Of a stretch of 64,000 nt of DNA, positions 1 to 64,000 are shown one piece after another. The notes beneath the pieces were generated by a model. The model saw only the letters and a program-made list of their open reading frames with translations, was not told where the DNA came from and made no database searches. The DNA lies in IMG/VR virus record IMGVR_UViG_3300028025_003146, positions 21,742 through 85,741 of that record, one strand, 5' to 3'. The position numbers and the translations under genes were made by a program. The DNA comes from a virus. Position 1 is the stretch's first letter, and each line of letters opens with the position of its first letter.

Positions 1-3000
1 CCTTAACAGATCTCCAGCAGCAAATGGTCCGCCTCCCCATTTCTGTCTAATAATATCAGTTGCAGAGTTTACCTTATATGTTTTCCCGTTGTATTTAAAG
101 AATTGTCCTGGCTGTAAATTATACTCTCTAACAATTTGCTCTTTAGCCCATTGCTCAAGACCGCCCTTATTGGTATTTCCTCCAAGTGACACGCCAGTCT
201 TAGTTGTTGTTTTTGTAACTTCAAATGCAGTATCTTTAGTCTTAGAGCCAGCTGGTCCTATTCCCATATATGCATTATAAAGATCTGCAAGAGTTTTTCC
301 TCCTGTGATGGCCTTAGCATTTGCAAGTGCAGCTGCTGAATCTTGTTTTAATGCTGCATCTGCTGCACCAGCTTTGTAGGTAGCCGATCCCTTTGGATGA
401 GTCGCAGTCATAACTCTACCTGCAAGAGACTCTCCCTTTTCATTAATTAATGTTCCAGTAAATATTTTCTTTAGCTCTGCTGCTAAAACCTTATCAGATC
501 CTTTTGAGTCTGCAGCAATTTGTTTTGCAAGATCTCCTAAAGGTCCTCTTACTAGCTCTTGTTGATCCTTTAATGCTTGTTTGTTTGACGGATCCTTTTC
601 TAGAATTACATCTATTCTAGCTTGTTCTTTTACTAGTCTCTGGTATTCGTTTTGATACTGATCAACCTTATTCATTCTTTCGCCTGCTGAAGTAGCATTG
701 TTTTGAGCATTAGTTAAATTTTTTGCAGTCTTATCTGACTGAGCTTGCAGTTTTTCTCTTTGAGCAATTAATTCTTTTTCACGCTTAGCTCTATTTTCTT
801 CAATTGCATCAATAGCCTTTTGGTTTTCTCTTTCCCCAACAAGCTGCTTAATCTTTAGTTGTGCCTGTGCTGCTCCAGCCATATCTCCTGCAGCCATTTT
901 GTCTGCGTATTCCAATTGAGCTTTTTGAATTTCAAGAGATAGGTTTTCTTTATCCTGAGCAGCCTCAAGTGCTTTCTTTCGGGCATCAGCCTCTTCATTA
1001 ATCTTATCAATTTTTTTGTCAATAAGTTTAATTTCTTCTTTAATCTGATCTTGAGTTTTTTGTGCATTAGCCGCCGCTTTGGCTCCACCAGATGCAATTA
1101 ATTTTTGCAAAGCAACAATAGACTTTTGTGATTTAGCTGCAATTCCGCTTCCTGAAGACTTTGCTTCCGAAGCGGCTAAGGCAGAATCTAATGCTGCCTC
1201 AAATGCTACTAGTGCTTGGGCTTGCTCGGATGTTATATTCTTTAAATCAGTTCTGACTCCAGAAAGAAGTAGTCGCCATTTAGAATACATTCCTGCAACA
1301 TTGTCTGACTGATTAAGTATTTCAGCAAGTGCTGGGTGTGTTTCTTTAAGAGAATTAATCTGCGCCTGAGTTAGTGTTAGCTTAGATCCTTCTTTTTCAT
1401 TAATGCTAGCTAGGATTTCTGACATAGCTTCTTGCTGTGTCATCAATTCTCCGTTTTCTTTTTTAGTTTTCATTAATGTTTGTAAATTATCATCAAGAGC
1501 ATCTGTAGTATTTGAAATAACTACACCTAAATCTTTTCCATATAGTACGTCTGTATCGTATCCTGCAGAAGCTGGGTCATACATATTTTTATTTAAAGTT
1601 TTAACCATAGCAATTGCCGCTGATGCAGAATCTGTAATTTCTCTAAAGCCCTTGCTTGATATTGCGTTAAATGCCATATCGGCTTTATCTGATGCAGATA
1701 TAATTGCATAGATTTTATTTGTTGCCTCTTGGGCAGAAATACCTGCTGCTATAAATTGTGCCTTTAAGTTAGTAGCAATTTCAGTAACTTTTGCCTGCTT
1801 GTTAGCATCTCCAGATACGTCTATGTCTGTAAAGGTTCCAACTAGTTCTTTTTGGTTTTCTTTTGCATTCTTTATTCCTGCTCTTAACTCTTTAATGCTT
1901 AGAGTTAGACCTTGAACTCCCGCTGAGTTAAGGGCTTCATATGCATTTCTTCCCTTTGCTCTAGTTAGCTCAAGTTGATCATTAACCGCTTTAATAGAAT
2001 TAGAAAGATTGTTGTATTTGATTCCCGCTTCAGCTGCAGACTTTTCAGTAATTCCAACTGAGTTAGTTTTTTCAACTCTATCCTGCTCTCGTTCTTTTTG
2101 GAACTTCTTAAATATTGCATATCCCGCAGTAAGTGCTGTAAGAAGTAAGCCAATAGGTCCTAGTGCAAATCTCATTGCCATTCCAATTGCTTTACCAGCA
2201 ATTCCTGCTGCGCCGCCAACACCTTTAAATCCTCCAGCAAGCTTACCTAAAGATCCTAGCATATTAGGAGCAAGCATTGGAAGTACTGATGCAAACTGCA
2301 TAAGTTGTCCTGCTTGTCCGCCAATTGCTTGTCCCGCCATACCCATTCCCATGCCAATACCCATACCAGCCATTGGTCCAGAGCTCATCATTCCAGCTCC
2401 GATATTACCCTTTGCTCTTTCTTGCCTATAAGCAGATCCGAATGTTATTGGCTGAACTGGCTTTTTAGTTCCTTTGTTAAAGTACTGAATTCCCTTTACC
2501 TGTCCGCCTCTATTAAAGTATTGAACTCCTGGAACCATTCCGCCCTTGTTCATTCCAAACATTTGTTTTCTTACTTTAGTAGTTGCAGGTGTCCATGACT
2601 TTGAATCCCAGTTTGCAAACTTGGTTCTCAATATCTCTCTATCTATTTTACTTAAACTTTTTCCTCCTGTGCTAAGGACATCCCCAGCGGCAGATTTAAG
2701 AAGTGTATCTACAATATCTGGCTCTAAGGCTTTTTGAAGACTTCCCTGAGCATCCTTTACGTATCCGTATGGTCTTTCTTTTTCAAGATTTTCAATCATC
2801 TTGCCATACATTAAGTTTTGTGCTTTAGGTGTTAGGCCAGAGCTTCCAAATAATCTTTTACCCATACCAATAGATAAGGAAGTGGCACCCCACTTATCTC
2901 CTATTTTTCCAAACTTAGCTCCTACATTTTTAAAAGCTGTTCCCTTTAATACATTTCCGATAACTCCACCAGCATTATATCCTGGTATCATTCCTCCAGA

Positions 3001-6000
3001 ATTTCTTTTAAGTATTTTGAGAGCATGACTAATACCACTTGATGTGGTTAGTAATGTTCCTAGATTTGTTCCTCTTGCCCATAATGGCATTGAAGATCCA
3101 ATTGTTCTATTTTGAGAAACCCAAGATAGTCTTCCGCCTCGTCTAGTAACAATTTGCCCTCTTTCTTTGCTTCCAGTTTTTGTACCAGGAATAAGACCAC
3201 GGGATATTGCTTCATCTCTAGTAATATTTGGAGATGATCTTTCAGTAAATATTTGAGATGCTGCAGAAAATAAATTTCTTCTTCCGCCAGCTCTTGCCCC
3301 GTCAATTTTAATTCCACGAAGTGCTGGCCTGTAGATTTCTTTTGCAAGCCTTTCAAATCCGAATGGGTCTGACCTGCCACCAATCATTCTATTTGAATTT
3401 TCTGGACTTTCTAAAGAAGCAATTAGTTTTTCTAAAGCTGCTTTAGTTCTTCTTGATGACTGACTTCTATCTCCACCCAAAGTAACAGTTGCTTCATTCA
3501 TCAAGTCATTTGGATCATATCCAGCTTGTAAAGTTTCTTTGATTCCAGAAGAAATTTGACTTCCCGTTAAACCATTACCATTAGAATTAACTCCTAGATT
3601 TAGCCATGCGGGTAATAGTAAAGCTAGACCACTTAAATCATCTGTTATATGAGTTCTTTGAAGTCTTAAAGCTTTTCCACCTTTATTAAAATTAGGGCCA
3701 CCGACTCCCTTTCCACCATTTATTGCTTGAAGCAATGGCAGATTTGCTGCTGTTGCTTCTTTGTTTACAACAAATTCTCCTGGAGTAAGCATTGCAGGAA
3801 CTGTATCCGTATTACCTGTTCCTGGTACAATATTTCCTGCATTTAATCTTTTTGGAATAGTTGTTTCTGTGCTGTATCCAGCGCCAAATGTTTTTACACC
3901 TAGACCTTGTGCAATTTTATTAAGAAGGCTTCTAGTTCTTCCTGGGCGAAGAAGCTCTTTCATATTAGACTTTCCAGCCGCATTTACAACTGGCTGATTC
4001 AGCAGAGGAACTGTTGTTAGCCCAATTGTTCTTCCTTGTTGGCCCGCAATATCTACAGAAGCCTGTGCAATCATAGATTCTACCTGAGCATTTAATTGAA
4101 TAATCTTAGCTCTTGCTTGATCTACTGTTAGCTTGCCAGCCTGTAGCTGTGCAACAATTGCTGCTGATTGTTTTGCAGCATTTGCAGTAAGCTCTGTCAT
4201 TGTAGGAAGTAATGCCTGATATGAATCAGATAAAGATGATGTTATTAAGCCTGTAGACGCAACTTCTTTTTTAAGCAAAGCAATTTCTTCTTGTGATTGC
4301 ATTGCAAGTGCACCTGTCATTGCATGCCACTTGGCTGCTTCTGCTGCAACAATACCTGTTGATGCTCCGCCTATTGATGTTAAGCCTGGAATCTTTGGAA
4401 GATCGCCATCCATATACATCTGAGGATTATTTCCAATCTTTTGATTTACTTTTGGTGCCCCAGGTACTACTCCGAAAATTGTTTGTGTTGATTTTTGATC
4501 TATCGTCATTCCAGCAACTGGATTAAGATGAGACATTGATCTTGTATCTTCTGGGCTAATTAGTGGGTGATTTGGATCAACAACTCTTGCCCCGCTGCCC
4601 TTAACAACGTTACCCGCCAAGGTTGAAATTGTTGGTGCTGCAGATACTGCACCCGTCATAGCTTTAGATTGAAGTAATTCAAATTCTGTTACGAGGCCTG
4701 CAATTGCAGTTTTTAATACTGTGGCTGCTTGAGCATCACTATAGAATGTAGCCTCAACAAGTGATCCTGCTTTTTGTGCTGCCAAAATCTCTGGCGTAAG
4801 CATCTTCCATCCTTCTCCACCTTTAAACAAGGCCCTGAAGTGTGACGCTCCTTTAATTATATATCCAAAGAAGTTAGCAAGTACACCTGTTAACATAATT
4901 ACTGGTCCGATGATTGCAGTAAATCCTGTAACAAATGTTAACAAAGATTTAATTGGGTCTGGCAATTTATTTATAAATTTAATAATTCCATCTACAACAT
5001 TAATAAAGAATGTTTGAATCTTTAGGAACTCGTCACCAACTCCTGCAAGATCTGCTTTTAAGCCTTCTACCGCTCTCTTGTACTTTCCAGAAGCAGACTC
5101 TGTTACCATTGATAACTCTCGACCTGCTACCTGTGACAATTCTTGAGAACTTGCTTTCATTAAATCCATTACCTGAAGAGTCTGACTTCCTTGCTTGCCT
5201 AGGTTTGCAAACAAAGCATTAAGTCTAGAGAACTGGAACTTACCAAACAACTGTTCAATTGCTTGTTGCTTTTGTAGTGGATCTAGATTATCTAGTGCTG
5301 CTTGAAGAGCAAAAAGTGTTCCTGTTAAATCTCCAGCATTCTTTGCTACAATTCCACCTAGGTCAATTCCCATTTCAGAAAACTTTTCTTTTGCTACCTT
5401 TGTAGGATTAATTAAAGATGCTAGTGCTGATTTGAGAGCGTTAGCTCCTTCTGAAGCATTAATTCCGCCTTCCTTCATTGCAGTTAAATACAATGCTAAG
5501 TCCTGTACGCTTCCGCCCAAACCTTGGATAACTGGACCAGCTTTTGGAATTGCTTCTACTAAGTCATTAAGAGTTGTTGATGTTTGGTTTTCAACTGAGT
5601 TGAGAAAGTTAATAGAATCAGAAAGTTGATCTGTATTTTGCTTGAATGTAGTTTGAATTGCCAGGGTGGCCTTCATTGCTTCTTGTCTATCTACTTCTCC
5701 AAGCACAGCAAGTCTACTTGTTTCTTTAACAGAATTAAGAAGCTCATCGCCCTGCTTACCAGTTGCTGCAATATCTGCAGCAAGAGTAATTGTATCTTTA
5801 AATGAAACTCCGTATGCCTTTGAAATCTCTTTAGCTGTTTGGGTAACTTCTCTTCTTACTTTTTCAAGATCTGCTGCGGATGTTGCTGCTACTCCGCCGT
5901 ATACTTTTGTAAGTCTGACTAACTCTGCATCTGCCATTCTAAATGCATCTGCTGCAGCTTTACCAAATGCCGCAAGAGGTACTGTAAGTCCTACTGTTAA

Positions 6001-6555
6001 CTGACGACCTGCCCACTGAGTATTTTTACCCCAGTTAATAAGTTGAACTCCACCATCTTGAACAACCTTGTTCATAATCTGTAGTTCTTGTCTTGCTAAA
6101 GCGGTTTTGTTTTTTACAGCATCAAGACCCTGTGGAATATGTACGCTGTATTGCATAAGCCCCTGAGCATTTTTACCCATTGGCTGAATGATTGCATTTT
6201 GTAATGCTACTTGCTGCTTAGCAAGATCTCTGATTAAACCGCCTTGCGTCCTTGTGTGCTCACTAAATGTCTGAAAATACTGCTTCAGTTTCATTTGGCC
6301 CCTGTCTAGGTTGGTGCCAAACTTTTCAACATCCGATGTTAAGGTAACAAAGTGTGTTGCAAACTGACCAGTTCTTCTTAGGTTTTCACCAAAGGATCTG
6401 TTCATCGTCGCTACTTGGCTTGCAAGTCTTGCGTCCGATTGAATTATTTGTGCTTGAAGTTTTGAAAGAGAGGCTGCAACCTTATTGACATCTGCAATAA
6501 GACCTGAGAAATCTGCATTAGCAACTATATTAGTTACAATATTTTCATCAGCCAT
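1..6555 (-). CDS. Tail tape measure protein (C-terminus off the left edge)
   Basis: The open frame starts at ATG 6555 and is uninterrupted to base 1, giving 2185 visible residues. It scaffolds tail-tube assembly and sets tail length. A TP901-type tape-measure core is recognisable around residues 190-450, followed by hydrophobic stretches near residues 520-560 (FVTGFTAIIGPVIMLTGVL) and a Gly/Met-rich, then hydrophobic segment near 1380-1480. A long charged coiled coil lies near 1825-1940. The extreme N-terminus is helical and Gln/Lys-rich. It lies directly downstream of the frameshifted assembly chaperone, the invariant order in siphophages. Its size implies a long non-contractile tail. The stop codon is not in the window. 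Confidence 0.95.
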   Translation of the reverse strand, partial: MADENIVTNIVANADFSGLIADVNKVAASLSKLQAQIIQSDARLASQVATMNRSFGENLRRTGQFATHFVTLTSDVEKFGTNLDRGQMKLKQYFQTFSEHTRTQGGLIRDLAKQQVALQNAIIQPMGKNAQGLMQYSVHIPQGLDAVKNKTALARQELQIMNKVVQDGGVQLINWGKNTQWAGRQLTVGLTVPLAAFGKAAADAFRMADAELVRLTKVYGGVAATSAADLEKVRREVTQTAKEISKAYGVSFKDTITLAADIAATGKQGDELLNSVKETSRLAVLGEVDRQEAMKATLAIQTTFKQNTDQLSDSINFLNSVENQTSTTLNDLVEAIPKAGPVIQGLGGSVQDLALYLTAMKEGGINASEGANALKSALASLINPTKVAKEKFSEMGIDLGGIVAKNAGDLTGTLFALQAALDNLDPLQKQQAIEQLFGKFQFSRLNALFANLGKQGSQTLQVMDLMKASSQELSQVAGRELSMVTESASGKYKRAVEGLKADLAGVGDEFLKIQTFFINVVDGIIKFINKLPDPIKSLLTFVTGFTAIIGPVIMLTGVLANFFGYIIKGASHFRALFKGGEGWKMLTPEILAAQKAGSLVEATFYSDAQAATVLKTAIAGLVTEFELLQSKAMTGAVSAAPTISTLAGNVVKGSGARVVDPNHPLISPEDTRSMSHLNPVAGMTIDQKSTQTIFGVVPGAPKVNQKIGNNPQMYMDGDLPKIPGLTSIGGASTGIVAAEAAKWHAMTGALAMQSQEEIALLKKEVASTGLITSSLSDSYQALLPTMTELTANAAKQSAAIVAQLQAGKLTVDQARAKIIQLNAQVESMIAQASVDIAGQQGRTIGLTTVPLLNQPVVNAAGKSNMKELLRPGRTRSLLNKIAQGLGVKTFGAGYSTETTIPKRLNAGNIVPGTGNTDTVPAMLTPGEFVVNKEATAANLPLLQAINGGKGVGGPNFNKGGKALRLQRTHITDDLSGLALLLPAWLNLGVNSNGNGLTGSQISSGIKETLQAGYDPNDLMNEATVTLGGDRSQSSRRTKAALEKLIASLESPENSNRMIGGRSDPFGFERLAKEIYRPALRGIKIDGARAGGRRNLFSAASQIFTERSSPNITRDEAISRGLIPGTKTGSKERGQIVTRRGGRLSWVSQNRTIGSSMPLWARGTNLGTLLTTSSGISHALKILKRNSGGMIPGYNAGGVIGNVLKGTAFKNVGAKFGKIGDKWGATSLSIGMGKRLFGSSGLTPKAQNLMYGKMIENLEKERPYGYVKDAQGSLQKALEPDIVDTLLKSAAGDVLSTGGKSLSKIDREILRTKFANWDSKSWTPATTKVRKQMFGMNKGGMVPGVQYFNRGGQVKGIQYFNKGTKKPVQPITFGSAYRQERAKGNIGAGMMSSGPMAGMGIGMGMGMAGQAIGGQAGQLMQFASVLPMLAPNMLGSLGKLAGGFKGVGGAAGIAGKAIGMAMRFALGPIGLLLTALTAGYAIFKKFQKEREQDRVEKTNSVGITEKSAAEAGIKYNNLSNSIKAVNDQLELTRAKGRNAYEALNSAGVQGLTLSIKELRAGIKNAKENQKELVGTFTDIDVSGDANKQAKVTEIATNLKAQFIAAGISAQEATNKIYAIISASDKADMAFNAISSKGFREITDSASAAIAMVKTLNKNMYDPASAGYDTDVLYGKDLGVVISNTTDALDDNLQTLMKTKKENGELMTQQEAMSEILASINEKEGSKLTLTQAQINSLKETHPALAEILNQSDNVAGMYSKWRLLLSGVRTDLKNITSEQAQALVAFEAALDSALAASEAKSSGSGIAAKSQKSIVALQKLIASGGAKAAANAQKTQDQIKEEIKLIDKKIDKINEEADARKKALEAAQDKENLSLEIQKAQLEYADKMAAGDMAGAAQAQLKIKQLVGERENQKAIDAIEENRAKREKELIAQREKLQAQSDKTAKNLTNAQNNATSAGERMNKVDQYQNEYQRLVKEQARIDVILEKDPSNKQALKDQQELVRGPLGDLAKQIAADSKGSDKVLAAELKKIFTGTLINEKGESLAGRVMTATHPKGSATYKAGAADAALKQDSAAALANAKAITGGKTLADLYNAYMGIGPAGSKTKDTAFEVTKTTTKTGVSLGGNTNKGGLEQWAKEQIVREYNLQPGQFFKYNGKTYKVNSATDIIRQKWGGGPFAAGDLLR

Positions 6556-6566
6556 TTATCTTTACA

Positions 6567-7234
6567 TTACTCCTTTGTGTAGCCTAGACCTGCTCCAATT
6601 CCAAACCCTGCTTGTGCTGCTAAGCTTCCTTGTAGGGAAACTATATCATCACCTGAAGCTTCTATACCTAGGGCTTTTCTTTTAACATCGTCAAAAGTTT
6701 TTGCCTGTGGTTCGGAGTCTTCCTCATCTACATCTAAATCTATTCCCTTAAGACTTGCCGTAAACTTTCTGTCTTCCGACTTTTGTTTCTTAAAAGATTT
6801 CAATGTTTGAATAAGTTCTGGCATTGAAAGACTTTCTTCTAGTTCTTCGTAATTCTTCCAGTGTCCCAGAAGAAATACTTCACCCTCTAAAGCGGCTAAA
6901 TCTAGTTCTGACCAGCCAGAACCGCTGCCGCTAGAAGGTTTGGGTCGTCCATCTTAATCCCACCGCATACCTCAAGTATACGATTGATTGTGGGGACGTC
7001 AAGTGCATCTTCTAGTGCATCTCTATCTGCTACCAAATCTGGTAGTTGTTTTTCAAGTGCTACTGCAACCGCATCAATTAACACATTAAGTGTTTGATCT
7101 TCTGTAGTTGAATCGCTTGCTGCCTGTAATACGAGCATAAATTTTCTTAGCTCTTTAATGCTTAATGGCTTCAACTTAACTGTTGAGCCATTCTGAAGCG
7201 TTAGTTCTTCTACGCTATATACTGTTGTTGCCAA
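6567..7234 (-). CDS. Tail assembly chaperone GT (programmed -1 frameshift product)
   Basis: This 222-residue product begins like the upstream chaperone G and shifts at heptamer C-CCA-AAC (6944 to 6938) into the -1 frame. There the frame is open without interruption from 6949 down to 6567. After the shift it continues with a short Ser/Gly linker (PSSGSGSGWSELDLAAL), then a charged domain containing LLGHWKNYEELEESL and ending in a Gly-rich tail and YTKE. In lambda-like phages G/GT bind the tape measure during tail assembly. The -1 frame has no good start of its own before an internal Met at 6824, so a stand-alone second gene is less likely. The join was seen directly; the frameshift itself is inferred. 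Confidence 0.88.
6902..7234 (-). CDS. Tail assembly chaperone G (unshifted product)
   Basis: 110 residues, the zero-frame product, ending at TAG 6902. It begins MATTVYSVEEL with an upstream GATCCTAGGAGGATT-type Shine-Dalgarno. The length, acidic helical content, and position between the tail tube gene and the tape measure match gpG-type chaperones. The slippery heptamer lies 14 codons before the stop, so the final residues differ between G and GT. Confidence 0.88.
   Translation of the reverse strand: MATTVYSVEELTLQNGSTVKLKPLSIKELRKFMLVLQAASDSTTEDQTLNVLIDAVAVALEKQLPDLVADRDALEDALDVPTINRILEVCGGIKMDDPNLLAAAVLAGQN
6938..6944 (-). other. Slippery heptamer CCCAAAC for -1 frameshifting
   Basis: On the minus strand the zero frame reads C CCA AAC, which fits X-XXY-YYZ exactly. 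Slipping back one base gives CCC AAA and opens the downstream frame. The downstream sequence AGCGGCAGCGGTTCTGGC could form a stimulatory structure, but I did not establish one. Confidence 0.88.
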
Positions 7235-7295
7235 TTTAATCCTCCTAGGATCTAGTCTTAATTATTATAACATATACAGATTATCAGCACAAATG

Positions 7296-7322
7296 AAAAA
7301 GCCCCCAAAAAGGGGGCTTTTC
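7296..7322 (-). terminator. Intrinsic terminator after the tail tube gene
   Basis: The stem is AAGCCCCC / GGGGGCTT with a five-A loop. In the minus direction it is followed by TTTTTC. The hairpin also has Ts on the plus side, so it may work both ways. It separates the highly expressed tail tube gene from the chaperone gene. Confidence 0.85.
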
Positions 7323-7334
7323 CTATTTAATTAT

Positions 7335-8057
7335 TTAAGCTAGAACTCGGTCAATAATCTTACCGTATTCTGAGCCGCTATAGTTAGCGTCTGGAAGAAG
7401 ACGGAATGTTACTGGGAAAGTTGTTGCTGCGTTACGTGCAAGTGAGAATTGTGACTGTTGTACTGACAAAACACGACGTGCATAATATACACGCTCTGTT
7501 GTTGCGTCTGCTTCTCCTGTTGCTGTAGTTGCTACTGTTGGTGCTTGACCAATTGCAAATAGTTGACGTTCTGTTGGGGCAATACCAAGTGATCCTGCCT
7601 CAAGTCCCAATGTAAGGGTCTTGTCGTCTGCTCCAGTTGCACCCTTTGTTGGGTAATCATCTGTTGCAGCACCTGCTGCTCCTTGCTTGGTTAGTGTTGC
7701 TCCTCCTTGACCGAATACTACTAGAACGTTTTCTAGTGTACCTTCGGACATTTCAGTTGCAATCATAACCTCCATAGCAGACTTGAAAAGCTTTGCTGTA
7801 TCTAGAAGCTGATCTACTGTTACTGAATCGTAAGTTGGATTGTAAGTGATCTGAAGACCATTGTTTGTAAATCCTACGTTACGAACATCTGCAGATGCGT
7901 CTAGGGCTGCTGCTGCTCTTGTTCTTGCTGCAAAAGTAATTCCACCAGTTGCTCTGTCTAAAAGGTTTTCCTTATATCCAGTTACTGTTGAATCGCTTGT
8001 TGAAATGTAGAGCGGTGAAGCTCCTACAAGAATATTTTTGGCTGAGTTAAATGCCAT
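7335..8057 (-). CDS. Major tail protein (tail tube)
   Basis: 240 residues. It begins MAFNSAKNILVGASPLYIS, is rich in beta-type Thr/Val/Ala sequence, and ends in a strand-rich tail (TFPVTFRLLPDANYSGSEYGKIIDRV). The position immediately upstream of the G/GT chaperone, its own promoter and strong terminator, and a perfect AGGAGG ribosome-binding site fit the tail tube subunit, which is made in hundreds of copies. The start is fixed by the SD at 8066-8071. Function is inferred mainly from synteny and expression signals. Confidence 0.82.
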   Translation of the reverse strand: MAFNSAKNILVGASPLYISTSDSTVTGYKENLLDRATGGITFAARTRAAAALDASADVRNVGFTNNGLQITYNPTYDSVTVDQLLDTAKLFKSAMEVMIATEMSEGTLENVLVVFGQGGATLTKQGAAGAATDDYPTKGATGADDKTLTLGLEAGSLGIAPTERQLFAIGQAPTVATTATGEADATTERVYYARRVLSVQQSQFSLARNAATTFPVTFRLLPDANYSGSEYGKIIDRVLA

Positions 8058-8142
8058 TATTTCGTACCTCCTGTTTTCAAAATATATATATATAATTGTA
8101 AATCATTAAATCTTGGCTGGCTAGGCCTTTCCTCTATGTACA

Positions 8143-8171
8143 ATAATAGAGTATAATTCGCCCAAAGGCAA
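8143..8171 (-). promoter_or_regulatory. Promoter TTGCCT-N17-TATTAT for the tail tube gene
   Basis: On the minus strand, TTGCCT (8171-8166) and TATTAT (8148-8143) are 17 bp apart, giving a start near 8136 and a leader of about 80 nt. The -35 context ATTTGCCTTT is shared with the promoter before the protease gene (13830-13825), so the two may form a late-promoter class. Confidence 0.6.
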
Positions 8172-8172
8172 A

Positions 8173-8682
8173 TTACAGGAATCGGCCAGCTGTGTCTATA
8201 TGCCTTGCGTATTTGACCTCAAGGATCACATCTGCGGACAGGAACCCTGCCAACTCCTCTGATGGGGCAGTTGGAGAAATGTCGGCCACGAATATGCTAA
8301 AGAATTTAAACTTTTTAGATATGCCAGAGTAGGCATTTGCATCCCTAGCAGACTCATCCATTCTTCTAAATAGGTCGGTCATCAAGTTTCTGATCTCATT
8401 GATTTCTGAAACATCTGTTGAGTATATAGTAAATAGAATTTGCTCACAGCATATAGCCCAGTTTTCTTCATAGGATAAACCTATCTTGTCATAGACTATG
8501 TGCTTCTTTCCGCTCAAGAATTGATTTAATTCTGGAGATTGCTGTACAGGAATAATTGGGATAATCTCTTCCCCTATATTATCTGAATAGTAATCAGTTT
8601 GTTCAAAAATGTTATTTGATTTCAACTGGCTCCATAGGAACTTTCTTAAATCAATCATTACGTCTGCTTTATAATCTGTCAT
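8173..8682 (-). CDS. Putative tail terminator / tail completion protein
   Basis: 169 residues. An N-terminal helix (YKADVMIDLRKFLWSQLK) is followed by a central region with ENWAICCEQILFTIYSTDVSE and a C-terminal strand pair. This layout resembles small tail-terminator proteins, which fold around a beta sheet and cap the tail tube. It overlaps the upstream gene by 4 nt (ATGA) and precedes the tail tube gene, the usual place for a terminator. No decisive motif was seen. Confidence 0.55.
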   Translation of the reverse strand: MTDYKADVMIDLRKFLWSQLKSNNIFEQTDYYSDNIGEEIIPIIPVQQSPELNQFLSGKKHIVYDKIGLSYEENWAICCEQILFTIYSTDVSEINEIRNLMTDLFRRMDESARDANAYSGISKKFKFFSIFVADISPTAPSEELAGFLSADVILEVKYARHIDTAGRFL

Positions 8683-9461
8683 GATGCCCCTCCAAATGCT
8701 AATTCTAATGCTGAGTCCGCCTGCATTTTTAATGTATTAGGACTAAATGAATATTTAACCTTTCTTACATCGCCTGGAACCCTCATTGCTTTAGTTAATG
8801 ATGAGTTAAATATTTGCTGAAATCCAGATTTTTTAATTGATGAATTTACTAAATTGCCTGTGAAGAATTGTGCATAGGCTATTCGGAATCTTCCCGTTGC
8901 CTTGCCTCCTCCTGGCCTTGTAACGGTCACAGAGGCGCCTTTAGGCATGTACACTACGCCAGTACTAGTTTCAAATACTAAGCGCTCTGCGAACCTAGGG
9001 CGGATTACTAGAGGCATTCCAGCTTCCATCACAGAAGCTTTGCTAATAAATACGTGTTTTCTACTTCCAAATTCATTAGGCACTGCTGATTTAGATGGCA
9101 AGAAGCTAGAAGAAATTTTAAATGAAAGGCCATCTGTTGATAAGACACTTAACTTAAATAGCCTAGATCCCTTATTTCCAACCTTGTTCCATTCATATAC
9201 ATGGTGTAATGATTTAGGATTTATTCTTGACTGAGAGTCTACATATAGTCCAAAATCTTGATCTATTTGTTTAAATATAACAGACTGGAATTTCTTTTCA
9301 AATGCCTTGCTTGTTGTTAGTTTAGACACAACTTGAGCATGATAATATACTGCAGCAGATATTTGTGCCACTGTGCTGTCTTTTAAAATAGTCCCGCTAG
9401 TGCCAGACATACCCTTTTGTAGACCGCTGGCTGCCGTAACTAATAGTGTACTATTGTCCAA
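8679..9461 (-). CDS. Putative neck / HK97 gp10-like protein
   Basis: 260 residues of mixed alpha/beta sequence, with a helical N-terminal third (STVAQISAAVYYHAQVVSKL, EKKFQSVIFKQI) and a strand-rich C-terminal half. It sits between the stopper-like and terminator-like genes in a translationally coupled chain, so it is probably a head-tail joining or tail completion component. Sequence alone does not allow a firm family assignment. Confidence 0.5.
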   Translation of the reverse strand: MDNSTLLVTAASGLQKGMSGTSGTILKDSTVAQISAAVYYHAQVVSKLTTSKAFEKKFQSVIFKQIDQDFGLYVDSQSRINPKSLHHVYEWNKVGNKGSRLFKLSVLSTDGLSFKISSSFLPSKSAVPNEFGSRKHVFISKASVMEAGMPLVIRPRFAERLVFETSTGVVYMPKGASVTVTRPGGGKATGRFRIAYAQFFTGNLVNSSIKKSGFQQIFNSSLTKAMRVPGDVRKVKYSFSPNTLKMQADSALELAFGGAS

Positions 9462-9879
9462 TTGTCTGGTTTTCCGATCTCTTGACAGTAGAGTTATATC
9501 CCACTATTCCGCCAAACGGATCTGTCATTGGAGTTATTCCTACTACCTCAAAAACCGTAGGGGTGTTAGTTGGAAAATTTAATTCTTCCCATATAACATT
9601 ATTCTCATAGTCTCTAATGTTTGTAATCTTTTCTCTTAATGTTACTTGTTCTGATGTTCTAATTTGCAGCATCTCTTCATTTCTATATTTATTAGAAAAT
9701 ACTTGTCCGTCTTTAGTAATAGTTGAAGCGGAATTGCTTATATTGCCTTTTGCGCTACACGATACGGTTCTGTCATACTGCCATTCTTTTTTTATTGAGC
9801 CTGTGTCTGGATCCTGCGAATCAACTGGCTTATAGACATCCATAAACATAGTAAGTATAGATTCAACAAGATCATACAT
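9451..9879 (-). CDS. Putative head-tail stopper protein
   Basis: 142 residues. It is strand-rich and contains VFEVVGITPMTDPFGGIVGYNSTVKR near the end, the hydrophobic-strand plus acidic-loop pattern of head closure (stopper) proteins. It overlaps both neighbours (1 nt upstream, 11 nt downstream), indicating coupled translation with the other neck proteins. The call rests on size, position and weak motif resemblance. Confidence 0.5.
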   Translation of the reverse strand: MYDLVESILTMFMDVYKPVDSQDPDTGSIKKEWQYDRTVSCSAKGNISNSASTITKDGQVFSNKYRNEEMLQIRTSEQVTLREKITNIRDYENNVIWEELNFPTNTPTVFEVVGITPMTDPFGGIVGYNSTVKRSENQTIGQ

Positions 9880-10859
9880 TATATAACAACCATCTTATTT
9901 ATAACATATGTCGATAGCAACTGATCTGCATATACATTACCTGTACCTGAATAGGTACCAGAATTGTACTCAAATTGCCAATCGAATGTCTTTATAGACT
10001 TCATGTATTTATTACGCCAGACCTTATCCTTTGAGAAATAGTCTCTCATCAATTCAATACATGCAAGATCAACTTCATCTGGAACTTCTTCCCATCCAAA
10101 CCTACCTTGCACCCGATATGTAGACCCGCTTGAAAATGAGCCTCCCCAGGTATCATTAATAGTTGGAGGGACCATGCCGTTTGCTATGTACACAGTGTTG
10201 TCAAGCATATTTGCTCTGTTAACCCTGATTCCAAATCCGCTCTCTGAAATTATTGTGTCATAATTCCAATTGTTTATATTATTAAGTTTATCTACAAGAA
10301 GTACATCGTTTTGATATAGCTCGTGTATCTCAGCGATTTTATAAGGCAAAGGCAATACATCTGAGTCGGCACCGTATACTGTTTGAACATCGTCATACAA
10401 ATAAAATTGCTGTCCCGTATATGCCTCAATTACTTTTCTTGCATATCTTTCAGCGTTGCATAGCTCAAAATAAGACTTAGTATTAGGATCTGAATAATCT
10501 GACCCTAATCCCAAAGCGTCAACTGCTTGACTTAAATCTGTGTATGGAGTTTGAACATAAACTTTATGCTCTATACTTGCTGCCTGCATATTTACTGCAT
10601 AGGTCCAAACAAATCTAAGCTGCCTCTGTCTTTTTGTAAATTCGTATGGAAGATAAACAGAATAAGTTCCTGCGTCTACCTCTGACTTTACTGCTGTCAG
10701 GGTTGTTTGAATTATCCCTGGATTAATTGCTGGAGTTACTGATGGGTCTTCTGTAATATCATATACCTTAACACCTACTGTGCCGTCTGCATCGGTTAAC
10801 TGTCCCTGCCAAAATACTTTATGTGTTATTGGTGAATTTGAACCTACTAGAATTTCCAT
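9879..10859 (-). CDS. Putative head-tail adaptor with N-terminal Ig-like domain
   Basis: 326 residues. Residues 1-110 are strand-rich (VKVYDITEDPSV, GTYSVYLPYEF) and look like an Ig-like or baseplate-type beta domain. Residues 120-326 contain helices and the segment LACIELMRDYFSKDKVWRNKYMKSIK, resembling gp6-type adaptor proteins that dock under the portal. It lies between the capsid-side SAP-like gene and the stopper. The adaptor call is moderate; the extra N-terminal domain is unusual for the family. Confidence 0.5.
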   Translation of the reverse strand: MEILVGSNSPITHKVFWQGQLTDADGTVGVKVYDITEDPSVTPAINPGIIQTTLTAVKSEVDAGTYSVYLPYEFTKRQRQLRFVWTYAVNMQAASIEHKVYVQTPYTDLSQAVDALGLGSDYSDPNTKSYFELCNAERYARKVIEAYTGQQFYLYDDVQTVYGADSDVLPLPYKIAEIHELYQNDVLLVDKLNNINNWNYDTIISESGFGIRVNRANMLDNTVYIANGMVPPTINDTWGGSFSSGSTYRVQGRFGWEEVPDEVDLACIELMRDYFSKDKVWRNKYMKSIKTFDWQFEYNSGTYSGTGNVYADQLLSTYVINKMVVI

Positions 10860-10869
10860 TTAATAAAGG

Positions 10870-11277
10870 TTAAGCGTAGTACTCCTGAACTTCCTTTGGA
10901 GTTGCTAAGCGGAAACCCTCCTCCTTGTCAAAAATTTCTTGAGCATCTTCTTCTGTCATTGCAACAAATGGGTGCTCTTTTGTGAATGTGAATCCTTGTA
11001 TATCATACCTGAAATTTTCTCTAGTCATTCTAACTAGAACCGTATCTTCTGGCTGAGCATCTGGATTAAATCTAGGCAGAATCTCTTCTGCGTTTTCGCT
11101 GAATTCGTCTGTGGCGTCTTCAATATCTTTAATTGTTTTTTGATAAACAGACCATGTGACTCCCTCTTCTGCAAGGGCGGCAACAATATCTGCCTTACTC
11201 TTAATTCCATCAGTATCAACTGCAAAGTCCTCTGCAACTTTTCTGAGTTCTGCTACTTTCAATGTCTCAAATGACAT
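10870..11277 (-). CDS. Rho-N/SAP-like domain protein next to the capsid gene
   Basis: 135 residues. The N-terminus SFETLKVAELRKVAEDFAV and IKSKADIVAALAEEG has the helix-extended loop-helix pattern of the Rho N-terminal/SAP/HeH family, which is often found just downstream of phage major capsid genes. The rest is acidic, with EHPFVAMTEEDAQEIFDKE resembling capsid-associated proteins that end in a short strand. It starts after a good AAAGGAGAA ribosome site. Its role in head completion or DNA contact is unproven. Confidence 0.6.
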   Translation of the reverse strand: MSFETLKVAELRKVAEDFAVDTDGIKSKADIVAALAEEGVTWSVYQKTIKDIEDATDEFSENAEEILPRFNPDAQPEDTVLVRMTRENFRYDIQGFTFTKEHPFVAMTEEDAQEIFDKEEGFRLATPKEVQEYYA

Positions 11278-11321
11278 ATATTCTCCTTTGTTAGGTCCTT
11301 TAATTATAGCATTGATAAATT

Positions 11322-11353
11322 AAAATGAAAAGCCCCTAAAATTAATTAGGGGC
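11322..11353 (-). terminator. Intrinsic terminator after the major capsid gene
   Basis: The stem is GCCCCTAA / TTAGGGGC with a six-base loop. In the minus direction it is followed by TTTTCATTTTAATTT. A second short G/C hairpin lies just upstream. It would limit read-through from the capsid gene into the neck genes. Confidence 0.75.
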
Positions 11354-11379
11354 CTTTCGGGGGTTTTATCTTAAATTAA

Positions 11380-12429
11380 TTAAGAAGCAACCTTAACGTT
11401 CTTTACAACTACCCAAGCGTCTGCCTGCTCGATCTGAACGCCAACACGAGTATACATTGTGTACTCAATTGTGTCCTTACGTGGCTGGAAGAAGCGGTAG
11501 ACAGTTACATCACGCTTGATACCAATAACTACGTTATTTGGGAATGTCAAGTGGATATCTCCGTGTGAGCCTGATGCTCCTGATTGTGTTCCAGTTTGTG
11601 TCTCTGAAAGAAGTGGAACTTCAACAATCGGAATACCGAATGCGAATGGTGCCACATATCCTGCAGGTCCACCTAGTGGTGCAACTCCACCACGGATAAC
11701 GCTTGAAGCGATATCTTGTGGAATTGTTTGGTTTGTTCCAATGCTGTTAGCATATAGGAAATCTTGAATCAAGTTTGATCCAGCAAGGAAGCGAAGGTCT
11801 CCACGACGTTGCTTGTACTTACGTGGCATAGCCTTAAGTGCCTTGTTGAATACTTCACGAGATACGTTAGCACCAGCTGCGTCTACGACACGACCTGATG
11901 CCTTTGCCTTCTTCACAACGCCATCAAATGACTTGTAAAGAGCATCTCCTGTAAGAGCTGTATCACCGTTAAGAAGAACATCTTCGATGTCGTTTCCTGC
12001 TTGTGTTGCCATCAAACGTGCAATGTGATCTTCTAGATCTGCACCTTCGATGTTATCTTCTAGAGATTCTGTTGAAAGCTCCCAGTCCATGCGGAGTTTC
12101 TTTGTTGTTAAAGAGATTTTTGAGAAAGTTACACCACTGTTTGTTGCGGTGTTGTCTGCCTCGGTTGCAAGCTTCATAAGCTTCTCACCAACGGACATAC
12201 GGTCAATCTCGGCTGTGTCTGACTTCATACGAACTGTACGTGCGACCTTACCGATAACGGTTGCGTCGAACATATAATCAAGGAAGCGAGCAGACTGTTC
12301 TGGGTTAAGAAGTCCACCGTTGCCATTTTCTGAAGCTACGTGTACTCCTGTTCCACCAGTTGCGGAACCGAATCCTGTTGATACCTGAGTACCAGCGTTT
12401 ACGGCCTTTTCTAATGTTTCATTGCTCAT
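11380..12429 (-). CDS. Major capsid protein (HK97 fold)
   Basis: 349 residues. It begins with a disordered N-arm (about residues 1-40), then GLLNPEQSARFLDYMFDATVIGKVARTVRM, the classic start of the HK97-like core. An E-loop-like Thr/Ser stretch follows, then ELSTESLEDN and a helical spine (DLEDHIARLMATQAGNDIEDVLLNGD). The end (YTMYTRVGVQIEQADAWVVVKNVKVAS) matches the P-domain/A-domain terminus of this family. It is flanked by the protease/scaffold gene and a strong terminator, as expected for the most abundant virion protein. Confidence 0.9.
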   Translation of the reverse strand: MSNETLEKAVNAGTQVSTGFGSATGGTGVHVASENGNGGLLNPEQSARFLDYMFDATVIGKVARTVRMKSDTAEIDRMSVGEKLMKLATEADNTATNSGVTFSKISLTTKKLRMDWELSTESLEDNIEGADLEDHIARLMATQAGNDIEDVLLNGDTALTGDALYKSFDGVVKKAKASGRVVDAAGANVSREVFNKALKAMPRKYKQRRGDLRFLAGSNLIQDFLYANSIGTNQTIPQDIASSVIRGGVAPLGGPAGYVAPFAFGIPIVEVPLLSETQTGTQSGASGSHGDIHLTFPNNVVIGIKRDVTVYRFFQPRKDTIEYTMYTRVGVQIEQADAWVVVKNVKVAS

Positions 12430-12444
12430 TATTTTATACCTACC

Positions 12445-13005
12445 TTAGTTGAATATTTCGTTTACGGAACCGAGGAAAGAACCGTTCCATTTAGATTTTT
12501 TGATTGTTACTTCTTCTGATCGGCCAAGATCGGAAGACTTCTTAATTGCAGTCTCTGATTCTACTGCGTCGACACGCTTTTGTACACCATCAATCGTGTT
12601 CTTGATATCATTTACAGCACTTGAAAGTACTGTGTGTTGTTCTGCCAACTCTGAAATTCTAGAATCTACGCTCTTGCTAAAAGCTTCAACAGTCTCTTGG
12701 ATTGCTGTAACTTGTACTGCATTTGCTTCAGATGCCTTATTTAGAGTTTCTGAGAAAAAGCCTTTTAGATCGCCTAACATCTTCGCAAAATCAGGTTCAT
12801 CAACCTTATCTTCTGATACTTCGGCTGCTTTTTCCAGAGTCTCGGCAGGAACGTCTTCTGCTACTGCTTCTGCAGGAGCTTCAGCTGGAGCTGCATCATC
12901 TGCAACTACTGCTGTATCTTCAACGGCTGTTTCTTCTGCTACTGCTTCGGCTGGTGCCTCTACTGCAACATCTTCAACAACTACGTTTTCTGTATTATCT
13001 GACAT
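12445..13005 (-). CDS. Internal in-frame scaffold protein (separate start)
   Basis: Inside the protease gene, a perfect AGGAGG (13018-13013) stands 7 nt before ATG 13005 (MSDNTENVVVED), in the same frame. This would give a 186-residue scaffold lacking the protease, analogous to lambda Nu3 within C. The parent gene has no Shine-Dalgarno, so the internal site could be much stronger than the first start. Sites this good rarely occur by chance in a coding frame, and the codons here (GAA GGA GGT AAT GAA) are not forced. Confidence 0.75.
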   Translation of the reverse strand: MSDNTENVVVEDVAVEAPAEAVAEETAVEDTAVVADDAAPAEAPAEAVAEDVPAETLEKAAEVSEDKVDEPDFAKMLGDLKGFFSETLNKASEANAVQVTAIQETVEAFSKSVDSRISELAEQHTVLSSAVNDIKNTIDGVQKRVDAVESETAIKKSSDLGRSEEVTIKKSKWNGSFLGSVNEIFN

Positions 13006-13794
13006 TTCATTACCTCCTTCTGCGTTTGCCTGTTTTGCAATTGTTTGTGTTTCAGGCAACGTAAATCTTGAGTGCTTATATGCATCAAGAATCTTATCAA
13101 TCTCTTTTGCTTTATTAACATCTGAGCTCTCAACCCAACCAATTAGTTGTGCTGGCTTACCAGAAACTGGTGAGTCATATGTCTTCTCTGTTGAGATAAA
13201 AACAGAGTTACTGTCTTCACAGTAAAAAATATTTTCGGTTACAACATCTACTGCTATACCCTTTGCGATGTATTGTCCATTTACTTTCTGAATAGAAAGA
13301 ATGTTACATAGCTCATTTGCTGGTGAGTCTACAATTGATAGCTCCATCAATTCGTAGTCTTTAATAAATCTTACAGATTTTCCTGTAGCTTTATTAACTT
13401 CGTTATCTGACTCTTTAATCTTTCCGCCGATTGAGAATCCTGAAAGAGTTCCGTCTAGAACTTTTTCCCAACTGTCTTGTGCGCCTTTTGAAATGTATGC
13501 TGTTACATAAACTCCGTTATAAAATTCTTTAGTTGCTGGGTCGTAAAAAGTTTCTGGCTTAAAAGAAACCATCTTTCCAACTGCAAGGGATCCGTGCATC
13601 TCACGAATGTTTCCTCGAAAGCCTTCAAATGCTTTTATGCTTGCTTCTGCAGTTACAACATCTCCAGTCTGATCTACGTTATCTAGCGTTGCAAAGCCAG
13701 ACACTGTTCTCTTTTCACGGTTAACTTTAGTGAAAGGTACAGACAAGTTAATGTCATTGCCATGGCTAGTCCATAAAGACTTTTCAATATTCAT
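12445..13794 (-). CDS. Prohead serine protease fused to scaffold
   Basis: 449 residues. Residues 1-180 form an HK97/XkdF-type prohead protease: IREMHGSLAVG carries the probable catalytic His67, GTLSGFSIGG the probable nucleophile Ser121, and ELSIVDSPAN the conserved strand after it. Residues 265-340 are an acidic Ala/Val/Glu low-complexity linker, followed by a coiled coil and a basic Trp/Phe-containing tail (KSKWNGSFLGSVNEIF) typical of scaffolds. There is no clear Shine-Dalgarno. A TAAAAT -10 lies 7 bp before the ATG, so the mRNA is predicted to be leaderless. An internal start yields scaffold alone. Confidence 0.85.
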   Translation of the reverse strand: MNIEKSLWTSHGNDINLSVPFTKVNREKRTVSGFATLDNVDQTGDVVTAEASIKAFEGFRGNIREMHGSLAVGKMVSFKPETFYDPATKEFYNGVYVTAYISKGAQDSWEKVLDGTLSGFSIGGKIKESDNEVNKATGKSVRFIKDYELMELSIVDSPANELCNILSIQKVNGQYIAKGIAVDVVTENIFYCEDSNSVFISTEKTYDSPVSGKPAQLIGWVESSDVNKAKEIDKILDAYKHSRFTLPETQTIAKQANAEGGNEMSDNTENVVVEDVAVEAPAEAVAEETAVEDTAVVADDAAPAEAPAEAVAEDVPAETLEKAAEVSEDKVDEPDFAKMLGDLKGFFSETLNKASEANAVQVTAIQETVEAFSKSVDSRISELAEQHTVLSSAVNDIKNTIDGVQKRVDAVESETAIKKSSDLGRSEEVTIKKSKWNGSFLGSVNEIFN

Positions 13795-13801
13795 ATGCTT
13801 A

Positions 13802-13830
13802 ATTTTAGCGACTTATAGATAAAAAGGCAA
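13802..13830 (-). promoter_or_regulatory. Promoter TTGCCT-N17-TAAAAT for protease/capsid genes
   Basis: On the minus strand, TTGCCT (13830-13825) and TAAAAT (13807-13802) are separated by exactly 17 bp. The predicted start is 13795, one base before ATG 13794. The -35 surroundings match those at 8166-8171. A transcript from here would be effectively leaderless and would read the protease, scaffold and capsid genes. Confidence 0.62.
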
Positions 13831-13847
13831 ATAACAGTTGAGTAGAG

Positions 13848-15431
13848 TTAGTCAACCTGTCTTCCGTCGCCCTTGGCATTTCGTCCTTCTCCAGAATTAT
13901 CTGGGGCGGTTGCCTGTCGGTCTTGGGATCTTTGTCTAGTATTTCCAGCTTGGGCTGTTTGCTCTGCGGCATCCTGACCCTTCAAATCTACCACTTCGTC
14001 TCCGCCTTCAAGAGGAATCATGCCCTTTCTAATTCGAACTTCATTAGGGGTAATTACTTGCATTCTTAAATATCTTTCGTCAATCTTGGACTGGGTATCT
14101 TCGTCAGTAAGAGTTAACTCATTAAATTTAAGTGTTAGCGCATCTGTCTTTTCCTCAAATATTTTATTTAATTTTTTCTCTAAAATCATTTGTGCTGGGC
14201 GGCAAACCTGCTCTTTAAATGTTTTATCCGCATCTCTTGCTACTGCTAAATTAACTCCCTCTGGGGTTCCAATTTTATTAATTGGGACACGATGGGCCAA
14301 TAGGATTTCATCTCTATTTGATTTGCGGTAAACATTAAATGAAGATTCCTGTGGGTTGGCCTCAACTGGTTCCATTTTAAATTCGGTTTTTGAGTCTGGA
14401 GTATCTCCTGGAAGCGGAATATATAGAGATCTGTGGTTCTTGCCTTTAAGTCCAACTTGGAAAAATTCAAGCAATTTACGCTCTGACTCTGGAGAAAGCT
14501 TTGCTCCCTTTACTGTAATGATATATCTTGGGACCGCTTTGTTTTCAAAGTAATCAAGGTTATATCTTCCAGACAGTTCGTTACCCGCCAAAGAAACCTG
14601 GGCTGCAATAATATCTGCAACTCCGTAGTAGTTGTTCATTGGGGTATACTTCTTTAAATGAATAATTTCATTTGGGCGATCTTCTTGTCCCGCAATTGGG
14701 TTCTCTGTTTCTGAGTCTCCAAAGTTGTTAAAGAATACTGCCTTTCCGTAAAGCAATTGAATAAAGCCATCTCTAAGTCTACGCACACGCATAGTCTTTG
14801 CTGGGATATGCCCGATATATCCAATATTTCCAGCAGTGGTTCTACCTATTTCAATGTAGCCATTTCCAGTTGCTTCGTAGTCTGTAAACACCTTAATTAA
14901 TGTTTGAGTAAATGTATCCTCATCATTTGTTGTATCAAGCCACGCATGAAGATCCTGTCTTAATTTGCTTAGCTTTCTACGTGCTCTTTCAAGAGACTTT
15001 TCATCTGTAAGTGAATCAATAGCATCATTTGTTTTCTTTGTTTCTATAAAATCATATCCTAGACCAACAATGTTTGCCACCTTGGCATTAATTGCTGCAT
15101 AGTTGTATGTTGAAATCTCATATACTTTTGAAAGATACTCTAGGTTGTATGGAGGTTCTACCAAGTCGAACATTGCATAGCCAGTAATTGCTTGTGCCAA
15201 TAGGTTTTGCTGTGTTCCAGTTTCTTCTCGGCCAGTGAACGACTTAGAAAATTCTCTATTCATCTTACGCTTAAACGAAGTTCCTAGGCCTCTAACCTTT
15301 TTAAGATCCTCTAGGCCTGCCAAAAATGGGTCGGTTGTCGTTTCATTTTTTTCTAGCGAGAACCAGTCTGCGTTATTTGAAATATTAATTATATTTTCTG
15401 AGTTGTCTTCATCAAGAAATTCTGCGCTCAT
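13848..15431 (-). CDS. Portal protein (PBSX/HK97-type)
   Basis: 527 residues. It contains the family hallmarks: an early helical region, YEISTYNYAAINAKVANIVGLGYDF, the stem/crown-side segment YEATGNGYIEIGRTTAGNIGYIGHIP, YGVADIIAAQVSLAGNELSGRYNLDYFENKAVPRYII, and HRVPINKIGTPEGVNLAVARDADKTFKEQVCRP before a Gln-rich, disordered C-terminus. Portals form the dodecameric DNA gate of the head. It is the first large gene of the head module, with the terminase presumably elsewhere. It overlaps the preceding small gene by 4 nt. Confidence 0.92.
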   Translation of the reverse strand: MSAEFLDEDNSENIINISNNADWFSLEKNETTTDPFLAGLEDLKKVRGLGTSFKRKMNREFSKSFTGREETGTQQNLLAQAITGYAMFDLVEPPYNLEYLSKVYEISTYNYAAINAKVANIVGLGYDFIETKKTNDAIDSLTDEKSLERARRKLSKLRQDLHAWLDTTNDEDTFTQTLIKVFTDYEATGNGYIEIGRTTAGNIGYIGHIPAKTMRVRRLRDGFIQLLYGKAVFFNNFGDSETENPIAGQEDRPNEIIHLKKYTPMNNYYGVADIIAAQVSLAGNELSGRYNLDYFENKAVPRYIITVKGAKLSPESERKLLEFFQVGLKGKNHRSLYIPLPGDTPDSKTEFKMEPVEANPQESSFNVYRKSNRDEILLAHRVPINKIGTPEGVNLAVARDADKTFKEQVCRPAQMILEKKLNKIFEEKTDALTLKFNELTLTDEDTQSKIDERYLRMQVITPNEVRIRKGMIPLEGGDEVVDLKGQDAAEQTAQAGNTRQRSQDRQATAPDNSGEGRNAKGDGRQVD

Positions 15432-15769
15432 CTTAGCCCCTTTAGCTTTTTCATTTCGTCTTTATAGTTACCGATATCAAATGGATCAGGAACTAGTCCC
15501 CAATCGAGTCTTTGTTTTTGGTGCTCAAATTCTTCATCATCAATTTTCCTTCTAGCGGAAAGAAATTTAGGCCCGCCTTCGTATATGCCGAACGTGCGAA
15601 CTTCTCTAGCCAAAGCATCGATGTTGGCTCTATTTCCTTTTTTGGACGTGATCGAAAGAAAGTTCCCATCATCATCTCCAATCCATCTGCCATCTGGCAT
15701 TTCCCAGACATAGATGCCAAGTATCGACTCTTCTTCAAGAATCTTGCTATTTGTTCTGTTAATATCCAT
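15428..15769 (-). CDS. Hypothetical protein before the portal
   Basis: 113 residues with no recognised family. It begins with an acidic segment (KILEEESILGIYVWEMPDGRWIGDDDGNFLSI) with Trp residues and a DDDGN turn, and ends in Lys-rich helices. It is coupled to the portal gene by an ATGA overlap. No Shine-Dalgarno is visible; the predicted transcription start is within about 2 nt of the ATG. A structural or packaging-accessory role is possible from position only. Confidence 0.7.
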   Translation of the reverse strand: MDINRTNSKILEEESILGIYVWEMPDGRWIGDDDGNFLSITSKKGNRANIDALAREVRTFGIYEGGPKFLSARRKIDDEEFEHQKQRLDWGLVPDPFDIGNYKDEMKKLKGLR

Positions 15770-15777
15770 ATGACTTT

Positions 15778-15806
15778 ATTTTACCATTATTGTCTACTCA
15801 AGTCCA
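15778..15806 (-). promoter_or_regulatory. Candidate promoter for the head module (near-leaderless)
   Basis: TGGACT (15806-15801) and TAAAAT (15783-15778) lie 17 bp apart on the minus strand. The predicted start, about 15771, is 2 nt from ATG 15769. The -10 is good and the -35 matches consensus at 4 of 6. Confidence 0.45.
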
Positions 15807-15831
15807 GCTTTTTGTCAACCCACGTGACAAA

Positions 15832-17604
15832 TTATTGGTTTTGAAGCACAATCCAGTCGTTGTCATAAAACTCAACGGAGTTTTCTGTCAATGTCATGGA
15901 CGAATCATCTGCTATTGTAGCTGATCTTCCGATATGCATGTTGTAATTAGATAATGCCATGGGGGCTGAGAAGGTTGCTGGGTAGTAAGAAATGTATTGG
16001 TATAGGCTGGAAGGCCCACCTGTTGATTTATGGTTAAATAGAACCTCTCCAGTAATTGCCCCGTTTGTTACAATTAAAACGTGATAAAGCTCGTTTGCGG
16101 TAAATACAGAACTTATATTTGTCTGAGATGTCTTGTCTACACCATTAACATAAATAGCAGATATATTAGATTTAGTAATAGTTCCATTTGCAGCCCAAGA
16201 GTAGCCTGCTGATACAAAATCTCCATTTGCCGTACTTGATAAAATAGAATTTGAGGTTAGGTCTGACAGTGTTAAAAAGAACTCTATTGTCCTAATTGAT
16301 TCTGCGGTATTTATTTTAAATCCTGATCCGCCCGCCGTTGTTAATCCGTTTAATTTTTGTCGGGACAAAATAGGATATGCAACCCTTCCTAGAGTAATGT
16401 CTTTTGATGTAAATCCCGCTGTGCCCTCTATCGTGTAAATATAATCAGGGTTGCTTATTGAATAAAGAATCTGGTCTTTGTAGAAGCACAGTAGCAGGCT
16501 ATATAGTTTTGGGATAAATTTAGTTGTATCTGATGAGGCAAATGTTATCTCAAGATAAAGAGTTCTTTCAGAGCTAAATGATCCTAATCTAAATTGAGGA
16601 ATTGCTCCTCCATTAACACATGCTTGCCATGTTGACCCATCTGTGGAAGTTCTTACAGAGACCCCATTATCGCCGTTCCACTCTATCTTAGAGGAGTCTA
16701 AGTCGAATCCCGCAGGAATTCCTATAGCATCTACGACAACTACGCTCTTAGAGGCTGCAGAGGCCGTTTTCTTAATTTCTAAACATTTCTCTTCTGTGTT
16801 ATAAACTAAATCTTCTGAGGCAAAAATTTCTATGGGCTTGTTGGCAGGATAAGCAAAATTAAATTGTTTGCTTACGCTATCATCATATATTTCAAACAAG
16901 GTCCCGCCGCTTGGGTATGAAACCTGAAAAGGAGATGTTGTTCCAGAGTAGTTGAAGTGTTCTATAATTTTATCTAATCCTAGGGCATACCTGTATACTG
17001 CTGGGGCATCTACAATAAATGAATCTGCTGAATTTCCAGTCGGCCCTAATTTTAATGTAATTGTTTCATTACTAAACTTATAATTATTTAAAGACTTGCT
17101 TGTTGCAAATTTGCCATCTACATATAAAGACATTTCTGCAATGGAGTACGTGGCTACAATATGATGAGATTGACTAATATTAGGCAGGGTATAATCAAGT
17201 CTTTCCGCCTCAAGTTTAAATACTATGTTTCCTTTTTCATAAAAAATACCTACATTTTTTGTTGAGTCTGCAAATATAGTTGTTAGTCCAGATGTTGTGA
17301 TCTTAGGATACATCCAAACTTCTAGCGAGAACTCGTTATCTGATGAATTGATATCTGCAAATCCGCCGTCGGCGGCAGATCCATAATAGTCTTTAGTTAC
17401 GGGTAATGTAATGTACTTGGTATTAGTTATAAGAGAGCCATTTGCTCCGCCTGAAACAAGTGGGATTAATCCAGTAGTTAGTCCGCCTGAATAAGTTCCG
17501 CTATTTCCACACCCAGAGACATCTGAAGCGATAGTACCTGAAGACTCATCCAATGGCCAGAAACCGATTGGGTAGTCGTTAATTAACTTTAGCTGATAGC
17601 TCAT
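15832..17604 (-). CDS. LamG/concanavalin-like virion protein
   Basis: 590 residues. Residues 5-215 form a LamG-type jelly roll: PIGFWPLDESSGTIASDVSG at the start, then NEFSLEVWMYPK, HHIVATYSIAEMSLYVDGK and GLDKIIEHFNYSG. A second strand-rich half (SIRTIEFFLTLSDL, NELYHVLIVTNG) repeats the same logic. Such proteins decorate tail tips or fibres and bind surface glycans. It is the first gene of the long accessory fibre region. The specific ligand is unknown. Confidence 0.72.
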   Translation of the reverse strand: MSYQLKLINDYPIGFWPLDESSGTIASDVSGCGNSGTYSGGLTTGLIPLVSGGANGSLITNTKYITLPVTKDYYGSAADGGFADINSSDNEFSLEVWMYPKITTSGLTTIFADSTKNVGIFYEKGNIVFKLEAERLDYTLPNISQSHHIVATYSIAEMSLYVDGKFATSKSLNNYKFSNETITLKLGPTGNSADSFIVDAPAVYRYALGLDKIIEHFNYSGTTSPFQVSYPSGGTLFEIYDDSVSKQFNFAYPANKPIEIFASEDLVYNTEEKCLEIKKTASAASKSVVVVDAIGIPAGFDLDSSKIEWNGDNGVSVRTSTDGSTWQACVNGGAIPQFRLGSFSSERTLYLEITFASSDTTKFIPKLYSLLLCFYKDQILYSISNPDYIYTIEGTAGFTSKDITLGRVAYPILSRQKLNGLTTAGGSGFKINTAESIRTIEFFLTLSDLTSNSILSSTANGDFVSAGYSWAANGTITKSNISAIYVNGVDKTSQTNISSVFTANELYHVLIVTNGAITGEVLFNHKSTGGPSSLYQYISYYPATFSAPMALSNYNMHIGRSATIADDSSMTLTENSVEFYDNDWIVLQNQ

Positions 17605-17660
17605 AATTCCATTATACTATATTTAAAGGCTTACTACTCAAGCCCTTCATTGCCTAGCTT

Positions 17661-17987
17661 TTAAACTATTTCTACCCCAGAAACCATAATGCTTACTCCG
17701 CCAGCGACATTTGCTGATGCCCAGATAGATTCTCCAGCATTAACAATTAGCGTAGTCTCTGTTGATCTTGATGTGTTTTCTGCAAGAAGAACGTCACCGA
17801 AGATTCTATTTGATAGACCTGGTGTTTGTCCACTTGGAACTAAATAAAGGCTAAAGGCAATTGGGCCATTAAATGTGTTGGCCGTAAATATGCTCTTAAC
17901 AATAGCCTTGTTAGTAAATGATTTTAGATTTGAGTTTGTTGTGCTTAGAAGAACTGGCCCAATAAATCGTGATGGATTATATGCCAT
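17661..17987 (-). CDS. Small beta-sandwich fibre-associated protein (copy 1)
   Basis: 108 residues. It has alternating hydrophobic strands with NKAIVKSIFTANTFNGPIAFSLYLV, ETTLIVNAGESIWASANVAGGVSIMVSGVEIV. The C-terminal SIMVSGVEIV motif recurs as SVFISGVKITQV in the 105-residue protein at 23088-23405, so these are paralogues. A small decoration or fibre-tip subunit is likely; the function is not recognised. Confidence 0.65.
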   Translation of the reverse strand: MAYNPSRFIGPVLLSTTNSNLKSFTNKAIVKSIFTANTFNGPIAFSLYLVPSGQTPGLSNRIFGDVLLAENTSRSTETTLIVNAGESIWASANVAGGVSIMVSGVEIV

Positions 17988-17995
17988 TTGGTCTC

Positions 17996-18709
17996 CTAGC
18001 TAATTGCCCATTTAGAGATAAGATCTCTTTCGATTGAGATATATTCACCCACGGTAAGGGCTCTGTTGTAAATAAGCAATTCGCCAATCTTAAATGCTCC
18101 GAATGTTGCAGAGTATCTTCCGATTACTTGTCCTGTCATGCTTGTTAGCCCGCCTGAAGATGCACCGACTGCTACGTCAACACCATTTCTTCTAACTCTA
18201 CGTGAGTTGTCAACATTGCTATAAACAAGTGTATAAATTTCTGGTGTTCCTGATAGTCCTACTGGAACAATAGCATTTTGATCATCGTTACCGAAACCAA
18301 ACTTAAATGTGTTTGAAGATACGTATCCAGCAATAAGATTATTTCTTGTTCCTGAGTTCGTTCCACCAATTACATATGTGTTTGCATTTGCTGGCTTTGA
18401 TGCAACATAAATAACTGTAAAGGAAGATGAGGCGATCCATGAGAGTGTTTGATCTGAGAATGGTAGAAAGTCATCTACTCCATCAAAGTTAATTGCTGGA
18501 AGTCCTGCTATACCTGTTGCTTGAAATGTTGGTTGTGCTGCTGCAGTTGCTTGAACGCAATGTCTAGCCAAACCAGACTTGTCATTCCATTGTGAAACTT
18601 TTCCAAGTCCGTCCCTTGTAATTGTAGATGGAAGACCAGCATCTAGCCATAGCTGCAATCCAGACAAGGTGAATCTATTTCTTCTAAAGATAATATTATT
18701 ACTAAGCAA
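17996..18709 (-). CDS. LamG-like receptor-binding domain protein
   Basis: 237 residues. LQLWLDAGLPSTITRDGLGK-type opening, VSQWNDKSGLARH, PAINFDGVDDFLPF and GELLIYNRALTVGEYISIERDLISKW are signatures of concanavalin A-like/LamG lectin domains. It probably binds carbohydrate on the virion surface. It overlaps its upstream neighbour by 8 nt, suggesting co-translation with the chaperone-like protein. Confidence 0.75.
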   Translation of the reverse strand: MLSNNIIFRRNRFTLSGLQLWLDAGLPSTITRDGLGKVSQWNDKSGLARHCVQATAAAQPTFQATGIAGLPAINFDGVDDFLPFSDQTLSWIASSSFTVIYVASKPANANTYVIGGTNSGTRNNLIAGYVSSNTFKFGFGNDDQNAIVPVGLSGTPEIYTLVYSNVDNSRRVRRNGVDVAVGASSGGLTSMTGQVIGRYSATFGAFKIGELLIYNRALTVGEYISIERDLISKWAIS

Positions 18710-19157
18710 TTGGATCTTCCTCCATTATTTTTTCTAGTTCTACTAATGGTCTCTTAGGCCATGTAATTTCGGATACATCTTTGCTATTCTTAAAAGAAGA
18801 AATCTTCTTTCTATAATCTTTCCATGCTGCGAGAGACTTCTTGTCCATATCTGGGTCACTCTCAACCCATGCTGTAGACATTAGCTCAAAGCTAATATGT
18901 GCGTTTACATTTTCTGTTTTTTCTTCATCTGACATCTTCTGTACTTCTAGTGCGTATACTTTGCCACTCTTAACAAATGGTTCACAAGGCACTACTTTTT
19001 CTTGAAAGTCATCAAACTCAGGTGTTACTACTTCTAGCAAACCGTTTTCTTTTGCAAACTTCTTCTCATCTATTGATTGAGGGATAGAAACATTTGGGAA
19101 AAGTTGAGATAGTGCGCCTACAGCGACTACTTTTTTGTCTTCTACTATGGCGTACAT
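18702..19157 (-). CDS. Fibre assembly chaperone-like protein (copy 1)
   Basis: 151 residues. It starts MYAIVEDKKVVAVGALSQLFPNVSIP and ends with AWKDYRKKISSFK...ITWPKRPL. The same start (MYAQVIDKHITQIV) and the same Y-R-K...I-W-P ending occur in the 166-residue protein at 28863-29363. A short N-terminal strand pair plus a helical tail with a WP motif resembles tail-fibre assembly chaperones. Each copy lies beside a different fibre cassette. Confidence 0.6.
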   Translation of the reverse strand: MYAIVEDKKVVAVGALSQLFPNVSIPQSIDEKKFAKENGLLEVVTPEFDDFQEKVVPCEPFVKSGKVYALEVQKMSDEEKTENVNAHISFELMSTAWVESDPDMDKKSLAAWKDYRKKISSFKNSKDVSEITWPKRPLVELEKIMEEDPIA

Positions 19158-19167
19158 ATTATCTCCT

Positions 19168-19614
19168 TTAAACGTTTAAATCAGCGAATGCGTATGCACC
19201 GAATATTGTTGTGCCACCGTCTCTTGTCATAAAGTTAAGAACGGTTGTATTTGTAGATAGAAGTGGTGCTACGTTAGAAGCTCCTCCACCATCCCACTTA
19301 ATTGATGCTGGCCATGTAACTGTAAAGGTACCGCCACCCTTAATTTCTAGCTGCCAGAATTGTGCTTTTGGCTCTGTTCCTGTTGCTGGAATATTGCTAA
19401 ATGCTACTGTGCAGTTTCCGCCTGCAACCATCTTAAATACGTTAGCAAGTGCTACGTTGCATGTTGCAACTCCTGAAGCGGCAATTGTTCCAAGATCTAG
19501 CTGTGCTGATGGCACATTAAGATATGGACGTGCTTGTCCGTTAAGAGGTGCTTGAAGGTATGTGTATGTCCAAAGACCTGGGGTTACCTGTTGAGGTACG
19601 CTTGTTATTGGCAT
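19168..19614 (-). CDS. Beta-rich fibre module (copy 1)
   Basis: 148 residues: Gly/Ala/Thr-rich strands (NVALANVFKMVAGGNCTVAFS), then FWQLEIKGGGTFTVTWPASIKW and a final VLNFMTRDGGTTIFGAYAF. The pattern of strand, GGG.FTVTW, FMT.DGGT is shared with the 126-residue protein at 29363-29743, so the two are paralogues. It is probably a fibre shaft or tip domain. Confidence 0.65.
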   Translation of the reverse strand: MPITSVPQQVTPGLWTYTYLQAPLNGQARPYLNVPSAQLDLGTIAASGVATCNVALANVFKMVAGGNCTVAFSNIPATGTEPKAQFWQLEIKGGGTFTVTWPASIKWDGGGASNVAPLLSTNTTVLNFMTRDGGTTIFGAYAFADLNV

Positions 19615-19616
19615 TC

Positions 19617-19898
19617 TTATTCCTCCTCTGGAAGATGCAACTCTGGCAAAGATTGTGGTCTTGGCCCTTTAGTTTCAGAATCATCTTCATCCCATGCTTC
19701 TTGTGCTGCTGTTACTGAAGCAACAGCCTCTGCATGCTCAATTGCCATGATCTCACGATCTGTTTTTCCTGGATACTTATCTACAGCTACTCCGTCAACT
19801 AGGGTGAATCTATGAAGCAGTTGTGATTCAACAACTTCATGCTCTCCATCTACGTCGATTGCGGGTACATGTTGTGGTCCACAGAACTTTAGTTTCAT
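19617..19898 (-). CDS. Hypothetical acidic protein
   Basis: 93 residues from ATG 19898, chosen because AAGGAG stands 7 nt upstream; an upstream ATG would overlap the fibre gene by 16 nt and lacks a ribosome site. It contains HVPAIDVDGEHEVVESQLLHRFTLVDG and an acidic, proline-containing tail. No family recognised. It sits between two fibre genes. Confidence 0.55.
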   Translation of the reverse strand: MKLKFCGPQHVPAIDVDGEHEVVESQLLHRFTLVDGVAVDKYPGKTDREIMAIEHAEAVASVTAAQEAWDEDDSETKGPRPQSLPELHLPEEE

Positions 19899-19915
19899 TT
19901 TATTTCTCCTTTTCC

Positions 19916-21493
19916 TTACGGGTTTGACCAATGAGGCATACTTACGATATGCGGATATTGGGTAGTGTTTGAGTGTGTATCAAATTGATAATGGTGTACT
20001 ATGTTATACGGCTGTAAATCTCCACCAAATGATAGAGTTGATCCATCTGTTCTTCTCAAATTTTTATTAGCTGATCCTGGATCTACAAGATACAGATGTG
20101 GCCCAGGAGTATCTCCGTTTTGAGCAGTATATATTGAAATAAACTTGTCTTCCTTGAACGGAACAATTGCAGTTCCATTAGAGCCATCTGTATTTCTAAA
20201 ATAGAATAGCTTTGTTGGATCCTGAGTATTTACAATATGACAGTTAATTCCATTTCCATAAAAGTGATATGGTGAATAAATTGCAACCCACTGATTATCC
20301 CATGTATTATGGTGCTTTTGTCCATACCAAGTTTCTGATTGATCAATTCCATAAGACGTTGTGTTTGCTAAGTTGATTTCAGTATCTGTAAATGCACCGA
20401 TTCCTGAGTTACCAGCGGTTCCTTGAGATGACATGTTCCAATATCCGTATCTCTGTGCATAACCGTCATGATTAAATCTTCCAAATCCTACAACACCGTT
20501 GTCTCCCATTACAATCTTCATGTGATATGAAGGCTCTGCTCTTGTTGAGCCAGCTTGCGCCCATGTGAAGTCATAGAATGCATAATTTTTTGCTGTTGCT
20601 AAGTGGTTTCCTGTTTGTGGCCCTGCTGCTTTTGCTTCTGACAGGAACTTATGAAGTGTCCCTGGCTTGTGGCTAAAATCATTTAGGCTATAGCTTGTAT
20701 TTCTCCATACGTGAAGTCTTATTGCATTAGCAGTTGTAGATTCTACAACAGCAAGCATTTTGGTTCTATCATTGTAAGATGACATTCCACGATTTGTGCG
20801 TCCCGCCCAAGTTGCGTAAGTAGCTGAGTTTAAAGAAACTCTGTCAAAATATCCGTATGCTGCACCTCTAGGTCTAATGTTAAATTCTGCATCATTAGAG
20901 TAATGGCTTACACGTTGTCTTACACCGTAAGCTCCTATAATAGTTCCGCATCTAATTAAATATTGATTAGTATCGTCTGCTCTATTCATCCAGTTTCCAG
21001 CAAAACCACCATGTAAATTAGGGCGGTATAGCATGTGTCCATCGGCAGAACCCCATACAGTCGATCCGCCGAAATATGTAGTTACTGTTGATTGACCGTA
21101 ATTTCCTTGAGTGTATGTGTATGATCTAAAGCTTTCATACCAGTTTGGCATTGAAGAAAGTTCTGGAGACTGATATCCTGCTAACCAGCCTGGCATTGCA
21201 TTTGTTCCAATAGATTGAAAATCTGAATTAATTATATTGAATCCAGCTTTATCGTTGTTATCGTTAGTCCAGATAGCAAATGTTGGTAGAGGAGAAATTT
21301 CTGTATTATTTCTTGATATTACAGGAGAAGCCTCTTTATTTCCAACTATTGATAGCTGTTGAGAAATTGTTGTTGACGTTGCTGAAATTGCTGTATTATT
21401 TGCATTTGCAATTGGAGTAATGATTGCTGCAATTGCAGATTCAAGACCTGGAACAATTATTTGTGAAGTGGTTGTTTCTGTATTATTTGGCAT
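19916..21493 (-). CDS. Large tail fibre paralogue A
   Basis: 525 residues. The N-terminus (TSQIIVPGLESAIAAIITPIANANNTA) is helical, followed by a long strand-rich Tyr/Asn/Gly-rich body. It is collinear with the 520-residue protein immediately upstream. Both contain an identical stretch of about 20 residues around ATWAGRTNRGMSSYNDRT, and both end with LQPYN/W and MPHWS/PHWTT. Probably a trimeric receptor-binding fibre. The tandem arrangement indicates duplication and divergence. Confidence 0.7.
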   Translation of the reverse strand: MPNNTETTTSQIIVPGLESAIAAIITPIANANNTAISATSTTISQQLSIVGNKEASPVISRNNTEISPLPTFAIWTNDNNDKAGFNIINSDFQSIGTNAMPGWLAGYQSPELSSMPNWYESFRSYTYTQGNYGQSTVTTYFGGSTVWGSADGHMLYRPNLHGGFAGNWMNRADDTNQYLIRCGTIIGAYGVRQRVSHYSNDAEFNIRPRGAAYGYFDRVSLNSATYATWAGRTNRGMSSYNDRTKMLAVVESTTANAIRLHVWRNTSYSLNDFSHKPGTLHKFLSEAKAAGPQTGNHLATAKNYAFYDFTWAQAGSTRAEPSYHMKIVMGDNGVVGFGRFNHDGYAQRYGYWNMSSQGTAGNSGIGAFTDTEINLANTTSYGIDQSETWYGQKHHNTWDNQWVAIYSPYHFYGNGINCHIVNTQDPTKLFYFRNTDGSNGTAIVPFKEDKFISIYTAQNGDTPGPHLYLVDPGSANKNLRRTDGSTLSFGGDLQPYNIVHHYQFDTHSNTTQYPHIVSMPHWSNP

Positions 21494-21502
21494 TTTTTCT
21501 CC

Positions 21503-23065
21503 TTAGACCGTTGTCCAGTGTGGTACTACTGAAATATGTGGGTACATTGTTGTGTGAGACATTGTATCAAAAGTAGAATAGAATGTTACGTTCCAGGGCT
21601 GCAGGTCTCCACCATTAGCAATGGTTGTTCCATCATTTCTATATCCATTTTCAAAAGCTGCTTGTGGGTTTGCGTAATATAGGTGTGGCCCTGGCCCATC
21701 TGCATTTTGTACGGAGTAGCACATTATAAACGAGCTTTCTCCAAATGGAACTGGTGATGTTCCCGCTGATCCGTCTGTATTTCTCCATGTGTAGTATTTT
21801 GTTGGATCTTGAGTATACACACAGTGAAGGTTAATTCCATTGTGGTAGTAGTGATATGGTGCGTATGAAATTACCCAGTTATTGTCCCATGAAATATTTG
21901 TTCTAATTCCATAAGTATCTCCTTGGTTAATTCCATAAGATGTTGTATTTCCTAGGTTCGCTCCGCTATCGGTAAATGCTCCAGTTCCACTGTTTCCTGG
22001 TGTACCTGGATTAGATGGAATAAACCATCCGTATTGCTGAGCATTGCCTTCTGGAGAAAATCTTGAGAAGCCAACTGTTCCGTTGTCTCCCATAATTAAT
22101 CTCATCACATAAGCTGCCTCTGGATTTGCTGAGCCTGCTGATGTCCATGTAAAATCATAAAATGCATAACTTGCTGTTGTTCCTGAAGGACCCGCTGTTT
22201 TTGCTTCTGACAAGAATAAATGAAGGTCTCCAGATTCGTAATTGCTAGCATTTAAATCATATGATGGGTTTGTGTTCTTCCATACGTGCAAGCGAATTTG
22301 ATTTGCTGTATTTGATTCAGCAACTGCAAGTGTTTTAGTTCTGTCGTTGTAAGAAGACATTCCACGATTTGTGCGTCCCGCCCAAGTTGCGTAAGTAGCT
22401 GAGTTTAGATTTACCTGATCTACGAAACCGTAAACAGATCCTCTCATTCTAACTTGAAATGTTGAGTCTGTCGAATAGTGATTCATTCTTGGACGAACAC
22501 CACGAACACCAATAATAGTTCCAGATCGTTTTGTGAACTGGCCCCAGTCTCCTGCTCTATTAAAATTAGTATTTCCGTAATTTCCAAATGTTTGGAAAGA
22601 GTAGAGGTGGTTTCCTTCGTGGCCATTCATATTTGTTCCAGCGCCTGAATAAGTTGTGTTACCACCCTGACCGATATTTCCGTTTGTATATGTCCAGCCT
22701 CTGTAATCTTCATACCAGTTACTTAGATCTGATAGAGCTGCGTCTGTCCATCCACCTTGACGGTTATTTAGTCTGCTTGTTGCAACAACTTGAAAATCAG
22801 AATTTATAATTGAATATCCAGCTTTAGTATCATTATTTTGATTTGACCAGATAGCGAACATTGGATAAGGAGAAACCTCTGTATTGGTTCTTGATGTAGC
22901 AGCATTTGCAACTTTTCCAATTAGGCTTGAAAATTGTCCTGGAATTGCACTTTGCAATGTTGATACAGCAGCAGATGTCGTATAAGCAATTGGCTGAACA
23001 ACAGCTGAGATGTTTGTTTCGAATCCAGGAATGTAGACCTGATTTGTAGTCGTATTAACTGCCAT
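21503..23065 (-). CDS. Large tail fibre paralogue B
   Basis: 520 residues, the partner of the adjacent 525-residue fibre. It opens TNQVYIPGFETNISAVVQPIAYTT, matching the partner's IIVPGLESAIAAIITPIA. The DNA around 20790-20830 and 22360-22405 is nearly identical, suggesting recent exchange or strong constraint there. The rest has diverged, as expected for host-range determinants. No enzymatic motif was seen. Confidence 0.7.
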   Translation of the reverse strand: MAVNTTTNQVYIPGFETNISAVVQPIAYTTSAAVSTLQSAIPGQFSSLIGKVANAATSRTNTEVSPYPMFAIWSNQNNDTKAGYSIINSDFQVVATSRLNNRQGGWTDAALSDLSNWYEDYRGWTYTNGNIGQGGNTTYSGAGTNMNGHEGNHLYSFQTFGNYGNTNFNRAGDWGQFTKRSGTIIGVRGVRPRMNHYSTDSTFQVRMRGSVYGFVDQVNLNSATYATWAGRTNRGMSSYNDRTKTLAVAESNTANQIRLHVWKNTNPSYDLNASNYESGDLHLFLSEAKTAGPSGTTASYAFYDFTWTSAGSANPEAAYVMRLIMGDNGTVGFSRFSPEGNAQQYGWFIPSNPGTPGNSGTGAFTDSGANLGNTTSYGINQGDTYGIRTNISWDNNWVISYAPYHYYHNGINLHCVYTQDPTKYYTWRNTDGSAGTSPVPFGESSFIMCYSVQNADGPGPHLYYANPQAAFENGYRNDGTTIANGGDLQPWNVTFYSTFDTMSHTTMYPHISVVPHWTTV

Positions 23066-23087
23066 TGTATTTCTCCCTTAAATTATA

Positions 23088-23405
23088 TTATACTTGTGTA
23101 ATTTTTACGCCAGAGATGAAGACTGAGACGGAGTCTGCAGCACTTGCACTGATCTGAATATTTTCTGCTGTGTTAAGAACTTGCTTAACATCAAGAACAA
23201 TAATAGCACGAGGCGGAACATCTAGGGTCTTTACAAAGAACTTTCCTGCCATTCTCATTGTCACTGTTCTAGTAGCATCTGTTAGGTTATCAAATGTGAT
23301 AGATGTAATAACATCGATCTGTGCTGCTGGTGTTGTGTATACTGATGTTTCTGATGCAGGTAGTGTATCTGCATAAAATCTGCTTGGTAAGCTTACTGTT
23401 GCCAT
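23088..23405 (-). CDS. Small beta-sandwich fibre-associated protein (copy 2)
   Basis: 105 residues. It contains AQIDVITSITFDNLTDATRTVTMRM and a C-terminal SVFISGVKITQV, paralogous to the protein at 17661-17987. It is strand-rich with no Cys. It lies directly between a fibre gene and the MPDY-type coiled protein; probably a structural accessory. Confidence 0.65.
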   Translation of the reverse strand: MATVSLPSRFYADTLPASETSVYTTPAAQIDVITSITFDNLTDATRTVTMRMAGKFFVKTLDVPPRAIIVLDVKQVLNTAENIQISASAADSVSVFISGVKITQV

Positions 23406-23406
23406 A

Positions 23407-23739
23407 TTAAATTACTCCCATGTTTGTATAAATTGTGTAGTTATCTATCGAAGATTGGATGGTAGCAACGTTTGCTGCTCCAGCCGAATTAACTGCAACG
23501 ATCTGTGTAGACCCTGCTGTGTTAACTGTTGCAACAGCTCCAGAAGAAGCTGTTTGAATTTCTGTCACCTTCGATGATGTAGCAGAAACAATATCATTTA
23601 CTCCTAGGAGGTTGCCCATTGACTCTAGAGCCTTTGCTAGAAAGACTAGGTCCTGAGAATTTAGAGTTGAACTCGACAGGGCTGTTACCTTTGTCTTAAA
23701 AAGATCAACTTGTGATGATAAACTTGAATAATCTGGCAT
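23407..23739 (-). CDS. Short MPDY-type fibre stalk protein
   Basis: 110 residues. The first 50 (MPDYSSLSSQVDLFKTKVTAL...LGVNDIV) match the start of the 221-residue protein at 29728-30393 almost position for position. The rest is Ala/Val/Asn-rich helical repeats (AVATVNTAGSTQIVAVNSAGAANVA). It looks like a trimeric coiled-coil stalk or adaptor joining a fibre to the tail. It is the last gene of the first fibre cassette. Confidence 0.65.
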   Translation of the reverse strand: MPDYSSLSSQVDLFKTKVTALSSSTLNSQDLVFLAKALESMGNLLGVNDIVSATSSKVTEIQTASSGAVATVNTAGSTQIVAVNSAGAANVATIQSSIDNYTIYTNMGVI

Positions 23740-23814
23740 TTTGTTCTCCTATGTATGAATTATAGCATAACTGTTTTTATTGTTTAGTACCCCGCCTTGC
23801 CTATAACACTCTTA

Positions 23815-23851
23815 ATTATACCCCACCAGCCTTCTTTAGGCCAGTGGGGTA
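23815..23851 (-). terminator. Hairpin terminator after the transporter gene
   Basis: The inverted repeat is TACCCCAC (23819-23826) / GTGGGGTA (23844-23851), with an inner GGCC pairing. On the minus strand it is followed by TAATTAAG. The U-tract is weak but the stem is strong. Confidence 0.6.
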
Positions 23852-23862
23852 CAGCAATTATT

Positions 23863-24813
23863 TTAGAGAATTCCTCCATAGTATAAGGTTATGCCCATTA
23901 AGACCACTGGGATCACCAAAGCAAAAATTGCCTTATAGTAATCTTTGAGAGGGGTTCTAAAGTAGCTCTTACCTACAACTAAACACTTGTGTGCTGGAGA
24001 CAACATATATCCTGCGTAGTCGACTGCAAAGAATAGCGGCAAAGTTTCTATGCCAAATACTCCTACTGAGAGGACGACAAATCCAGCAAACTTGCTAGAA
24101 CTTCCCAAGGCAAAACTTGCCAAGAATCCAGCAAAGGCAACTAGGATCAATAGATTATTTTTATGGGCACTTTCTACCCATGCATTTATTGTATCAAAAT
24201 TAGCCTTTACAATATTGCTCAGGATAATAACAATTCCAGTAAATAGAATTACTCTTGCATAATCAAGCAGTTGCTTTCGATCACGCTTTGCATCTGCCTC
24301 AAGTTGCCATGGCTGCTTATCGCTTTTCTTTAAAGGCTTGTCTGGGATATTAATTTCAATATCATCTTCCTTTAAAATCTTAAATATATAGAAAAGGATT
24401 ACTATTAATGTTGTAGCAATAAGTGGCCAAAGTCTGCTCATCAACTCCCAGTAACTAATACTTAGTGCTGCCATTGGGAGAAGAACTGTTGCTTCTAGTG
24501 GTGACCAAAAGTAGAAATGATGCGTAGAAAGGTAATCAATGATTCCGTAATTTTTACGCTTCTTTTGATCTTCTGGGGCAATTGTATCTAGTGCACCAGC
24601 CGAAACAGCGACACGACCTGAAATCGGCAGTACGCCAGAGAACAGAGAAATAAGAGCAACTACTGCTCTTTTAGATTTAACATTTTTGGCAATCCAGCTG
24701 TAAAATGGCAGGAATACCTGGGTTTTCTTTGCAGCAAAGGACAATGCCATTACTGACGCTAGCAGTATTAAGAACTGCTGATTATTTAAAAACAAAGAGG
24801 GTGTAATTTCCAT
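23863..24813 (-). CDS. DUF401-type membrane transporter
   Basis: 316 residues with about eight hydrophobic segments: residues 11-28, 48-66, 101-117, 127-145, 187-204, 220-236, 243-262 and 297-314. The motif SLFSGVLPISGRVAVSAGAL and the later SSSKFAGFVVLSVGVF...YAGYMLSPAH resemble the DUF401/ion-transporter superfamily of putative anion permeases. A charged cytoplasmic loop lies near 145-180. The start has a GAAAGG ribosome site. It sits alone between terminators inside the fibre region, so it is a cargo (moron-like or auxiliary metabolic) gene. The substrate is unknown. Confidence 0.65.
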   Translation of the reverse strand: MEITPSLFLNNQQFLILLASVMALSFAAKKTQVFLPFYSWIAKNVKSKRAVVALISLFSGVLPISGRVAVSAGALDTIAPEDQKKRKNYGIIDYLSTHHFYFWSPLEATVLLPMAALSISYWELMSRLWPLIATTLIVILFYIFKILKEDDIEINIPDKPLKKSDKQPWQLEADAKRDRKQLLDYARVILFTGIVIILSNIVKANFDTINAWVESAHKNNLLILVAFAGFLASFALGSSSKFAGFVVLSVGVFGIETLPLFFAVDYAGYMLSPAHKCLVVGKSYFRTPLKDYYKAIFALVIPVVLMGITLYYGGIL

Positions 24814-24914
24814 CTTTATAACCTTTCAGCATTTATAGAAATCTAATTTAGATACCTATATAAACACAAGCGCTAGCATCTTTGAGGTCTTAATTCGTGT
24901 CATTAAGACGTACA

Positions 24915-24936
24915 AATATAATAGGCACGTGTGCCT
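24915..24936 (-). terminator. Weak hairpin in the 24814-24988 gap
   Basis: AGGCAC (24923-24928) / GTGCCT (24931-24936) could end transcripts of the fusion gene to the right; the U-tract (ATTATATTT) is poor. The remaining gap shows an inverted ATCTAAATTAGAT before the transporter gene and no coding frame. Confidence 0.35.
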
Positions 24937-24988
24937 TTGTAGCAAAATACGGTCTTTTATATGCTCGAATCCGTATATGATACAAAAT

Positions 24989-26635
24989 CTATTCTTTGCT
25001 TACAACAACTATGTATAAGCCGTTCCACCAGTCCGTATCAGACTCTAATGAATTTAATATCTTCTTACTATATAATATTTTTAATCCTGATTCAAGTATT
25101 CCCTTATGGGCACCTTTTACAACATCCGTCCAGTTTGCGTCATCAAATATTAAAATAGACTGTTGGGCAAAAGTTGCGGAATAATACTTTACTGCATTTT
25201 TTGTAGACTCAAAGTCGTGAGGTCCATCATAAAAGAAAAGATCAATATCCGATATAGGCTTTAGGTTAACCTTAAACATATCTGAATTAGATATAAATAC
25301 TTTATTATTACCTTTGTATGGATTAATATTTTTCTTAAACTCTTCTAAGGAATTGGTGTCTGGTGTTTCCCACCCTTCTCTTACGGCCTGTGGAGCCTCC
25401 TGCCAGGTGTCTACGAAGTATGCCTGCAAGTTATTGCCACTCAATGCTGCAGCGGCTGTAGCACCCTGATAAGAACCAATTTCGAGGTATTTAGAAGAAG
25501 ACTTAGCCAAACCATTTATTAATGACTGAACTCTAGTCGATGTTAAACCTGGTATATTAATTTCAATTGGGTTATTTACAGAATCAACTAATTGCTGTGC
25601 AACAATGGCGACCTTTGGACTAATATGATTGCCATATTTTGCAGCCATTATTTTGTCACAATAACCACAATCCCAGCAATCAAATTTACAATTTTTGATC
25701 TTATTACGCCAGATGGCAATAGGCTTGTCAACCATATTGGTCTCTTCAATAAAATCATTAAAGCTATCAAATAGAATTTCTTCATTGTTTGCATATCTTT
25801 TGATTATATCCATAGTTTCTTTTAGGCGGACATGCGACTCTCTTCCGTGCATCTTAATAACATCAATTCCTAGGTCGTCTATAAACTCTTGCCAGTCTTC
25901 ACGCCATGGTGGGAAATTGGCTGTCTTTAAAGATACGGCAAAATCTTCATGATCCCATTTCGGACAAGACACTCTGCTTATTGGGTCATTAAAATATTGA
26001 GGTCCGTCTGTTCTAGTATTATTAAACTGATAATGCTCATCCATCATTACGCATCCGCCGTAGCACCCTTCATTGGCAAGCAAGGATATCTTAACGCCGA
26101 ACTGAGATTTAGCTTTTTTAAAACGCTTTAGCTTCTCGTGATCACGCATTAAATCTCTATCAAGATTAATATAATCAAATCCAGCTTTTGCAAGGTGCTC
26201 TATGTCCCTTGGCTCTGACACATTTCTGAGAATGGTATTTTTTACAAATAGATCTGGAAATGCCTTTTTTATTTGTCCTGTTGCCATCCAGTGTGTGTGA
26301 GGTATTGTTGCTGACTTAATACCCGAATCGTATACGGGTCTAAAGTTTTCTATAAACAAATCTAAATTCTGTTGAGAGGGTCTAACTTGTATATTATTAA
26401 AAACGGCAGAAGCGGTTACCCCAGTCTCGTTTTGAATATGTAAGGCCAGGCCTATAAGATAATTATGGTCTTCTTCTCCGCCGTTAAATACATCACCCAT
26501 GGCGTCTTGGTCAAAAGGAGATACCCTACAGGTAAAATAAAAGTCATATATAAATGACTTATATTCTTTTAGAAAAGAAATAAACTCATTTAACTGATTT
26601 TCAGTTAGCTTGGGGTTTAGTGGTACGCTAAACAT
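24989..26635 (-). CDS. U32-like Fe-S protein fused to a class I methyltransferase
   Basis: 548 residues in two parts. Residues 1-345 look like a TIM-barrel peptidase-U32-type protein: barrel strands such as FDYINLD and VKISLLANEGCYGGC, then VSCPKWD and a final CKFDCWDCGYC, giving Cys clusters near 190-195, 222 and 315-325 that could bind an iron-sulfur cluster. Residues 375-548 are a Methyltransf_24-like domain: YLEIGSYQGATAAAAL (SAM-binding), IDLFFYDGPHDFESTKNAV and SILIFDDANW. U32 relatives perform O2-independent hydroxylations or tRNA/ubiquinone modifications. A modification enzyme (glycan, nucleobase or virion) is a reasonable guess only. Confidence 0.6.
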   Translation of the reverse strand: MFSVPLNPKLTENQLNEFISFLKEYKSFIYDFYFTCRVSPFDQDAMGDVFNGGEEDHNYLIGLALHIQNETGVTASAVFNNIQVRPSQQNLDLFIENFRPVYDSGIKSATIPHTHWMATGQIKKAFPDLFVKNTILRNVSEPRDIEHLAKAGFDYINLDRDLMRDHEKLKRFKKAKSQFGVKISLLANEGCYGGCVMMDEHYQFNNTRTDGPQYFNDPISRVSCPKWDHEDFAVSLKTANFPPWREDWQEFIDDLGIDVIKMHGRESHVRLKETMDIIKRYANNEEILFDSFNDFIEETNMVDKPIAIWRNKIKNCKFDCWDCGYCDKIMAAKYGNHISPKVAIVAQQLVDSVNNPIEINIPGLTSTRVQSLINGLAKSSSKYLEIGSYQGATAAAALSGNNLQAYFVDTWQEAPQAVREGWETPDTNSLEEFKKNINPYKGNNKVFISNSDMFKVNLKPISDIDLFFYDGPHDFESTKNAVKYYSATFAQQSILIFDDANWTDVVKGAHKGILESGLKILYSKKILNSLESDTDWWNGLYIVVVSKE

Positions 26636-26640
26636 TTATC

Positions 26641-27198
26641 CTACAAATCTATTTTTGATAAAGTATCCGCATCATAATGAACGCCAAAATGATTATTTAA
26701 TAGTATACCAGCTTCTACCCAATCTTGGCAAGAGATGATCTTTTGATAGATTTCATTCTTTTTATTTAAGTGGTACTTTTCACATTTATAGTCGTCCTGC
26801 TTTAAAAACTCTGGTGTAGATTTTAATAACAAAAGTTTATTTGAATAGTATTTTTCTAGCATGAATATCATTGCAGCTTTTTGGAAAAGGCATGCATTCT
26901 GTTTATCTTCTTCAGTCAAGGTATACTTAAACTTACCCTCTACCTGCTCAAATGGCTTACCCTCTAGTTGTGATAAATGTAAGGTGTTTGGCCTAAGCTT
27001 TATATAGCCTTTATACTTTCCAACAAACTGATACGCAAGAGCAACTTCTTTTGTTACCACCGTCATTTTTGGAAGGTTCATATACAGCATCTGGCTTTCA
27101 TCTACTGCCCCTACGAGCAAATTGCTCCATTCACCAATATGCTGGATGTAATTATTTTTCTCCGTTTTATCTTCTGGATCAAATAAAAAGTAAATCAT
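26641..27198 (-). CDS. Hypothetical protein
   Basis: 185 residues, no family recognised. It is mainly helical in the second half (EEDKQNACLFQKAAMIFMLEKYY) with several Cys (CLFQ, YKCEKY, IISCQDW). It overlaps the upstream gene by 4 nt and is 5 nt from the fusion enzyme, so the three genes 24989-27926 form one coupled unit. Confidence 0.65.
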   Translation of the reverse strand: MIYFLFDPEDKTEKNNYIQHIGEWSNLLVGAVDESQMLYMNLPKMTVVTKEVALAYQFVGKYKGYIKLRPNTLHLSQLEGKPFEQVEGKFKYTLTEEDKQNACLFQKAAMIFMLEKYYSNKLLLLKSTPEFLKQDDYKCEKYHLNKKNEIYQKIISCQDWVEAGILLNNHFGVHYDADTLSKIDL

Positions 27199-27926
27199 TG
27201 AATTTCTTCCCAGAGTCCACTTTCTGAATCGGCAAGCTCTAATCTTTTTCTTGTCTCTATTTGCAATAAATCTAGGTGTTTATTTGTTTCTATAGCTTTA
27301 ACAACTGCAGTTTCAAGAGCTATTTCTCTAACTTCTTTTGGCAATTGATCAATGGCCTCCATGTTTCCGCCATTAACTCTTCCATAAAACATTAAGTCGT
27401 AAGCTGCTTGCGCTCCTAGTCTAATTCCCCAAAGCTCTGCCTCAAGCCTTTCTTCTTCATCATGATCTCCAATTATATCCATAATCAGTCTACCGTCAGA
27501 AAGTCTACCCTCATCAGAAGAGTTAAATTTATCTATTAGCATCATATACTTATCTCGTTCTTCGTATACTAAGCTGACACTATTTTTTTGATTTAACAGA
27601 ACTCTTTCTTTTTCTTTAATATTAAGCTCATGAATTTTAATTTCTGCAGGAGAAGTAGAAGCACTAATTTTTTCTTTTTCTAAATCAATTTCTAGTCTAG
27701 TTCTTTCTATTTTAAGCTCTTGCTCTACAATCATATTCTCTCTTGCTCCTAGCTCAAGCAAAAGCTGTCTAAGTTTTCCAAATGGAGTAAATTGCGCTCC
27801 ACCAACAAAATTATCTATTTTAAATACTGGCACCCCCCAATGTCTATTTGTAGCATAAAGAAGAATATCTTTTTGTGATTTTGTATAGCCAGAAACATCC
27901 GACGTTATATCGTTTATATATCTCAT
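27195..27926 (-). CDS. Hypothetical protein with coiled coil
   Basis: 243 residues. A conserved-looking N-terminus (YINDITSDVSGYTKSQKDILLYATNRHWGVPVF) is followed by a long charged coiled coil (about 65-135) and a helical domain with GIRLGAQAAYDLMFYGRVNGG near 165-195. Similar layouts occur in phage structural/adsorption-module proteins, but I cannot name the family. It lies beside the propeller-like virion protein. Confidence 0.6.
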   Translation of the reverse strand: MRYINDITSDVSGYTKSQKDILLYATNRHWGVPVFKIDNFVGGAQFTPFGKLRQLLLELGARENMIVEQELKIERTRLEIDLEKEKISASTSPAEIKIHELNIKEKERVLLNQKNSVSLVYEERDKYMMLIDKFNSSDEGRLSDGRLIMDIIGDHDEEERLEAELWGIRLGAQAAYDLMFYGRVNGGNMEAIDQLPKEVREIALETAVVKAIETNKHLDLLQIETRKRLELADSESGLWEEIQ

Positions 27927-27941
27927 TTTATTACCTATCTA

Positions 27942-28862
27942 TTAAGAACGTTGTGCTGAGTAGCCAGAACTTCTTCCTGGAACTCCCTTAGACTGCATTG
28001 ATCCTCCGCCTTCAAAGCCAGAATCTGTAGCGTAGTTAAATCTCCAAGATCTGTTATTTTGCTCTCCGTTATAGTTTCCAAGCATGTATTGCCATGCTTG
28101 TCCCATATCAAAATTTTCTTCACCACAATTTGTAATTGGCTTTCCAACAGTTCCTATATTTGTTTCAGTAGCAACACTAAATCTTCTTAAGTTGTTTCCA
28201 CCTGCATAGTTACCCTCATTACCTGCGTATAGAGTAGTTAACTTTGAAGAAATTCCTTTTTGTTGTCCGTGAACGCCATTGCAAGGTGATTGAGCTTGAG
28301 TTTCTGTTGCAAAAGTTAATTTAACACCATTATCATCTCCATAGTGAAAACCTTTTGTTTCATGATAAAAAGATGACATTGTTTGAGAGTTGGATCCAAA
28401 GCTTTTGCCAAGTGAACTCATCCAAGACTGTGTTGTGAAATTAAACTTCATAATTGCTGCTACACCTACTTCGCCTGGTGCACCATATGCGTACAGTTGC
28501 TCTTGATGCATAATTGTTCCTGCATTTCCTACTGCATATGGGGCGGAAGGACCAATAATTGATGTGTTTGTTCTCATATTGTAACGATTGGTTTGCGAGC
28601 TTGATCCTCCAACTGTATTATTGGCTTTAAGAAGATAGGCAAATGTATCATCACACATTCCACCAGGATATCCACTAGAGTTATTTAGCGGACTACCTAA
28701 ATCAATTGTTGTATCAGTTGAGTGTGTTACTTCGTTAACGCTTGTCCATGGCGAACTGTTTCTGTATCCAGCAAGCACGTAACCCTTTGTAATAACCTGT
28801 CTCAAAAGAAATGCTACGGGCCCACCTGAACCAGACATATATCTATTTTGCGGAAATGGCAT
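27942..28862 (-). CDS. Propeller-like virion protein
   Basis: 306 residues made of repeated blades of about 45-50 residues with the pattern x-NRYNMRTNT-, MKFNFTTQSW, KLTFATETQ, RRFSVATETNIGTV, WRFNYATDSG. Each ends in a strand then a T-E/T-D turn, as in kelch-type beta-propellers found in phage tails. It contains GSGGPVAFLLRQV near the start. It likely forms a receptor-contact or decoration subunit. Confidence 0.65.
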   Translation of the reverse strand: MPFPQNRYMSGSGGPVAFLLRQVITKGYVLAGYRNSSPWTSVNEVTHSTDTTIDLGSPLNNSSGYPGGMCDDTFAYLLKANNTVGGSSSQTNRYNMRTNTSIIGPSAPYAVGNAGTIMHQEQLYAYGAPGEVGVAAIMKFNFTTQSWMSSLGKSFGSNSQTMSSFYHETKGFHYGDDNGVKLTFATETQAQSPCNGVHGQQKGISSKLTTLYAGNEGNYAGGNNLRRFSVATETNIGTVGKPITNCGEENFDMGQAWQYMLGNYNGEQNNRSWRFNYATDSGFEGGGSMQSKGVPGRSSGYSAQRS

Positions 28863-29363
28863 TTAAACCTCCACAGTATATTTTAGTTTGACTGAAGCAA
28901 TTCCTAATGTGGGCCATGTGATATTAAATGGGTTTGTTTGTTCTGTAATATCTCTTAAAGATTTTCTATATGCAATAATCTTTTCTTGATCTGAATCTGA
29001 AAAAGAAGAAAATACATCTGGCATAACTAGGTAGTCTGTTGCGGTAATAGTGTTATCTCTATGATATTTTACTAGATTCCACTGATTTGCTATTACTTCT
29101 GCTTTTTCTTCATTCGATAAATCAATAAGCACATATGAGCCTTTAACTTTTTTACCAGCAAGGACTCTTTCAAAAGAAACTTTCTTTTTAGTTGGATCGA
29201 ATGATGGGGTTTCTGCTTCATCTTCACATATATACCAATTATCAAAGCCTTCAAGGTGTGATTCTAAAATTGGTGAAGGGAAATGTGTTGAAGGATACAT
29301 CTCTCTTAGCTGTTGCTCATTTACAATTTGAGTAATATGCTTATCTATAACTTGTGCGTACAT
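28863..29363 (-). CDS. Fibre assembly chaperone-like protein (copy 2)
   Basis: 166 residues, a paralogue of 18702-19157. It begins MYAQVIDKHITQIVNEQQLREMYPSTHFP and ends IIAYRKSLRDITEQTNPFNITWP. The helical YRKSLRDIT...WP segment resembles phage fibre-chaperone C-termini. It abuts the fibre module at 29363 with a shared base, implying a partnership with that cassette. Confidence 0.62.
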   Translation of the reverse strand: MYAQVIDKHITQIVNEQQLREMYPSTHFPSPILESHLEGFDNWYICEDEAETPSFDPTKKKVSFERVLAGKKVKGSYVLIDLSNEEKAEVIANQWNLVKYHRDNTITATDYLVMPDVFSSFSDSDQEKIIAYRKSLRDITEQTNPFNITWPTLGIASVKLKYTVEV

Positions 29364-29743
29364 TATCGTGAGTCCTTCATTGATATTGATCCTCGCCAGT
29401 TTGTTCCATTATCGTATGTAATAAATGTTATAACATCGATTCCTCCAGAAGTGAGGGCTGGAGCTGTAGCTCCTGGATATTTTGCATTTGCAAATGTTAT
29501 TGTGTATGCTCCTCCGCCAGTTAATTGTAGAGAAAAAGAAACAACTCCCGTTGTTGGGGTATTAATAATAGTAAATGTTGTTGCTGCTGTTACTGTGCAA
29601 GTAAAATCATTTGATAGAGATAAGTCTAAGTTTACTGCACCTGAACGAGACCCTAGGTCTAGTCTTCCAGTCTTATATGTATTAAGGGATCCAACTTGAT
29701 CTCCGATAACATCGCTTAATAGTGCCATTAGATTACTCTCCAT
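29363..29743 (-). CDS. Beta-rich fibre module (copy 2)
   Basis: 126 residues, paralogous to 19168-19614. It has RLDLGSRSGAVNLDLS, FTIINTPTTGVVSFSLQLTGGGAYTITFANAKYPG and DVITFITYDNGTNWRGSI. The start overlaps the preceding gene by 16 nt. The final 20 residues form the TYDNGT..RG turn typical of phage tail spike/fibre 'head' domains. Confidence 0.68.
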   Translation of the reverse strand: MESNLMALLSDVIGDQVGSLNTYKTGRLDLGSRSGAVNLDLSLSNDFTCTVTAATTFTIINTPTTGVVSFSLQLTGGGAYTITFANAKYPGATAPALTSGGIDVITFITYDNGTNWRGSISMKDSR

Positions 29744-30393
29744 CCTTGAGATGTATTTGAAAATACTAATTCTACAGCTTTGCTCTTTACGTTAAAAACT
29801 AGATCTTCCGCTATTCCAGCTATCAAGCTTCCGTTTCTTGCAACTGTAAAGTTAGTTGTTTGTGAAGTTCCAGCTGAGTCAACAATGATTACTGTGTCTC
29901 CAATTGAAGGTGCGGCTGGCAATGTTATTACAAGACCTGCTGCTGGTGTTATAAGAAGTCTATCTCCTCTAACTGCTGTATATGAAGCAGTTATATTTGT
30001 CCAAGTATTTGGAATCTTTCCTGCAACTAGTGAATTTAATCCTGTAACTGTTGAAGCAAGTGCGGAAATCTGTCCGCCTGCTGTACTTACATAGTTTTCA
30101 GTTGCATAGATTCTTGTTTCGTGATCAGCAACATCAGCTTCAACATCAGTAATTCTTTGTCCGTTAACTGAGCTGTTAATTGATGTAATAGCTGCGTCTC
30201 TTGCCGCATTAATAGCAGCAATTCTTTCAGTTGTAACTGTAAGAATATCGTTAACGCCCATAGATTTTGCTAATGTATCAAGTGCTGAGGCCAGCAAAAC
30301 TAGGTCGTTTGCATCTAAGGTTGTAGATGCAAGAGCGCTTACCTTTGTTTTAAATAGTTCAACCTGAGTTTGCAGTGTTGTATAATCTGGCAT
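29728..30393 (-). CDS. MPDY-type fibre stalk protein with C-terminal beta domain
   Basis: 221 residues. The N-terminal 50 residues match the 110-residue protein at 23407-23739. The centre is helical (ITDVEADVADHETRIYATENYVST), a likely trimeric coiled coil, and the end is strand-rich (GDRLLITPAAGLVITLPAAPSIGDTVIIVDSAG). That end is a beta domain common in tail spikes. It is the long version of the stalk in the second fibre cassette. Confidence 0.68.
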   Translation of the reverse strand: MPDYTTLQTQVELFKTKVSALASTTLDANDLVLLASALDTLAKSMGVNDILTVTTERIAAINAARDAAITSINSSVNGQRITDVEADVADHETRIYATENYVSTAGGQISALASTVTGLNSLVAGKIPNTWTNITASYTAVRGDRLLITPAAGLVITLPAAPSIGDTVIIVDSAGTSQTTNFTVARNGSLIAGIAEDLVFNVKSKAVELVFSNTSQGWRVI

Positions 30394-30401
30394 TTTTTCT
30401 C

Positions 30402-33400
30402 CTAAGCCTGAGCTTCAGTCCAGGAAATTCTAGCAAGAATGTTTGCAGCCCCTGAACCAAGATTTGTTGCTGTAACTGTTAAGATATCTGGTCCATTAGG
30501 GAATGATGGGTTTGTCTGAGACCCATTTCCGTTTAGAATTGAGTTTGAAAGGTCTCTAACTTTCTTAGCATCAAATGTAGTAACGGAGAAGTTAGTACCA
30601 CCTGCGTTTTCTGTGTAGAAAGCAAAGATACGATCTCCACCAGTAACGGTATTTGTAGGGGATGTAACTGGTGCTCCAGTACCTCTAACTCCTGTACCGT
30701 CGTGATAAATTACCTGTGCAAGAGAACCAGAACCAACTCTTACTGCTTCCCATTCTGCAGGGATTGCAATACCGTTCATAGTTGCTGGATTTAGAATTCC
30801 TTCAATCAAGAATTGTCCCTGTGAAAGAACTCCAACTGAGTCAAGCTTCATCTGCATACGGTTTGCTAGTTCACGCATTCCAAAGTTTCTTCCTAGACCA
30901 TTGTCTGCAGAAGGTGCCACTCTAATCGAAACGAGTGGACGAGGGGTTGGTGTGCTTCCGAATGTCTGTACTGCGGTACCGTTAGGGTTAATTGCAGAAA
31001 TTGCTTCATCTGCACCCGCTAAAGCAAAAGTAAATGATGTTGGTGCAACCGAAGTAATTAAGAATGTACCGTTGTATCGGCTTGATCCTGTAACTCTTGG
31101 TGATCCAGAAATTGACTGGAAGCCAATATTTGCATTAACCTTGCTGAAAGAGAATGTTGTAGGGCTTGGAACAAGTGAGATTGTATATGTTCCGTTAAAA
31201 ATGCTATCCATACCAGTAATAGTAACCTGCTGTCCAACTGAGTATAGATGTGCTGTACCAGTTGTCAGTGTTGCGATGTTATTGCTGATTTGTCTAAATG
31301 TTGGTGTAACAATATCATTTACACCTGATATGGTTACGTTTGTACCTGATGCTAGTGTGTGAGTACCTGATGTAGTCATTGTTGCCACACCTGATTGCGC
31401 CTGTCGGTTTGTTAGCGTAGCTGAAATTGTTCCAGATCCACCAACCTGCAAGTATCTCTGCATACCAGCAGTAAAGATAAACGACTTATCATCATTAAAT
31501 TTACCATCCATAATTACAGATGATCCCCAGTGTGACATAACTGGTGCACAGTTTTGAGAAATTGTTTGTACTGAAACTTGTGCTGTACCAGATCCGCCAG
31601 GAATTGTTGAGTCTGGAACAAAGTTTGATTGGATAGATGTTCCAAATAGATTCATTGGAACTCCTCCGTAAACTAGAGGTTGTGCGACTCTTCTTACAAT
31701 ATTAACTGCATGTGCTTGAATTGATGGATTATATGCACCAATTGATGTATATTCGCAAATCTCAAAATTAGCTCCATCTGCAATTCTTAGGTATCCTGTT
31801 GATGGCCAGAAGCTTACGTCATTGACATAGATTACTGTGTCTTGAGGGAATAGTGTGGATCCGCTTAGCCCTGATCCTCCTGCAATTAATTTTGCAGAGT
31901 TTAGAGGCTCATTAATTGTTTCATATCTTGCAGGAAGGTTTCCTGATCTCATATATGAAGCGGTATTAATATTATTCATTACCATCTTGTGACACCAGAT
32001 AATGTTACCGTCGGTGCCTCTTAATCCAAATCTAATTGAACCTGCTCCATACCAAGAGTAGTCAATAAATGTCATTTGCATCTTTGATATATCAAGGTCG
32101 TACCCTGTTGGTCCGTGTCCGTCTACAGTATCAATGTTCCAATCGTGTTGTGGAATCTTTTGAATCTGTGTCTTAAGATAAGGAGAACCACTAACACTTG
32201 GTCCTCTGTATGCTGGGGCAATGTTTAAAGAAGTATCATTGTTAATCTGAATAACTCTATAAGACTGTCCTCTAACTACAATTAGGTCTCCAACAAGTAG
32301 TTGCTTTCTAAATCTAGTATCCACTCCTGTGACTACATTTGAAAATTGTGTTACTGAGATCTTTCCAAATAGTTCTTTGTTTGAGAATCTTCTTACTGCA
32401 TACAATGTCCGTCCATCATACTCAAAATAGAATCCATTTTGATCATCATATAGTCCCGCTCTTGTTGCTGAGCCTTTCCACTGATATGCTGTTACGAATG
32501 CATTAACTCCACCTGGCAATTGATCGATTGCGCTAATTGCAGAAGTAAATGTCTTTTGTACAATAATTGTATTTGAATCTGTTACTGAGCTAATGGTGAA
32601 TAGGCCATTGAATGGGTTATATGCTCCCACTGTTTCAATTCCCTCAATTTTAATTGTTGCGCCAGCCTGTAGGTTGTGATCTTGCAAAACACGAATTGTG
32701 ATTGCATTTGATCCAATTGCTGTGCTTGATGCTGCAATATAAGATATATCAAATGAAGGGGTAAACTTTGTTCCTGTTGAAAACGTAATTGACTTACCTG
32801 ACTGATATCTAAAATATCTACGTGTCTGTCTAAGTGTTTGTGTTCCGCATACGTTATTTCCAGTCGTGAGAATAACTCCACCATCAAACGGTCTATGTTC
32901 TACGTAGCCCTCTGGCTTACAGAATAGACCAATTCCTGTGGTGTTTATTGCACCTACTGGAATTAATGACTGTGTCATGAATGAAAATGAATTTGGGGTT
33001 GTAACTCTGTCAATCAAGAAGCTTCCATTAATTGCGCTTCCTGATGGAGCTGAAATCAAAATTGGCGTTCCTGGATAAAGTCCATGTGGGTTTGTAGTAA
33101 CAACATCGATTCTTGAAAGACTTGCACCGTCTGATGTTGCTGCCCAAGAATTTAAGGCTCCAGTATTTCCGCCTGGAATGTGTGCATTATCAAAGATTCC
33201 TCCACCGTAAAGTGTTGTTAGGGTTCCATCTAGAACACTAGTCAAGTTTGGAACATTGCCCTTGGCAATAAATGAAAATGCTGTTGAGTCAACAATGGTA
33301 ATAAGAAAAGTACCATCTGTAAGAGGGCTTAGTGATTCGTTAACGCTTACTACGTCTCCGTTGTTTAATCCGTGTGGGGTTGCGGTTGTTACAACAATTC

Positions 33401-33899
33401 TAGATCTTGGTGATCCGCCTGATGAAATAATAGAAATTACATCTAGGGAGTTTCCGCCTGTATTTCTTGAAAAGAATGTTGGGTAGTTATTTTGAAGAGA
33501 AAGAGATTCCCATTTAGAACCCTGCACACCGTACTCAAAGTCAGTATCAATCAAAGACTCTGGATCAGATATTTTTAGCTTTCCTACTGCATCCAACTGG
33601 TCTGGTGAAGGCGTAAATGTCTCAGATGGCTCGTCAACCATAATTTGAAGCTTATCTGTTGACTGCATTGATGCTGTATTATACTCAAGAACTAAAGTTG
33701 TGTGAACATCATTTAGACTATCAGTTAAAGAGTAGCTTGCTAGACCTACCGCTGGGTCTGAAAAATTATAAATAATTTTATTTTGGGTGACGTTTGTGAT
33801 CAAAAGAAGATTTTGTCTTAGTACAAATCTTGGAATTGTAATCGTGGATGTTGCGGGGGAAAATATAATCCCTTGATCGTTAATTGCTCTTCTTGCCAT
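30402..33899 (-). CDS. Very large tail fibre with FCCH-like repeats
   Basis: 1165 residues. It contains several units of the form T-x-H-G-L-x-x-G-D-x-V...G-T-F-L-I..V-x-x-x-x-F-S-F (for example near residues 165-210, 262-312, 405-455 and 840-960), resembling the FCCH-type beta module seen in large phage fibre proteins. A receptor-type middle (500-720) and a C-terminal domain resembling a lectin sandwich follow. It is the largest protein after the tape measure, probably the main side or central fibre. Confidence 0.72.
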   Translation of the reverse strand: MARRAINDQGIIFSPATSTITIPRFVLRQNLLLITNVTQNKIIYNFSDPAVGLASYSLTDSLNDVHTTLVLEYNTASMQSTDKLQIMVDEPSETFTPSPDQLDAVGKLKISDPESLIDTDFEYGVQGSKWESLSLQNNYPTFFSRNTGGNSLDVISIISSGGSPRSRIVVTTATPHGLNNGDVVSVNESLSPLTDGTFLITIVDSTAFSFIAKGNVPNLTSVLDGTLTTLYGGGIFDNAHIPGGNTGALNSWAATSDGASLSRIDVVTTNPHGLYPGTPILISAPSGSAINGSFLIDRVTTPNSFSFMTQSLIPVGAINTTGIGLFCKPEGYVEHRPFDGGVILTTGNNVCGTQTLRQTRRYFRYQSGKSITFSTGTKFTPSFDISYIAASSTAIGSNAITIRVLQDHNLQAGATIKIEGIETVGAYNPFNGLFTISSVTDSNTIIVQKTFTSAISAIDQLPGGVNAFVTAYQWKGSATRAGLYDDQNGFYFEYDGRTLYAVRRFSNKELFGKISVTQFSNVVTGVDTRFRKQLLVGDLIVVRGQSYRVIQINNDTSLNIAPAYRGPSVSGSPYLKTQIQKIPQHDWNIDTVDGHGPTGYDLDISKMQMTFIDYSWYGAGSIRFGLRGTDGNIIWCHKMVMNNINTASYMRSGNLPARYETINEPLNSAKLIAGGSGLSGSTLFPQDTVIYVNDVSFWPSTGYLRIADGANFEICEYTSIGAYNPSIQAHAVNIVRRVAQPLVYGGVPMNLFGTSIQSNFVPDSTIPGGSGTAQVSVQTISQNCAPVMSHWGSSVIMDGKFNDDKSFIFTAGMQRYLQVGGSGTISATLTNRQAQSGVATMTTSGTHTLASGTNVTISGVNDIVTPTFRQISNNIATLTTGTAHLYSVGQQVTITGMDSIFNGTYTISLVPSPTTFSFSKVNANIGFQSISGSPRVTGSSRYNGTFLITSVAPTSFTFALAGADEAISAINPNGTAVQTFGSTPTPRPLVSIRVAPSADNGLGRNFGMRELANRMQMKLDSVGVLSQGQFLIEGILNPATMNGIAIPAEWEAVRVGSGSLAQVIYHDGTGVRGTGAPVTSPTNTVTGGDRIFAFYTENAGGTNFSVTTFDAKKVRDLSNSILNGNGSQTNPSFPNGPDILTVTATNLGSGAANILARISWTEAQA

Positions 33900-33914
33900 A
33901 TTGGTTAGTCTCCC

Positions 33915-34532
33915 TTAGAAAATAAAACTTGTTGCCATAATTGTACCATTTATCTGTGCCAAAGATGATGTTAGTGCATATTTTGGATAATAAATACCTA
34001 GATTAAGTAATGAATCTAATTCATAGGCTGAAACTCTTCTTTCAATATCTGCCACAACTACATCTCCAATTGGACCTGTCGGACCAACGGGTCCCTGGAC
34101 TCCTGCTGGACCCTGAATACCTTGTGGACCTCTTACGTTACCTTGTAAAACCCAAGTTGTTGTTGATGCGCTATAAACATAATACTCTCCAGTATTTAAA
34201 TTTATAAAGTTGTCGCCTTCAATTAAATTTGTTAGCCCTGCATTTTGTGGAACTGATTGAGCTGTATATGTCTTTGTTCCTCTTGTACCTGGAACACCTG
34301 CTGGGCCCGTAACTGATGCGCCCCGTGGAATTGAAAAGTTTAAAACAGCATTTGTTGCTGTGCCTGAATTTGTAACTGTTGCATTTAGGCCTGAAGCAAC
34401 CGATGTTACTGTACCTACAGATATAGCTGCTGCAGTTCCTGCTGGGCCTTGAGGGCCAGTAGCTCCCGTTGGGCCAGGTCGTGATCCTGCAACGACTACC
34501 CACTCAGTTCCGTTATAGCGTTTTAATGACAT
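33915..34532 (-). CDS. Collagen-like fibre protein
   Basis: 205 residues. Gly-X-Y tracts occur near residues 18-34 (GPTGATGPQGPAG), 73-84 and 130-152 (GPQGIQGPAGVQG), interrupted by short non-collagenous segments. The N-terminus (SLKRYNGTEWVVVAG) resembles the attachment end of fibres. Such triple-helical proteins form stalks on virions. The C-terminal 50 residues are helical and may trimerise it. Confidence 0.8.
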   Translation of the reverse strand: MSLKRYNGTEWVVVAGSRPGPTGATGPQGPAGTAAAISVGTVTSVASGLNATVTNSGTATNAVLNFSIPRGASVTGPAGVPGTRGTKTYTAQSVPQNAGLTNLIEGDNFINLNTGEYYVYSASTTTWVLQGNVRGPQGIQGPAGVQGPVGPTGPIGDVVVADIERRVSAYELDSLLNLGIYYPKYALTSSLAQINGTIMATSFIF

Positions 34533-34571
34533 ATTTGATTACCTCTCCACTATTATACAACATATCTTTTA

Positions 34572-36449
34572 TTAAACCCCAGCCCAAATCAGCGTTTCCG
34601 CATCAAAGGTTGGGAATATCTTTATCCATTGTCCTGCCGCTGCTACATATAAAGAAGCCTCTGAAGATATGTATGCTATCATTCCGCCGTGCAAAGATGC
34701 TGCTGGCAGGCTAGCAAAATTTGTTATTTGTGCAGCATTATTTTTAAATAAATCAGAGTAAGTTATTTCTCCTTCTTCTGTTGTTAAGTCTAGCCAAAAT
34801 TCTGTTTGTGCTGGATTAGGTGGAGTTGTTGAAGATAAAATTGATTGACCACTTGTATCGTCAAGATCTACCCAGAAATCTCCTTCAATTGCAGTATACG
34901 TAGGTGGCTCTTCATCTGAATAAATTAAAGGAAGTTCTGGCTCATCTGTATCAATCCACAGCGTGTCCATCCCATATGTTCCTTCAGCTGGAGGATTAGG
35001 TCCAGCAAATACAAATTCAGTAGAGCCTGCGTCATCGTCAACATCTATCCAAAGATCTCCTGTTGATGTTGCACCTGCTGGGGGTGAAATTAAACCAACA
35101 AAAAATGTGCTTGGTGGCAAAGATGTATCTGTTGGAATTAGTGTTAGTCCACCGCCTCCGCCTGAGCCTTGAATATCTTGCCAAAGTAGTCCGTCCCAGA
35201 CCTTTAGTTTGTCTAGTGGCTTATTGTAATAGATTTGTCCGTGTACTGGAGTTAGTGGAGCGGCATCAAGTCCAATAATAATTCCATTATTAAAAGTATT
35301 TTTAGATGTCCATGTATTTGTTGTAGATTGAGATAGGTTTGTTGTTACATTTTCCCAAGCCGAGTTTAAAGCATTCCATACCTTTAGAGCACCTATTGTT
35401 CCGCTTCTTGCTTCATCCGTATCAAACCAGAATTGACCATCTATTGGAGAAGTGGGTGCATTAGAGGACATCTTTGCAGTAGAAGGGGGAATATAGGCTT
35501 CTAGAATCATCTTGTTAGATTCATCATCGTAGGTTACAGAAATATTAGGATTTGTTCCATGAGTAAACAATGGTCCGATTGCATCTTGAACTTGTTCTTG
35601 GGTTAATTGAGCTACTGCTACAAAGTTAATCTTGCCTGTGACATCATCATATGTTGCCGTTAAATTTGTATGAGTTCCAGAGGTTATAAGGCCTGCGGCT
35701 ACATCCTGAATTTTCTCGTCTATATCTAATTGAGATAGTGGAACTTTTCCAAGTCCATCAAGTTGTGCAATTCCATCTGCTTGGCCTACTTCTGATACAG
35801 GAACATATTTTGTATCGCTTGTATTTCCAAGGGCAGCAATTGCTGCATCAGTATATGACTTTGATGAGGCTAAAGCTGTGGCTATAGCTGTTGTTATAGT
35901 TGTTGAAAAATTAGGATCGTCATTTATTGCTGCCGCTATTTCATTTAGGGTATTTAGCAGTGCTGGAGAGGTATCAACTAAATTTGAAATTGCTTGATTT
36001 ACGTATGCTTGGCTTGCTATTGTATTTGTATTTACAGATAAGGTTATTGTTTTTGCTACGCTATCGTAGACCTTGTCTATTCCGCCTGTAGCAACAATTG
36101 CCGTTGCAATTGCAGCAATTGCTTCTTCATTATCGTATGTAGCTGTTAAGTTTATTTTTCTGGCCACATCGTCGTAAGCAACAGTTATATTTGTATGCGT
36201 TCCAGTGGTTAGCAGGTCTCCAACTAGATCCTCTACCTCTTCGGTATCAAGAATGTTGGTTTCTAGGGTTCGAACTTTAAAGTCTAGGGAGTTAGGGTTT
36301 GTGTCATTGGTTTTTCCAACTTTTGTCTCAAGGGCCTCAATAGCATCATTTGCGTCTGCATGCTGTTTAGCATGTGGGACAGCTAAAACCGAGTCAGTCG
36401 GCTGTGGGTTAACTAGAACGTCTAGGTCTGCTGGAAAATTTGTTGCCAT
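34572..36449 (-). CDS. Repetitive tail fibre protein
   Basis: 625 residues. The N-terminus (LDVLVNPQPTDSVLAVPHAKQHADANDAIEALE) is the attachment segment. Residues 75-310 contain fibre repeats (GTHTNITVAYDDVARKINL three times; ALLNTLNEIAAAINDDPNF, also present in the protein at 39247). The C-terminal third has four to five copies of a G-D-L-W-I-D-x-D-D unit with Pro-rich linkers. The repeats suggest a trimeric shaft that can vary in length by recombination. Confidence 0.78.
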   Translation of the reverse strand: MATNFPADLDVLVNPQPTDSVLAVPHAKQHADANDAIEALETKVGKTNDTNPNSLDFKVRTLETNILDTEEVEDLVGDLLTTGTHTNITVAYDDVARKINLTATYDNEEAIAAIATAIVATGGIDKVYDSVAKTITLSVNTNTIASQAYVNQAISNLVDTSPALLNTLNEIAAAINDDPNFSTTITTAIATALASSKSYTDAAIAALGNTSDTKYVPVSEVGQADGIAQLDGLGKVPLSQLDIDEKIQDVAAGLITSGTHTNLTATYDDVTGKINFVAVAQLTQEQVQDAIGPLFTHGTNPNISVTYDDESNKMILEAYIPPSTAKMSSNAPTSPIDGQFWFDTDEARSGTIGALKVWNALNSAWENVTTNLSQSTTNTWTSKNTFNNGIIIGLDAAPLTPVHGQIYYNKPLDKLKVWDGLLWQDIQGSGGGGGLTLIPTDTSLPPSTFFVGLISPPAGATSTGDLWIDVDDDAGSTEFVFAGPNPPAEGTYGMDTLWIDTDEPELPLIYSDEEPPTYTAIEGDFWVDLDDTSGQSILSSTTPPNPAQTEFWLDLTTEEGEITYSDLFKNNAAQITNFASLPAASLHGGMIAYISSEASLYVAAAGQWIKIFPTFDAETLIWAGV

Positions 36450-36494
36450 ATGGTTGCACCTCTTTCCTTATTATACCCTAAAGCTTATTAAGTT

Positions 36495-36722
36495 TTACCA
36501 CTTACCTAGGGGGCATGTAGCCTTCTCAAGCTTTGTTTTTAAGTGCATTAAGCATCCACACTTTTTGCATTGCTTGGTGAGGGATATAAGTTCTGGACAA
36601 AACTTGCATATCTCATATCTTCTGTCAGCCTCTTCCTCTGTGGCGTATTCAGTTTTTGGATTTAAAAAATCCCAGGGCCTTACTTCTCTTTTGGTAAGAT
36701 CTGTGTTTTCTATATCTGACAT
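36495..36722 (-). CDS. Small zinc-ribbon protein
   Basis: 75 residues. CKFCPELISLTKQCKKCG and a final CPLGKW give five Cys in two CxxC pairs plus one, with a basic tail. This is a widespread short phage zinc-ribbon family (DUF6171-like). The role is unknown, though it often travels with glycan- or fibre-modifying genes. The N-terminal half is acidic and helical. Confidence 0.7.
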   Translation of the reverse strand: MSDIENTDLTKREVRPWDFLNPKTEYATEEEADRRYEICKFCPELISLTKQCKKCGCLMHLKTKLEKATCPLGKW

Positions 36723-36762
36723 TTTATCCCCTATGCCTTTAATTATACCAAAAGACTTATTT

Positions 36763-37359
36763 TTAACATAGAGGTATCCATTTTTCTAAGTACTGTCCCT
36801 TTAATTCAGAGACTGGAAGAACCTGTATGCTTAGATATTTAAAATAGTCTAGATAAACAATCTTATTTCCCGCCTCAGAAATTATAATATCTCCTAGGCT
36901 TAAAGCAAGAGGGGTTTCATTAATCTTTATGTTAGAAACAGAATCTTCTAGGCATAGTATTCCAAACAAAGCTGGCTTGCTTGCGCTAGACTGATCGTGC
37001 CAAAAATCAGTGGGTGGCGATTCTAATAGATCACAGGAAAGATAATATCTATTGGTATCGTAGCTTAAGTTAAACTTATTACAGGATTCTTTTACTGCCC
37101 CTACAACATCTTTAAATATCTTATTAACTTGAATATCTGGAAAAGATAAAACGTTTTTGTTTTTATTTGGAAATACCTCTTGTGGTTTTTGTGTCATTCC
37201 TAAAATGCCAGCAACAGGAAATTGATATACAAGATCTTTCTTGTTTAATTCTGAGTAAAACTTTTCATATACCCCAGCAGCCTCTGTGTGGCCTACATGT
37301 ATCAGTGTTTGTTTATTAGATCTGTATAGCAATCTTTCGTTACGACTCAATTTTACCAC
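36763..37359 (-). CDS. Hypothetical jelly-roll-like protein
   Basis: 198 residues from GTG 37359, chosen because AGAAAGG lies just upstream and an earlier ATG would overlap the GNAT-like gene by 80 nt. The sequence is strand-rich, with DFWHDQSSASKPALFGILCLED and LSLGDIIISEAGNKIVYLDYFKYLSIQVLP, the fold pattern of 2-oxoglutarate dioxygenases. However, the HxD and distal His/Arg are not evident, so no catalytic call is made. It overlaps the upstream gene by 20 nt. Confidence 0.55.
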   Translation of the reverse strand: MVKLSRNERLLYRSNKQTLIHVGHTEAAGVYEKFYSELNKKDLVYQFPVAGILGMTQKPQEVFPNKNKNVLSFPDIQVNKIFKDVVGAVKESCNKFNLSYDTNRYYLSCDLLESPPTDFWHDQSSASKPALFGILCLEDSVSNIKINETPLALSLGDIIISEAGNKIVYLDYFKYLSIQVLPVSELKGQYLEKWIPLC

Positions 37360-37891
37360 CAGGCCTTTCTTTAACCCAAACAAACGGGTAAACAGGATCT
37401 CTTGGTGGCAGAATGTCATCTACAGAAATATCAGACAATAATTCTTCTGGCTTCCTTGAAGGAATATATTCTCCGCCTGATCCATAAGCTCCAATTATTC
37501 CCTTTTGTGTTTTTAGGCTACTATCTGTAGTTGTCTCTACTATTATATCAAAAAGCTCGTACATAAGGGTTCTTAATATAGGACCACTAACTGCTAAAAG
37601 CCCCCTTTTTCTATAAACTGGATTTATGTAAACTCTGTCTACGGTTCCGTCATAATCCACAAGCAGATACATGTCTGGATAATTTTTTACAACACAACTT
37701 GAAACTATAACAGCTCCTTCTGCGTGATCGTTATTAAAATAAAACTGACACACCCATTTTGTTTGTAACAAAGATACTTCTGTTATCTGAAGCCACCACC
37801 CCGCAAGCTCTTTAGGCCAGGCTGAAAATACAGGCACTATCTTTTCATTAATTTTTTTCAGACTTATAATATTATATTGCGAAGGAATCAT
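37340..37891 (-). CDS. GNAT-like acetyltransferase
   Basis: 183 residues. VDRVYINPVYRKRGLLAVSGPILRTLMYE fits motif A of GNAT enzymes (strand, then R-x-x-G and an alpha helix). The preceding strands (CQFYFNNDHAEGAVIVSS, DMYLLVDYDG) complete the usual core. The acyl substrate could be a virion protein or glycan. It overlaps the Hint-domain gene by 20 nt, so it is probably co-expressed with that surface protein. Confidence 0.5.
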   Translation of the reverse strand: MIPSQYNIISLKKINEKIVPVFSAWPKELAGWWLQITEVSLLQTKWVCQFYFNNDHAEGAVIVSSCVVKNYPDMYLLVDYDGTVDRVYINPVYRKRGLLAVSGPILRTLMYELFDIIVETTTDSSLKTQKGIIGAYGSGGEYIPSRKPEELLSDISVDDILPPRDPVYPFVWVKERPGGKIES

Positions 37892-39245
37892 GTGTTAGCA
37901 TTTTTTCAGTAAAGAACATATCGTAAGGTTCACAGTCTATTGATATGGTTTCATGAGCAACTTCTATTACTTCAAATAAGTCTACAATTTCCCAACTATT
38001 ACTATCTAGGTCAAAGACATAATCTAACTGCTCAACAACTTCTTCAGACCTAATAAATTGAGTTATTCCATTTCTTTTTACAAGGATCCAGTGCCACTGT
38101 GAGAAGATATCGCCATTAATTACAACAGCCTTGTCTCCAATTCTCCTAGTTATTCCAACTATTTCTGTATTTACAATATTTAAGTTTGGATTATCACTTG
38201 TCCATGATAATGCTTCTTCGGTAACACCTTCAGATGGATTATATGGGAATCCTTCTAGATCTGCAGAAAGTAATATGTCACCTACATTTAAATTTTCAGC
38301 ACGAACAAGTCCTGATGGAGTTCTAACTAAAGTAGATACCGAAACAGATTTTCCAACAGGTGGTCCAAGTGGTGGCAAATCTATTGGTGGAAAAGCTGGT
38401 GGATCTGCTGGTGGAGCTGCTGGTGGATCTGCTGGTGGTGCTGCTGGTGGATCTGCTGGTGGTGCACTTGGTGGAGCTGAAATTCCACAAAAACTGTATC
38501 CAAGGTATACGTCTGGGCATCCAGCCGTCCAAGATCTTTGATATGCGTTTCCATAACCTTGAGCGTTTACGTTAGTGCAATATGTTGGGGCATCTACATA
38601 ATCACAATCTACTGGTGGGCCTGCTGGTGGGCCTGCAGGTGGTCCTGCTGGTGGACCTTGTGGTGGAACAGATGCTGCAGCAGTAGTAAAGCTTGTACTG
38701 GAAGACGCAGAAGATCCACTATAATTTGCATTTGCATATAGTGTTACGGTTACAGAGTAATTTGTGCCAGCAGAAAAACCACTTAGTAGTACTGGTGGGC
38801 CTCCCCCAGAGGATGCACTATTATTCGAAGAACCATTGCTAGCTGTAACGGTATATGAACCCCAACCGCTTCCTCCCCATGTTATGTAGGCTTGATCTTG
38901 AGTCCAAGCTTGGCCTGCTCCTGCGCCATACGCAATAACAGAACCTATATTTGGGTATGGACTTGGCGGCGGCGGTGGTGGTGGAGGCTCTACATAATTG
39001 TAATATCTAAATGGTATAGTCTCACCAATTTTAACAGTACTTCCGCTTGCAATTTCTTGATCTACAATTGACTGATTTAAATTTATATTTTGAATATCAG
39101 AGGCAGTTTCAGACCAACTCAGTCCAACTGATTCTAGGGCTGTTTTTGCTTGAGATCTACTTAAACCTGATAAGTTAGGCACGTTTACTTTTCTAATACC
39201 GACTCTCGATATCGAAATTCTTTTGCTAGATCTTCTTCTAGCCAT
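37872..39245 (-). CDS. PASTA, proline-repeat and Hint-domain surface protein
   Basis: 457 residues in a clear mosaic. Residues 18-84 are PASTA-like (VPNLSGLSRSQAKTALESVGL). Residues 87-95 are an oligoproline. Residues 100-190 are fibronectin III-like. Residues 193-215 and 259-292 are GPPAGPPA/ADPPAAPP repeats bracketing a four-Cys segment. Residues 296-457 are a Hint (hedgehog/intein) domain with STLVRTPSGLVRAENLNVGD at the start and YDMFFTEKMLTHDS at the end. Hint domains self-cleave or splice; here it is C-terminal, as in hedgehog-like precursors. Probably a self-processing fibre or adhesin. Confidence 0.72.
   Translation of the reverse strand: MARRRSSKRISISRVGIRKVNVPNLSGLSRSQAKTALESVGLSWSETASDIQNINLNQSIVDQEIASGSTVKIGETIPFRYYNYVEPPPPPPPPSPYPNIGSVIAYGAGAGQAWTQDQAYITWGGSGWGSYTVTASNGSSNNSASSGGGPPVLLSGFSAGTNYSVTVTLYANANYSGSSASSSTSFTTAAASVPPQGPPAGPPAGPPAGPPVDCDYVDAPTYCTNVNAQGYGNAYQRSWTAGCPDVYLGYSFCGISAPPSAPPADPPAAPPADPPAAPPADPPAFPPIDLPPLGPPVGKSVSVSTLVRTPSGLVRAENLNVGDILLSADLEGFPYNPSEGVTEEALSWTSDNPNLNIVNTEIVGITRRIGDKAVVINGDIFSQWHWILVKRNGITQFIRSEEVVEQLDYVFDLDSNSWEIVDLFEVIEVAHETISIDCEPYDMFFTEKMLTHDSFAI
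38385..38476 (-). repeat. Proline/alanine-encoding tandem DNA repeat
   Basis: Plus-strand GCTGGTGGATCTGCTGGTGG units repeat about four to five times, encoding the ADPPAAPP stretch. A second shorter array (AGPPAGPP) lies near 38610-38660. These arrays could change copy number by slippage. Confidence 0.8.
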
Positions 39246-39246
39246 T

Positions 39247-40635
39247 TTAAACGCTCAGATCGCCTAGGACAACCCAGGAATTTAATGCTCGTTTAATTAA
39301 AGTTGCACTACTCCACTGTGCACGTAATTTTAATCCAGGAGTAGAATTTGGAGTAAATCCATCTCCTGCTATAGTAACCTGAGAGGTTCCTGTTTGTAAT
39401 ATATCTACAGAGTATCCAATGGGAAACAAGTTAGAATCTGTTATTGTTATAGTTCCGCCTGCAGACATTTCAATAAGTCTTCCAGAATCTATTGGCGCAA
39501 TAGTGTAACTGGTAGACTTAGAATTTATTGTTATCGAATCTTCAGATCTAACAGAAACTGATCCTGACATAGATGGATGATATTGACAGGCATAATATAA
39601 ATTATCTGGGGCATTCTGCGGAAGCTCTACAATAATAGAACCATTATCTGCTCCAGCATTTGTTATGCCTTCAGAATAAACATTTGCTAACGAGTACCCG
39701 CCTGGCACTGTTTGAATCCAGAAAGGGTGGTTTGTAGCATTAACTACAATTCTGTACCGCTTGCCTTTTGCAAAGCTAATAGTATCGTTTAAAACTCCAT
39801 TTACAAGGTATCCACCTGAGCCTGAATTAGTAATATAATAATCTACAGAAGGCTGTGAAATAGAAACTTTATTATCTAATGCTGTTTGGGTAGCAGTAGA
39901 TATTGGCTTAACAGAGTCTGCCGTATTGTCTACATTTTCTAAGCCAATCATTGTTTTTGTAATACCGCTTACTGTTCCAGTAAATGTCGGTGAAGCAATA
40001 GGAGCTTTTGTTCCTAGTGCTGTTGTTATAGTTGCAGCGTATGAAGCATCATCATTAATTGCAGCGGCAATTTCATTTAAAGTATTTAATGCATCGGGTG
40101 CTGTATCTATAAGGTTTGATATAGCAGCTGTAATAGCTAAATTTCTGTTTGTTACTTCAGTAGAAATTGCAGAAGTAATTTCTGTGTCTCTTGCAATTGT
40201 TGCTGGGATTTGAGAGTCTGGAACAAAACCATTTAAATCAAGTTCTGCAACTCCTTCTGGGTTTCCCAATAAACTCATTGGAATATAACCAGTGGAAACT
40301 GTATCATCTAATGCATCAATTGCTGCATCAACATATAATTTGCTTGCAATAGTGCTGTCAACTGCAAGAGTGATTGTATTTGCAACATCGTTATAGGTTT
40401 TGGATACACCTGTTCCAGCAACTAATGCTGAGTCTATTGCATCTTGAGCAAGCTCTGTAATTTCACTTGGTATAACGCTTAAAAATGGAAGTGCTGGCCA
40501 TAAACTTGTTCCATTTCCAGCTTTTATTTTATTTAGCGTTGTATCTAGACCTAGTTCTCCAGCTGCTAAAGGTCTTGTGGAAGAAGACCATTGAGATGAA
40601 GTACCTCTTCTAATTTTTATCGTTACTGATGGCAT
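39247..40635 (-). CDS. Tail fibre with cupredoxin-like domain
   Basis: 462 residues. Residues 1-60 have the fibre start SVTIKIRRGTSSQWSSS...GELGLDT. Residues 70-250 share DTAPDALNTLNEIAAAINDD repeats with the fibre at 34572. Residues 275-370 form a cupredoxin-like sandwich: KRYRIVVNATNHPFWI (His303) and YYACQYHPSMSG (Cys350, His353, Met356), the full ligand set of a type 1 copper site. The C-terminus is strand-rich. The domain may bind metal or simply reuse the fold on the virion. Confidence 0.72.
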   Translation of the reverse strand: MPSVTIKIRRGTSSQWSSSTRPLAAGELGLDTTLNKIKAGNGTSLWPALPFLSVIPSEITELAQDAIDSALVAGTGVSKTYNDVANTITLAVDSTIASKLYVDAAIDALDDTVSTGYIPMSLLGNPEGVAELDLNGFVPDSQIPATIARDTEITSAISTEVTNRNLAITAAISNLIDTAPDALNTLNEIAAAINDDASYAATITTALGTKAPIASPTFTGTVSGITKTMIGLENVDNTADSVKPISTATQTALDNKVSISQPSVDYYITNSGSGGYLVNGVLNDTISFAKGKRYRIVVNATNHPFWIQTVPGGYSLANVYSEGITNAGADNGSIIVELPQNAPDNLYYACQYHPSMSGSVSVRSEDSITINSKSTSYTIAPIDSGRLIEMSAGGTITITDSNLFPIGYSVDILQTGTSQVTIAGDGFTPNSTPGLKLRAQWSSATLIKRALNSWVVLGDLSV

Positions 40636-40886
40636 TATGCAGCACCGCCATCAACTACTCCTGGACTTGGAACTTCAACTGATTCTACAGAATAAACTGC
40701 TCCATCATATGTATGAATATGATCTAGTAGGCCTGTTATGGCACCGCCAACTGGGCTCCAAGACGAACCATCATAATATTTTAAAGAAGATTCAGCAGTA
40801 TTAAAATAAATATCACCTATGCGTGGGTTTGCTGGATCTGTTGCTAGTGCTACTGCGTGTAAGGGAACTAATCTTTGAACTGACAT
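40635..40886 (-). CDS. Small fibre N-terminal-like protein
   Basis: 83 residues. RIGDIYFNTAESSLKYYDGSSWSPVGG is the short beta motif commonly found near the attachment end of fibres (compare GQIYYDSSNNTMYYYNG in the next gene). It is followed by LLDHIHTYDG. It shares one base with the next fibre gene. Possibly an adaptor or a truncated fibre. Confidence 0.65.
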   Translation of the reverse strand: MSVQRLVPLHAVALATDPANPRIGDIYFNTAESSLKYYDGSSWSPVGGAITGLLDHIHTYDGAVYSVESVEVPSPGVVDGGAA

Positions 40887-40897
40887 TTAAAACTCCC

Positions 40898-42286
40898 TTA
40901 TCCAGTAATTACGACTCTGTAGGCTCCACTTGCAGGCGCTGTTGCAAATCTTAGTGTAATTGTGTTTGCTGATGTACGCTCTACATCTGTTTCAACTAAA
41001 GCTTTTAGCCCTGCTGTTTCAAAAACTTGAACAGTAACATCATCTGATCCCAAATTGTGTGTTACAACAAGCGCTGTTAAATCTGAAGGGTTAGCAAGAT
41101 TTTCTGCGTACTTTCTTGCAATTGCATGATAGTTTGTTCCATTATTTGTAAGTGTCCAGTTATCGCTTGTCTCATTCCATAGAACTTCAACATCTGCGCC
41201 ATCGCCACGCTCTACACGAATTCCAGCATCTGCTGTTGGTGTTCCAGTATAGTCGGTATTAAGATTAATCTTATTATCAACAATATTTACCTGTGTAGTA
41301 TTTACTGAGTTTATTGTTCCAGCTACGTTTAGGTTTCCGCCTACTGTTAAATTATTTGTAATGCTTACATCATCTGGAAGACCAATTGTTACTGTTGTGC
41401 CTTCTCCTGCTGTAGGGCTTACTGTTACTTCATTAGCTGTTCCTGTAATGTTTGCAACATAATCACCAGTTGTTTGGCTTCCAAGGTTTACATTCTTAAC
41501 ACTTACTGCACCGTCTGTTACGGTAAAATCTGTTGTAGCAAAAGAAGCAACACCACGGTTTGTAGTTGTTGCAATTTCTGCATCTACTGTTAGTATGTTT
41601 GCTACATCATCATATGTTACATCTATACCTTCGCCTGCATTGATTTGTCCAGCAACAATATCTTGAACACGCTCAGCGTTTAATGTTACTGCTCCTGATG
41701 TTACTGTAAAATCTGTTGCGTCAAAGCTTGCAACGCCTTTATTAGTTGAAGTTGCATCTTCTGCTGATACTGTAACTGTATTATTTGTTACAGCTACGTC
41801 AATTCCTTCTCCGCCAGCAACAGTTAATGTGTCAGTTAATAGATTAACTGTATCTGTTCCAGTGTCTCCTGCTATTGAAAGGTTTGTTGCTACGTCTGCT
41901 TCGCTTGCTGCGGTTAAACGACCTTGTGCATCTACGGTAAATGTTGGGATCTTTGTTGTTGAACCGTATGAGCCAGCAGTTACTGTAGTGTTATCTAAGT
42001 CTATTGTTGTTGTGCCTGCTGCATCGTTGTATGTTGATGTTAGACCAACTCCGCCAACGATTGCTGAACCAATTACATCTTGAATAACCTCTGTAGAACC
42101 AGACATTGGCATCCATGGACCATTTGGAGAGGCAAGTCCATTGTAGTAGTACATTGTATTATTGCTTGAGTCATAATAAATCTGACCCGCTACTGGATTG
42201 GATGGTGCTGAACTTAAATTCTGAATTCTTGCATTGAGCAGCTCATTCTTGTTGAGGTCAATGTTGGTTACAAATAATCTTGCCAT
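40898..42286 (-). CDS. Tail fibre protein with tandem strand repeats
   Basis: 462 residues. The N-terminus NIDLNKNELLNARIQNLSSAP is a fibre attachment motif. Then come GQIYYDSSNNTMYYYNG and a shaft with near-duplicate units (NKGVASFDATDFTVTSGAV / NRGVASFATTDFTVTDGAV). A C-terminal domain (LTALVVTHNLGSDDVTVQVFE...FATAPASGAYRVVITG) matches the small beta domain also present in the gene at 42300. The strand-turn repeats suggest a slender trimeric shaft. Confidence 0.75.
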   Translation of the reverse strand: MARLFVTNIDLNKNELLNARIQNLSSAPSNPVAGQIYYDSSNNTMYYYNGLASPNGPWMPMSGSTEVIQDVIGSAIVGGVGLTSTYNDAAGTTTIDLDNTTVTAGSYGSTTKIPTFTVDAQGRLTAASEADVATNLSIAGDTGTDTVNLLTDTLTVAGGEGIDVAVTNNTVTVSAEDATSTNKGVASFDATDFTVTSGAVTLNAERVQDIVAGQINAGEGIDVTYDDVANILTVDAEIATTTNRGVASFATTDFTVTDGAVSVKNVNLGSQTTGDYVANITGTANEVTVSPTAGEGTTVTIGLPDDVSITNNLTVGGNLNVAGTINSVNTTQVNIVDNKINLNTDYTGTPTADAGIRVERGDGADVEVLWNETSDNWTLTNNGTNYHAIARKYAENLANPSDLTALVVTHNLGSDDVTVQVFETAGLKALVETDVERTSANTITLRFATAPASGAYRVVITG

Positions 42287-42299
42287 TTTTTATTCTCCT

Positions 42300-42743
42300 T
42301 TAGGACAGGTACGCTGTCCCTGAAAATGGTTGTGCCATTGTCAGTGTAATCTGGTTAATACTATTATAGTCTATTCCCGTTTCTAATATGTCGCCTGCAG
42401 AATTTTTGATAGTCACATTTGGATTGTATCCCAAATTATGTGTTATCTGAAGGCTATATATTCCATTTACTGGACCTGTTACTTGATTGATCAACCAAGG
42501 GTAAGTCAATGTTCCAGCTGTTAGGAGGTAGTTTGCTGCTCCGACCCATGTAAAGTCTGAGGGCTTTGGACCATAAAATCTTGTTGTGTTTTTGTCGTAA
42601 TAAAAATCGCCTTCAAGACCTAGTGTTTCTGATGGGGCACCTAGGCCATTTAATATTGTTTTTCCTCTTGGTCCTTGAGGGCCAGGACTGGAAATAACTA
42701 CATCATTTACGACTTCTGTTACTATTACTTTTTCTACTGTCAT
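42300..42743 (-). CDS. Collagen-start fibre adaptor
   Basis: 147 residues. A short GPQGPRG follows VVISSPGPQ near residue 22, then GLEGDFYYDKNTTRFYGPK and a C-terminal YSLQITHNLGYNPNVTIKNSAGDILE...GTAYLS. This domain recurs at the C-terminus of the neighbouring fibre. It overlaps the next gene by 4 nt (ATGA). Confidence 0.7.
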   Translation of the reverse strand: MTVEKVIVTEVVNDVVISSPGPQGPRGKTILNGLGAPSETLGLEGDFYYDKNTTRFYGPKPSDFTWVGAANYLLTAGTLTYPWLINQVTGPVNGIYSLQITHNLGYNPNVTIKNSAGDILETGIDYNSINQITLTMAQPFSGTAYLS

Positions 42744-43093
42744 ACTGTCACCGACCTACTTAGTGCTAAAAAGCCTTCAAGTAATTTTATTTTATTTCCG
42801 TTGCTATCTGTCACCATAAGATCATAGGCTGATTTTGGATAGAATAGTTTATTTGTCTGTGCTGGTGTCATTTTAATTGTTAGTTTTCCAGCAGTCGGAT
42901 CTATTGAAATTCCATTTGATAGATTAGGGGTAGTTAATGTAAACGCTAACTTTGATCCGCCTTTTGTGTCTCTAACCTGAAGTTTTGCAGAAGCACCGAC
43001 TAGACTTATCGGTAAGTCTTGGTTGTCTCTATATTCTACAACAAAAGAAAATGTTGCATTTTGGTCTACTTCAAAATTTTTAACTGCTGACAT
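42740..43093 (-). CDS. Ig-like baseplate-upper-protein-like protein
   Basis: 117 residues. FSFVVEYRDNQDLPISLVGASAKLQVRD and the following GISIDPTAGKLTIKMTPAQTNKL resemble the N-terminal beta domain of BppU-type proteins that attach fibres to the baseplate. It is the first gene of the minus-strand fibre block after the holin. A structural role is likely. Confidence 0.62.
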   Translation of the reverse strand: MSAVKNFEVDQNATFSFVVEYRDNQDLPISLVGASAKLQVRDTKGGSKLAFTLTTPNLSNGISIDPTAGKLTIKMTPAQTNKLFYPKSAYDLMVTDSNGNKIKLLEGFLALSRSVTV

Positions 43094-43165
43094 AACATCT
43101 CCTAAAATAGGAAAACTCCTGTACTTATTTTAGCACAGGAGAGTCCCTAATTCGATATTAAATTT

Positions 43166-43402
43166 TTACTTTGCTACGAATCCGAATTCCTTGTTACTTG
43201 GGCTTAGAGCCTTAAGGATTACTGGTGCAACAGCTGCTACGCCACCTAGAAGAAGGTCTCTTGGATTTGTATTTCCAGTCATATATAGAGCAATTGCTGC
43301 TGAAAGAAATGCACGAGCATATGTTCCAAGCGCTGCTAAAATTTGTTCTGTCATTGTTACCTTTCCATCTTTGTTTAAATCCGCTTTATCGAATTTAGCC
43401 AT
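43166..43402 (-). CDS. Putative holin with an EF-hand loop
   Basis: 78 residues. The N-terminus carries DLNKDGKVTMTE (Asp8, Asn10, Asp12, Gly13, Val15, Glu19), a complete EF-hand calcium loop. Two hydrophobic helices follow (AALGTYARAFLSAAIALYM, RDLLLGGVAAVAPVILKAL) and a short tail. Two short membrane helices beside lysis-type genes fit class II holins, which make lethal membrane lesions. The calcium loop is unusual. The endolysin-like gene is on the other strand 3 kb away. Confidence 0.65.
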   Translation of the reverse strand: MAKFDKADLNKDGKVTMTEQILAALGTYARAFLSAAIALYMTGNTNPRDLLLGGVAAVAPVILKALSPSNKEFGFVAK

Positions 43403-43429
43403 ATTATCATCTCCATTTTGGGCGGGGTG

Positions 43430-43455
43430 CCCAGAATTTTGGGGAATATCCCCAA
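43430..43455 (-). terminator. Hairpin after the RNR gene
   Basis: TTGGGG (43439-43444) / CCCCAA (43450-43455), followed on the minus strand by AATTCTGGGC. A second inverted repeat, GGGC..GCCC, lies just beyond. It separates the RNR from the holin gene. Confidence 0.45.
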
Positions 43456-43473
43456 TACTATAATTCTACCACA

Positions 43474-45408
43474 TTAAGCAGATATGTCTACAAGCTCACA
43501 ATTTCCATCTGAGCTGCAGGCAAGGGTGGCATTAGTAGATGTGCCATCCTCTGTCTCATAAAAAGATAAATCTTCCCAGCGAATATCTTTAGGCATCTTT
43601 GCAACAAGTGCATCGTATTCAGCCTTATCTACTTCTTGATATGGAGCCTGCTTGTATGAGTGATCTGAGTGTGGAAGGAATGAAATTCCAGACACTTCGT
43701 CAAAATGCTTATATACCCATGCTCCTACTTCCATCCACTCATCTTCTTTTACAGAAACTGTAATTGATGGCTTATGCTCACACCATGCACGTTGGTAAAC
43801 CAACCAAATGTTAAGGTGCTCAATAGCTGTTAGATCATTTCTGACAATTGCACCCTCTGGTGCCTTTACTGGGAATGAAAATACGTATGTATCGTTTGGC
43901 TTCATTACATCATCTTCTACTGGAATCCCCACCTCTTTAAGGAAGGTAGAAATTGGATCTCCCTTTGAACCACGAACAGTTCTAATATAGTATGGAGAAT
44001 GCCAAGCATGCATTCCTGAAGATACCCCGACCAATTGAGACACTGTTCCAGAAGGCTTTACACAAGTAATAGCGGCAGACTCAGGAATCCCAATTTTCCC
44101 AGCCTCTTCTTTATTCTTTGCTCTTGCTGCTTCTCTAAGGGTCATCAAGAATGACTCTAGTGCAACCAAATCTTGTTTGCCTGACATAAACTTATGCCCA
44201 AACTGTCCAGTCAAAGAAACTCCTAGTAAGCGTTCCTCTTCTGTGTTATCTTTCCAAATCTTACGTAGATACTTAAAGTCTGTAAGAGTGGACTGCCAGG
44301 TTCCAAGAATAGTTGCTAGTTCTACTTTACGTTCAATATCTTTCTTTGTATCATTTTCACGTAGTACGACTTCTGAAAGATTACAAAACTGGTAAGGACG
44401 TAGAATAATCTCTGAACACGGGTTAGTTCCATAGTGTATATCTGGATCTCTTCTTCCATACTTGGCTGCTTGGGCTTGAGCTGCGGCCACATTGTATATG
44501 CCTCGTTCTCCTGATTTTGAATCATATAGAGATTTCCATTCTGCAATAAATTGCTCCATCTCTGGCTTGCGTGAATACGCAACAGAGTTATTAGACAGGG
44601 CACGTTGTGGGCTTGCTTCCCACCAGTTACCTGACTTTGCCTGCGCCATTTCAATATCATTAATATTAGAAAGAGAAATCATTGCTGAGCGACGAACTCC
44701 TCCTACAACAACTACTTCACCAATCTTGCACATAATGTCGTGGCATTCGATTGGCTTTAGGTTTCTTCCTGTAGCATTCTTAAACTTTGCAATTGTAAAA
44801 TCAAACAAGTTAATAAGTGGCTGTGGGCCTGAAGATCTTCCACCCATTGTCTTAAGTCTTGCTCCTGCTGGTCTTACCTTAGAAACATCAATTGCTGGAA
44901 TCTGTCCAGACCAAAGTAGTGCTAGCAACTCACGGTATGCTTTAGCCCAGCCCTGCTTTGAGTCTTCTACTGTAATAACTGTAGTTGACTTCTCTAAAGT
45001 TTCTGGGACGGCAGGAAGCTTATTGATGTACTTATACTCAACAGAGAATCCTACACCTGTACCGCACATAAGGATATACATAGTCTCATCAAATGAACGT
45101 GGTGAATCAACTGGTAAGAAAGCACAGTTATATCCAGCTACATTATCTCTTTCTAATGCTGCTCCTGAAGTCATAACAGAACGCATTGATGGCATAACAT
45201 TTCGTTCAAAGACGAACTCTTTTAATTCCGCAACAAGCTTCTCATTTGGAATATAATTATGGTTCTTTTCTAGATGGCCAAGCATGAAGTTAAAATATCT
45301 ATCTACTGTTTCACCCCAAGTCTCACGACGATTATCTTCTGATATCCATCTTGCATATCTTGATAACGCAATGAAATTTTCGTATGGGTTTGCAATAGTC
45401 TTAGACAT
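43474..45408 (-). CDS. nrdJ: Class II (B12-dependent) ribonucleoside-triphosphate reductase
   Basis: 644 residues, close to the monomeric RTPR family. Hallmarks are GYNCAFLP (Cys95, redox partner), CGTGVGFSVEY, NPCSEI near residue 330 (thiyl-radical Cys), PYQFCNLSEV (partner Cys near 343), the SGTVSQLVG loop and a C-terminal Cys pair (ACSSDGNC) that shuttles electrons from thioredoxin. It makes deoxynucleotides for phage replication using adenosylcobalamin and needs neither oxygen nor a second subunit. The host must supply or import B12. Translation starts at ATG 45408 after AAAAAGG. It is on the structural strand, unusual for an early-type function. Confidence 0.93.
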   Translation of the reverse strand: MSKTIANPYENFIALSRYARWISEDNRRETWGETVDRYFNFMLGHLEKNHNYIPNEKLVAELKEFVFERNVMPSMRSVMTSGAALERDNVAGYNCAFLPVDSPRSFDETMYILMCGTGVGFSVEYKYINKLPAVPETLEKSTTVITVEDSKQGWAKAYRELLALLWSGQIPAIDVSKVRPAGARLKTMGGRSSGPQPLINLFDFTIAKFKNATGRNLKPIECHDIMCKIGEVVVVGGVRRSAMISLSNINDIEMAQAKSGNWWEASPQRALSNNSVAYSRKPEMEQFIAEWKSLYDSKSGERGIYNVAAAQAQAAKYGRRDPDIHYGTNPCSEIILRPYQFCNLSEVVLRENDTKKDIERKVELATILGTWQSTLTDFKYLRKIWKDNTEEERLLGVSLTGQFGHKFMSGKQDLVALESFLMTLREAARAKNKEEAGKIGIPESAAITCVKPSGTVSQLVGVSSGMHAWHSPYYIRTVRGSKGDPISTFLKEVGIPVEDDVMKPNDTYVFSFPVKAPEGAIVRNDLTAIEHLNIWLVYQRAWCEHKPSITVSVKEDEWMEVGAWVYKHFDEVSGISFLPHSDHSYKQAPYQEVDKAEYDALVAKMPKDIRWEDLSFYETEDGTSTNATLACSSDGNCELVDISA

Positions 45409-45496
45409 TTTATAATACCTTTTTCTCCGCCTGGCGGTTAATTTAAATTTAGTGTGAAGATCCTATTCTACCAAAGAACAGTTAAAAGGGGAAGTC

Positions 45497-46498
45497 CTAA
45501 GAAAATTTTTCTACTAAATGTTGAAAGGCTTTCTTAGTCAACTGATCCCAATTATAATCTTCATGTATTTTATCTGCTTGAGCAAAATAATATCCCGAAT
45601 AGCCTTTATAGTCAATAGATACATCACGCATTAACTGTTCTAAATGTTTTGCATCTGGTTTAAACATTTTTCCAATGTACTCATCTCCTACAGATTTAGG
45701 CAAAGTCTCATCTGTAAGTTTAGATTTTAATTTGAGTGGTCCCATATAGTCCACATAGTGAGACCAATCATATGTCGATATGATTGGCATACCTGTTGCT
45801 AAACCTTGAAGCGGGATGAAACCAAAACCTTCTCCCCAAGTAGGGTATAACAAAACATGATGGCTATGATACAAAGAAACAAGATCTGTTTCTGATAACT
45901 CTTCTGTAATTAAAGATATATTGCTATGTGCCATTTCTGGACTCATAAACTGATTATGATTATCGTATACCCTAGTAGTATTAAACTTATGAGCTTTAAT
46001 TGTTAAATGATAGTTTGGATTTCCGCCGAATAGATTAATAAAAGTATCTACTGCTAGTTGTCCGTCTTTTCTTGGAGATGGTTCTCCTATGTGTAAAAAC
46101 TTAAGAGGTTGCCCTTCTTTTAAAACTCTGCGCTTTGGCTTCCAAATTTTTTCTATACCATGTGGGTAAACATATATTGGCTTTGTAACACCGTTGTCTT
46201 TAAATACTTGTGCACACCAATCTGATGTCGCCCAGACTTCATCACAAAAATTAAATCTTTCAACCCAGTCGGGTCTCATGGAAGTTGATTCCCACGGAGT
46301 GTATCCAATCTGATATTGATTTCTATGTAGCTTATAGTGGTGAGGTTGAGTAAAGTTTAATTGAACAGTAGATTTAGGGTTAGCAAAAGATACAGCATGT
46401 CCTAAATTATTTAAAGAATTAACAATATTTTTTCCTGCATAGCCAAAGCCAACAGCAGGATCTAGCCCCGCTTGAATAGTATAATAAGATATATCCAT
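45497..46498 (-). CDS. GT4-type glycosyltransferase
   Basis: 333 residues. The N-terminal Rossmann half (SYYTIQAGLDPAVGFGYAGKNI) is followed by IYVYPHGIEKIW, KFLHIGEPSPRKDG and the family signature HHVLLYPTWGEGFGFIPLQGLATGMPIISTY, in which the two acidic residues around the G-F contact the sugar nucleotide. It likely transfers hexose to a glycan or virion/DNA target; modification of tail fibres or the host surface are both plausible. It is divergent from the lysin gene across a shared promoter region. Confidence 0.85.
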   Translation of the reverse strand: MDISYYTIQAGLDPAVGFGYAGKNIVNSLNNLGHAVSFANPKSTVQLNFTQPHHYKLHRNQYQIGYTPWESTSMRPDWVERFNFCDEVWATSDWCAQVFKDNGVTKPIYVYPHGIEKIWKPKRRVLKEGQPLKFLHIGEPSPRKDGQLAVDTFINLFGGNPNYHLTIKAHKFNTTRVYDNHNQFMSPEMAHSNISLITEELSETDLVSLYHSHHVLLYPTWGEGFGFIPLQGLATGMPIISTYDWSHYVDYMGPLKLKSKLTDETLPKSVGDEYIGKMFKPDAKHLEQLMRDVSIDYKGYSGYYFAQADKIHEDYNWDQLTKKAFQHLVEKFS

Positions 46499-46520
46499 GT
46501 TTTCTTTCTAGTTGACTGGC

Positions 46521-46550
46521 TTGACAGGCTTATCCTATCAATGTTATGAT
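46521..46550 (+). promoter_or_regulatory. Promoter TTGACA-N18-TATGAT for the lysis operon
   Basis: TTGACA 46521-46526 and TATGAT 46545-46550, with an extended TGT before the -10. Predicted start about 46557, with a 27-nt leader containing AGGAGG (46570-46575). Confidence 0.75.
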
Positions 46551-46583
46551 TGTAGTTCGTTATCTCTAGAGGAGGAAATGCCA

Positions 46584-47135
46584 ATGGAGAAAATAAAACA
46601 ACAGGTTAGTGATTTGGCTCATAATCTGGTTACAATAGTAATGATAACATTATTTATGTTTCCAGTCCAGCCTACACAAGCCTTAGTAGTAAAACCTTTA
46701 GTGAAAACTGAAGCCCAACTAAAGCAAGAAGTCTTGGATAAGTTTAGTAAAGCAATTTACAAGCCATCTGAGATGCTTACAGACGAAGAGCTAGTATTAC
46801 TACTCAAGACTGTAGGATTCGAAGGAGTAGGCCTTAAGAAAGCCTGGTCCATAGCAAAGCGAGAATCTAATGGAAGACCGCTTGCATATAACGGGGACAG
46901 AAGTACTGGAGATAGTTCTTACGGAATATTCCAGATAAACATGATTGGAAATCTTGGTCCTGAAAGACTTGAGAAATTCAAACTAGAGAGTAACAGAGAG
47001 TTATTCGACCCAGTAACAAACGCAGAGATAACGTATTATATGACCAATGGCGGTATAGATTGGTCGGCTTGGAAGGGTATGACCCCAAAAGCTAAGGAAT
47101 GGCTATTGCAATTCCCGATTGATCAGAAAAAGTAG
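46584..47135 (+). CDS. Secreted lytic transglycosylase/lysozyme-like endolysin
   Basis: 183 residues from ATG 46584, selected by AGGAGG with 8-nt spacing; the nearer ATG at 46578 is too close. Residues 1-33 form a signal peptide (basic start, NLVTIVMITLFMFPV core, PTQA cut before Leu34). The catalytic domain has KRESNGRP (Glu94, catalytic acid), GDSSYGIFQINM and YMTNGGIDWSAWKG, the SLT/lysozyme pattern. It cleaves peptidoglycan after export by the Sec pathway, so release may depend less on holin. It heads a plus-strand operon of three small genes. Confidence 0.85.
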   Translation: MEKIKQQVSDLAHNLVTIVMITLFMFPVQPTQALVVKPLVKTEAQLKQEVLDKFSKAIYKPSEMLTDEELVLLLKTVGFEGVGLKKAWSIAKRESNGRPLAYNGDRSTGDSSYGIFQINMIGNLGPERLEKFKLESNRELFDPVTNAEITYYMTNGGIDWSAWKGMTPKAKEWLLQFPIDQKK

Positions 47136-47140
47136 GTCAA

Positions 47141-47347
47141 ATGCAGATACAATATGTATCTAAGTACATAGCCTTATCAGAAGAGGGCCTTGTTCCTAGA
47201 CTTGAATGTCCCATGGATCAGGGCTCTCTTCTATGTAACTTAGATTTAGAAGATAACATTTATTTATACTGCCTCTCCTGTGATTACAAGAACTACATAG
47301 GCCTAGAGGTATACGAGAAATTAGTGAAAGAAGTCAACAATGTCTGA
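47141..47347 (+). CDS. Small zinc-ribbon protein
   Basis: 68 residues. CPMDQGSLLC and CLSCDY form a CxxD...C / CxxC zinc ribbon with hydrophobic strand segments between. It overlaps the next gene by 8 nt and follows the lysin by 5 nt, so it belongs to the same operon. The function is unknown; such ribbons are common in phage early operons. Confidence 0.75.
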   Translation: MQIQYVSKYIALSEEGLVPRLECPMDQGSLLCNLDLEDNIYLYCLSCDYKNYIGLEVYEKLVKEVNNV

Positions 47348-47513
47348 ACATGGATGTAGTAATTGCAATTGTGGTCAAGGACTGCAAATTAAAACAAAAA
47401 GTGCGTCGGCGGAAGAAGAGACCTTTTCTTCATATGAATTTGAATCAAGTGTCCTATTAGAGAAAGACTCTATGGGAAGAGAAATATTTTGGAACGATAT
47501 GGGGAGACCATAA
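47340..47513 (+). CDS. Small Cys-rich protein
   Basis: 57 residues beginning MSEHGCSNCNCGQGLQIK; Cys6, Cys9 and Cys11 form a CxxCxC cluster followed by a Gly turn, then an acidic tail ending IFWNDMGRP. It is coupled both ways (ATG inside the previous stop region, TAATG with the next gene). No family recognised. Confidence 0.7.
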   Translation: MSEHGCSNCNCGQGLQIKTKSASAEEETFSSYEFESSVLLEKDSMGREIFWNDMGRP

Positions 47514-47719
47514 TGGAAGAAAAAGAACCATCTAGAAATCTAGAAGACAACCTACCTATGGTGAATTATATAATGCTTCACCGTATTTACGATATGCTAA
47601 CAATTATGGCAAATGGAGTAGATCCTGAAAAGACGGCTAAGATGATTGATTATCATGAGCAAGGATATCTACTTGGACCTGAGCCATCATTTACCCCGTC
47701 TGAAAATCCTGTCAACTAG
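47513..47719 (+). CDS. Hypothetical protein of the lysin operon
   Basis: 68 residues from ATG 47513 (TAATG overlap). It contains VNYIMLHRIYDMLTIMANGVDPEKTAKMIDYHEQG, a helical segment with no obvious membrane span, and a Pro-rich end. It closes the operon just before a new promoter. Not recognised. Confidence 0.7.
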   Translation: MEEKEPSRNLEDNLPMVNYIMLHRIYDMLTIMANGVDPEKTAKMIDYHEQGYLLGPEPSFTPSENPVN

Positions 47720-47724
47720 AATGC

Positions 47725-47753
47725 TTGACATATAAAATATTCCATATTACAAT
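47725..47753 (+). promoter_or_regulatory. Promoter TTGACA-N17-TACAAT of a small RNA
   Basis: A consensus -35 (47725-47730) and a near-consensus -10 (47748-47753) at ideal spacing. Predicted start about 47760. It is one of the strongest promoters in the window. Confidence 0.78.
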
Positions 47754-47759
47754 TAAGAT

Positions 47760-47850
47760 GTGTAGGTGACGGCAGCAATGTCTCCCTATATAATGTGTAG
47801 CAATACACTAGAAAGTCCCAATCGGATCCGCCTCTGATTGGGATTTTTTC
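47760..47850 (+). ncRNA. Candidate phage small RNA (about 90 nt)
   Basis: The stretch from the promoter to the terminator has no open frame with a start and ribosome site. It contains a GTGT..ACAC mini-hairpin near 47795-47810 and ends with a perfect seven-base terminator stem plus six Ts. A strong promoter feeding only a short terminated transcript is the signature of a regulatory RNA. The target is unknown; no base-pairing partner was identified. Confidence 0.55.
47817..47850 (+). terminator. Intrinsic terminator of the small RNA
   Basis: CCCAATC (47817-47823) / GATTGGG (47836-47842), then ATTTTTTC. Confidence 0.88.
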
Positions 47851-47933
47851 TTATATAGACAATTAGGACATATAGTGCATATAGTGCGAAAAAAAGTGCG
47901 CCGAAAATAAGAACACCATATTTAAATATAGAG

Positions 47934-47939
47934 TATAAT
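47934..47939 (+). promoter_or_regulatory. TATAAT -10 giving a leaderless transcript
   Basis: A perfect TATAAT is followed by exactly six bases and ATG 47946, so the predicted start is the A of the start codon. The -35 region (GAACAC at 17 bp) is weak. Confidence 0.5.
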
Positions 47940-47945
47940 TATATT

Positions 47946-48077
47946 ATGCCTAGACATTTTTCTAATTTATGGAATAGTCCTAAGAGTTTTAATAAGAAGG
48001 ATATTAGCGTCGAGCAGAAAATAGATAATATTATTCAAAAGATCAAGTTTAAGATCTGGAGCATCTTTAAAAAATAG
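47946..48077 (+). CDS. Tiny basic protein, predicted leaderless
   Basis: 43 residues: a Phe/Trp/Lys-rich sequence (MPRHFSNLWNSPKSFNKK, then IDNIIQKIKFKIWSIFKK) that would form an amphipathic cationic helix. No Shine-Dalgarno is present and the promoter abuts the ATG. A hairpin with TTTT follows immediately. It may be a membrane-active peptide or host-takeover factor, but this is a guess. Confidence 0.55.
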   Translation: MPRHFSNLWNSPKSFNKKDISVEQKIDNIIQKIKFKIWSIFKK

Positions 48078-48087
48078 CCCTCATACG

Positions 48088-48104
48088 CCCTCTACGGGGG
48101 TTTT
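48088..48104 (+). terminator. Terminator after the tiny basic gene
   Basis: CCCTC (48088-48092) / GGGGG (48096-48100) with a TAC loop and TTTT. Short but well placed, 11 nt after the stop. Confidence 0.55.
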
Positions 48105-48161
48105 CCAGCCCTAACGGGTCATATTTGGTATCTCCGATACTTGAACCCTTAAAAGGGCGGG

Positions 48162-48188
48162 AGAAAAAAGATTAGGGACTTTACCCTA
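48162..48188 (-). terminator. Terminator of the minus-strand tiny-gene operon
   Basis: On the minus strand TAGGG-TAAAGT-CCCTA is followed by ATCTTTTTTC. It faces the plus-strand terminator at 48088-48104, so the two convergent units are insulated. Confidence 0.7.
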
Positions 48189-48204
48189 TAGATATAACAT
48201 ACGT

Positions 48205-48285
48205 TTATTTAGCTATATACACCAATGAGTAGTATGCACCAAGGATGATTAGTAATGACCATAGGAATGATTTAGAACTGTTCAT
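48205..48285 (-). CDS. Tiny membrane protein
   Basis: 26 residues: a polar start (MNSSKSF), a hydrophobic helix (LWSLLIILGAYYSLVYIA) and Lys. It overlaps the preceding gene by 14 nt and is the last member of a chain of tiny genes ending at a terminator. The ribosome site is weak (GAAGA), so expression probably depends on coupling. Confidence 0.45.
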   Translation of the reverse strand: MNSSKSFLWSLLIILGAYYSLVYIAK

Positions 48286-48418
48286 TGTCTATATCTTCAT
48301 TTAGGTCAAAATCAAAGAAGTCTTCTTGCTTTCCCGCCCAATTTAAGAATCTAGACATAGCAAGACCTGAGAAGACTGCTGTCGCAGTTAGAGTAATTAA
48401 AGCAAAGATCTTTTTCAT
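48272..48418 (-). CDS. Small single-span membrane protein
   Basis: 48 residues from ATG 48418 (ACAGGAAAC upstream; ATGA overlap). MKKIFALITLTATAVFSGLAM is a signal-anchor-like helix, followed by a basic turn and an acidic tail (DFFDFDLNEDIDNEQF). The orientation predicted from the Lys pair is N-inside with the acidic tail outside. Function unknown. Confidence 0.62.
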   Translation of the reverse strand: MKKIFALITLTATAVFSGLAMSRFLNWAGKQEDFFDFDLNEDIDNEQF

Positions 48419-48492
48419 ATGTTTCCTGTCATATATGCAATTAAAAGAACCACTACTGGCCCAAATATAATTGTTGCCTGTAACCAATTCAT
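48415..48492 (-). CDS. Tiny membrane protein
   Basis: 25 residues, almost entirely one membrane helix (QATIIFGPVVVLLIAYM). It is linked by ATGA overlaps on both sides. Its stop TGA shares bases with the start of the 48-residue gene. Confidence 0.55.
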   Translation of the reverse strand: MNWLQATIIFGPVVVLLIAYMTGNI

Positions 48493-48632
48493 TTACAGTT
48501 ACAGTCTTTCTTTTTCATCTTCCACCACATCCAAATATGGTGAGCTGCCATGAGACCCATAAGTATCCACATTACTTGCATTTCAGTTATTCCTGAACCT
48601 GTGGCTAATACTATATTCTCGTGGTCATGCAT
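48489..48632 (-). CDS. Small His/Met/Trp-rich membrane protein
   Basis: 47 residues. MHDHENI at the start, a hydrophobic helix rich in Met (EMQVMWILMGLMAAHHIWMWW) and a Lys/Cys tail (KMKKKDCNCK). The HDH, HH, MxxM and CxC groups could bind metal, but this may be chance. It has ATGA overlap with the next gene and an 8-nt overlap with the previous one. Confidence 0.55.
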   Translation of the reverse strand: MHDHENIVLATGSGITEMQVMWILMGLMAAHHIWMWWKMKKKDCNCK

Positions 48633-48756
48633 TTTCTTTATTTTTCATAATATACGCATATTCCATGCCATGTGCCATGCAGTATCCAATAGATGGATCA
48701 TCTTTTCTAAATACAAATGATGGCAATGGGCATGTGTGTGCAGAACATCTATTCAT
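48625..48756 (-). CDS. Small Cys/His protein, predicted leaderless
   Basis: 43 residues. CSAHTCP and CMAHGMEYA give two CxxH/CxH-type pairs that could hold one zinc. The gene starts six bases after a perfect TATAAT, so its mRNA should lack a leader. It is the first gene of the five-gene minus-strand chain 48205-48756. Confidence 0.58.
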   Translation of the reverse strand: MNRCSAHTCPLPSFVFRKDDPSIGYCMAHGMEYAYIMKNKENA

Positions 48757-48762
48757 AAATAT

Positions 48763-48791
48763 ATTATACCATAATCCTAGTCAACTGTAAT
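48763..48791 (-). promoter_or_regulatory. Promoter of the tiny-gene operon (leaderless)
   Basis: ATTACA (48791-48786), 17 bp, TATAAT (48768-48763). The predicted start falls exactly on A of ATG 48756. It lies inside the end of the 36-residue gene upstream. Confidence 0.6.
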
Positions 48792-48887
48792 ATTTAATGC
48801 ATGATCTGAACAGTAATATATCATCTTACCTTCTAGAGTTAACTTAGATGTATATGAGATCTTGTCGCAATATGTACAAAAGTTCAT
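48777..48887 (-). CDS. Tiny zinc-finger protein
   Basis: 36 residues: CTYC near the start and CSDH near the end, a compact C2CH zinc site, separated by TSKLTLEGKMIYY strands. ATGA overlap with the HNH nuclease gene. Similar mini-ribbons occur in many phage early regions. Confidence 0.62.
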   Translation of the reverse strand: MNFCTYCDKISYTSKLTLEGKMIYYCSDHALNITVD

Positions 48888-49168
48888 GATGCCTTCTTTC
48901 CGTGCTTTCTCATATGAGTTCTTACTCTATGACAATTTGAGCAAACTATTTCGCATTTGGCTATTTCTTCATCCAGACGTTTCTTAGATAACGTATTAAT
49001 TAGTTCCGCCACATTTGAATGCTTTCGCCCACGGACATGATCAAAGTCCATCATATAATAGGGATATGAAATCTTACAATCCATACAAGGATTCTTTTCT
49101 TTAAGATCTTTTAAATACTGCGCCAGGAATTCTTTTTGTTTCTTGATCGATATCTTCTCTGGAGACAT
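48884..49168 (-). CDS. HNH endonuclease
   Basis: 94 residues. CMDCKISYPYYMMDFDHVRGRK carries the first CxxC and the DH of the HNH core, and CEIVCSNCHRVRTHMR the second CxxC and final His. This is the standalone phage/homing HNH type that nicks or cuts DNA. No terminase is nearby; it could act in genome mobility, packaging or superinfection. It is coupled to the tiny zinc-finger gene downstream. Confidence 0.88.
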   Translation of the reverse strand: MSPEKISIKKQKEFLAQYLKDLKEKNPCMDCKISYPYYMMDFDHVRGRKHSNVAELINTLSKKRLDEEIAKCEIVCSNCHRVRTHMRKHGKKAS

Positions 49169-49194
49169 ACCCCTATTATATTACATTATGTTTA

Positions 49195-49344
49195 TTAAAT
49201 TACTTCAGTTGTGCTAAAAAGTTCTCTCTCCATTGAGATCTGTTGAACTTGTCCCTGATCCAACTTTGCTGTTGCTTCTTCTTCTGATCCCGCAATTACT
49301 GCTACTCTTACTTTTACATCGTATTGATATACATTGAATGTCAT
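49195..49344 (-). CDS. Small beta protein
   Basis: 49 residues: NVYQYDVKVRVAVIAGSEEEATAKLDQGQ followed by MERELFSTTEVI. The strand, E-A-x-x-K helix, strand pattern resembles tiny ferredoxin-like phage proteins of unknown function. Intergenic to the HNH gene by 26 nt. Confidence 0.6.
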   Translation of the reverse strand: MTFNVYQYDVKVRVAVIAGSEEEATAKLDQGQVQQISMERELFSTTEVI

Positions 49345-49955
49345 ATTAATCCTAGTCGACTACTTTATAGATTCTACTAAATGTTAGTAAAATATTTTTT
49401 TAGAAGTATAGCTTCTATATTTGTTTTTATCTTTTTAATGATAACTTCCAGAATTTGAGCATACAACCCCTATACCCCTTTTATGATTTCTAAAAGAGAA
49501 CCCCGAAATGATCAGAGTATAAATCCGCCATTCATCGGTTGAACCTATAGTAGGCCTAGCTATTATCTGAAAGTAATTGTATAATACAACTTCCGTCATC
49601 ATCGCACTTGGAGTTTAACCCCTTGATATTATCTCCGAAAACTGTCCAAGGTTTACAGTATAGCATTTGGGATTTTCGTAAGTCAAGGATCCAGAGAATA
49701 TTTATTTCCCGCCCCCGTTTTGAAATTTGAGAAAATGTTAATATATTTTTAATATGTATGATACACACTATTTTTAATGTCCGATTTGTCCGATAGTGCG
49801 CCCATAACCCTATAATCTTGAGCGTGAGTGTGGTGTAACTCACAAAAATAGTTTGCGAATACTAGCGAGTAACCCCCCTAAATGTCAGTCCCCCCTGCTA
49901 GGATTATAGTATAAAGAAAATCAAGAAAGGTTCTTGATAAAGAAAGGAAAACAAA
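49345..49955. other. Divergent intergenic regulatory region (611 bp)
   Basis: This separates the minus-strand and plus-strand blocks. I see no convincing gene; the one longer minus frame (49556-49843) crosses repeats and lacks a ribosome site. Contents: TTTTTTTAGAAG AT-rich tracts; a 14-bp element ATGTCCGATTTGTC (49777-49790) that recurs inverted at 52004-52017; a CRP-like site; and the first TGTCAG promoter. It is a candidate control region between gene sets. Confidence 0.55.
49829..49904 (+). promoter_or_regulatory. Regulatory module 1: CRP-like site and TGTCAG promoter
   Basis: TGTGG-N6-TCACA (49829-49844) is centred 74.5 bp before the predicted start 49911. Then comes AATGTCAG (box 49883-49888), 10 bp, TAGGAT (49899-49904). 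GAAAGGAAAAC precedes the gene. Confidence 0.68.
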
Positions 49956-50144
49956 ATGTTTTCACTAAAATACACAGTAGGCTTAGGCTCTACTACCCTC
50001 CTAGTTCCTAGCGAGGAATACGCTAACGAGTATCTAGACCTAGTCTCACAGACTAGAGTTATAGATACAGTAACTCTAACCGAGTTACCTAACTACAAGC
50101 CTAGCAAGCGTGTAGTAATTGCTACTACTAGAAGTTGGGAGTAA
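49956..50144 (+). CDS. Hypothetical early protein
   Basis: 62 residues, strand-helix type (FSLKYTVGLGSTTLLVPSEEYANEYLDLVSQ). AAAGAAAGGAAAAC provides the ribosome site. First gene of an operon running to 51109. Not recognised. Codon use is rich in CTA and TAC, unlike the structural genes. Confidence 0.75.
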   Translation: MFSLKYTVGLGSTTLLVPSEEYANEYLDLVSQTRVIDTVTLTELPNYKPSKRVVIATTRSWE

Positions 50145-50148
50145 TCTA

Positions 50149-50253
50149 ATGAACGATTATCTTGATTATATGGACGAAATCTACGAGGAACTCGTAGAGG
50201 AGTTCGGACACGAAATCGAGTCCGTGTGTGACCATAATCACACTAACGCCTAA
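50149..50253 (+). CDS. Tiny acidic protein
   Basis: 34 residues, strongly acidic (DYLDYMDEIYEELVEEFGHEIE) with CDHNHTN at the end. It follows the previous gene by 4 nt. Its last codons contain a perfect TGTGA-N6-TCACA palindrome, so coding and control DNA overlap here. Confidence 0.5.
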   Translation: MNDYLDYMDEIYEELVEEFGHEIESVCDHNHTNA

Positions 50254-50293
50254 CGGCGTGTCGCTATACAATGTCGGCGCTATGCGCTACAAT
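50227..50293 (+). promoter_or_regulatory. Regulatory module 2, overlapping a gene end
   Basis: TGTGACCATAATCACA (50227-50242) is a perfect CRP-type palindrome. Downstream are a variant box TGTCGG (50272-50277), 10 bp, and TACAAT (50288-50293). The predicted start is 50300 and the palindrome centre is at -65.5. Confidence 0.62.
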
Positions 50294-50328
50294 TCCTACT
50301 ATAACTACTAACGAAAGAAGAACAGATA

Positions 50329-50481
50329 ATGACTATCACTTATACACTATGGCAAGGCTCTCAACTATTAGCCGTTAATCAAAAGGCTAATAAGCCCGAA
50401 GAAATCTTAGCGGTAATCGCTGAACTAAATAAACTCGGTAAGGGTTTCACTTATAACATTAGAGAGGTAGAGGTAAAGTAA
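50329..50481 (+). CDS. Small hypothetical protein
   Basis: 50 residues (YTLWQGSQLLAVNQKANKPEEILAVIAELNKLGKG then FTYNIREVEVK): a strand-helix-strand mini-fold seen in several tiny phage proteins. Stop and next start overlap as TAATG. Confidence 0.7.
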   Translation: MTITYTLWQGSQLLAVNQKANKPEEILAVIAELNKLGKGFTYNIREVEVK

Positions 50482-50651
50482 TGATGACTAAATGGGATAC
50501 TATCCAAGCAGATGTAGCAGACGCTTATGTCTATCTTGATGAAGAAGAAATGTATAACAAGGCATTAGCAGAAGGCGCAATAGACCTTGATGCTGATGAC
50601 TTTGATGAAGATGAATTACACAAGGCACTTACACTAGATTGGAATGACTAA
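50481..50651 (+). CDS. Small acidic protein
   Basis: 56 residues from ATG 50481 (a second ATG at 50484). Asp/Glu-rich (LDADDFDEDELHKALTLDWND). The ending TLDWND resembles that of the protein at 52695 (LTLDWINN), suggesting a related small family. TAATG links on both sides. Confidence 0.7.
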   Translation: MMTKWDTIQADVADAYVYLDEEEMYNKALAEGAIDLDADDFDEDELHKALTLDWND

Positions 50652-50806
50652 TGACTATAAACGGATTTGAGTTATACATAACAAGCGAATACGGATTTGA
50701 GTTTGATAGTTTCTTAGGGTCTATCTACTTACCTTGGCACACTATCCTAATCACTACCGCTTTAGTAATCGCCTATAAGATTTATAAGAGAAAGAAGAAT
50801 AAGTAA
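50651..50806 (+). CDS. Small membrane protein
   Basis: 51 residues. A polar N-terminal half is followed by the membrane helix HTILITTALVIAYKIY and a KRKKNK tail, predicting N-outside/C-inside topology. Coupled to both neighbours by TAATG. Confidence 0.65.
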   Translation: MTINGFELYITSEYGFEFDSFLGSIYLPWHTILITTALVIAYKIYKRKKNK

Positions 50807-50919
50807 TGACTACTAATCGCCTACTAACTACCGCCGTTCAATTACTACTAGCGGGAGTAACTATTCCGCTACTAATCGCCGTAATCAAAGACCTAAAAAA
50901 TGGGGGACTAAATGAGTAA
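50806..50919 (+). CDS. Tiny membrane protein
   Basis: 37 residues, mostly one helix (AVQLLLAGVTIPLLIAVIKDL). Overlaps the next gene by 8 nt. Two adjacent one-span proteins suggest a paired membrane function. Confidence 0.58.
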   Translation: MTTNRLLTTAVQLLLAGVTIPLLIAVIKDLKNGGLNE

Positions 50920-51109
50920 ATCACAATTAGAAAAAGATTTAGAAATCAAAGAAAGTTTTATAGATTTACTAAATGACATTTATCCAACTGTAAAGATTGG
51001 TTACTCAACTTTTACACCCGCCGAAATTCTAGAGTGTTGCGATCCCGTTGCGTTTGCAATCGGATTAGTAGAGCACCAAGATTATTTAGCAGAATTAGAA
51101 AATGAATAA
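50912..51109 (+). CDS. Hypothetical helical protein
   Basis: 65 residues. Begins SKSQLEKDLEIKESFIDLLNDIYP and contains TPAEILECCDPVAFAIGLVEHQDYLAELE. No membrane span. The Cys pair is adjacent (CC) and is not a zinc motif. Last gene of the first plus-strand operon. Confidence 0.72.
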   Translation: MSKSQLEKDLEIKESFIDLLNDIYPTVKIGYSTFTPAEILECCDPVAFAIGLVEHQDYLAELENE

Positions 51110-51117
51110 ATAAAAGC

Positions 51118-51303
51118 GGCGTGTCGGCTTGACAAAGTCGGCAGCTGCCCCCATCTTTTGTGGGCAGTTATCCACAGGTTTATGCACAGGTGTGGAAAAC
51201 CCTGGAAATTTGAGCGTAAGTTATCCACATGACCTAAATCACAAAAATAGTTTTCCGACACGCCCGAAAAAGGGGTCAAAATGTCAGTGGTCTATGATAG
51301 GAT
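51118..51303 (+). promoter_or_regulatory. Regulatory module 3 (full composite)
   Basis: In order: GGCGTGTCGGCTTGAC (51118-51133); a GC hairpin; DnaA box TTATCCACA (51168-51176); bipartite element variant (51179-51211, 13-bp gap); second DnaA box (51221-51229); CRP-like CATGA-N6-TCACA (51228-51243) centred at -74.5; CCGACACGCC (51255-51264), which inverts the first ten bases; then TGTCAG (51282-51287), 10 bp, TAGGAT (51298-51303). Confidence 0.7.
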
Positions 51304-51356
51304 ACTAGTATCAAGATTAAATAAGGTTTTAATCGTTAAAAGAAAGGTGGTCTTAA

Positions 51357-51512
51357 ATGACTACACTAAATGAAACTCTATTCTCTACAATCGTTCACGA
51401 TTACCATAATGGCGGAGTAAAATCCTCTTATGGTTTAGATTCTTACACACGCAAGGAATTGCTTGCGTTTCTTATCCGTTCTACTAAATGCAATTGCATA
51501 AATTGCCTTTAA
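51357..51512 (+). CDS. Small Cys-tailed protein
   Basis: 51 residues ending CNCINCL. The motif SSYGLDSYTRKELLAFLIRSTKCNC is helical then Cys-rich. AAGAAAGGTGG precedes ATG 51357. Not recognised; it could bind a metal with a partner since only one cluster is present. Confidence 0.68.
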   Translation: MTTLNETLFSTIVHDYHNGGVKSSYGLDSYTRKELLAFLIRSTKCNCINCL

Positions 51513-51529
51513 GAAAGTAGGTCTAACTA

Positions 51530-51697
51530 ATGACTACTCTTTATCCTCTCCGCTCTATTTGCGGAAAATCCGTTTCATATGTCGATGCATATGATATCAA
51601 CTTTAATCCTAATGGTGCTATTTGTTGCGATAATTGCAACTCAATTTTAATTTGCCGTAAGGCGTGGGATTTTCTTTATAAAGGAGAAAATAAATAA
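51530..51697 (+). CDS. Small zinc-binding protein
   Basis: 55 residues. ICGKS and GAICCDNCNSILIC provide four or more Cys arranged like a CxxC-type zinc knuckle. TAATG coupling to the next gene. Preceded by AAGAAAGTAGG. Confidence 0.68.
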   Translation: MTTLYPLRSICGKSVSYVDAYDINFNPNGAICCDNCNSILICRKAWDFLYKGENK

Positions 51698-51789
51698 TGA
51701 ATAAATGCGATTCTTGTAAAAAAGAAACTACACAATTTGTTACCGATGATGGTGAATATTATTATCCAATTTGCGGGGAGTGTTACTAA
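51697..51789 (+). CDS. Tiny zinc ribbon
   Basis: 30 residues: CDSCKKE and PICGECY, a complete CxxC/CxxC ribbon of minimal size. TAATG links on both sides make chance occurrence unlikely. Confidence 0.65.
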   Translation: MNKCDSCKKETTQFVTDDGEYYYPICGECY

Positions 51790-51890
51790 TGGAAAAAGAT
51801 ATTTTTGGATTTGCTGACGCAATAAATTTGGATCATCTAAATTTAGAGCAACTAAAAGAATTAGAAAAACTTTTAGAAAAAATTAAATAA
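51789..51890 (+). CDS. Tiny leucine-rich helical protein
   Basis: 33 residues (DHLNLEQLKELEKLLEKIK): an amphipathic helix, possibly a dimerisation peptide. TAATG overlap with the preceding gene. Last gene of the operon. Confidence 0.5.
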   Translation: MEKDIFGFADAINLDHLNLEQLKELEKLLEKIK

Positions 51891-51894
51891 ACAC

Positions 51895-52129
51895 GGCGTG
51901 TCAGCTTGACAAAAGCTGATGCGCCCACAAGGGTGCGGCGTCGGGCGTGTCGTTACGGAAATGTTATAAAAAACCCTGAAAATTACGGCGTGTCGATTTG
52001 ACAGACAAATCGGACATTTGGTGTGACGTTTATCACATTGGCCGTGTGATGCTTATCACATTCCCCACGCTCCACATATTGAGACAAACCCTTGCCAAAT
52101 TGGAAAATGTCAGTCCGTTCGTGTATAAT
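51895..52129 (+). promoter_or_regulatory. Regulatory module 4 with two CRP-type palindromes
   Basis: GGCGTGTCAGCTTGAC (51895-51910) and GGCGTGTCGATTTGAC (51987-52002) flank the bipartite element GTTACGG-N14-ACCCTGAAAATT (51952-51984). Two perfect palindromes, TGTGACGTTTATCACA (52022-52037) and TGTGATGCTTATCACA (52045-52060), are 23 bp apart and centred at -106.5 and -83.5. Then TGTCAG (52108-52113), 10 bp, TATAAT (52124-52129). Confidence 0.75.
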
Positions 52130-52161
52130 GTCATCTATAACAACAACGAAAGAGGTGGCAG

Positions 52162-52362
52162 ATGTCAGCGAACGTCTACTCAGTCCAGTCCCTACTAGTG
52201 GGAACAAACTACTACTCAAACACTTTGCAGGGTGAAATTATTTCTGCAGAGGTTCACCCAAAAGCCGTATGGTATGACGGGTGCGAAACTTACTTGGTGG
52301 AAATTTCACCGAATAGCGGATACGGAACAAAATTCCGAACAGTCGCAGTAAAAACTCCATAA
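52162..52362 (+). CDS. Small hypothetical protein
   Basis: 66 residues. Strand-rich: VQSLLVGTNYYSNTLQGEIISAEVHPKAVWYDGCETYLVEIS then YGTKFRTVAVKTP. AACGAAAGAGGTGG precedes the ATG. It resembles compact beta proteins of phage early regions; no name can be given. Confidence 0.72.
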   Translation: MSANVYSVQSLLVGTNYYSNTLQGEIISAEVHPKAVWYDGCETYLVEISPNSGYGTKFRTVAVKTP

Positions 52363-52388
52363 AATAAAATCGAAACAGGGGCAGTTTA

Positions 52389-52437
52389 GAGAGTGTTCTC
52401 GCCCAATGTCGTAAGTAAGAACTCTCACCAATTTTTT
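52389..52437 (+). terminator. Bulged hairpin with T-tract
   Basis: GAGAG...TTCT pairs with AGAACTCTC across a 17-base loop, then ATTTTTTC. It ends the 66-residue gene's transcript before the next ribosome site. Confidence 0.5.
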
Positions 52438-52457
52438 CAACGAAAGGAAAACTATAA

Positions 52458-52583
52458 ATGGGATACATTGAAATTTTTAGAATGAATGAAGAGGGTGCGG
52501 GCTGGGTAGATTTATCCGAAGCAACTCCAGATGAATTATTCAACATCGAATTAGGTCTACTAGAAGAGGGGGCGTTCGAATGA
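52458..52583 (+). CDS. Small acidic protein
   Basis: 41 residues (GYIEIFRMNEEGAGWVDLSEATPDELFNIELGLLEEGAFE). AACGAAAGGAAAAC ribosome site. ATGA overlap with the next gene. Function unknown. Confidence 0.65.
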   Translation: MGYIEIFRMNEEGAGWVDLSEATPDELFNIELGLLEEGAFE

Positions 52584-52702
52584 ACTTAGAAGAATTCAAA
52601 AAACACGTGATCGCACAACGTGAGGCAAGCAAGGCAGAAGCCTTGTCAGTGCTATCTGCTACAATTACCAAAACAAACGAAAGGGAAAACCTAAATGGCT
52701 AA
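52580..52702 (+). CDS. Small helical protein containing an internal promoter
   Basis: 40 residues (LEEFKKHVIAQREASKAEALSVLSATITK). The codons for LSVLSATIT also form the TGTCAG-N10-TACAAT promoter, and the last codons contain AACGAAAGG. The frame may be real (ATGA coupling), or it may be the leader of the next gene. Confidence 0.45.
   Translation: MNLEEFKKHVIAQREASKAEALSVLSATITKTNERENLNG
52644..52665 (+). promoter_or_regulatory. Promoter TGTCAG-N10-TACAAT inside a gene
   Basis: Box 52644-52649, TACAAT 52660-52665, predicted start 52672. It gives a second transcript for the genes from 52695. Confidence 0.62.
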
Positions 52703-52859
52703 AATGAAAGAATACATAGAAATAATCGCAGCGAATTGCGATGAATGCGGTGGCGCAGGATTTTTATTCTGGGGAACTGAAAATAATTATGACGTAGAGC
52801 CTTGCTCTTGCGTTGATGAAATTTCTGATGAACTAACACTAGATTGGATAAATAACTAA
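52695..52859 (+). CDS. Small zinc-binding protein
   Basis: 54 residues. CDECGGAGFLFWG and PCSCVDE form a four-Cys site resembling DnaJ-type knuckles or rubredoxin-like mini-domains; the end is LTLDWINN. TAATG coupling to the next gene. Confidence 0.7.
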   Translation: MAKMKEYIEIIAANCDECGGAGFLFWGTENNYDVEPCSCVDEISDELTLDWINN

Positions 52860-53062
52860 TGTATAAAATAACTTGCGCCTATGATAGCAACGCTCCCCAC
52901 TGGTCTGCCGAATATGAAAATGAATATGGTGCGTGGGAAAACTTTTTCTTATTCACCGACTGGGGAATGGCTAACGAATACTCAACTGTAAATCTATACA
53001 CGCCAACTGGCAAATGCTATACAAAAGTTTTCTATCGTAGTGGAATGGTGGCAGTAAAATGA
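52859..53062 (+). CDS. Small hypothetical protein
   Basis: 67 residues, Tyr/Trp/Asn-rich strands (YKITCAYDSNAPHWSAEYENEYGAW, VNLYTPTGKCYTKVFY). ATGA overlap with the next gene. Not recognised. Confidence 0.72.
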   Translation: MYKITCAYDSNAPHWSAEYENEYGAWENFFLFTDWGMANEYSTVNLYTPTGKCYTKVFYRSGMVAVK

Positions 53063-53250
53063 TGACACGAAAAGATTATATTGCAACGGCTGAAATTCTA
53101 AAGTATCTCAGCAATAAAGTTCACCCCGCTGTTTTTTCTAAAACTGTTCACGACTTTGCGGAGATGTTCGCAAAAGATAATGAGCGATTTGATGTAACAC
53201 GATTTCACGAAGCGAGTGGGTATAATGTTCCTAACTTCACTTCAAGATAA
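53059..53250 (+). CDS. Small helical protein
   Basis: 63 residues: RKDYIATAEILKYLSNKVHPAVFSKTVHDFAEMFAKDNERFD. This motif (ADYxAxAxxL..FAxxFAxDNPRFDxxxFxxAxG) is a very common tiny family in phages of Actinobacteria and proteobacteria, with no known function. Coupled to both neighbours. Confidence 0.75.
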   Translation: MMTRKDYIATAEILKYLSNKVHPAVFSKTVHDFAEMFAKDNERFDVTRFHEASGYNVPNFTSR

Positions 53251-53356
53251 AGTAAAACGCATTCAGGAATTGCGTCGCAGTAATGCGGCGCAACCTGTTC
53301 GCAATAAAAAAAAATACACACGCAAAATAAAACATAAAAATAAATATTCAGAGTAA
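53225..53356 (+). CDS. Small basic protein
   Basis: 43 residues, Lys/Arg-rich (LQDKVKRIQELRRSN then NKKKYTRKIKHKNKY), probably binding nucleic acid if expressed. It overlaps the previous gene by 26 nt; no clear ribosome site. Confidence 0.42.
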   Translation: MFLTSLQDKVKRIQELRRSNAAQPVRNKKKYTRKIKHKNKYSE

Positions 53357-53401
53357 TGCATAAATATGCGGCGCCCACAAAGCTACGGGGTCGGGCGTGT
53401 C

Positions 53402-53474
53402 GTTAAGGGTGTGATCTAAAACACCCTGAAAATTTGCGTGTCGATTAGTAAATGTCAGTCTAACCTGCTATAAT
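53402..53474 (+). promoter_or_regulatory. Regulatory module 6
   Basis: GTTAAGG-N14-ACCCTGAAAATT (53402-53434). An inverted repeat AGGGTGT/ACACCCT (53406-53427) sits in the gap, centred near -64. TGTCAG (53453-53458), 10 bp, TATAAT (53469-53474); TGC precedes the -10. A GGGCGTGTCG element lies just upstream. Confidence 0.7.
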
Positions 53475-53504
53475 TCCAATATCTACTAACGAAAGAGGTC
53501 CGTA

Positions 53505-53714
53505 ATGGAACTATTTACTGTCGCTTGCTTGAACTATGAAATTTGTGGTGCTCAAGAAACTTTCGATTCAATTGAAGAATATGAAATCTATGGTGATGAC
53601 TATACCTGCGCTGAATGCTATGACGCTGAAGAAATGGAATTCTATGAACTAACTGGCTGGGCTGATTCCGACGCTCTTGCGTCTGCTGGCCACGGAATGG
53701 ATGAGGATTACTAA
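53505..53714 (+). CDS. Small acidic Cys-containing protein
   Basis: 69 residues. CLNYEIC and CAECYDAEE make a split CxxxxxC / CxxC set within a very acidic sequence, possibly a degenerate zinc ribbon. AACGAAAGAGG ribosome site. First gene of a short operon with the Gp88-like gene. Confidence 0.7.
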   Translation: MELFTVACLNYEICGAQETFDSIEEYEIYGDDYTCAECYDAEEMEFYELTGWADSDALASAGHGMDEDY

Positions 53715-53715
53715 T

Positions 53716-54465
53716 ATGTCAGAGGTCCAAGATATAATTACCCCTATGAAACTAAAACGTTCTAATGATAGAAAGGTGGCTAACCTTGTCACAAAAAATG
53801 GAAAGCAGGCCGCAATTGCTAACACGTTCGGATTACCCGCAGGAAAAGATTTTTCATGTCCTGGCGCTACGTCTATCTGCGAGACTGTTTGCTATGCAGG
53901 CAAATTGGAAAAACTCTTCAAGGGAGTAAAAACTAATCTTCTTCACAATTGGGAATTGTTACGCAATGCAGACATGGAGACCATGTATCAATTGCTTAAT
54001 GAAATGATTATTGACTTTAAAGCCGATTGTGTAAAGAAAGACGCCCCTATGTTATTCCGTATCCACTGGGACGGAGATTTCTTTAATGATTTCTATACTT
54101 ATGCCTGGAAGAATGTAATCAATGAGCACACCGATGTTCAATTCTGGGTTTATACACGTGTAAAGTCTGCAGCGCTTATTCTTAAGGATGTTTCTAATCT
54201 ATCTCTTTACTATTCTACCGACGATGAGAATAAAGAAATCGGCCACGAACTAAAAGTAAATGAAGGAATTCGCCTTGCATACTTAGGGAAGACATTCGCC
54301 TTAACCGAAAGCACAATGAAAGAATTGACGGGCAAGCCTGGCGCTAAGTGTCCTGAAAATATGAAATCAATTCCACTAATTAGCAATGCAGGTTCTGCGT
54401 GTGTATCGTGTGGCTTGTGTGTTTATGGTAAAGCGGATATTAGATTTTCTGCGAGTAAAAAATAA
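53716..54465 (+). CDS. Gp88-like phage protein
   Basis: 249 residues from ATG 53716, two bases after the previous stop; an earlier start overlaps the upstream gene without a ribosome site. SCPGATSICETVCYAGKLEK at the start, FRIHWDGDFF and a C-terminal CVSCGLCVYG match the widespread actinophage Gp88 family. The Cys pattern resembles Fe-S or zinc enzymes of the DUF5131 type. No function has been established for the family. Confidence 0.75.
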   Translation: MSEVQDIITPMKLKRSNDRKVANLVTKNGKQAAIANTFGLPAGKDFSCPGATSICETVCYAGKLEKLFKGVKTNLLHNWELLRNADMETMYQLLNEMIIDFKADCVKKDAPMLFRIHWDGDFFNDFYTYAWKNVINEHTDVQFWVYTRVKSAALILKDVSNLSLYYSTDDENKEIGHELKVNEGIRLAYLGKTFALTESTMKELTGKPGAKCPENMKSIPLISNAGSACVSCGLCVYGKADIRFSASKK

Positions 54466-54563
54466 TGGCGGATCTATTAGGTGCCATGCTAGGTGGCGGA
54501 TTAATGACTGTACTTTTTTTGCCCGTCCCTATAATAATTTGGATGATATTTAAAAGCATGTAG
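54465..54563 (+). CDS. Tiny membrane protein
   Basis: 32 residues with a Gly-rich start and one hydrophobic helix (LMTVLFLPVPIIIWMIF). TAATG coupling to the Gp88-like gene. Could be a membrane anchor. Confidence 0.55.
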   Translation: MADLLGAMLGGGLMTVLFLPVPIIIWMIFKSM

Positions 54564-54564
54564 C

Positions 54565-54723
54565 GGCGTGTCGGCTTGACAAGATCAAGCTGGCCCGCAA
54601 AGGTGCGGGGTTATCCACAGGCTTACGGCAGTTATCCACAATGCCCTGAAAATGTGAGTATTATCACAAAAGCTGCGACACGCCGAGGATGGATTAGGTA
54701 ATGTCAGTGGCTAATGGTAAAAT
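54565..54723 (+). promoter_or_regulatory. Regulatory module 7 (full composite)
   Basis: GGCGTGTCGGCTTGAC (54565-54580); hairpin CCCGCA/TGCGGG (54594-54609); DnaA boxes 54611-54619 and 54632-54640; CTTACGG-N14-GCCCTGAAAAT (54622-54653), the second DnaA box lying inside the gap; perfect palindrome TGTGA-N6-TCACA (54653-54668), centre -69.5; CGACACGCC (54676-54684), inverse of the first element; TGTCAG (54702-54707), 10 bp, TAAAAT (54718-54723). Confidence 0.78.
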
Positions 54724-54752
54724 ACTCTTATTCCAACAACGAAAGGTAACAA

Positions 54753-54977
54753 ATGTCAAATCTAATGAAAGTTCCACACACAGTAGTATTCGAGGCAATT
54801 ATTGACTTGGATAAAATCCCTGCAAACTTATTGCCTGCGCTAATTGCTCTTGATGAGAAATCAATTCAGCAAATGTGCAAGGAAGCAACACTACACGCAC
54901 TTGGTATGTCTAATGTATTACCACTTGCTAATGAAAATAACACTTGGGCTGAAGTAACTATTGCGGAAGGAAACTAA
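54753..54977 (+). CDS. Hypothetical early protein
   Basis: 74 residues: HTVVFEAIIDLDKIPANLLPALIALDEKSIQQMCKEATLHALG, a strand followed by helices. AACGAAAGGTAAC ribosome site. Possibly a small DNA-binding or regulatory protein; no motif confirms this. Confidence 0.72.
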   Translation: MSNLMKVPHTVVFEAIIDLDKIPANLLPALIALDEKSIQQMCKEATLHALGMSNVLPLANENNTWAEVTIAEGN

Positions 54978-54979
54978 TA

Positions 54980-55249
54980 ATGGGATACACAACTGCGTTA
55001 GCACTAGAAGAAGAATTAGGACTAGAAGCGGGATTAGCAATTCACTTGCAGGGTAATCACTACCCACCCGTTCCCGTATCAATGGTGCAACCTTGCATAG
55101 ATGCTATTGATGCGTTCTATGATGAGGAGTATAGTCGAGAGATTAATCTTCCTGAAGGTATCACTTGGCGAGGTCAGACTTCCTGCCCTGCGTCTGCCAT
55201 AGTAGATGCTCACCACTTAGAAGCGTGGCTACCTCAATACGAGGACTAG
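54980..55249 (+). CDS. Hypothetical early protein
   Basis: 89 residues. ALALEEELGLEAGLAIHLQGNHYPPVPVSMVQPCIDAIDAF then ITWRGQTSCPASAIVDAHHLEAWL. This family (HLxxNHYPPxP) is common in Streptomyces-type phages and is of unknown role. It starts two bases after the previous stop. Confidence 0.75.
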   Translation: MGYTTALALEEELGLEAGLAIHLQGNHYPPVPVSMVQPCIDAIDAFYDEEYSREINLPEGITWRGQTSCPASAIVDAHHLEAWLPQYED

Positions 55250-55261
55250 AGATCAAGATAG

Positions 55262-55339
55262 GCGTGTGAGATTACTCACACGCTTATCATCTCAAATAAT
55301 AAGATTGGGGTAGAAAATGTCAGACCCCTTTGCTATAAT
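55262..55339 (+). promoter_or_regulatory. Regulatory module 8: perfect CRP-type palindrome
   Basis: GCGTGTGAG-ATTA-CTCACACGC (55262-55283) is a perfect 9-bp-arm inverted repeat containing TGTGA-N6-TCACA, centre -73.5. TGTCAG (55318-55323), 10 bp, TATAAT (55334-55339) with TGC before it. It could also act as a weak terminator for the upstream gene. Confidence 0.75.
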
Positions 55340-55365
55340 AAGACCCTAACAAGAAAGGAAGCAAA

Positions 55366-55539
55366 ATGACAATAGATAACAAAGTCTATCAGGTCGGTGA
55401 TTTATTCACTACCCTGAAGTCTAAGGAAACAGGAGTAATCAAAGAGATTATTCCTAACGCATCTGGCTCGGTGCGAGTTCGTCTGGAAACAGACAACGGA
55501 GAACGCTGGACAACAGTTCTTGCCGATAGCCTAGCGTAA
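55366..55539 (+). CDS. Small SH3-like beta protein (copy 1)
   Basis: 57 residues: VYQVGDLFTTLKSKETGVIKEIIPNASGSVRVRLETDNGERWTTV, the five-strand pattern of tiny SH3-like barrels. The protein at 56135-56317 shares GDxFTTxKS..TGxIxEI and ENGLRWxxV, so they are paralogues. AAGAAAGGAAGC ribosome site. Confidence 0.75.
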   Translation: MTIDNKVYQVGDLFTTLKSKETGVIKEIIPNASGSVRVRLETDNGERWTTVLADSLA

Positions 55540-55546
55540 TAAAACG

Positions 55547-55578
55547 GCAGGGGGGTTGTCAGACCCCCCTGCTATAAT
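55547..55578 (+). promoter_or_regulatory. Module 9: TGTCAG box in the loop of a perfect hairpin
   Basis: GCAGGGGGGT (55547-55556), TGTCAG (55557-55562) and ACCCCCCTGC (55563-55572) form a perfect 10-bp inverted repeat whose loop is the promoter box and whose right arm is the 10-bp spacer. TATAAT follows at once (55573-55578). Confidence 0.78.
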
Positions 55579-55614
55579 ACTCATACCAACAACCAACCAA
55601 CGAAAGGTAATAAA

Positions 55615-56031
55615 ATGAGCAGACAAATCACAGTAAAGGTCGCAACGACCAAAGTAATCAAGGCACTAGAGGCAACTCTTGCTAAACTAGAAAATGATTA
55701 CAACACACAGGCAACAAAGGAAGCAAAGTTCGGCAAGGCGCAAGAAGCGTGGCGCAAGGAAATTGGCAAGTGGGCTATCGCTAACTTCTCAAAGGCTGAG
55801 AACCTTCGCACGAACTATCGCTCTTGGAACAACTCTCTCAATGTTGATTTTGACATCATCACAAAGGAAAGCGATTTCCCTAAAGAGCCTGAAAAGGATT
55901 TTGAGGTTATCCATCAGCACCAGTATCGTGAGATGAAAGAGGACATCACAAATGCCCTAACAATTCTCAAGATGACAGATGAGGAAACAGTAAATGCTTC
56001 TACTATGAAGCAGATTGCTAAGTATCTCTAA
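55615..56031 (+). CDS. Hypothetical early protein
   Basis: 138 residues, helical and charged (VIKALEATLAKLENDYNTQATKEAKFGKAQEAWRKEIGKW). The middle is Asn/Arg-rich and the end acidic. AACGAAAGGTAATAAA ribosome site. Similar proteins occur in many actinophages, but no role is known. The 103-bp gap after it holds a G-tract (GGTTTTGGGGGG) and an ACCGAAAGG ribosome leader without a clear promoter. Confidence 0.75.
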   Translation: MSRQITVKVATTKVIKALEATLAKLENDYNTQATKEAKFGKAQEAWRKEIGKWAIANFSKAENLRTNYRSWNNSLNVDFDIITKESDFPKEPEKDFEVIHQHQYREMKEDITNALTILKMTDEETVNASTMKQIAKYL

Positions 56032-56134
56032 ATAGGTTTTGGGGGGTTAGCACACAAAGTCTAGACACCTGAACCCAAACGACCTGAGTAAGTCGCAAAA
56101 CTGCTCAACCAACCAACTACCGAAAGGAAATAAA

Positions 56135-56317
56135 ATGTCACCAATTCTAGATACCGCTAAGGGTCGCTTCTACCGCAAGGGAGATGTATTCACAACTGGC
56201 AAATCAGGAATTACTGGCACTATCACAGAAATCGTTTCTATTCGCCCAACACTAACTAAACTAGGGCTGAATACAGAAAATGGTCTGCGCTGGGCTATGG
56301 TAAAAATCGGCGCATAA
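56135..56317 (+). CDS. Small SH3-like beta protein (copy 2)
   Basis: 60 residues, paralogous to the 57-residue protein upstream: RKGDVFTTGKSGITGTITEIV and NGLRWAMVKIG. The gene between them is unrelated, so the pair arose by duplication with insertion. ACCGAAAGGAAAT ribosome site. Confidence 0.75.
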   Translation: MSPILDTAKGRFYRKGDVFTTGKSGITGTITEIVSIRPTLTKLGLNTENGLRWAMVKIGA

Positions 56318-56323
56318 TCTAAT

Positions 56324-56359
56324 GGGGGCTAGACAAAATCTAGCCCCCAATGTTATAAT
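56324..56359 (+). promoter_or_regulatory. Module 10: hairpin and TAGACA-N18-TATAAT
   Basis: GGGGGCTAGA (56324-56333) / TCTAGCCCCC (56339-56348) with a CAAAA loop is a strong stem. TATAAT (56354-56359) follows with TGT before it. The TGTCAG box is missing; TAGACA (56330-56335) may serve as a -35 at 18 bp. Confidence 0.6.
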
Positions 56360-56386
56360 TCTTATTCCTACTAAAGAAAGAATAAA

Positions 56387-56614
56387 ATGAAAAATCGTTA
56401 TCGTGTAGAAATCTATGACGCAAACAAAGCAAATGATGTAACAATTTATTCAGAGCAAGGTGTAGATAGAGATTATCTAACTGAATTAGTTTTTTCTAAT
56501 TTGCGTAAGTTCCACGGAAGAGTAAATGCTTACGTGTATGACAATGTAAAAAAGAAAAAGGTTACAGCAATGTTCCTTGATGAAAGTATAACTAATAAGT
56601 TCAAAGCAATTTAA
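56387..56614 (+). CDS. Small hypothetical protein
   Basis: 75 residues of strand-helix-strand type (RYRVEIYDANKANDVTIYSEQGVDRDYLTELVFSNLRKF) with a basic VKKKKV segment. AAGAAAGAATAAA ribosome site. Not recognised. Confidence 0.7.
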   Translation: MKNRYRVEIYDANKANDVTIYSEQGVDRDYLTELVFSNLRKFHGRVNAYVYDNVKKKKVTAMFLDESITNKFKAI

Positions 56615-56620
56615 AGTAGT

Positions 56621-56805
56621 GGCGGGATCTTGATCGGTCCCGCCGCAGCTTTGCTAATGTCGACAATGCCCGCAAAGGTGCGGGGTTATCCACAGCCTTA
56701 CGGCTACCTGTGGAAAAACCCTGAAAATTTGTGAGATTACTCACACGGATCAATTCGGACATATTGTAACTAACCATTGATAATGTCAGACCCACCTGTT
56801 ATAAT
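56621..56805 (+). promoter_or_regulatory. Regulatory module 11 (full composite)
   Basis: Hairpin GGCGGGA/TCCCGCC (56621-56644); CCCGCA/TGCGGG (56669-56684); DnaA box (56686-56694); CTTACGG-N14-ACCCTGAAAATT (56697-56729); perfect TGTGA-N6-TCACA (56730-56745), centre -74.5; TGTCAG (56784-56789), 10 bp, TATAAT (56800-56805). Predicted start 56812. Confidence 0.78.
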
Positions 56806-56837
56806 AAACCTAACAACAAACGAAAGGTAAAAAATAT

Positions 56838-57845
56838 ATGGCTCACAATCTCGAAATGGAAAATGGCGAAGTTGCTTTCGCTCTCCGTGGCGCACCTGCT
56901 TGGCACAACCTTGCAAACCGCATCTTTGCAAAAGATGAGGAAGTTACAACTCAAACAATGCTAGATGAAGCAAAACTTTCTAATTGGAATGTTCGCTTAT
57001 CTCCATTGACCGACCACATTTCAGAATCTTGGAATGATGTATCTCAGGCATCTCTTGTCATTCGTGATAACCCATTCAATAAGGGTGTAGATGTTCTCGC
57101 AACTGTTGGCAAGCGTTACAAGCCTGTGCAGAATGAAGAACTATTTGCATTCGCTGATGCAATTCACGATGCCAATGCTGATTGCCGTTGGGAATCTGCT
57201 GGCTCACTAAAAAAGGGTAAAGTTGTTTTTGGAACTGTAGATATTCCACGCACAATGGTTCTTGACCCACAAGGCGCTAATGATGAAACTAAACTTTATC
57301 TTATCGTATGGACATCACACGATGGTTCTGTTGCTGTTCAAGCAGCCGTTACTCCTGTTCGTGTTGTATGCCAAAACACGCTAAACCTTGCAATGAAGAA
57401 TGCTAAGCAATCTTTCAAGATTCGCCACACGCAATCTGTTGAAGGTCGCATTCAAGTTGCTCGTGAAACTCTTGGGCTTGCTCTTGGATACTTTGATGAA
57501 TTCGAAGTTCAAGCAAAAGCACTTTACTCACAAGCAATCACCGATGCTGAATTCTCTAAGTTGATTCAGACAATTTATCCTAAGCCAGATAAAGATGCAG
57601 CAAAAGTTGCGCTAACTAAGTGGGAGAACAAGGTTGTTCTACTTGATGACCTTTATCATAACTCACCAACTAACGCTACAATCAAGGGAACAAAGTGGGG
57701 TGCGTTCAATGCACTAACTGAGCGCCTTGACTATTTCCGTTCAGGTCGTGGCAATTCTGAAACACTTATGGCGGGTGCATCAGGCTTTGACCCAATTCTT
57801 ACCGCAGAAAAAAATAAGTTGTATCGAATGGTTGCAACTTTCTAA
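56838..57845 (+). CDS. DUF932 family protein
   Basis: 335 residues. GAPAWHNLANRIFAKDEEVT, FNKGVDVLATVGKRYKPVQNEELFAFADAIHDANADCRWESAG and AAVTPVRVVCQNTLNLAMKNAKQSFKIRHTQ are the hallmarks of the DUF932 (phage/plasmid TIGR03299) family, widespread and still of unknown function; a link to replication or recombination has been guessed from context. This is by far the largest gene of the right-hand region, and it has its own composite module. Codon use differs from the structural genes only slightly. Confidence 0.88.
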   Translation: MAHNLEMENGEVAFALRGAPAWHNLANRIFAKDEEVTTQTMLDEAKLSNWNVRLSPLTDHISESWNDVSQASLVIRDNPFNKGVDVLATVGKRYKPVQNEELFAFADAIHDANADCRWESAGSLKKGKVVFGTVDIPRTMVLDPQGANDETKLYLIVWTSHDGSVAVQAAVTPVRVVCQNTLNLAMKNAKQSFKIRHTQSVEGRIQVARETLGLALGYFDEFEVQAKALYSQAITDAEFSKLIQTIYPKPDKDAAKVALTKWENKVVLLDDLYHNSPTNATIKGTKWGAFNALTERLDYFRSGRGNSETLMAGASGFDPILTAEKNKLYRMVATF

Positions 57846-57884
57846 ATAATAAAAATCCTAGGCAAGATTTAAAACTGCCTGCAA

Positions 57885-57961
57885 GATCTCTTAGCTCAGT
57901 TGGTTAGAGCGCTACCCTGTCACGGTAGAGGTCACGGGTTCAAGTCCCGTAGGGGTCGCCA
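57885..57961 (+). tRNA. tRNA-Asp (GTC anticodon)
   Basis: The full cloverleaf folds by eye: acceptor GATCTCT/AGGGGTC with three G-U pairs; D arm; anticodon stem CTACC/GGTAG around CTGTCAC (anticodon GTC, 57919-57921); T arm CACGGGTTCAAGTCCCGTA; discriminator G and an encoded CCA. 77 nt. It decodes GAC/GAT, useful for a gene set rich in Asp. The G-U-rich acceptor is slightly unusual. It may also serve as an attachment site, but no integrase is seen. Confidence 0.93.
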
Positions 57962-57980
57962 AATAGATTTGTCGACAATG

Positions 57981-58071
57981 CCCGCAGTATTGCGGGTGTG
58001 ATTTTAATCATACGGGGATCATAAAAAAAGCCCTGGAAATCCTTGTAAATGTCAGTGGGGTCCGCTATAAT
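57981..58071 (+). promoter_or_regulatory. Regulatory module 12, leaderless promoter
   Basis: Hairpin CCCGCA/TGCGGG (57981-57996); TGTGA-N6-TCATA (57997-58012), centre -73.5; CATACGG-N14-GCCCTGGAAAT (58009-58040); TGTCAG (58050-58055), 10 bp, TATAAT (58066-58071). Six bases then ATG 58078, so the predicted start is the A of the start codon. Confidence 0.75.
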
Positions 58072-58077
58072 ACTCAC

Positions 58078-58734
58078 ATGATGACAACCAACGGAACTAA
58101 ATATACATTCGTCTGCGACCCAGATGAATGCGACACATTAATCGAAGTAACCTGTGTTTCAGGATTCGATTTCCCTAATGGTGTGATTAAACACACATGC
58201 CCTTGTGGTAGAGAAATGTCATACATCTCTGCTACAATACTCTCATCAACAAACCAAACGAAAGAGGAAAAAATGGAAGAGACAACAACACCTGCAGTAA
58301 CAATTCCCGATACATATAACCCAAACCTGTTGGTTACCTACAAAGTAATCCGTGGTTATTCTGACCCTGAATATGCAACCGATAAGGTTACATCAATTGA
58401 ATGGGACCTACACAATGCCCGTCAAGCACAGAAGCACAATGGCGTTCTTCAAGATAAGATTAATACAGTTAAAGATATTATCACTGAGGCATACGCCGAT
58501 TCAGAAGACCAAGATACACTACGTGCAATTGCCGAAGCGCTTGGCATTGAACTAGTTCGAGAAGTTCTATTCACCGCAACTCTTGAAGTTAGCGGAACAT
58601 ATACATACAATGTATTAGATTCAGATTATGAATTGGACCTTGATTCAGAAGTCACAGATGCTCTTTACGCCGATTCAAATAACGGTAACATCACAATTGA
58701 TGACACCGAAGTTTGCCACGTAAGGGAAGCGTAA
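58078..58734 (+). CDS. Nested protein, long form with zinc-finger N-terminus
   Basis: 218 residues from the predicted leaderless ATG. Residues 1-65 contain CDPDECDTLIEVTC and HTCPCGREM, a four- to five-Cys zinc ribbon. Residues 66-218 are a separate acidic domain with its own promoter and ribosome site. A leaderless long form and a led short form from one frame is unusual. An alternative is that only the short form is real and the first promoter makes only a leader, but the unbroken 65-codon frame with a zinc motif argues otherwise. Confidence 0.68.
   Translation: MMTTNGTKYTFVCDPDECDTLIEVTCVSGFDFPNGVIKHTCPCGREMSYISATILSSTNQTKEEKMEETTTPAVTIPDTYNPNLLVTYKVIRGYSDPEYATDKVTSIEWDLHNARQAQKHNGVLQDKINTVKDIITEAYADSEDQDTLRAIAEALGIELVREVLFTATLEVSGTYTYNVLDSDYELDLDSEVTDALYADSNNGNITIDDTEVCHVREA
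58217..58238 (+). promoter_or_regulatory. Internal promoter TGTCAT-N10-TACAAT
   Basis: Box 58217-58222, TACAAT 58233-58238, predicted start about 58245. Followed by AACGAAAGAGG and in-frame ATG 58273. Confidence 0.62.
58273..58734 (+). CDS. Nested protein, short form
   Basis: 153 residues starting MEETTTPAVTIPDTYN. It is acidic and strand-rich (LFTATLEVSGTYTYNVLDSDYELDLDSEVTDALYA). AACGAAAGAGG gives a typical ribosome site. It shares its stop with the long form and a TAATG overlap with the next gene. Unknown family, likely common in small actinophages. Confidence 0.75.
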   Translation: MEETTTPAVTIPDTYNPNLLVTYKVIRGYSDPEYATDKVTSIEWDLHNARQAQKHNGVLQDKINTVKDIITEAYADSEDQDTLRAIAEALGIELVREVLFTATLEVSGTYTYNVLDSDYELDLDSEVTDALYADSNNGNITIDDTEVCHVREA

Positions 58735-58946
58735 TGTATTTTGAGTTGACTGCTCCCGATAGGCTATCTCTTGAGATGGCTTATTGGGATGCACAAATCA
58801 CTGGACTCGACCCTGAGTTTATGCCACCGTTGACATTCAATGTTGGAACTGGTAGTATAGAGAAAGTAAGTCGCATTCGTGACAAGTATAATTTAAAAGA
58901 ATCATACTGGTCAGATAGAGAAGCGACAGGATATAAGGAGAAATAA
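58734..58946 (+). CDS. Small hypothetical protein
   Basis: 70 residues from ATG 58734 (TAATG overlap). YFELTAPDRLSLEMAYWDAQITGLDPEFMPPLTFNVGTGSIEKVSRIRDKY, strand-helix-strand. Coupled to the next gene by TAATG. Confidence 0.72.
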   Translation: MYFELTAPDRLSLEMAYWDAQITGLDPEFMPPLTFNVGTGSIEKVSRIRDKYNLKESYWSDREATGYKEK

Positions 58947-59092
58947 TGTCAGATTACAAAGATGGTTTTGATGACGGGTATAAGTTTGCTCGTGAAGAGA
59001 TGATGGAAAGACTATCAGAGATTGATATTAACGATATCGATACTTGGATTCTTGACCGTCTTTGTGAAATGATAGAAGGCGGGAAACTATGA
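58946..59092 (+). CDS. Small acidic helical protein
   Basis: 48 residues (DGFDDGYKFAREEMMERLSEIDINDIDTWILDRLCEMIEGGKL). The DGYxxG..YA start is found in a common tiny phage family. ATGA overlap with the zinc gene. Confidence 0.7.
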   Translation: MSDYKDGFDDGYKFAREEMMERLSEIDINDIDTWILDRLCEMIEGGKL

Positions 59093-59298
59093 CAACCGAA
59101 GACTTAACACGATGGATCGGCTGTGATCAATGCGGTACAGCTCAAGCTAAGTATCTAATTAAACTAGTAGACGGTGAGCTTTTCTTTTGCCACCACCACT
59201 ACAATAAAAACAAAGAGGGCCTTGACAAGGTCTCGTACGAAGTGATAGACTTAAACAAAATCGAAGAAGCAGCACCTATACTAGAAACGGCGGAATAA
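59089..59298 (+). CDS. DUF7455-like zinc ribbon
   Basis: 69 residues. GCDQCGTAQAKYLIKLVDGELFFCHHHYNKN has the CxxC...CxxH pattern of the tiny actinophage family DUF7455, which includes a short strand after each knuckle. Function unknown; it is widely associated with phages of Gram-positive high-GC bacteria and supports the host guess. Confidence 0.78.
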   Translation: MTTEDLTRWIGCDQCGTAQAKYLIKLVDGELFFCHHHYNKNKEGLDKVSYEVIDLNKIEEAAPILETAE

Positions 59299-59299
59299 A

Positions 59300-59665
59300 A
59301 TGGGCGACAGAGCAAACTTTGGATTCAAGCAATCTAATGACACTACTATCTTTCTATATGGACACTGGGCGGGCCACGGTATGTTGGAGCGCTTAGCGAA
59401 TGCGGTTGAGACTGCACGTCCAAGGTGGACGGATGAGTCATATGCAACACGTATTTGTGTGTCACAAATGGTAGGCGAAGACTGGAAAGCAGAAACAGGC
59501 TGGGGCTTAAGTGTTAATAGAATTCTAGACAATGAGCACAAGATTCCCGTCATCGATTGGGCCACTCAAACATTTACTTTATTTGAAGAGGACCTGACTA
59601 CAGAAGTGTTTAGTTTATCTTTAGATAAATTCTGCAGCAAATACAGTCAACTAGTTATGGTATAA
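59300..59665 (+). CDS. Conserved phage hypothetical protein
   Basis: 121 residues. GDRANFGFKQSNDTTIFLYGHWAGHGMLERLANAVE is a recurrent phage motif (GDRAN..VVKQ...IFLYTHWxG). The rest is mixed alpha/beta with GWGLSVNRILDNEHKIPVIDW. Its last codons hold the -10 of the RNA candidate. No function is assigned to the family. Confidence 0.78.
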   Translation: MGDRANFGFKQSNDTTIFLYGHWAGHGMLERLANAVETARPRWTDESYATRICVSQMVGEDWKAETGWGLSVNRILDNEHKIPVIDWATQTFTLFEEDLTTEVFSLSLDKFCSKYSQLVMV

Positions 59666-59672
59666 TTGGAGT

Positions 59673-59815
59673 AGGTCCAGGGACCTTCTTCATGAGTACA
59701 GGTGCGGCTACCAGGGGATCCCCCAAGTCGCTAAGCAATGCAGGGCTTTTTACTTTCGTTGGTAGATCCTAGCGGCCTTTACTTTCTTAACCCTCAGCGC
59801 AAGCTGGGGGTTTTT
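59673..59815 (+). ncRNA. Candidate structured RNA (about 145 nt)
   Basis: TATAAT (59661-59666) inside the previous gene predicts a start near 59673. The transcript holds GGTC/GACC and GGGGATCCCC hairpins, a GCGGCT..AGTCGC long-range pairing, two TTTACTTTC motifs and a perfect terminator. No open frame with a ribosome site is present. It could be a regulatory RNA or an anti-host RNA; I could not match it to a known class. Confidence 0.55.
59791..59815 (+). terminator. GNRA-loop intrinsic terminator
   Basis: CCCTCAGC-GCAA-GCTGGGGG followed by TTTTT. A stable tetraloop hairpin ending the RNA candidate. Confidence 0.88.
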
Positions 59816-59849
59816 GCTTGCCCGCAAAAGCAGAGGGTATCATATTTTG

Positions 59850-59966
59850 TTTACGAGATCAAATTAAATTTCCCTGGAATTTTGTGATCTTGACCACATA
59901 GCTTGGAAAATGTGGTGTGAAACACACCCAAATAGTATTCCAAATGTCAGTGGTCCATTGTATAAT
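59850..59966 (+). promoter_or_regulatory. Regulatory module 14
   Basis: TTTACGA-N14-TCCCTGGAATT (59850-59881); TGTGA-N6-CCACA (59883-59898), centre -82.5; GGTGTG-AAA-CACACC (59914-59928), centre -52; TGTCAG (59945-59950), 10 bp, TATAAT (59961-59966). AACGAAAGGATATAAA follows. Confidence 0.72.
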
Positions 59967-59993
59967 TGGAACATATCAACGAAAGGATATAAA

Positions 59994-60785
59994 ATGCCAA
60001 ATTGGTGTTATAACACATTAACTATCCAAGGACCTAAGTCTGAGGTAGATATGATTAAAGATAGATTGAATAAGCCTTTTACATTAGCACAAGAGACTTA
60101 TGGTATGGGTGATATTTCTACTATGGGGTTCCCCACCAAAATTGAACAGGTAACTTATTCTAATCCTGTCTTTGCTTTCTTTAATATCCACTCATATAAA
60201 GATGAAGGTATTACTGATGAGGAATATGCCTGCCAGCCTTCTCGTGGTGGTATAGATATTCAGAATGACCCTGATTGGTTCCGCAAATCTGTTGAGTTTG
60301 CTAAGACTCAGAAGGATTGGTATTCTTGGAATAATTCTAATTGGGGAACTAAATGGGATGTAGCCGTCCGTGACGGAGATGAATATCCAAATACAGAACT
60401 ACTTGAATATAAATCTGAGGGTGATGACAATTGGGTTGTCTACAAATATGAGACTGCTTGGTCACCTGCTGTAACTATCTTAACTAAACTATCTAATCTT
60501 GTTCCTAACTGCCTACTCACATTAGAGTATGAGGAAGAAACAGGCTGGGGTGGGGAATATGAGATTGTCCGTGGTGAAGTAAAGGAACTATTAGAATATG
60601 AGAACCGTTGCTATGCTTGCCAGTCTTTTGATTGTGTTGAGTATTGTGAGAATGACTGCGGTGAATTCTGCTCAGAATGTAATCAAGGCTCTTGGCAGGA
60701 TGATAAGGCAATGGCAGAATGTCAGACCCATAGTGTATTATTACCTTTGAAAACCTACACACAAGAGGAGGCATTAAATGTCTGA
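59994..60785 (+). CDS. Api92-like/DUF1281 protein with zinc-finger tail
   Basis: 263 residues from ATG 59994, set by the AACGAAAGG site. The start PNWCYNTLTIQGPKSEV is diagnostic of Api92-like ferredoxin-fold proteins. It continues through YSWNNSNWGTKWDV and WSPAVTILTKLSNLVPNCLLTLEYEEE. Residues 215-250 form a Cys-rich ribbon (CYACQSFDCVEYCENDCGEFCSEC), an extra domain. The family is found in phages and plasmids; function unknown. It overlaps the next gene by 8 nt. Confidence 0.85.
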   Translation: MPNWCYNTLTIQGPKSEVDMIKDRLNKPFTLAQETYGMGDISTMGFPTKIEQVTYSNPVFAFFNIHSYKDEGITDEEYACQPSRGGIDIQNDPDWFRKSVEFAKTQKDWYSWNNSNWGTKWDVAVRDGDEYPNTELLEYKSEGDDNWVVYKYETAWSPAVTILTKLSNLVPNCLLTLEYEEETGWGGEYEIVRGEVKELLEYENRCYACQSFDCVEYCENDCGEFCSECNQGSWQDDKAMAECQTHSVLLPLKTYTQEEALNV

Positions 60786-60993
60786 GCAATTTATAGACAC
60801 AATAGCAGAGCACATTACAGGCGCTATTCAACAGGAAATCTCTGAGCACCTATTTGACCAATGGTCTGCAAAGAATTTAGATGAAGGTCCTGACTACGCA
60901 GAGCATATGTTTATGCAATTTGCGTCAGACGGACTAAAGCAACAGTATAACGAATACTATGGCTACATAGAGGGAGATGAATACTTACTATGA
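60778..60993 (+). CDS. Small acidic helical protein
   Basis: 71 residues (FIDTIAEHITGAIQQEISEHLFDQWSAKNLDEG then YEYYGYIEGDEYLL). The pattern resembles a short helical adaptor. Coupled by overlaps on both sides. Not recognised. Confidence 0.72.
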   Translation: MSEQFIDTIAEHITGAIQQEISEHLFDQWSAKNLDEGPDYAEHMFMQFASDGLKQQYNEYYGYIEGDEYLL

Positions 60994-61163
60994 AAAACTA
61001 TGCATTCGTAATTAAATTAGCAGGTAGTGTAATGGCTAATAATGAGAAGGAAGCACATAATAAAATTAATGCTCATCTAGACGAACTAGGTGAAGTAGAT
61101 AGTTCAAGATATGATTTAGGTTGGCCTGAAGTATCTTGGGATATGGAATATGACTTATGCTAG
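60990..61163 (+). CDS. Small hypothetical protein
   Basis: 57 residues, ATGA coupled. NYAFVIKLAGSVMANNEKEAHNKINAHLDELGEVDSSRYDLGW, a strand-helix-strand fold similar in outline to the 49-residue protein at 49195. Unknown function. Confidence 0.7.
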   Translation: MKNYAFVIKLAGSVMANNEKEAHNKINAHLDELGEVDSSRYDLGWPEVSWDMEYDLC

Positions 61164-61330
61164 GTTATACTGAATCCGATCTAAATAGGATGATTAATGC
61201 TGTTCACGATGCTAAGTTATTCTATCTTAGATACCCGTCCGATTTAATGGACAAGACAGAACTTAGAACTGATTTAGAAATGGCGGTCAGCTTTATGCAA
61301 GGCCTATGGGCGGAGGGCTACTTTGACTAA
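61157..61330 (+). CDS. Small helical protein
   Basis: 57 residues: YTESDLNRMINAVHDAKLFYLRYPSDLMDKTELRTDLEMAVSFMQGL, a helical hairpin. It overlaps both neighbours. Not recognised. Confidence 0.7.
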   Translation: MLGYTESDLNRMINAVHDAKLFYLRYPSDLMDKTELRTDLEMAVSFMQGLWAEGYFD

Positions 61331-61517
61331 GTCATCAAGGTTTATGGAGTATCTAAAGATACATCTAATTAGTTTAGAGCAGGACTTAGAACAGATTGAT
61401 TATGTAAATGGTCATCACTTCTATAGAGTCAAGCAAGCAGAGATTGAGAATACCAGGCACATTTTGTCAGTGGCGACTGATATAATGAATGAATCTAACG
61501 AAAGGGTATATGGATGA
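61323..61517 (+). CDS. Small helical protein (TTG start)
   Basis: 64 residues from TTG 61323, preferred because GGAGG lies 5 nt upstream; ATG 61344 is an alternative. KIHLISLEQDLEQIDYVNGHHFYRVKQAEIENTRHIL is helical. Its last codons contain a TGTCAG promoter for the next gene. Confidence 0.62.
   Translation: MTKSSRFMEYLKIHLISLEQDLEQIDYVNGHHFYRVKQAEIENTRHILSVATDIMNESNERVYG
61465..61486 (+). promoter_or_regulatory. Promoter TGTCAG-N10-TATAAT inside a gene
   Basis: Box 61465-61470, TATAAT 61481-61486, predicted start 61493. AACGAAAGGG follows, then ATG 61514. Confidence 0.68.
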
Positions 61518-61678
61518 AACTATCATCAGAAGTAAAGGAAGACCTGCAGGACCAAGCCGACCAAATCATTTACTTTGAAGCAGCAATGTCCAATGAGGAC
61601 AAAGCCTCCAAAGCGGTCTATGAGCGCCTTGTAGAGATTTACAAGGTTGCATTCAAGGAAGGTGCCAAGAGCAAATGA
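61514..61678 (+). CDS. Small helical protein
   Basis: 54 residues (LQDQADQIIYFEAAMSNEDKASKAVYERLVEIYKVAFKEG). Reads through with a 4-nt overlap into the next gene. First gene of an operon to 62626. Confidence 0.7.
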   Translation: MKLSSEVKEDLQDQADQIIYFEAAMSNEDKASKAVYERLVEIYKVAFKEGAKSK

Positions 61679-61953
61679 CACCTGAAGACATTGGACTACC
61701 ACCACACCTGCAACGTCTAGTTAATTATGATGTTAATGGATTAGATATAATGCACGGTGAACTAAAGAATCTAATGCTAATGGCTGAGCAAGACTTAGCA
61801 AGCGCATTAGAGCAAGAGGAGTTGTCTGAAGAGGCAATGGATTCTATGGTCCGAACAGAATGTGAAGGACGACTAGATACTCTAACAGAACTATATAATC
61901 TAACATACCAACTATCGTTTGCTATAGCAGAAAGGCAAGGGCAAAAAGTATGA
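61675..61953 (+). CDS. Hypothetical helical protein
   Basis: 92 residues. NDIM-type motif DIMHGELKNLMLMAEQDLASALEQEELSEEAMDS and a long C-terminal helix (LDTLTELYNLTYQLSFAIAERQ). ATGA coupling on both sides. No family recognised. Confidence 0.72.
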   Translation: MTPEDIGLPPHLQRLVNYDVNGLDIMHGELKNLMLMAEQDLASALEQEELSEEAMDSMVRTECEGRLDTLTELYNLTYQLSFAIAERQGQKV

Positions 61954-62177
61954 CATACGAGCCAAGTCTGGAAATCCTGGAAGTTGAATACTCTTGTAGT
62001 CCAGGAGGAGTTGATCTATTTGAAGTATATGATAAATCTGATATACCTTTGGATATGCCAATATATGAGACAGAAGATTTGACCAAAGCGGTCCTATTCT
62101 GTTACAATTTAGGAAAAGACTTTACCGTCAGAACATTAGCGGAATGGAATGAAAGGGAGTTAGCATATGAAGCCTGA
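61950..62177 (+). CDS. Small mixed alpha/beta protein
   Basis: 75 residues: EILEVEYSCSPGGVDLFEVYDKSDIPLDMPIYETEDLTKAVLFCYNLGKDFTVRTLAEW. Single Cys. Overlaps the next gene by 11 nt. Unknown. Confidence 0.7.
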   Translation: MTYEPSLEILEVEYSCSPGGVDLFEVYDKSDIPLDMPIYETEDLTKAVLFCYNLGKDFTVRTLAEWNERELAYEA

Positions 62178-62493
62178 TGATAAGATTAAACTAAATGAAT
62201 GTTTGAAGATTCTTGATTCCACCGACCTTGGATTATCCCTGGTTTGGTTATGGACATGGAGCACAATTAAAGGAATTCTAGAGGACGAGACCTACAGGGC
62301 CAGTGTTACTGAGGACCAGATGTGGGACAACCTCTGTGAGGCCGTGGAGGCGGGTATGGGCTTCTCTCTGGAGTATGGGGCAGAGCAACATAACGAAGAC
62401 GTCCTTGAATGGATGTTGAACCGTGACTACATTGTAGACACAATGTTTGAGGAAGAGGAAGACGAAGAGGATAAAGAAGATGAAGATGAGTGA
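62167..62493 (+). CDS. Hypothetical protein with acidic tail
   Basis: 108 residues. A helical body with Trp-rich segments (SLVWLWTWSTIKGILE, GFSLEYGAEQH) is followed by a run of Glu/Asp at the end, which may make it a DNA mimic or nucleic-acid competitor; this is speculation. Overlaps both neighbours. Confidence 0.7.
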   Translation: MKPDDKIKLNECLKILDSTDLGLSLVWLWTWSTIKGILEDETYRASVTEDQMWDNLCEAVEAGMGFSLEYGAEQHNEDVLEWMLNRDYIVDTMFEEEEDEEDKEDEDE

Positions 62494-62626
62494 TCAACAC
62501 ATTGACGCCGTCCTCGCAGAGGCCCAAAAGCTTCTGTGGGGCGGATCCGAGACTGAGAACATTGCAGCTCACAACCTTATATCTAAACTAATACAAGATC
62601 GTATGTCAGAAACAACTTTAAACTAA
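62486..62626 (+). CDS. Small helical protein
   Basis: 46 residues (AVLAEAQKLLWGGSETENIAAHNLISKLIQDRMSE). Overlaps the previous gene by 8 nt. Not recognised; the end is followed by a sigma-70-type promoter. Confidence 0.62.
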   Translation: MSDQHIDAVLAEAQKLLWGGSETENIAAHNLISKLIQDRMSETTLN

Positions 62627-62641
62627 GGGCAAATTGTCCGC

Positions 62642-62683
62642 TTTACGGCAGGTATTTACAAACCCGTGAAAATCTGCTACAAT
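62642..62683 (+). promoter_or_regulatory. Regulatory module 16: bipartite element over TTTACA-N17-TACAAT
   Basis: TTTACGG-N14-CCCGTGAAAAT (62642-62673), the second half with one change from consensus. TTTACA (62655-62660), 17 bp, TACAAT (62678-62683) gives a sigma-70-type promoter with no TGTCAG box. The element overlaps the -35 region, suggesting direct control. Confidence 0.65.
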
Positions 62684-62718
62684 TAATGAAACAACTTATC
62701 TCGAAAGGATAAAACCAA

Positions 62719-62871
62719 ATGCAAACAAAGCGTGAATATCTCAAGCAGCAAGGAATTACAGTGGGTGTACGTGGACGTTTCTCAGGAGCTGCTAAGGTAG
62801 CTATCCAGGAAGCTATCAGCAAGGGCGTTACATTCTCAGATCCACAGCCAGTTACCAAGAAGGCTAAGTAA
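62719..62871 (+). CDS. Lsr2-C-terminus-like DNA-binding protein
   Basis: 50 residues: MQTKREYLKQQGITVGVRGRFSGAAKVAIQEAISKG. The RGRFS..A..A...A...G segment resembles the C-terminal DNA-binding part of Lsr2-type proteins and a widespread tiny phage family. It would bind AT-rich DNA in the minor groove if the likeness holds. ATAAAACC follows AAAGG. Followed by a strong terminator. Confidence 0.6.
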   Translation: MQTKREYLKQQGITVGVRGRFSGAAKVAIQEAISKGVTFSDPQPVTKKAK

Positions 62872-62877
62872 ATAGAT

Positions 62878-62919
62878 CGGAGGGGTGGTGGACGAGAGTT
62901 GCCACCCCTCCCCATTTTT
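62878..62919 (+). terminator. Strong intrinsic terminator
   Basis: GGAGGGGTGG / CCACCCCTCC with a 13-base loop, then CCATTTTT. The right arm also carries the next promoter's -35. Confidence 0.88.
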
Positions 62920-62927
62920 GATATAAT
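62899..62927 (+). promoter_or_regulatory. Promoter TTGCCA-N17-TATAAT overlapping the terminator
   Basis: TTGCCA 62899-62904 and TATAAT 62922-62927. Predicted start 62934; the leader GGCGGAAGGCGGAG contains the ribosome site. The -35 lies in the terminator stem. Confidence 0.62.
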
Positions 62928-62957
62928 GAGTAGTTACCAAGGCGGAAGGCGGAGTAG

Positions 62958-63380
62958 ATGAAGACTAGAGAAATCAAAGTAGCAGAACAGTTAGTTAATC
63001 TAACAGAAGACCATTGGTTTAATCCTGCCATATTGGCAAGATATCTAACAGACCAACCATTTTATACAGTTGACCGCATTATGGAATTAGTTGCTCAGAT
63101 TATTCGTTGGGAAGCAAACAGATATAATGATGAATTAACTACAGATTCAGGCATATATGATTCAGGTCTAACATCTGAAGGATTGTTCCTAGCAAATGAA
63201 TTAAATAAAACTCTTAATAGATTAATTAAGACTTACAAATGGGAGAATCTAAAACTTCCAATCGACCCTGACAAGTTCATCAAGAAGTTGCCAAAGGTGG
63301 AGGAAAAGAGTTATAGACATTCCTGGTTGCATGACAAGGATACCAGGACCCATGTAACGATTGACCATCCATTCATCTAA
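62958..63380 (+). CDS. Hypothetical protein
   Basis: 140 residues. KVAEQLVNLTEDHWFNPAILARYLTDQPFYTVDRIMELVAQIIRWEANRYN is helical, then Lys-rich (DPDKFIKKLPKVEEKSYRHSWLHDK). No family named. It shares one base with the next gene (TAATG). Confidence 0.75.
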   Translation: MKTREIKVAEQLVNLTEDHWFNPAILARYLTDQPFYTVDRIMELVAQIIRWEANRYNDELTTDSGIYDSGLTSEGLFLANELNKTLNRLIKTYKWENLKLPIDPDKFIKKLPKVEEKSYRHSWLHDKDTRTHVTIDHPFI

Positions 63381-63604
63381 TGGGTAAGTTAGTCCAAAAG
63401 GTTGAGGGTCCATTTCCTACACCGCAGCAATTAAATAAATGGCTAAAACAAAATGGGGATAACCTACCGAAGGTAGGCTTCCGTGCAGCCAACTTCAAAA
63501 CGATCAACAATTGCACATCAGCTCCAGCTTTATTAAAGACAAGGCGGAAGACGGGGATAGCTCTTATCAATGCTAGAAAGATAAGAAACATCAAAGTCCA
63601 TTAG
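63380..63604 (+). CDS. Small basic protein
   Basis: 74 residues, basic: QQLNKWLKQNGDNLPKVGFRAANFKTINNCTSAP then KTRRKTGIALINARKIRNIK. Possibly nucleic-acid binding. Last recognisable gene before the origin-like region. Confidence 0.68.
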   Translation: MGKLVQKVEGPFPTPQQLNKWLKQNGDNLPKVGFRAANFKTINNCTSAPALLKTRRKTGIALINARKIRNIKVH

Positions 63605-64000
63605 ATTTAACTAAAGGCAACATATACTTAGTTGGTTAGTATATGGCCCAAATTATCCACAGGGTTATCCACATCCTGTGGATTTTTTGTGTGTGGGCAT
63701 GTGGGCAAATTTTTTCCTTTACGACAGATCAAAAAAAATCCCTGAAATTGTGGGCAGATTTTCTCGTTTACGAGAGCATATTAAAAATCCCTCAAAATGT
63801 CGACAAATCTATATAGAATCATATAGATCTATATATAAACATATACTAAATCTAATAGAATGTGATCAAAATATGCCAGAATTTGTCAGAATTTTTCTAC
63901 GAAAATCTATTGACAATGAGGGCAAAATATGCCATTTACGAGGCTATTGACAAAATCCCTGAAATTTGGTAGATGTGTCCATATGCCTCCAAGGAAAATT
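63605..64000. other. Origin-like AT-rich non-coding region with DnaA boxes and iterons
   Basis: 396 bp without a convincing gene; one long frame (from GTG 63678) is crossed by repeats and lacks a ribosome site. It holds two perfect DnaA boxes TTATCCACA (63653-63661 and 63665-63673), a reverse near-copy (63677-63685), three copies of TTTACGA-N14-TCCCTGAAAT (63718-63749, 63767-63798, 63935-63966), AT-rich DNA and TTGACA motifs. The layout (boxes, then iterons, then AT-rich) matches replication origins. Confidence 0.6.
63653..63685 (+). promoter_or_regulatory. DnaA box cluster
   Basis: Two perfect TTATCCACA boxes on the plus strand, 12 bp apart, and one imperfect box on the minus strand. Perfect copies elsewhere lie at 51168, 51221, 54611, 54632 and 56686, all in composite modules. 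Confidence 0.68.

Follow-up and report, generated by a model that had tools for sequence, protein, structure and literature searches.

A freshwater virus carries an array of TGTGA-N6-TCACA palindromes ahead of many promoters of a single gene module, and these palindromes probably serve as operators for a CRP/GlxR-type activator of the host, working in the class I manner on a module that is taken to be early. The array is genuine and extends far outside the window, i.e., the whole 64-kb stretch of viral DNA that was analyzed. Six perfect palindromes were found in the window (Table 1) against 0.15 expected, and none of 100 shuffles contained six or more; the whole 85,741-base record (IMGVR_UViG_3300028025_003146) holds the same six and no others, spanning 6.5 kb, and not one match to the pattern read backwards. 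All six lie where the original prediction had placed them, and its view that so many perfect matches cannot be chance is borne out by these counts, as is its expectation of few sites in the left half, since none of the six falls left of 49.8 kb, the region of the structural genes. Among the close variants that it had named, 49829, 57997 and 59883 indeed have a single mismatch, but 51228 has two and counts by position alone, because the window contains no more matches than expected once up to two mismatches are allowed (35 versus 35.1). Its site list lacked 58182, 53410 and 59911.

The same pattern recurs in related phages. When all 5-mer palindromes with an N6 spacer were ranked in 80 relatives, TGTGA came first with 459 occurrences versus 111 for the runner-up, and other spacers between TGTGA and TCACA were rare (N3 10, N4 10, N5 0, N7 0, N8 1, N9 6). 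In the 12 of 16 records for which all sites were listed, each record has its sites (72 in all) gathered in a single cluster no longer than about 8.4 kb, with two to eight perfect sites per cluster. The five sites of one record (G001) are split between both record ends and would make a cluster of about 5.9 kb if the ends join. A scan of IMG/VR for the palindrome together with the promoter returned at least 120 stretches, versus six for the reversed palindrome. Chance or base composition is thus ruled out as an explanation by the shuffles, the other half-sites, the other spacers, the reversed IMG/VR pattern and a relative of similar GC content without sites.

Table 1. CRP-type sites, promoters and associated gene in the window. 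Centres refer to predicted, unmapped starts, set 12 nt past the first base of the -10.
Feature	Interval	Strand	Remarks
CRP-type site, 1 mismatch	49829..49844	.	centre -74.5
Promoter	49883..49904	+	TGTCAG box to extended -10 TAGGAT; matrix score 33.8
CRP-type site, perfect	50227..50242	.	centre -65.5; overlaps 3' end of small ORF
Promoter	50272..50293	+	box TGTCGG, -10 TACAAT; matrix score 17.8
CRP-type site, 2 mismatches	51228..51243	.	centre -74.5; weak on its own
Promoter	51282..51303	+	-10 TAGGAT
CRP-type site, perfect	52022..52037	.	centre -106.5; upper member of tandem pair
CRP-type site, perfect	52045..52060	.	centre -83.5
Promoter	52108..52129	+	-10 TATAAT
Promoter-like match, same type	52644..52665	+	without CRP-type site
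CRP-type site, 2 mismatches	53410..53425	.	centre -63.5; newly listed
Promoter	53453..53474	+	-10 TATAAT
Promoter-like match	53717..53738	+	without CRP-type site; doubtful, because its ATGTCAG can be a start codon
CRP-type site, perfect	54653..54668	.	centre -69.5; half a turn off main phase
Promoter	54702..54723	+	-10 TAAAAT
CRP-type site, perfect	55265..55280	.	centre -73.5
Promoter	55318..55339	+	-10 TATAAT
Promoter-like match, same type	55557..55578	+	without CRP-type site
CRP-type site, perfect	56730..56745	.	centre -74.5; upstream of DUF932 gene
Promoter of DUF932 gene	56784..56805	+
DUF932 protein gene, 335 aa	56838..57845	+	PF06067, E 1.1e-55
CRP-type site, 1 mismatch	57997..58012	.	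centre -73.5
Promoter	58050..58071	+	-10 TATAAT; first ATG coincides with predicted start
CRP-type site, 1 mismatch	58182..58197	.	centre -55.5; within ORF; newly listed
Promoter	58217..58238	+	box TGTCAT, -10 TACAAT
CRP-type site, 1 mismatch	59883..59898	.	centre -82.5
CRP-type site, 2 mismatches	59911..59926	.	centre -54.5; newly listed
Promoter	59945..59966	+	-10 TATAAT
Promoter-like match, same type	60720..60741	+	without CRP-type site
Promoter-like match, same type	61465..61486	+	without CRP-type site

The sites themselves are of the CRP type, with the TGTGA and TCACA arms held at a fixed N6 spacer. For example, across 52 distinct regions upstream of the DUF932 gene, hardly any variation is seen in either arm (mean entropy 0.05 and 0.08 bits), and the N6 (0.71) and the flanks (0.75 and 0.67) are variable. 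Of the central dinucleotides of 135 non-redundant sites, 33 are TA and 58 are TT or AA, a preference resembling the GlxR consensus, TGTGANNTANNTCACA, as it appears in PMC4254451. Most array promoters share a core in which a TGTCAG box stands 10 bp ahead of an extended -10 (TGnTATAAT); a clear -35 is mostly absent, and at such a core an activator would therefore matter.

The strongest clue to function is the spacing. Recomputed from the predicted starts, nine centres in the window (-74.5, -65.5, -74.5, -83.5, -69.5, -73.5, -74.5, -73.5 and -82.5) are identical as a set to those originally given, which leave out 52022 at -106.5. The accompanying notion of one distance was mistaken; there are several distances about 10 bp apart, plus a minority half a turn off. 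In the relatives, centres peak near -54.5, -64.5, -74.5 and -84.5 from the predicted starts, one helical turn apart; 9 of the 135 sites lie at -69.5 or -70.5, half a turn off, and 8 at -53.5 or -54.5. Kinship among the sequences inflates every p-value given here, including that for phasing over all loci (R 0.71, p 1e-29 for 132 of the 135 sites, the three with a gap above 70 bp left out), a set that includes loci picked by a palindrome pattern with a gap of 24-54. Because this set was partly selected by the palindrome, the fair tests are the loci fetched without the motif, whose 46 non-redundant sites are strongly phased (R 0.79, p 2.5e-13), and the promoters selected without the palindrome. 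The latter were scored by a matrix that spans only the box and the -10 and was trained on sources including palindrome-picked loci. Among 125 such non-redundant promoters, the site is perfect in 34 and has one mismatch in 29, which makes 63 with at most one, versus 1, 0, 2 and 0 for four control letter sets; 54 have no site within two mismatches. Sites with zero, one and two mismatches are phased alike (R 0.82, 0.78 and 0.83), and those with three are unphased (R 0.23). Phasing is weak in the window alone (11 sites, p 0.015) and not significant for promoters lacking the TGTC box as a group (33 non-redundant, p 0.16).

On predicted starts, then, the sites are spaced as in class I promoters, with centres around -61.5 or further upstream in helical steps. 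In E. coli, the class I centre of CRP is -61.5, and activation from near -54.5 is very weak, according to PMC2859248; the phage centres are predicted to lie about 3 bp further upstream than -61.5. Taken as a whole, the motif, its fixed N6, the conserved arms, the helical phasing and the central TA/TT lend good support to the original prediction that these are putative CRP/GlxR-type operators serving promoters.

As for what binds them, a search for CRP-family genes (PF00027, PF13545) in the window's own record and in 15 relatives, several of these 16 records being actual or possible fragments, gave no match, and controls were positive. A phage-encoded regulator with a recognizable cNMP-binding or HTH_Crp_2 domain was rejected on the evidence of these 16 records, and the most likely binder is therefore the host's CRP/GlxR, as originally suggested, here taken to act as a class I activator; the naming of the host protein is based on that absence. 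The host appears to be an actinobacterium, again in keeping with the original prediction; WhiB genes in relatives (all 10 of the searched records of at least 96 kb) and synteny with Streptomyces phages support this. A DUF932 profile scan of genome contigs gave one locus, on a phage contig within a MAG labelled as a cyanobacterium; a cyanobacterial host was dismissed, the contig being taken as mis-binned since the only WhiB match of the MAG sits there. No class III adenylate cyclase (PF00211) was found in 11 phage records. Left of the window lies a metallophosphoesterase gene; a role as cAMP phosphodiesterase was considered for it and set aside, because it has no Pfam match and matches only general phage metallo-phosphoesterase families.

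A phage-encoded regulator that is not recognizable as CRP by sequence might instead bind the palindromes and activate the module. Such a protein would fit the fact that roughly one promoter in two carries the site, which resembles a phage regulon, and candidates exist: besides WhiB, 9 of the 10 searched records of at least 96 kb encode an HTH mini-protein (open frame of 49-53 aa) with a weak, below-cut-off match to Sigma70_r4. The motif, however, is a textbook CRP site down to its N6 and central TA/TT, and the 16 records without PF00027 or PF13545 matches are joined by 11 without HTH_3. Moreover, only host factors would be present if the module is expressed first, a possibility raised by its synteny with genes located at the ends of Streptomyces phage genomes. 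This explanation is considered unlikely. Considerably less probable still is a phage or prophage repressor acting in immunity or shut-off. Cluster A mycobacteriophages carry arrays of stoperators, and many copies of a single operator within the module would suit a repressor of that kind. Operators of that kind would be expected to overlap promoters or to be spread genome-wide, whereas the present sites are palindromic, restricted to one module, and clear of the -10 and the start, lying upstream in whole helical turns in the pattern of an activator. No HTH_3 match was found in 11 records, and the family names of 39 proteins scanned against PHROGs included no integrase and no repressor.

The remaining explanations assign the sites no role in activation. 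The perfect sites, two to eight in each record and multiplied by replication, could act as decoys that titrate host CRP off host genes; yet that number is small against a global regulon, decoys have no need of fixed promoter spacing, and phasing at zero to two mismatches but not at three would be left unexplained, all of which makes titration very improbable. An action in RNA, with the inverted repeats serving as terminators or hairpins that end the upstream gene, is scarcely credible. Site 55265, the sole one folded, does give a strong hairpin, owing to arms that by chance extend further. Loops of other sizes would be tolerated in a hairpin, whereas the loop here is almost always six, and the sites keep a phased distance from the next promoter. 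Over the 135 non-redundant sites, six outer and three inner pairs are overall no more complementary than composition predicts (the first outer pair in 37 versus 40.5 expected; the largest excess, 42 versus 36.2), and a run of four Ts follows within 12 nt in only 13.

If the palindromes are operators for the CRP/GlxR-type activator of the host, the phage would have placed them before many promoters of one module, presumably early. CRP would sit on one face of the helix, a whole number of turns upstream of RNA polymerase, and would recruit the polymerase by contacting it (in E. coli, through the alpha C-terminal domain), which is class I activation. Expression of the module might thereby be gated by host cAMP. 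It is tempting, if tentative, to go further and envisage a two-key promoter on the early module of a large group of freshwater actinophages, in which class I activation by host CRP-cAMP is combined with a TGTCAG box that replaces the -35 and is recognized either by a phage factor or by a polymerase that the phage has modified. Were this true, infection would proceed only, or fastest, in hosts in a particular cAMP state, and lysis would thereby be tied to host nutrition; the notion that phages sense the metabolic state of the host before commitment is an old one, for which few cases have been worked out. Arm conservation, phasing in helical steps and the loss of phasing at three mismatches together make the comparative signal so strong that the helix face, the key sites and the mutations that should kill activity can be predicted from it, and a direct test would therefore be simple. 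With at least 120 IMG/VR stretches, the group is widespread and offers many natural promoters that are predicted to be activator-dependent and have a non-standard core.

The nearest known phages are the Streptomyces Stanwilliamsviridae (Paradiddles, Mildred21, Faust and Coruscant), with best identities of 58% for the capsid protein, about 65% for ribonucleotide reductase and 50% for the DUF932 protein; the 58-65% identity in the first two and the partial synteny may place the virus in a wider clade with them. Paradiddles and the Rhodococcus phage Grayson share the order of small-gene module, glycosyltransferase and ribonucleotide reductase. Positions 45000-62000 of the window have no near DNA match among deposited phages. 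Unlike the present virus, four complete Streptomyces phage genomes are without the array, having one perfect site in total and 21 matches with at most one mismatch, versus 21 for the reversed control. Likewise, the array, perfect sites and TGTCAG promoters are all absent from the part of Grayson (41% GC) that was read, 89.8 kb of 131.8 kb, although the Rhodococcus host of this phage should have GlxR; such a host is therefore not sufficient for the array.

Among bacterial promoters, the class I targets of CRP and GlxR (E. coli lac and C. glutamicum GlxR targets) similarly have TGTGA-N6-TCACA upstream of the core promoter on one helix face. The phage promoters differ in having a TGTCAG box and mostly no clear -35, in main phases about 3 bp off -61.5, and in that the sites lie in a phage, ahead of many promoters of one module. 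The core recalls the middle promoters of T4, where a MotA box at about -30 accompanies an extended -10; in both, a phage-specific box replaces the -35, but the sequence and spacing of the box differ, and the array promoters add a CRP-type site upstream. No mention of CRP/GlxR sites in phage early promoters was found in the titles and abstract openings of the literature covered, most subscription journals lying outside that coverage. Finally, phage use of a host nutrient regulator is already known from marine cyanophages. According to PMC10976474, S-PM2d and P-SSM2 carry Pho boxes under host PhoB, with binding and expression shown, and these boxes are scattered and poor predictors. There, as predicted here from sequence, a host nutrient-sensing transcription factor drives phage genes; the regulator and signal are different, and the present array, known from sequence, is dense and phased, making the predicted use of CRP/GlxR a variant of the cyanophage theme.

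The original prediction placed CRP/GlxR-type operators at a fixed distance from promoters in the window's right part; the analysis confirms this observation, on much firmer ground than first stated. Six perfect TGTGA-N6-TCACA palindromes lie at the reported positions, the whole record holds no others, and their number is far above expectation. Taken as a set, the recomputed distances of nine sites, from starts predicted from the -10, match the nine original values. In 80 viral loci (1.31 Mb) gathered through their DUF932 protein, without use of the motif, the palindrome occurs 459 times and the next commonest 5-base palindrome with an N6 spacer 111 times, while the same arms with other spacers number 10 (N3), 10 (N4), 0 (N5), 0 (N7), 1 (N8) and 6 (N9). 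Counted in the window's record and in 15 relatives, the palindrome is present two to eight times per record, and its reversed form is absent from all 16. In the 12 of these whose sites were fully listed (n = 72), they form a single cluster per record; one record, G001, has palindromes at both ends.

The associated core promoter, TGTCAG-N10-TA..[AC]T, was found 1,745 times in 202 sources (288 non-redundant at 65% identity), 120 of these sources having been picked by the palindrome pattern. The letters of the promoter pattern are invariant by construction, and only the free positions are informative: an A/T run ahead of the TGTCAG box, T[CG][CG] behind it, an extended -10 with T at -15 (67%) and G at -14 (82%), A at the expected start (63%), and no more than a faint hint of a -35. 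In the window, the box and extended -10 stand in for a clear -35 at 16 matrix matches on the plus strand (49883-61486). Where the TGTC box is missing, 11 of 33 non-redundant extended -10s linked to a palindrome have a -35 that agrees with TTGACA in five or more of six positions at 16-18 bp spacing, their palindromes centred at -45.5, -52.5, -53.5 (twice), -54.5, -62.5, -64.5 (twice), -69.5, -83.5 and -98.5; phasing across all 33, many of which are chance -10s, is not significant (p = 0.16). A candidate reader of the box is an HTH mini-protein (open frame of 49-53 aa) with a weak, sub-cut-off match to Sigma70_r4, present in 9 of 10 larger relatives. Its neighbours in one relative locus, L227, look replication-related by eye.

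With a weight matrix covering box plus -10, a promoter was located downstream on at least one strand for 790 of 864 palindromes. The 135 non-redundant site centres fall at -53.5/-54.5 (8), -63.5 to -65.5 (42), -68.5 to -70.5 (10), -73.5 to -75.5 (31), -83.5 to -85.5 (23) and, for the other 21, elsewhere; the period is about 10.25 bp (132 of the 135 entered the test); the half-turn class includes the perfect site at 54653. When only the window and the DUF932-fetched loci are used, 46 non-redundant sites are phased (p = 2.5e-13), as are 32 at a stricter 55% identity (p = 5e-8). The cleanest test employed 125 non-redundant promoters picked by TGTC plus matrix alone. The palindrome is perfect at 34 of them and has one mismatch at 29, two at 8, and three or more at 54; four control letter sets, allowing one mismatch, gave 1, 0, 2 and 0 promoters. 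The phase is common to sites with zero, one or two mismatches and absent at three. Within the window, 17 matrix matches exceed 8: 16 plus-strand ones between 49.9 and 61.5 kb, and a weak minus-strand one at 1424. At nine of these 16 the palindrome is present with no more than one mismatch, whereas about 500 random half-sites averaged 0.10 such cases and never exceeded 2. Phasing in the window by itself is weak (11 sites, p = 0.015). The promoter at 53717 is doubtful and may be a coding coincidence, because the ATG of its ATGTCAG could initiate translation. CRP-type sites are missing from about half of the promoters.

Conservation bears on whether the palindrome acts as DNA or as an RNA stem. 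The 82 loci compared yield 52 distinct regions upstream of the DUF932 gene, whose mean entropies, in bits, are 0.05 and 0.08 (arms), 0.71 (N6), 0.75 (upstream), 0.67 (site to box), 0.00 (TGTCAG) and 0.14 (-10); the palindrome is perfect in 78 of the 82 loci, with one mismatch in 3 and two in L087. Base pairing beyond the arms or inside the N6 shows, on the whole, no excess over composition. With conserved arms and no extra pairing in flanks and N6, the pattern is the footprint of a protein-binding DNA site rather than of an RNA stem.

As for the protein, a CRP/GlxR operator is the best reading. The motif and its central TA/TT agree with the GlxR consensus TGTGANNTANNTCACA, and GlxR acts mostly as an activator (PMC4254451). 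In C. glutamicum, a two-base change towards TGTGA-N6-TCACA increased GlxR binding and expression (PMC7999487), and M. tuberculosis CRP sites, which concentrate at -60 to -40 and +1 to +20, tend to accompany activation when upstream of starts (PMC4117774). The 16 virus records have no match to PF00027 or PF13545, and searches of 11 records each gave no class III cyclase and no HTH_3. We infer binding by the host's protein, dependence on cAMP and the timing of expression; the mechanism would be class I activation by CRP/GlxR.

The window covers positions 21742-85741 of the source record, an IMG/VR virus of 85,741 bases. Its left part has structural-type genes (capsid, portal, tail fibre, virion proteins) on the minus strand, and the small-gene module begins at about 49.9 kb and extends rightward, mostly on the plus strand. 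Two of its small proteins (55366-55539 and 56135-56317) are alike by eye, and duplication is possible. Against the Streptomyces phages considered (Stanwilliamsviridae), the capsid protein reaches at best 58% identity, the B12-type ribonucleotide reductase about 65% and the DUF932 protein 50%, and Paradiddles shares with this virus the order small-gene module, glycosyltransferase, reductase. Among the matches listed, DUF932 matches at two places in 40 of 40 phage records, which we read as a terminal repeat; the module would therefore comprise early genes. In a capsid search of 45 of at least 120 composite-pattern stretches, plus the window's record, 20 of 45 records matched, with identities ranging from 86% to about 40% (the 25 without a match are mostly short); the array architecture is therefore shared by viruses whose capsids have diverged strongly.

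The virus very probably infects an actinobacterium, given the relatedness to Streptomyces phages and WhiB matches in 11 of the 16 virus records, including all ten of at least 96 kb; among 14 control genomes, WhiB occurs only in Corynebacterium. The window's own record, possibly a fragment, has no WhiB match. The window's GC of 35-42% (2-kb steps) would be compatible with a low-GC freshwater actinobacterium as host, Nanopelagicales being one candidate group; one such host has 46.5% GC and its phages slightly less (PMC10202952). One contig of the phage group, L087 (110 kb), was found inside a MAG labelled cyanobacterium, and is probably mis-binned because the MAG's sole WhiB match falls on L087 itself.

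Other elements accompany the sites. TTATCCACA, the DnaA-box sequence, occurs in the window only right of 51 kb, several copies standing just upstream of CRP-type sites, and upstream of the 125 non-redundant promoters of relatives it is found 20 times in the promoter direction versus 2; this may point to titration or to phage promoters under DnaA control. The CCCTG[AG]AA repeat precedes the start of a CRP-type site by 9-11 bp at 54644, 56719 and 59872, with a strand bias of 27 to 0 in relatives' upstream regions. Longer TGTC...GACA repeats were seen by eye in the part of Paradiddles examined. Finally, a 50-aa protein (62719-62871) matches part of an Lsr2-like family (PHROG 6269, E = 3.7e-9) and may be a stand-alone DNA-binding domain.

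Positions of sequence elements and small genes in the window and in relative loci
Feature	Positions	Strand or location
TGTGA-N6-TCACA, perfect	50227, 52022, 52045, 54653, 55265, 56730	
TTATCCACA, perfect	51168, 51221, 54611, 54632, 56686, 63653, 63665	plus 7, minus 0
CCCTG[AG]AA repeat	51200, 51974, 53424, 54644, 56719, 58031, 59872, 63740, 63957	
CCCTG[AG]AA, further copy	42318	
CCCTG[AG]AA, further copy	21598	minus
TGTC-N5-GACA inverted repeats	51122, 51899, 51991, 54569	in module
tRNA-Asp gene	57885-57961	within module
HTH mini-protein, L226 and L228-L233	near 1462-1626	
HTH mini-protein, L227	1480-1620	minus

Four complete Streptomyces relatives hold one perfect site in total and, allowing one mismatch, 21 palindromes versus 21 of the reversed control; Rhodococcus phage Grayson (41% GC) has no perfect site within the 89.8 kb examined. 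The array is thus a trait of this group, not simply of phages with GlxR hosts. E. coli class I CRP sites have their centre at -61.5 or at a more upstream position (PMC2859248). The main phases here, reckoned from predicted starts, lie about 3 bp off -61.5, which may be due to the unusual core promoter or to a mistake in the start rule. At a sigma-28 promoter the best CRP position differs, sigma being proposed to touch DNA elsewhere (PMC2859248). Phage use of a host nutrient regulator is itself already known, from cyanophages and PhoB (PMC10976474).
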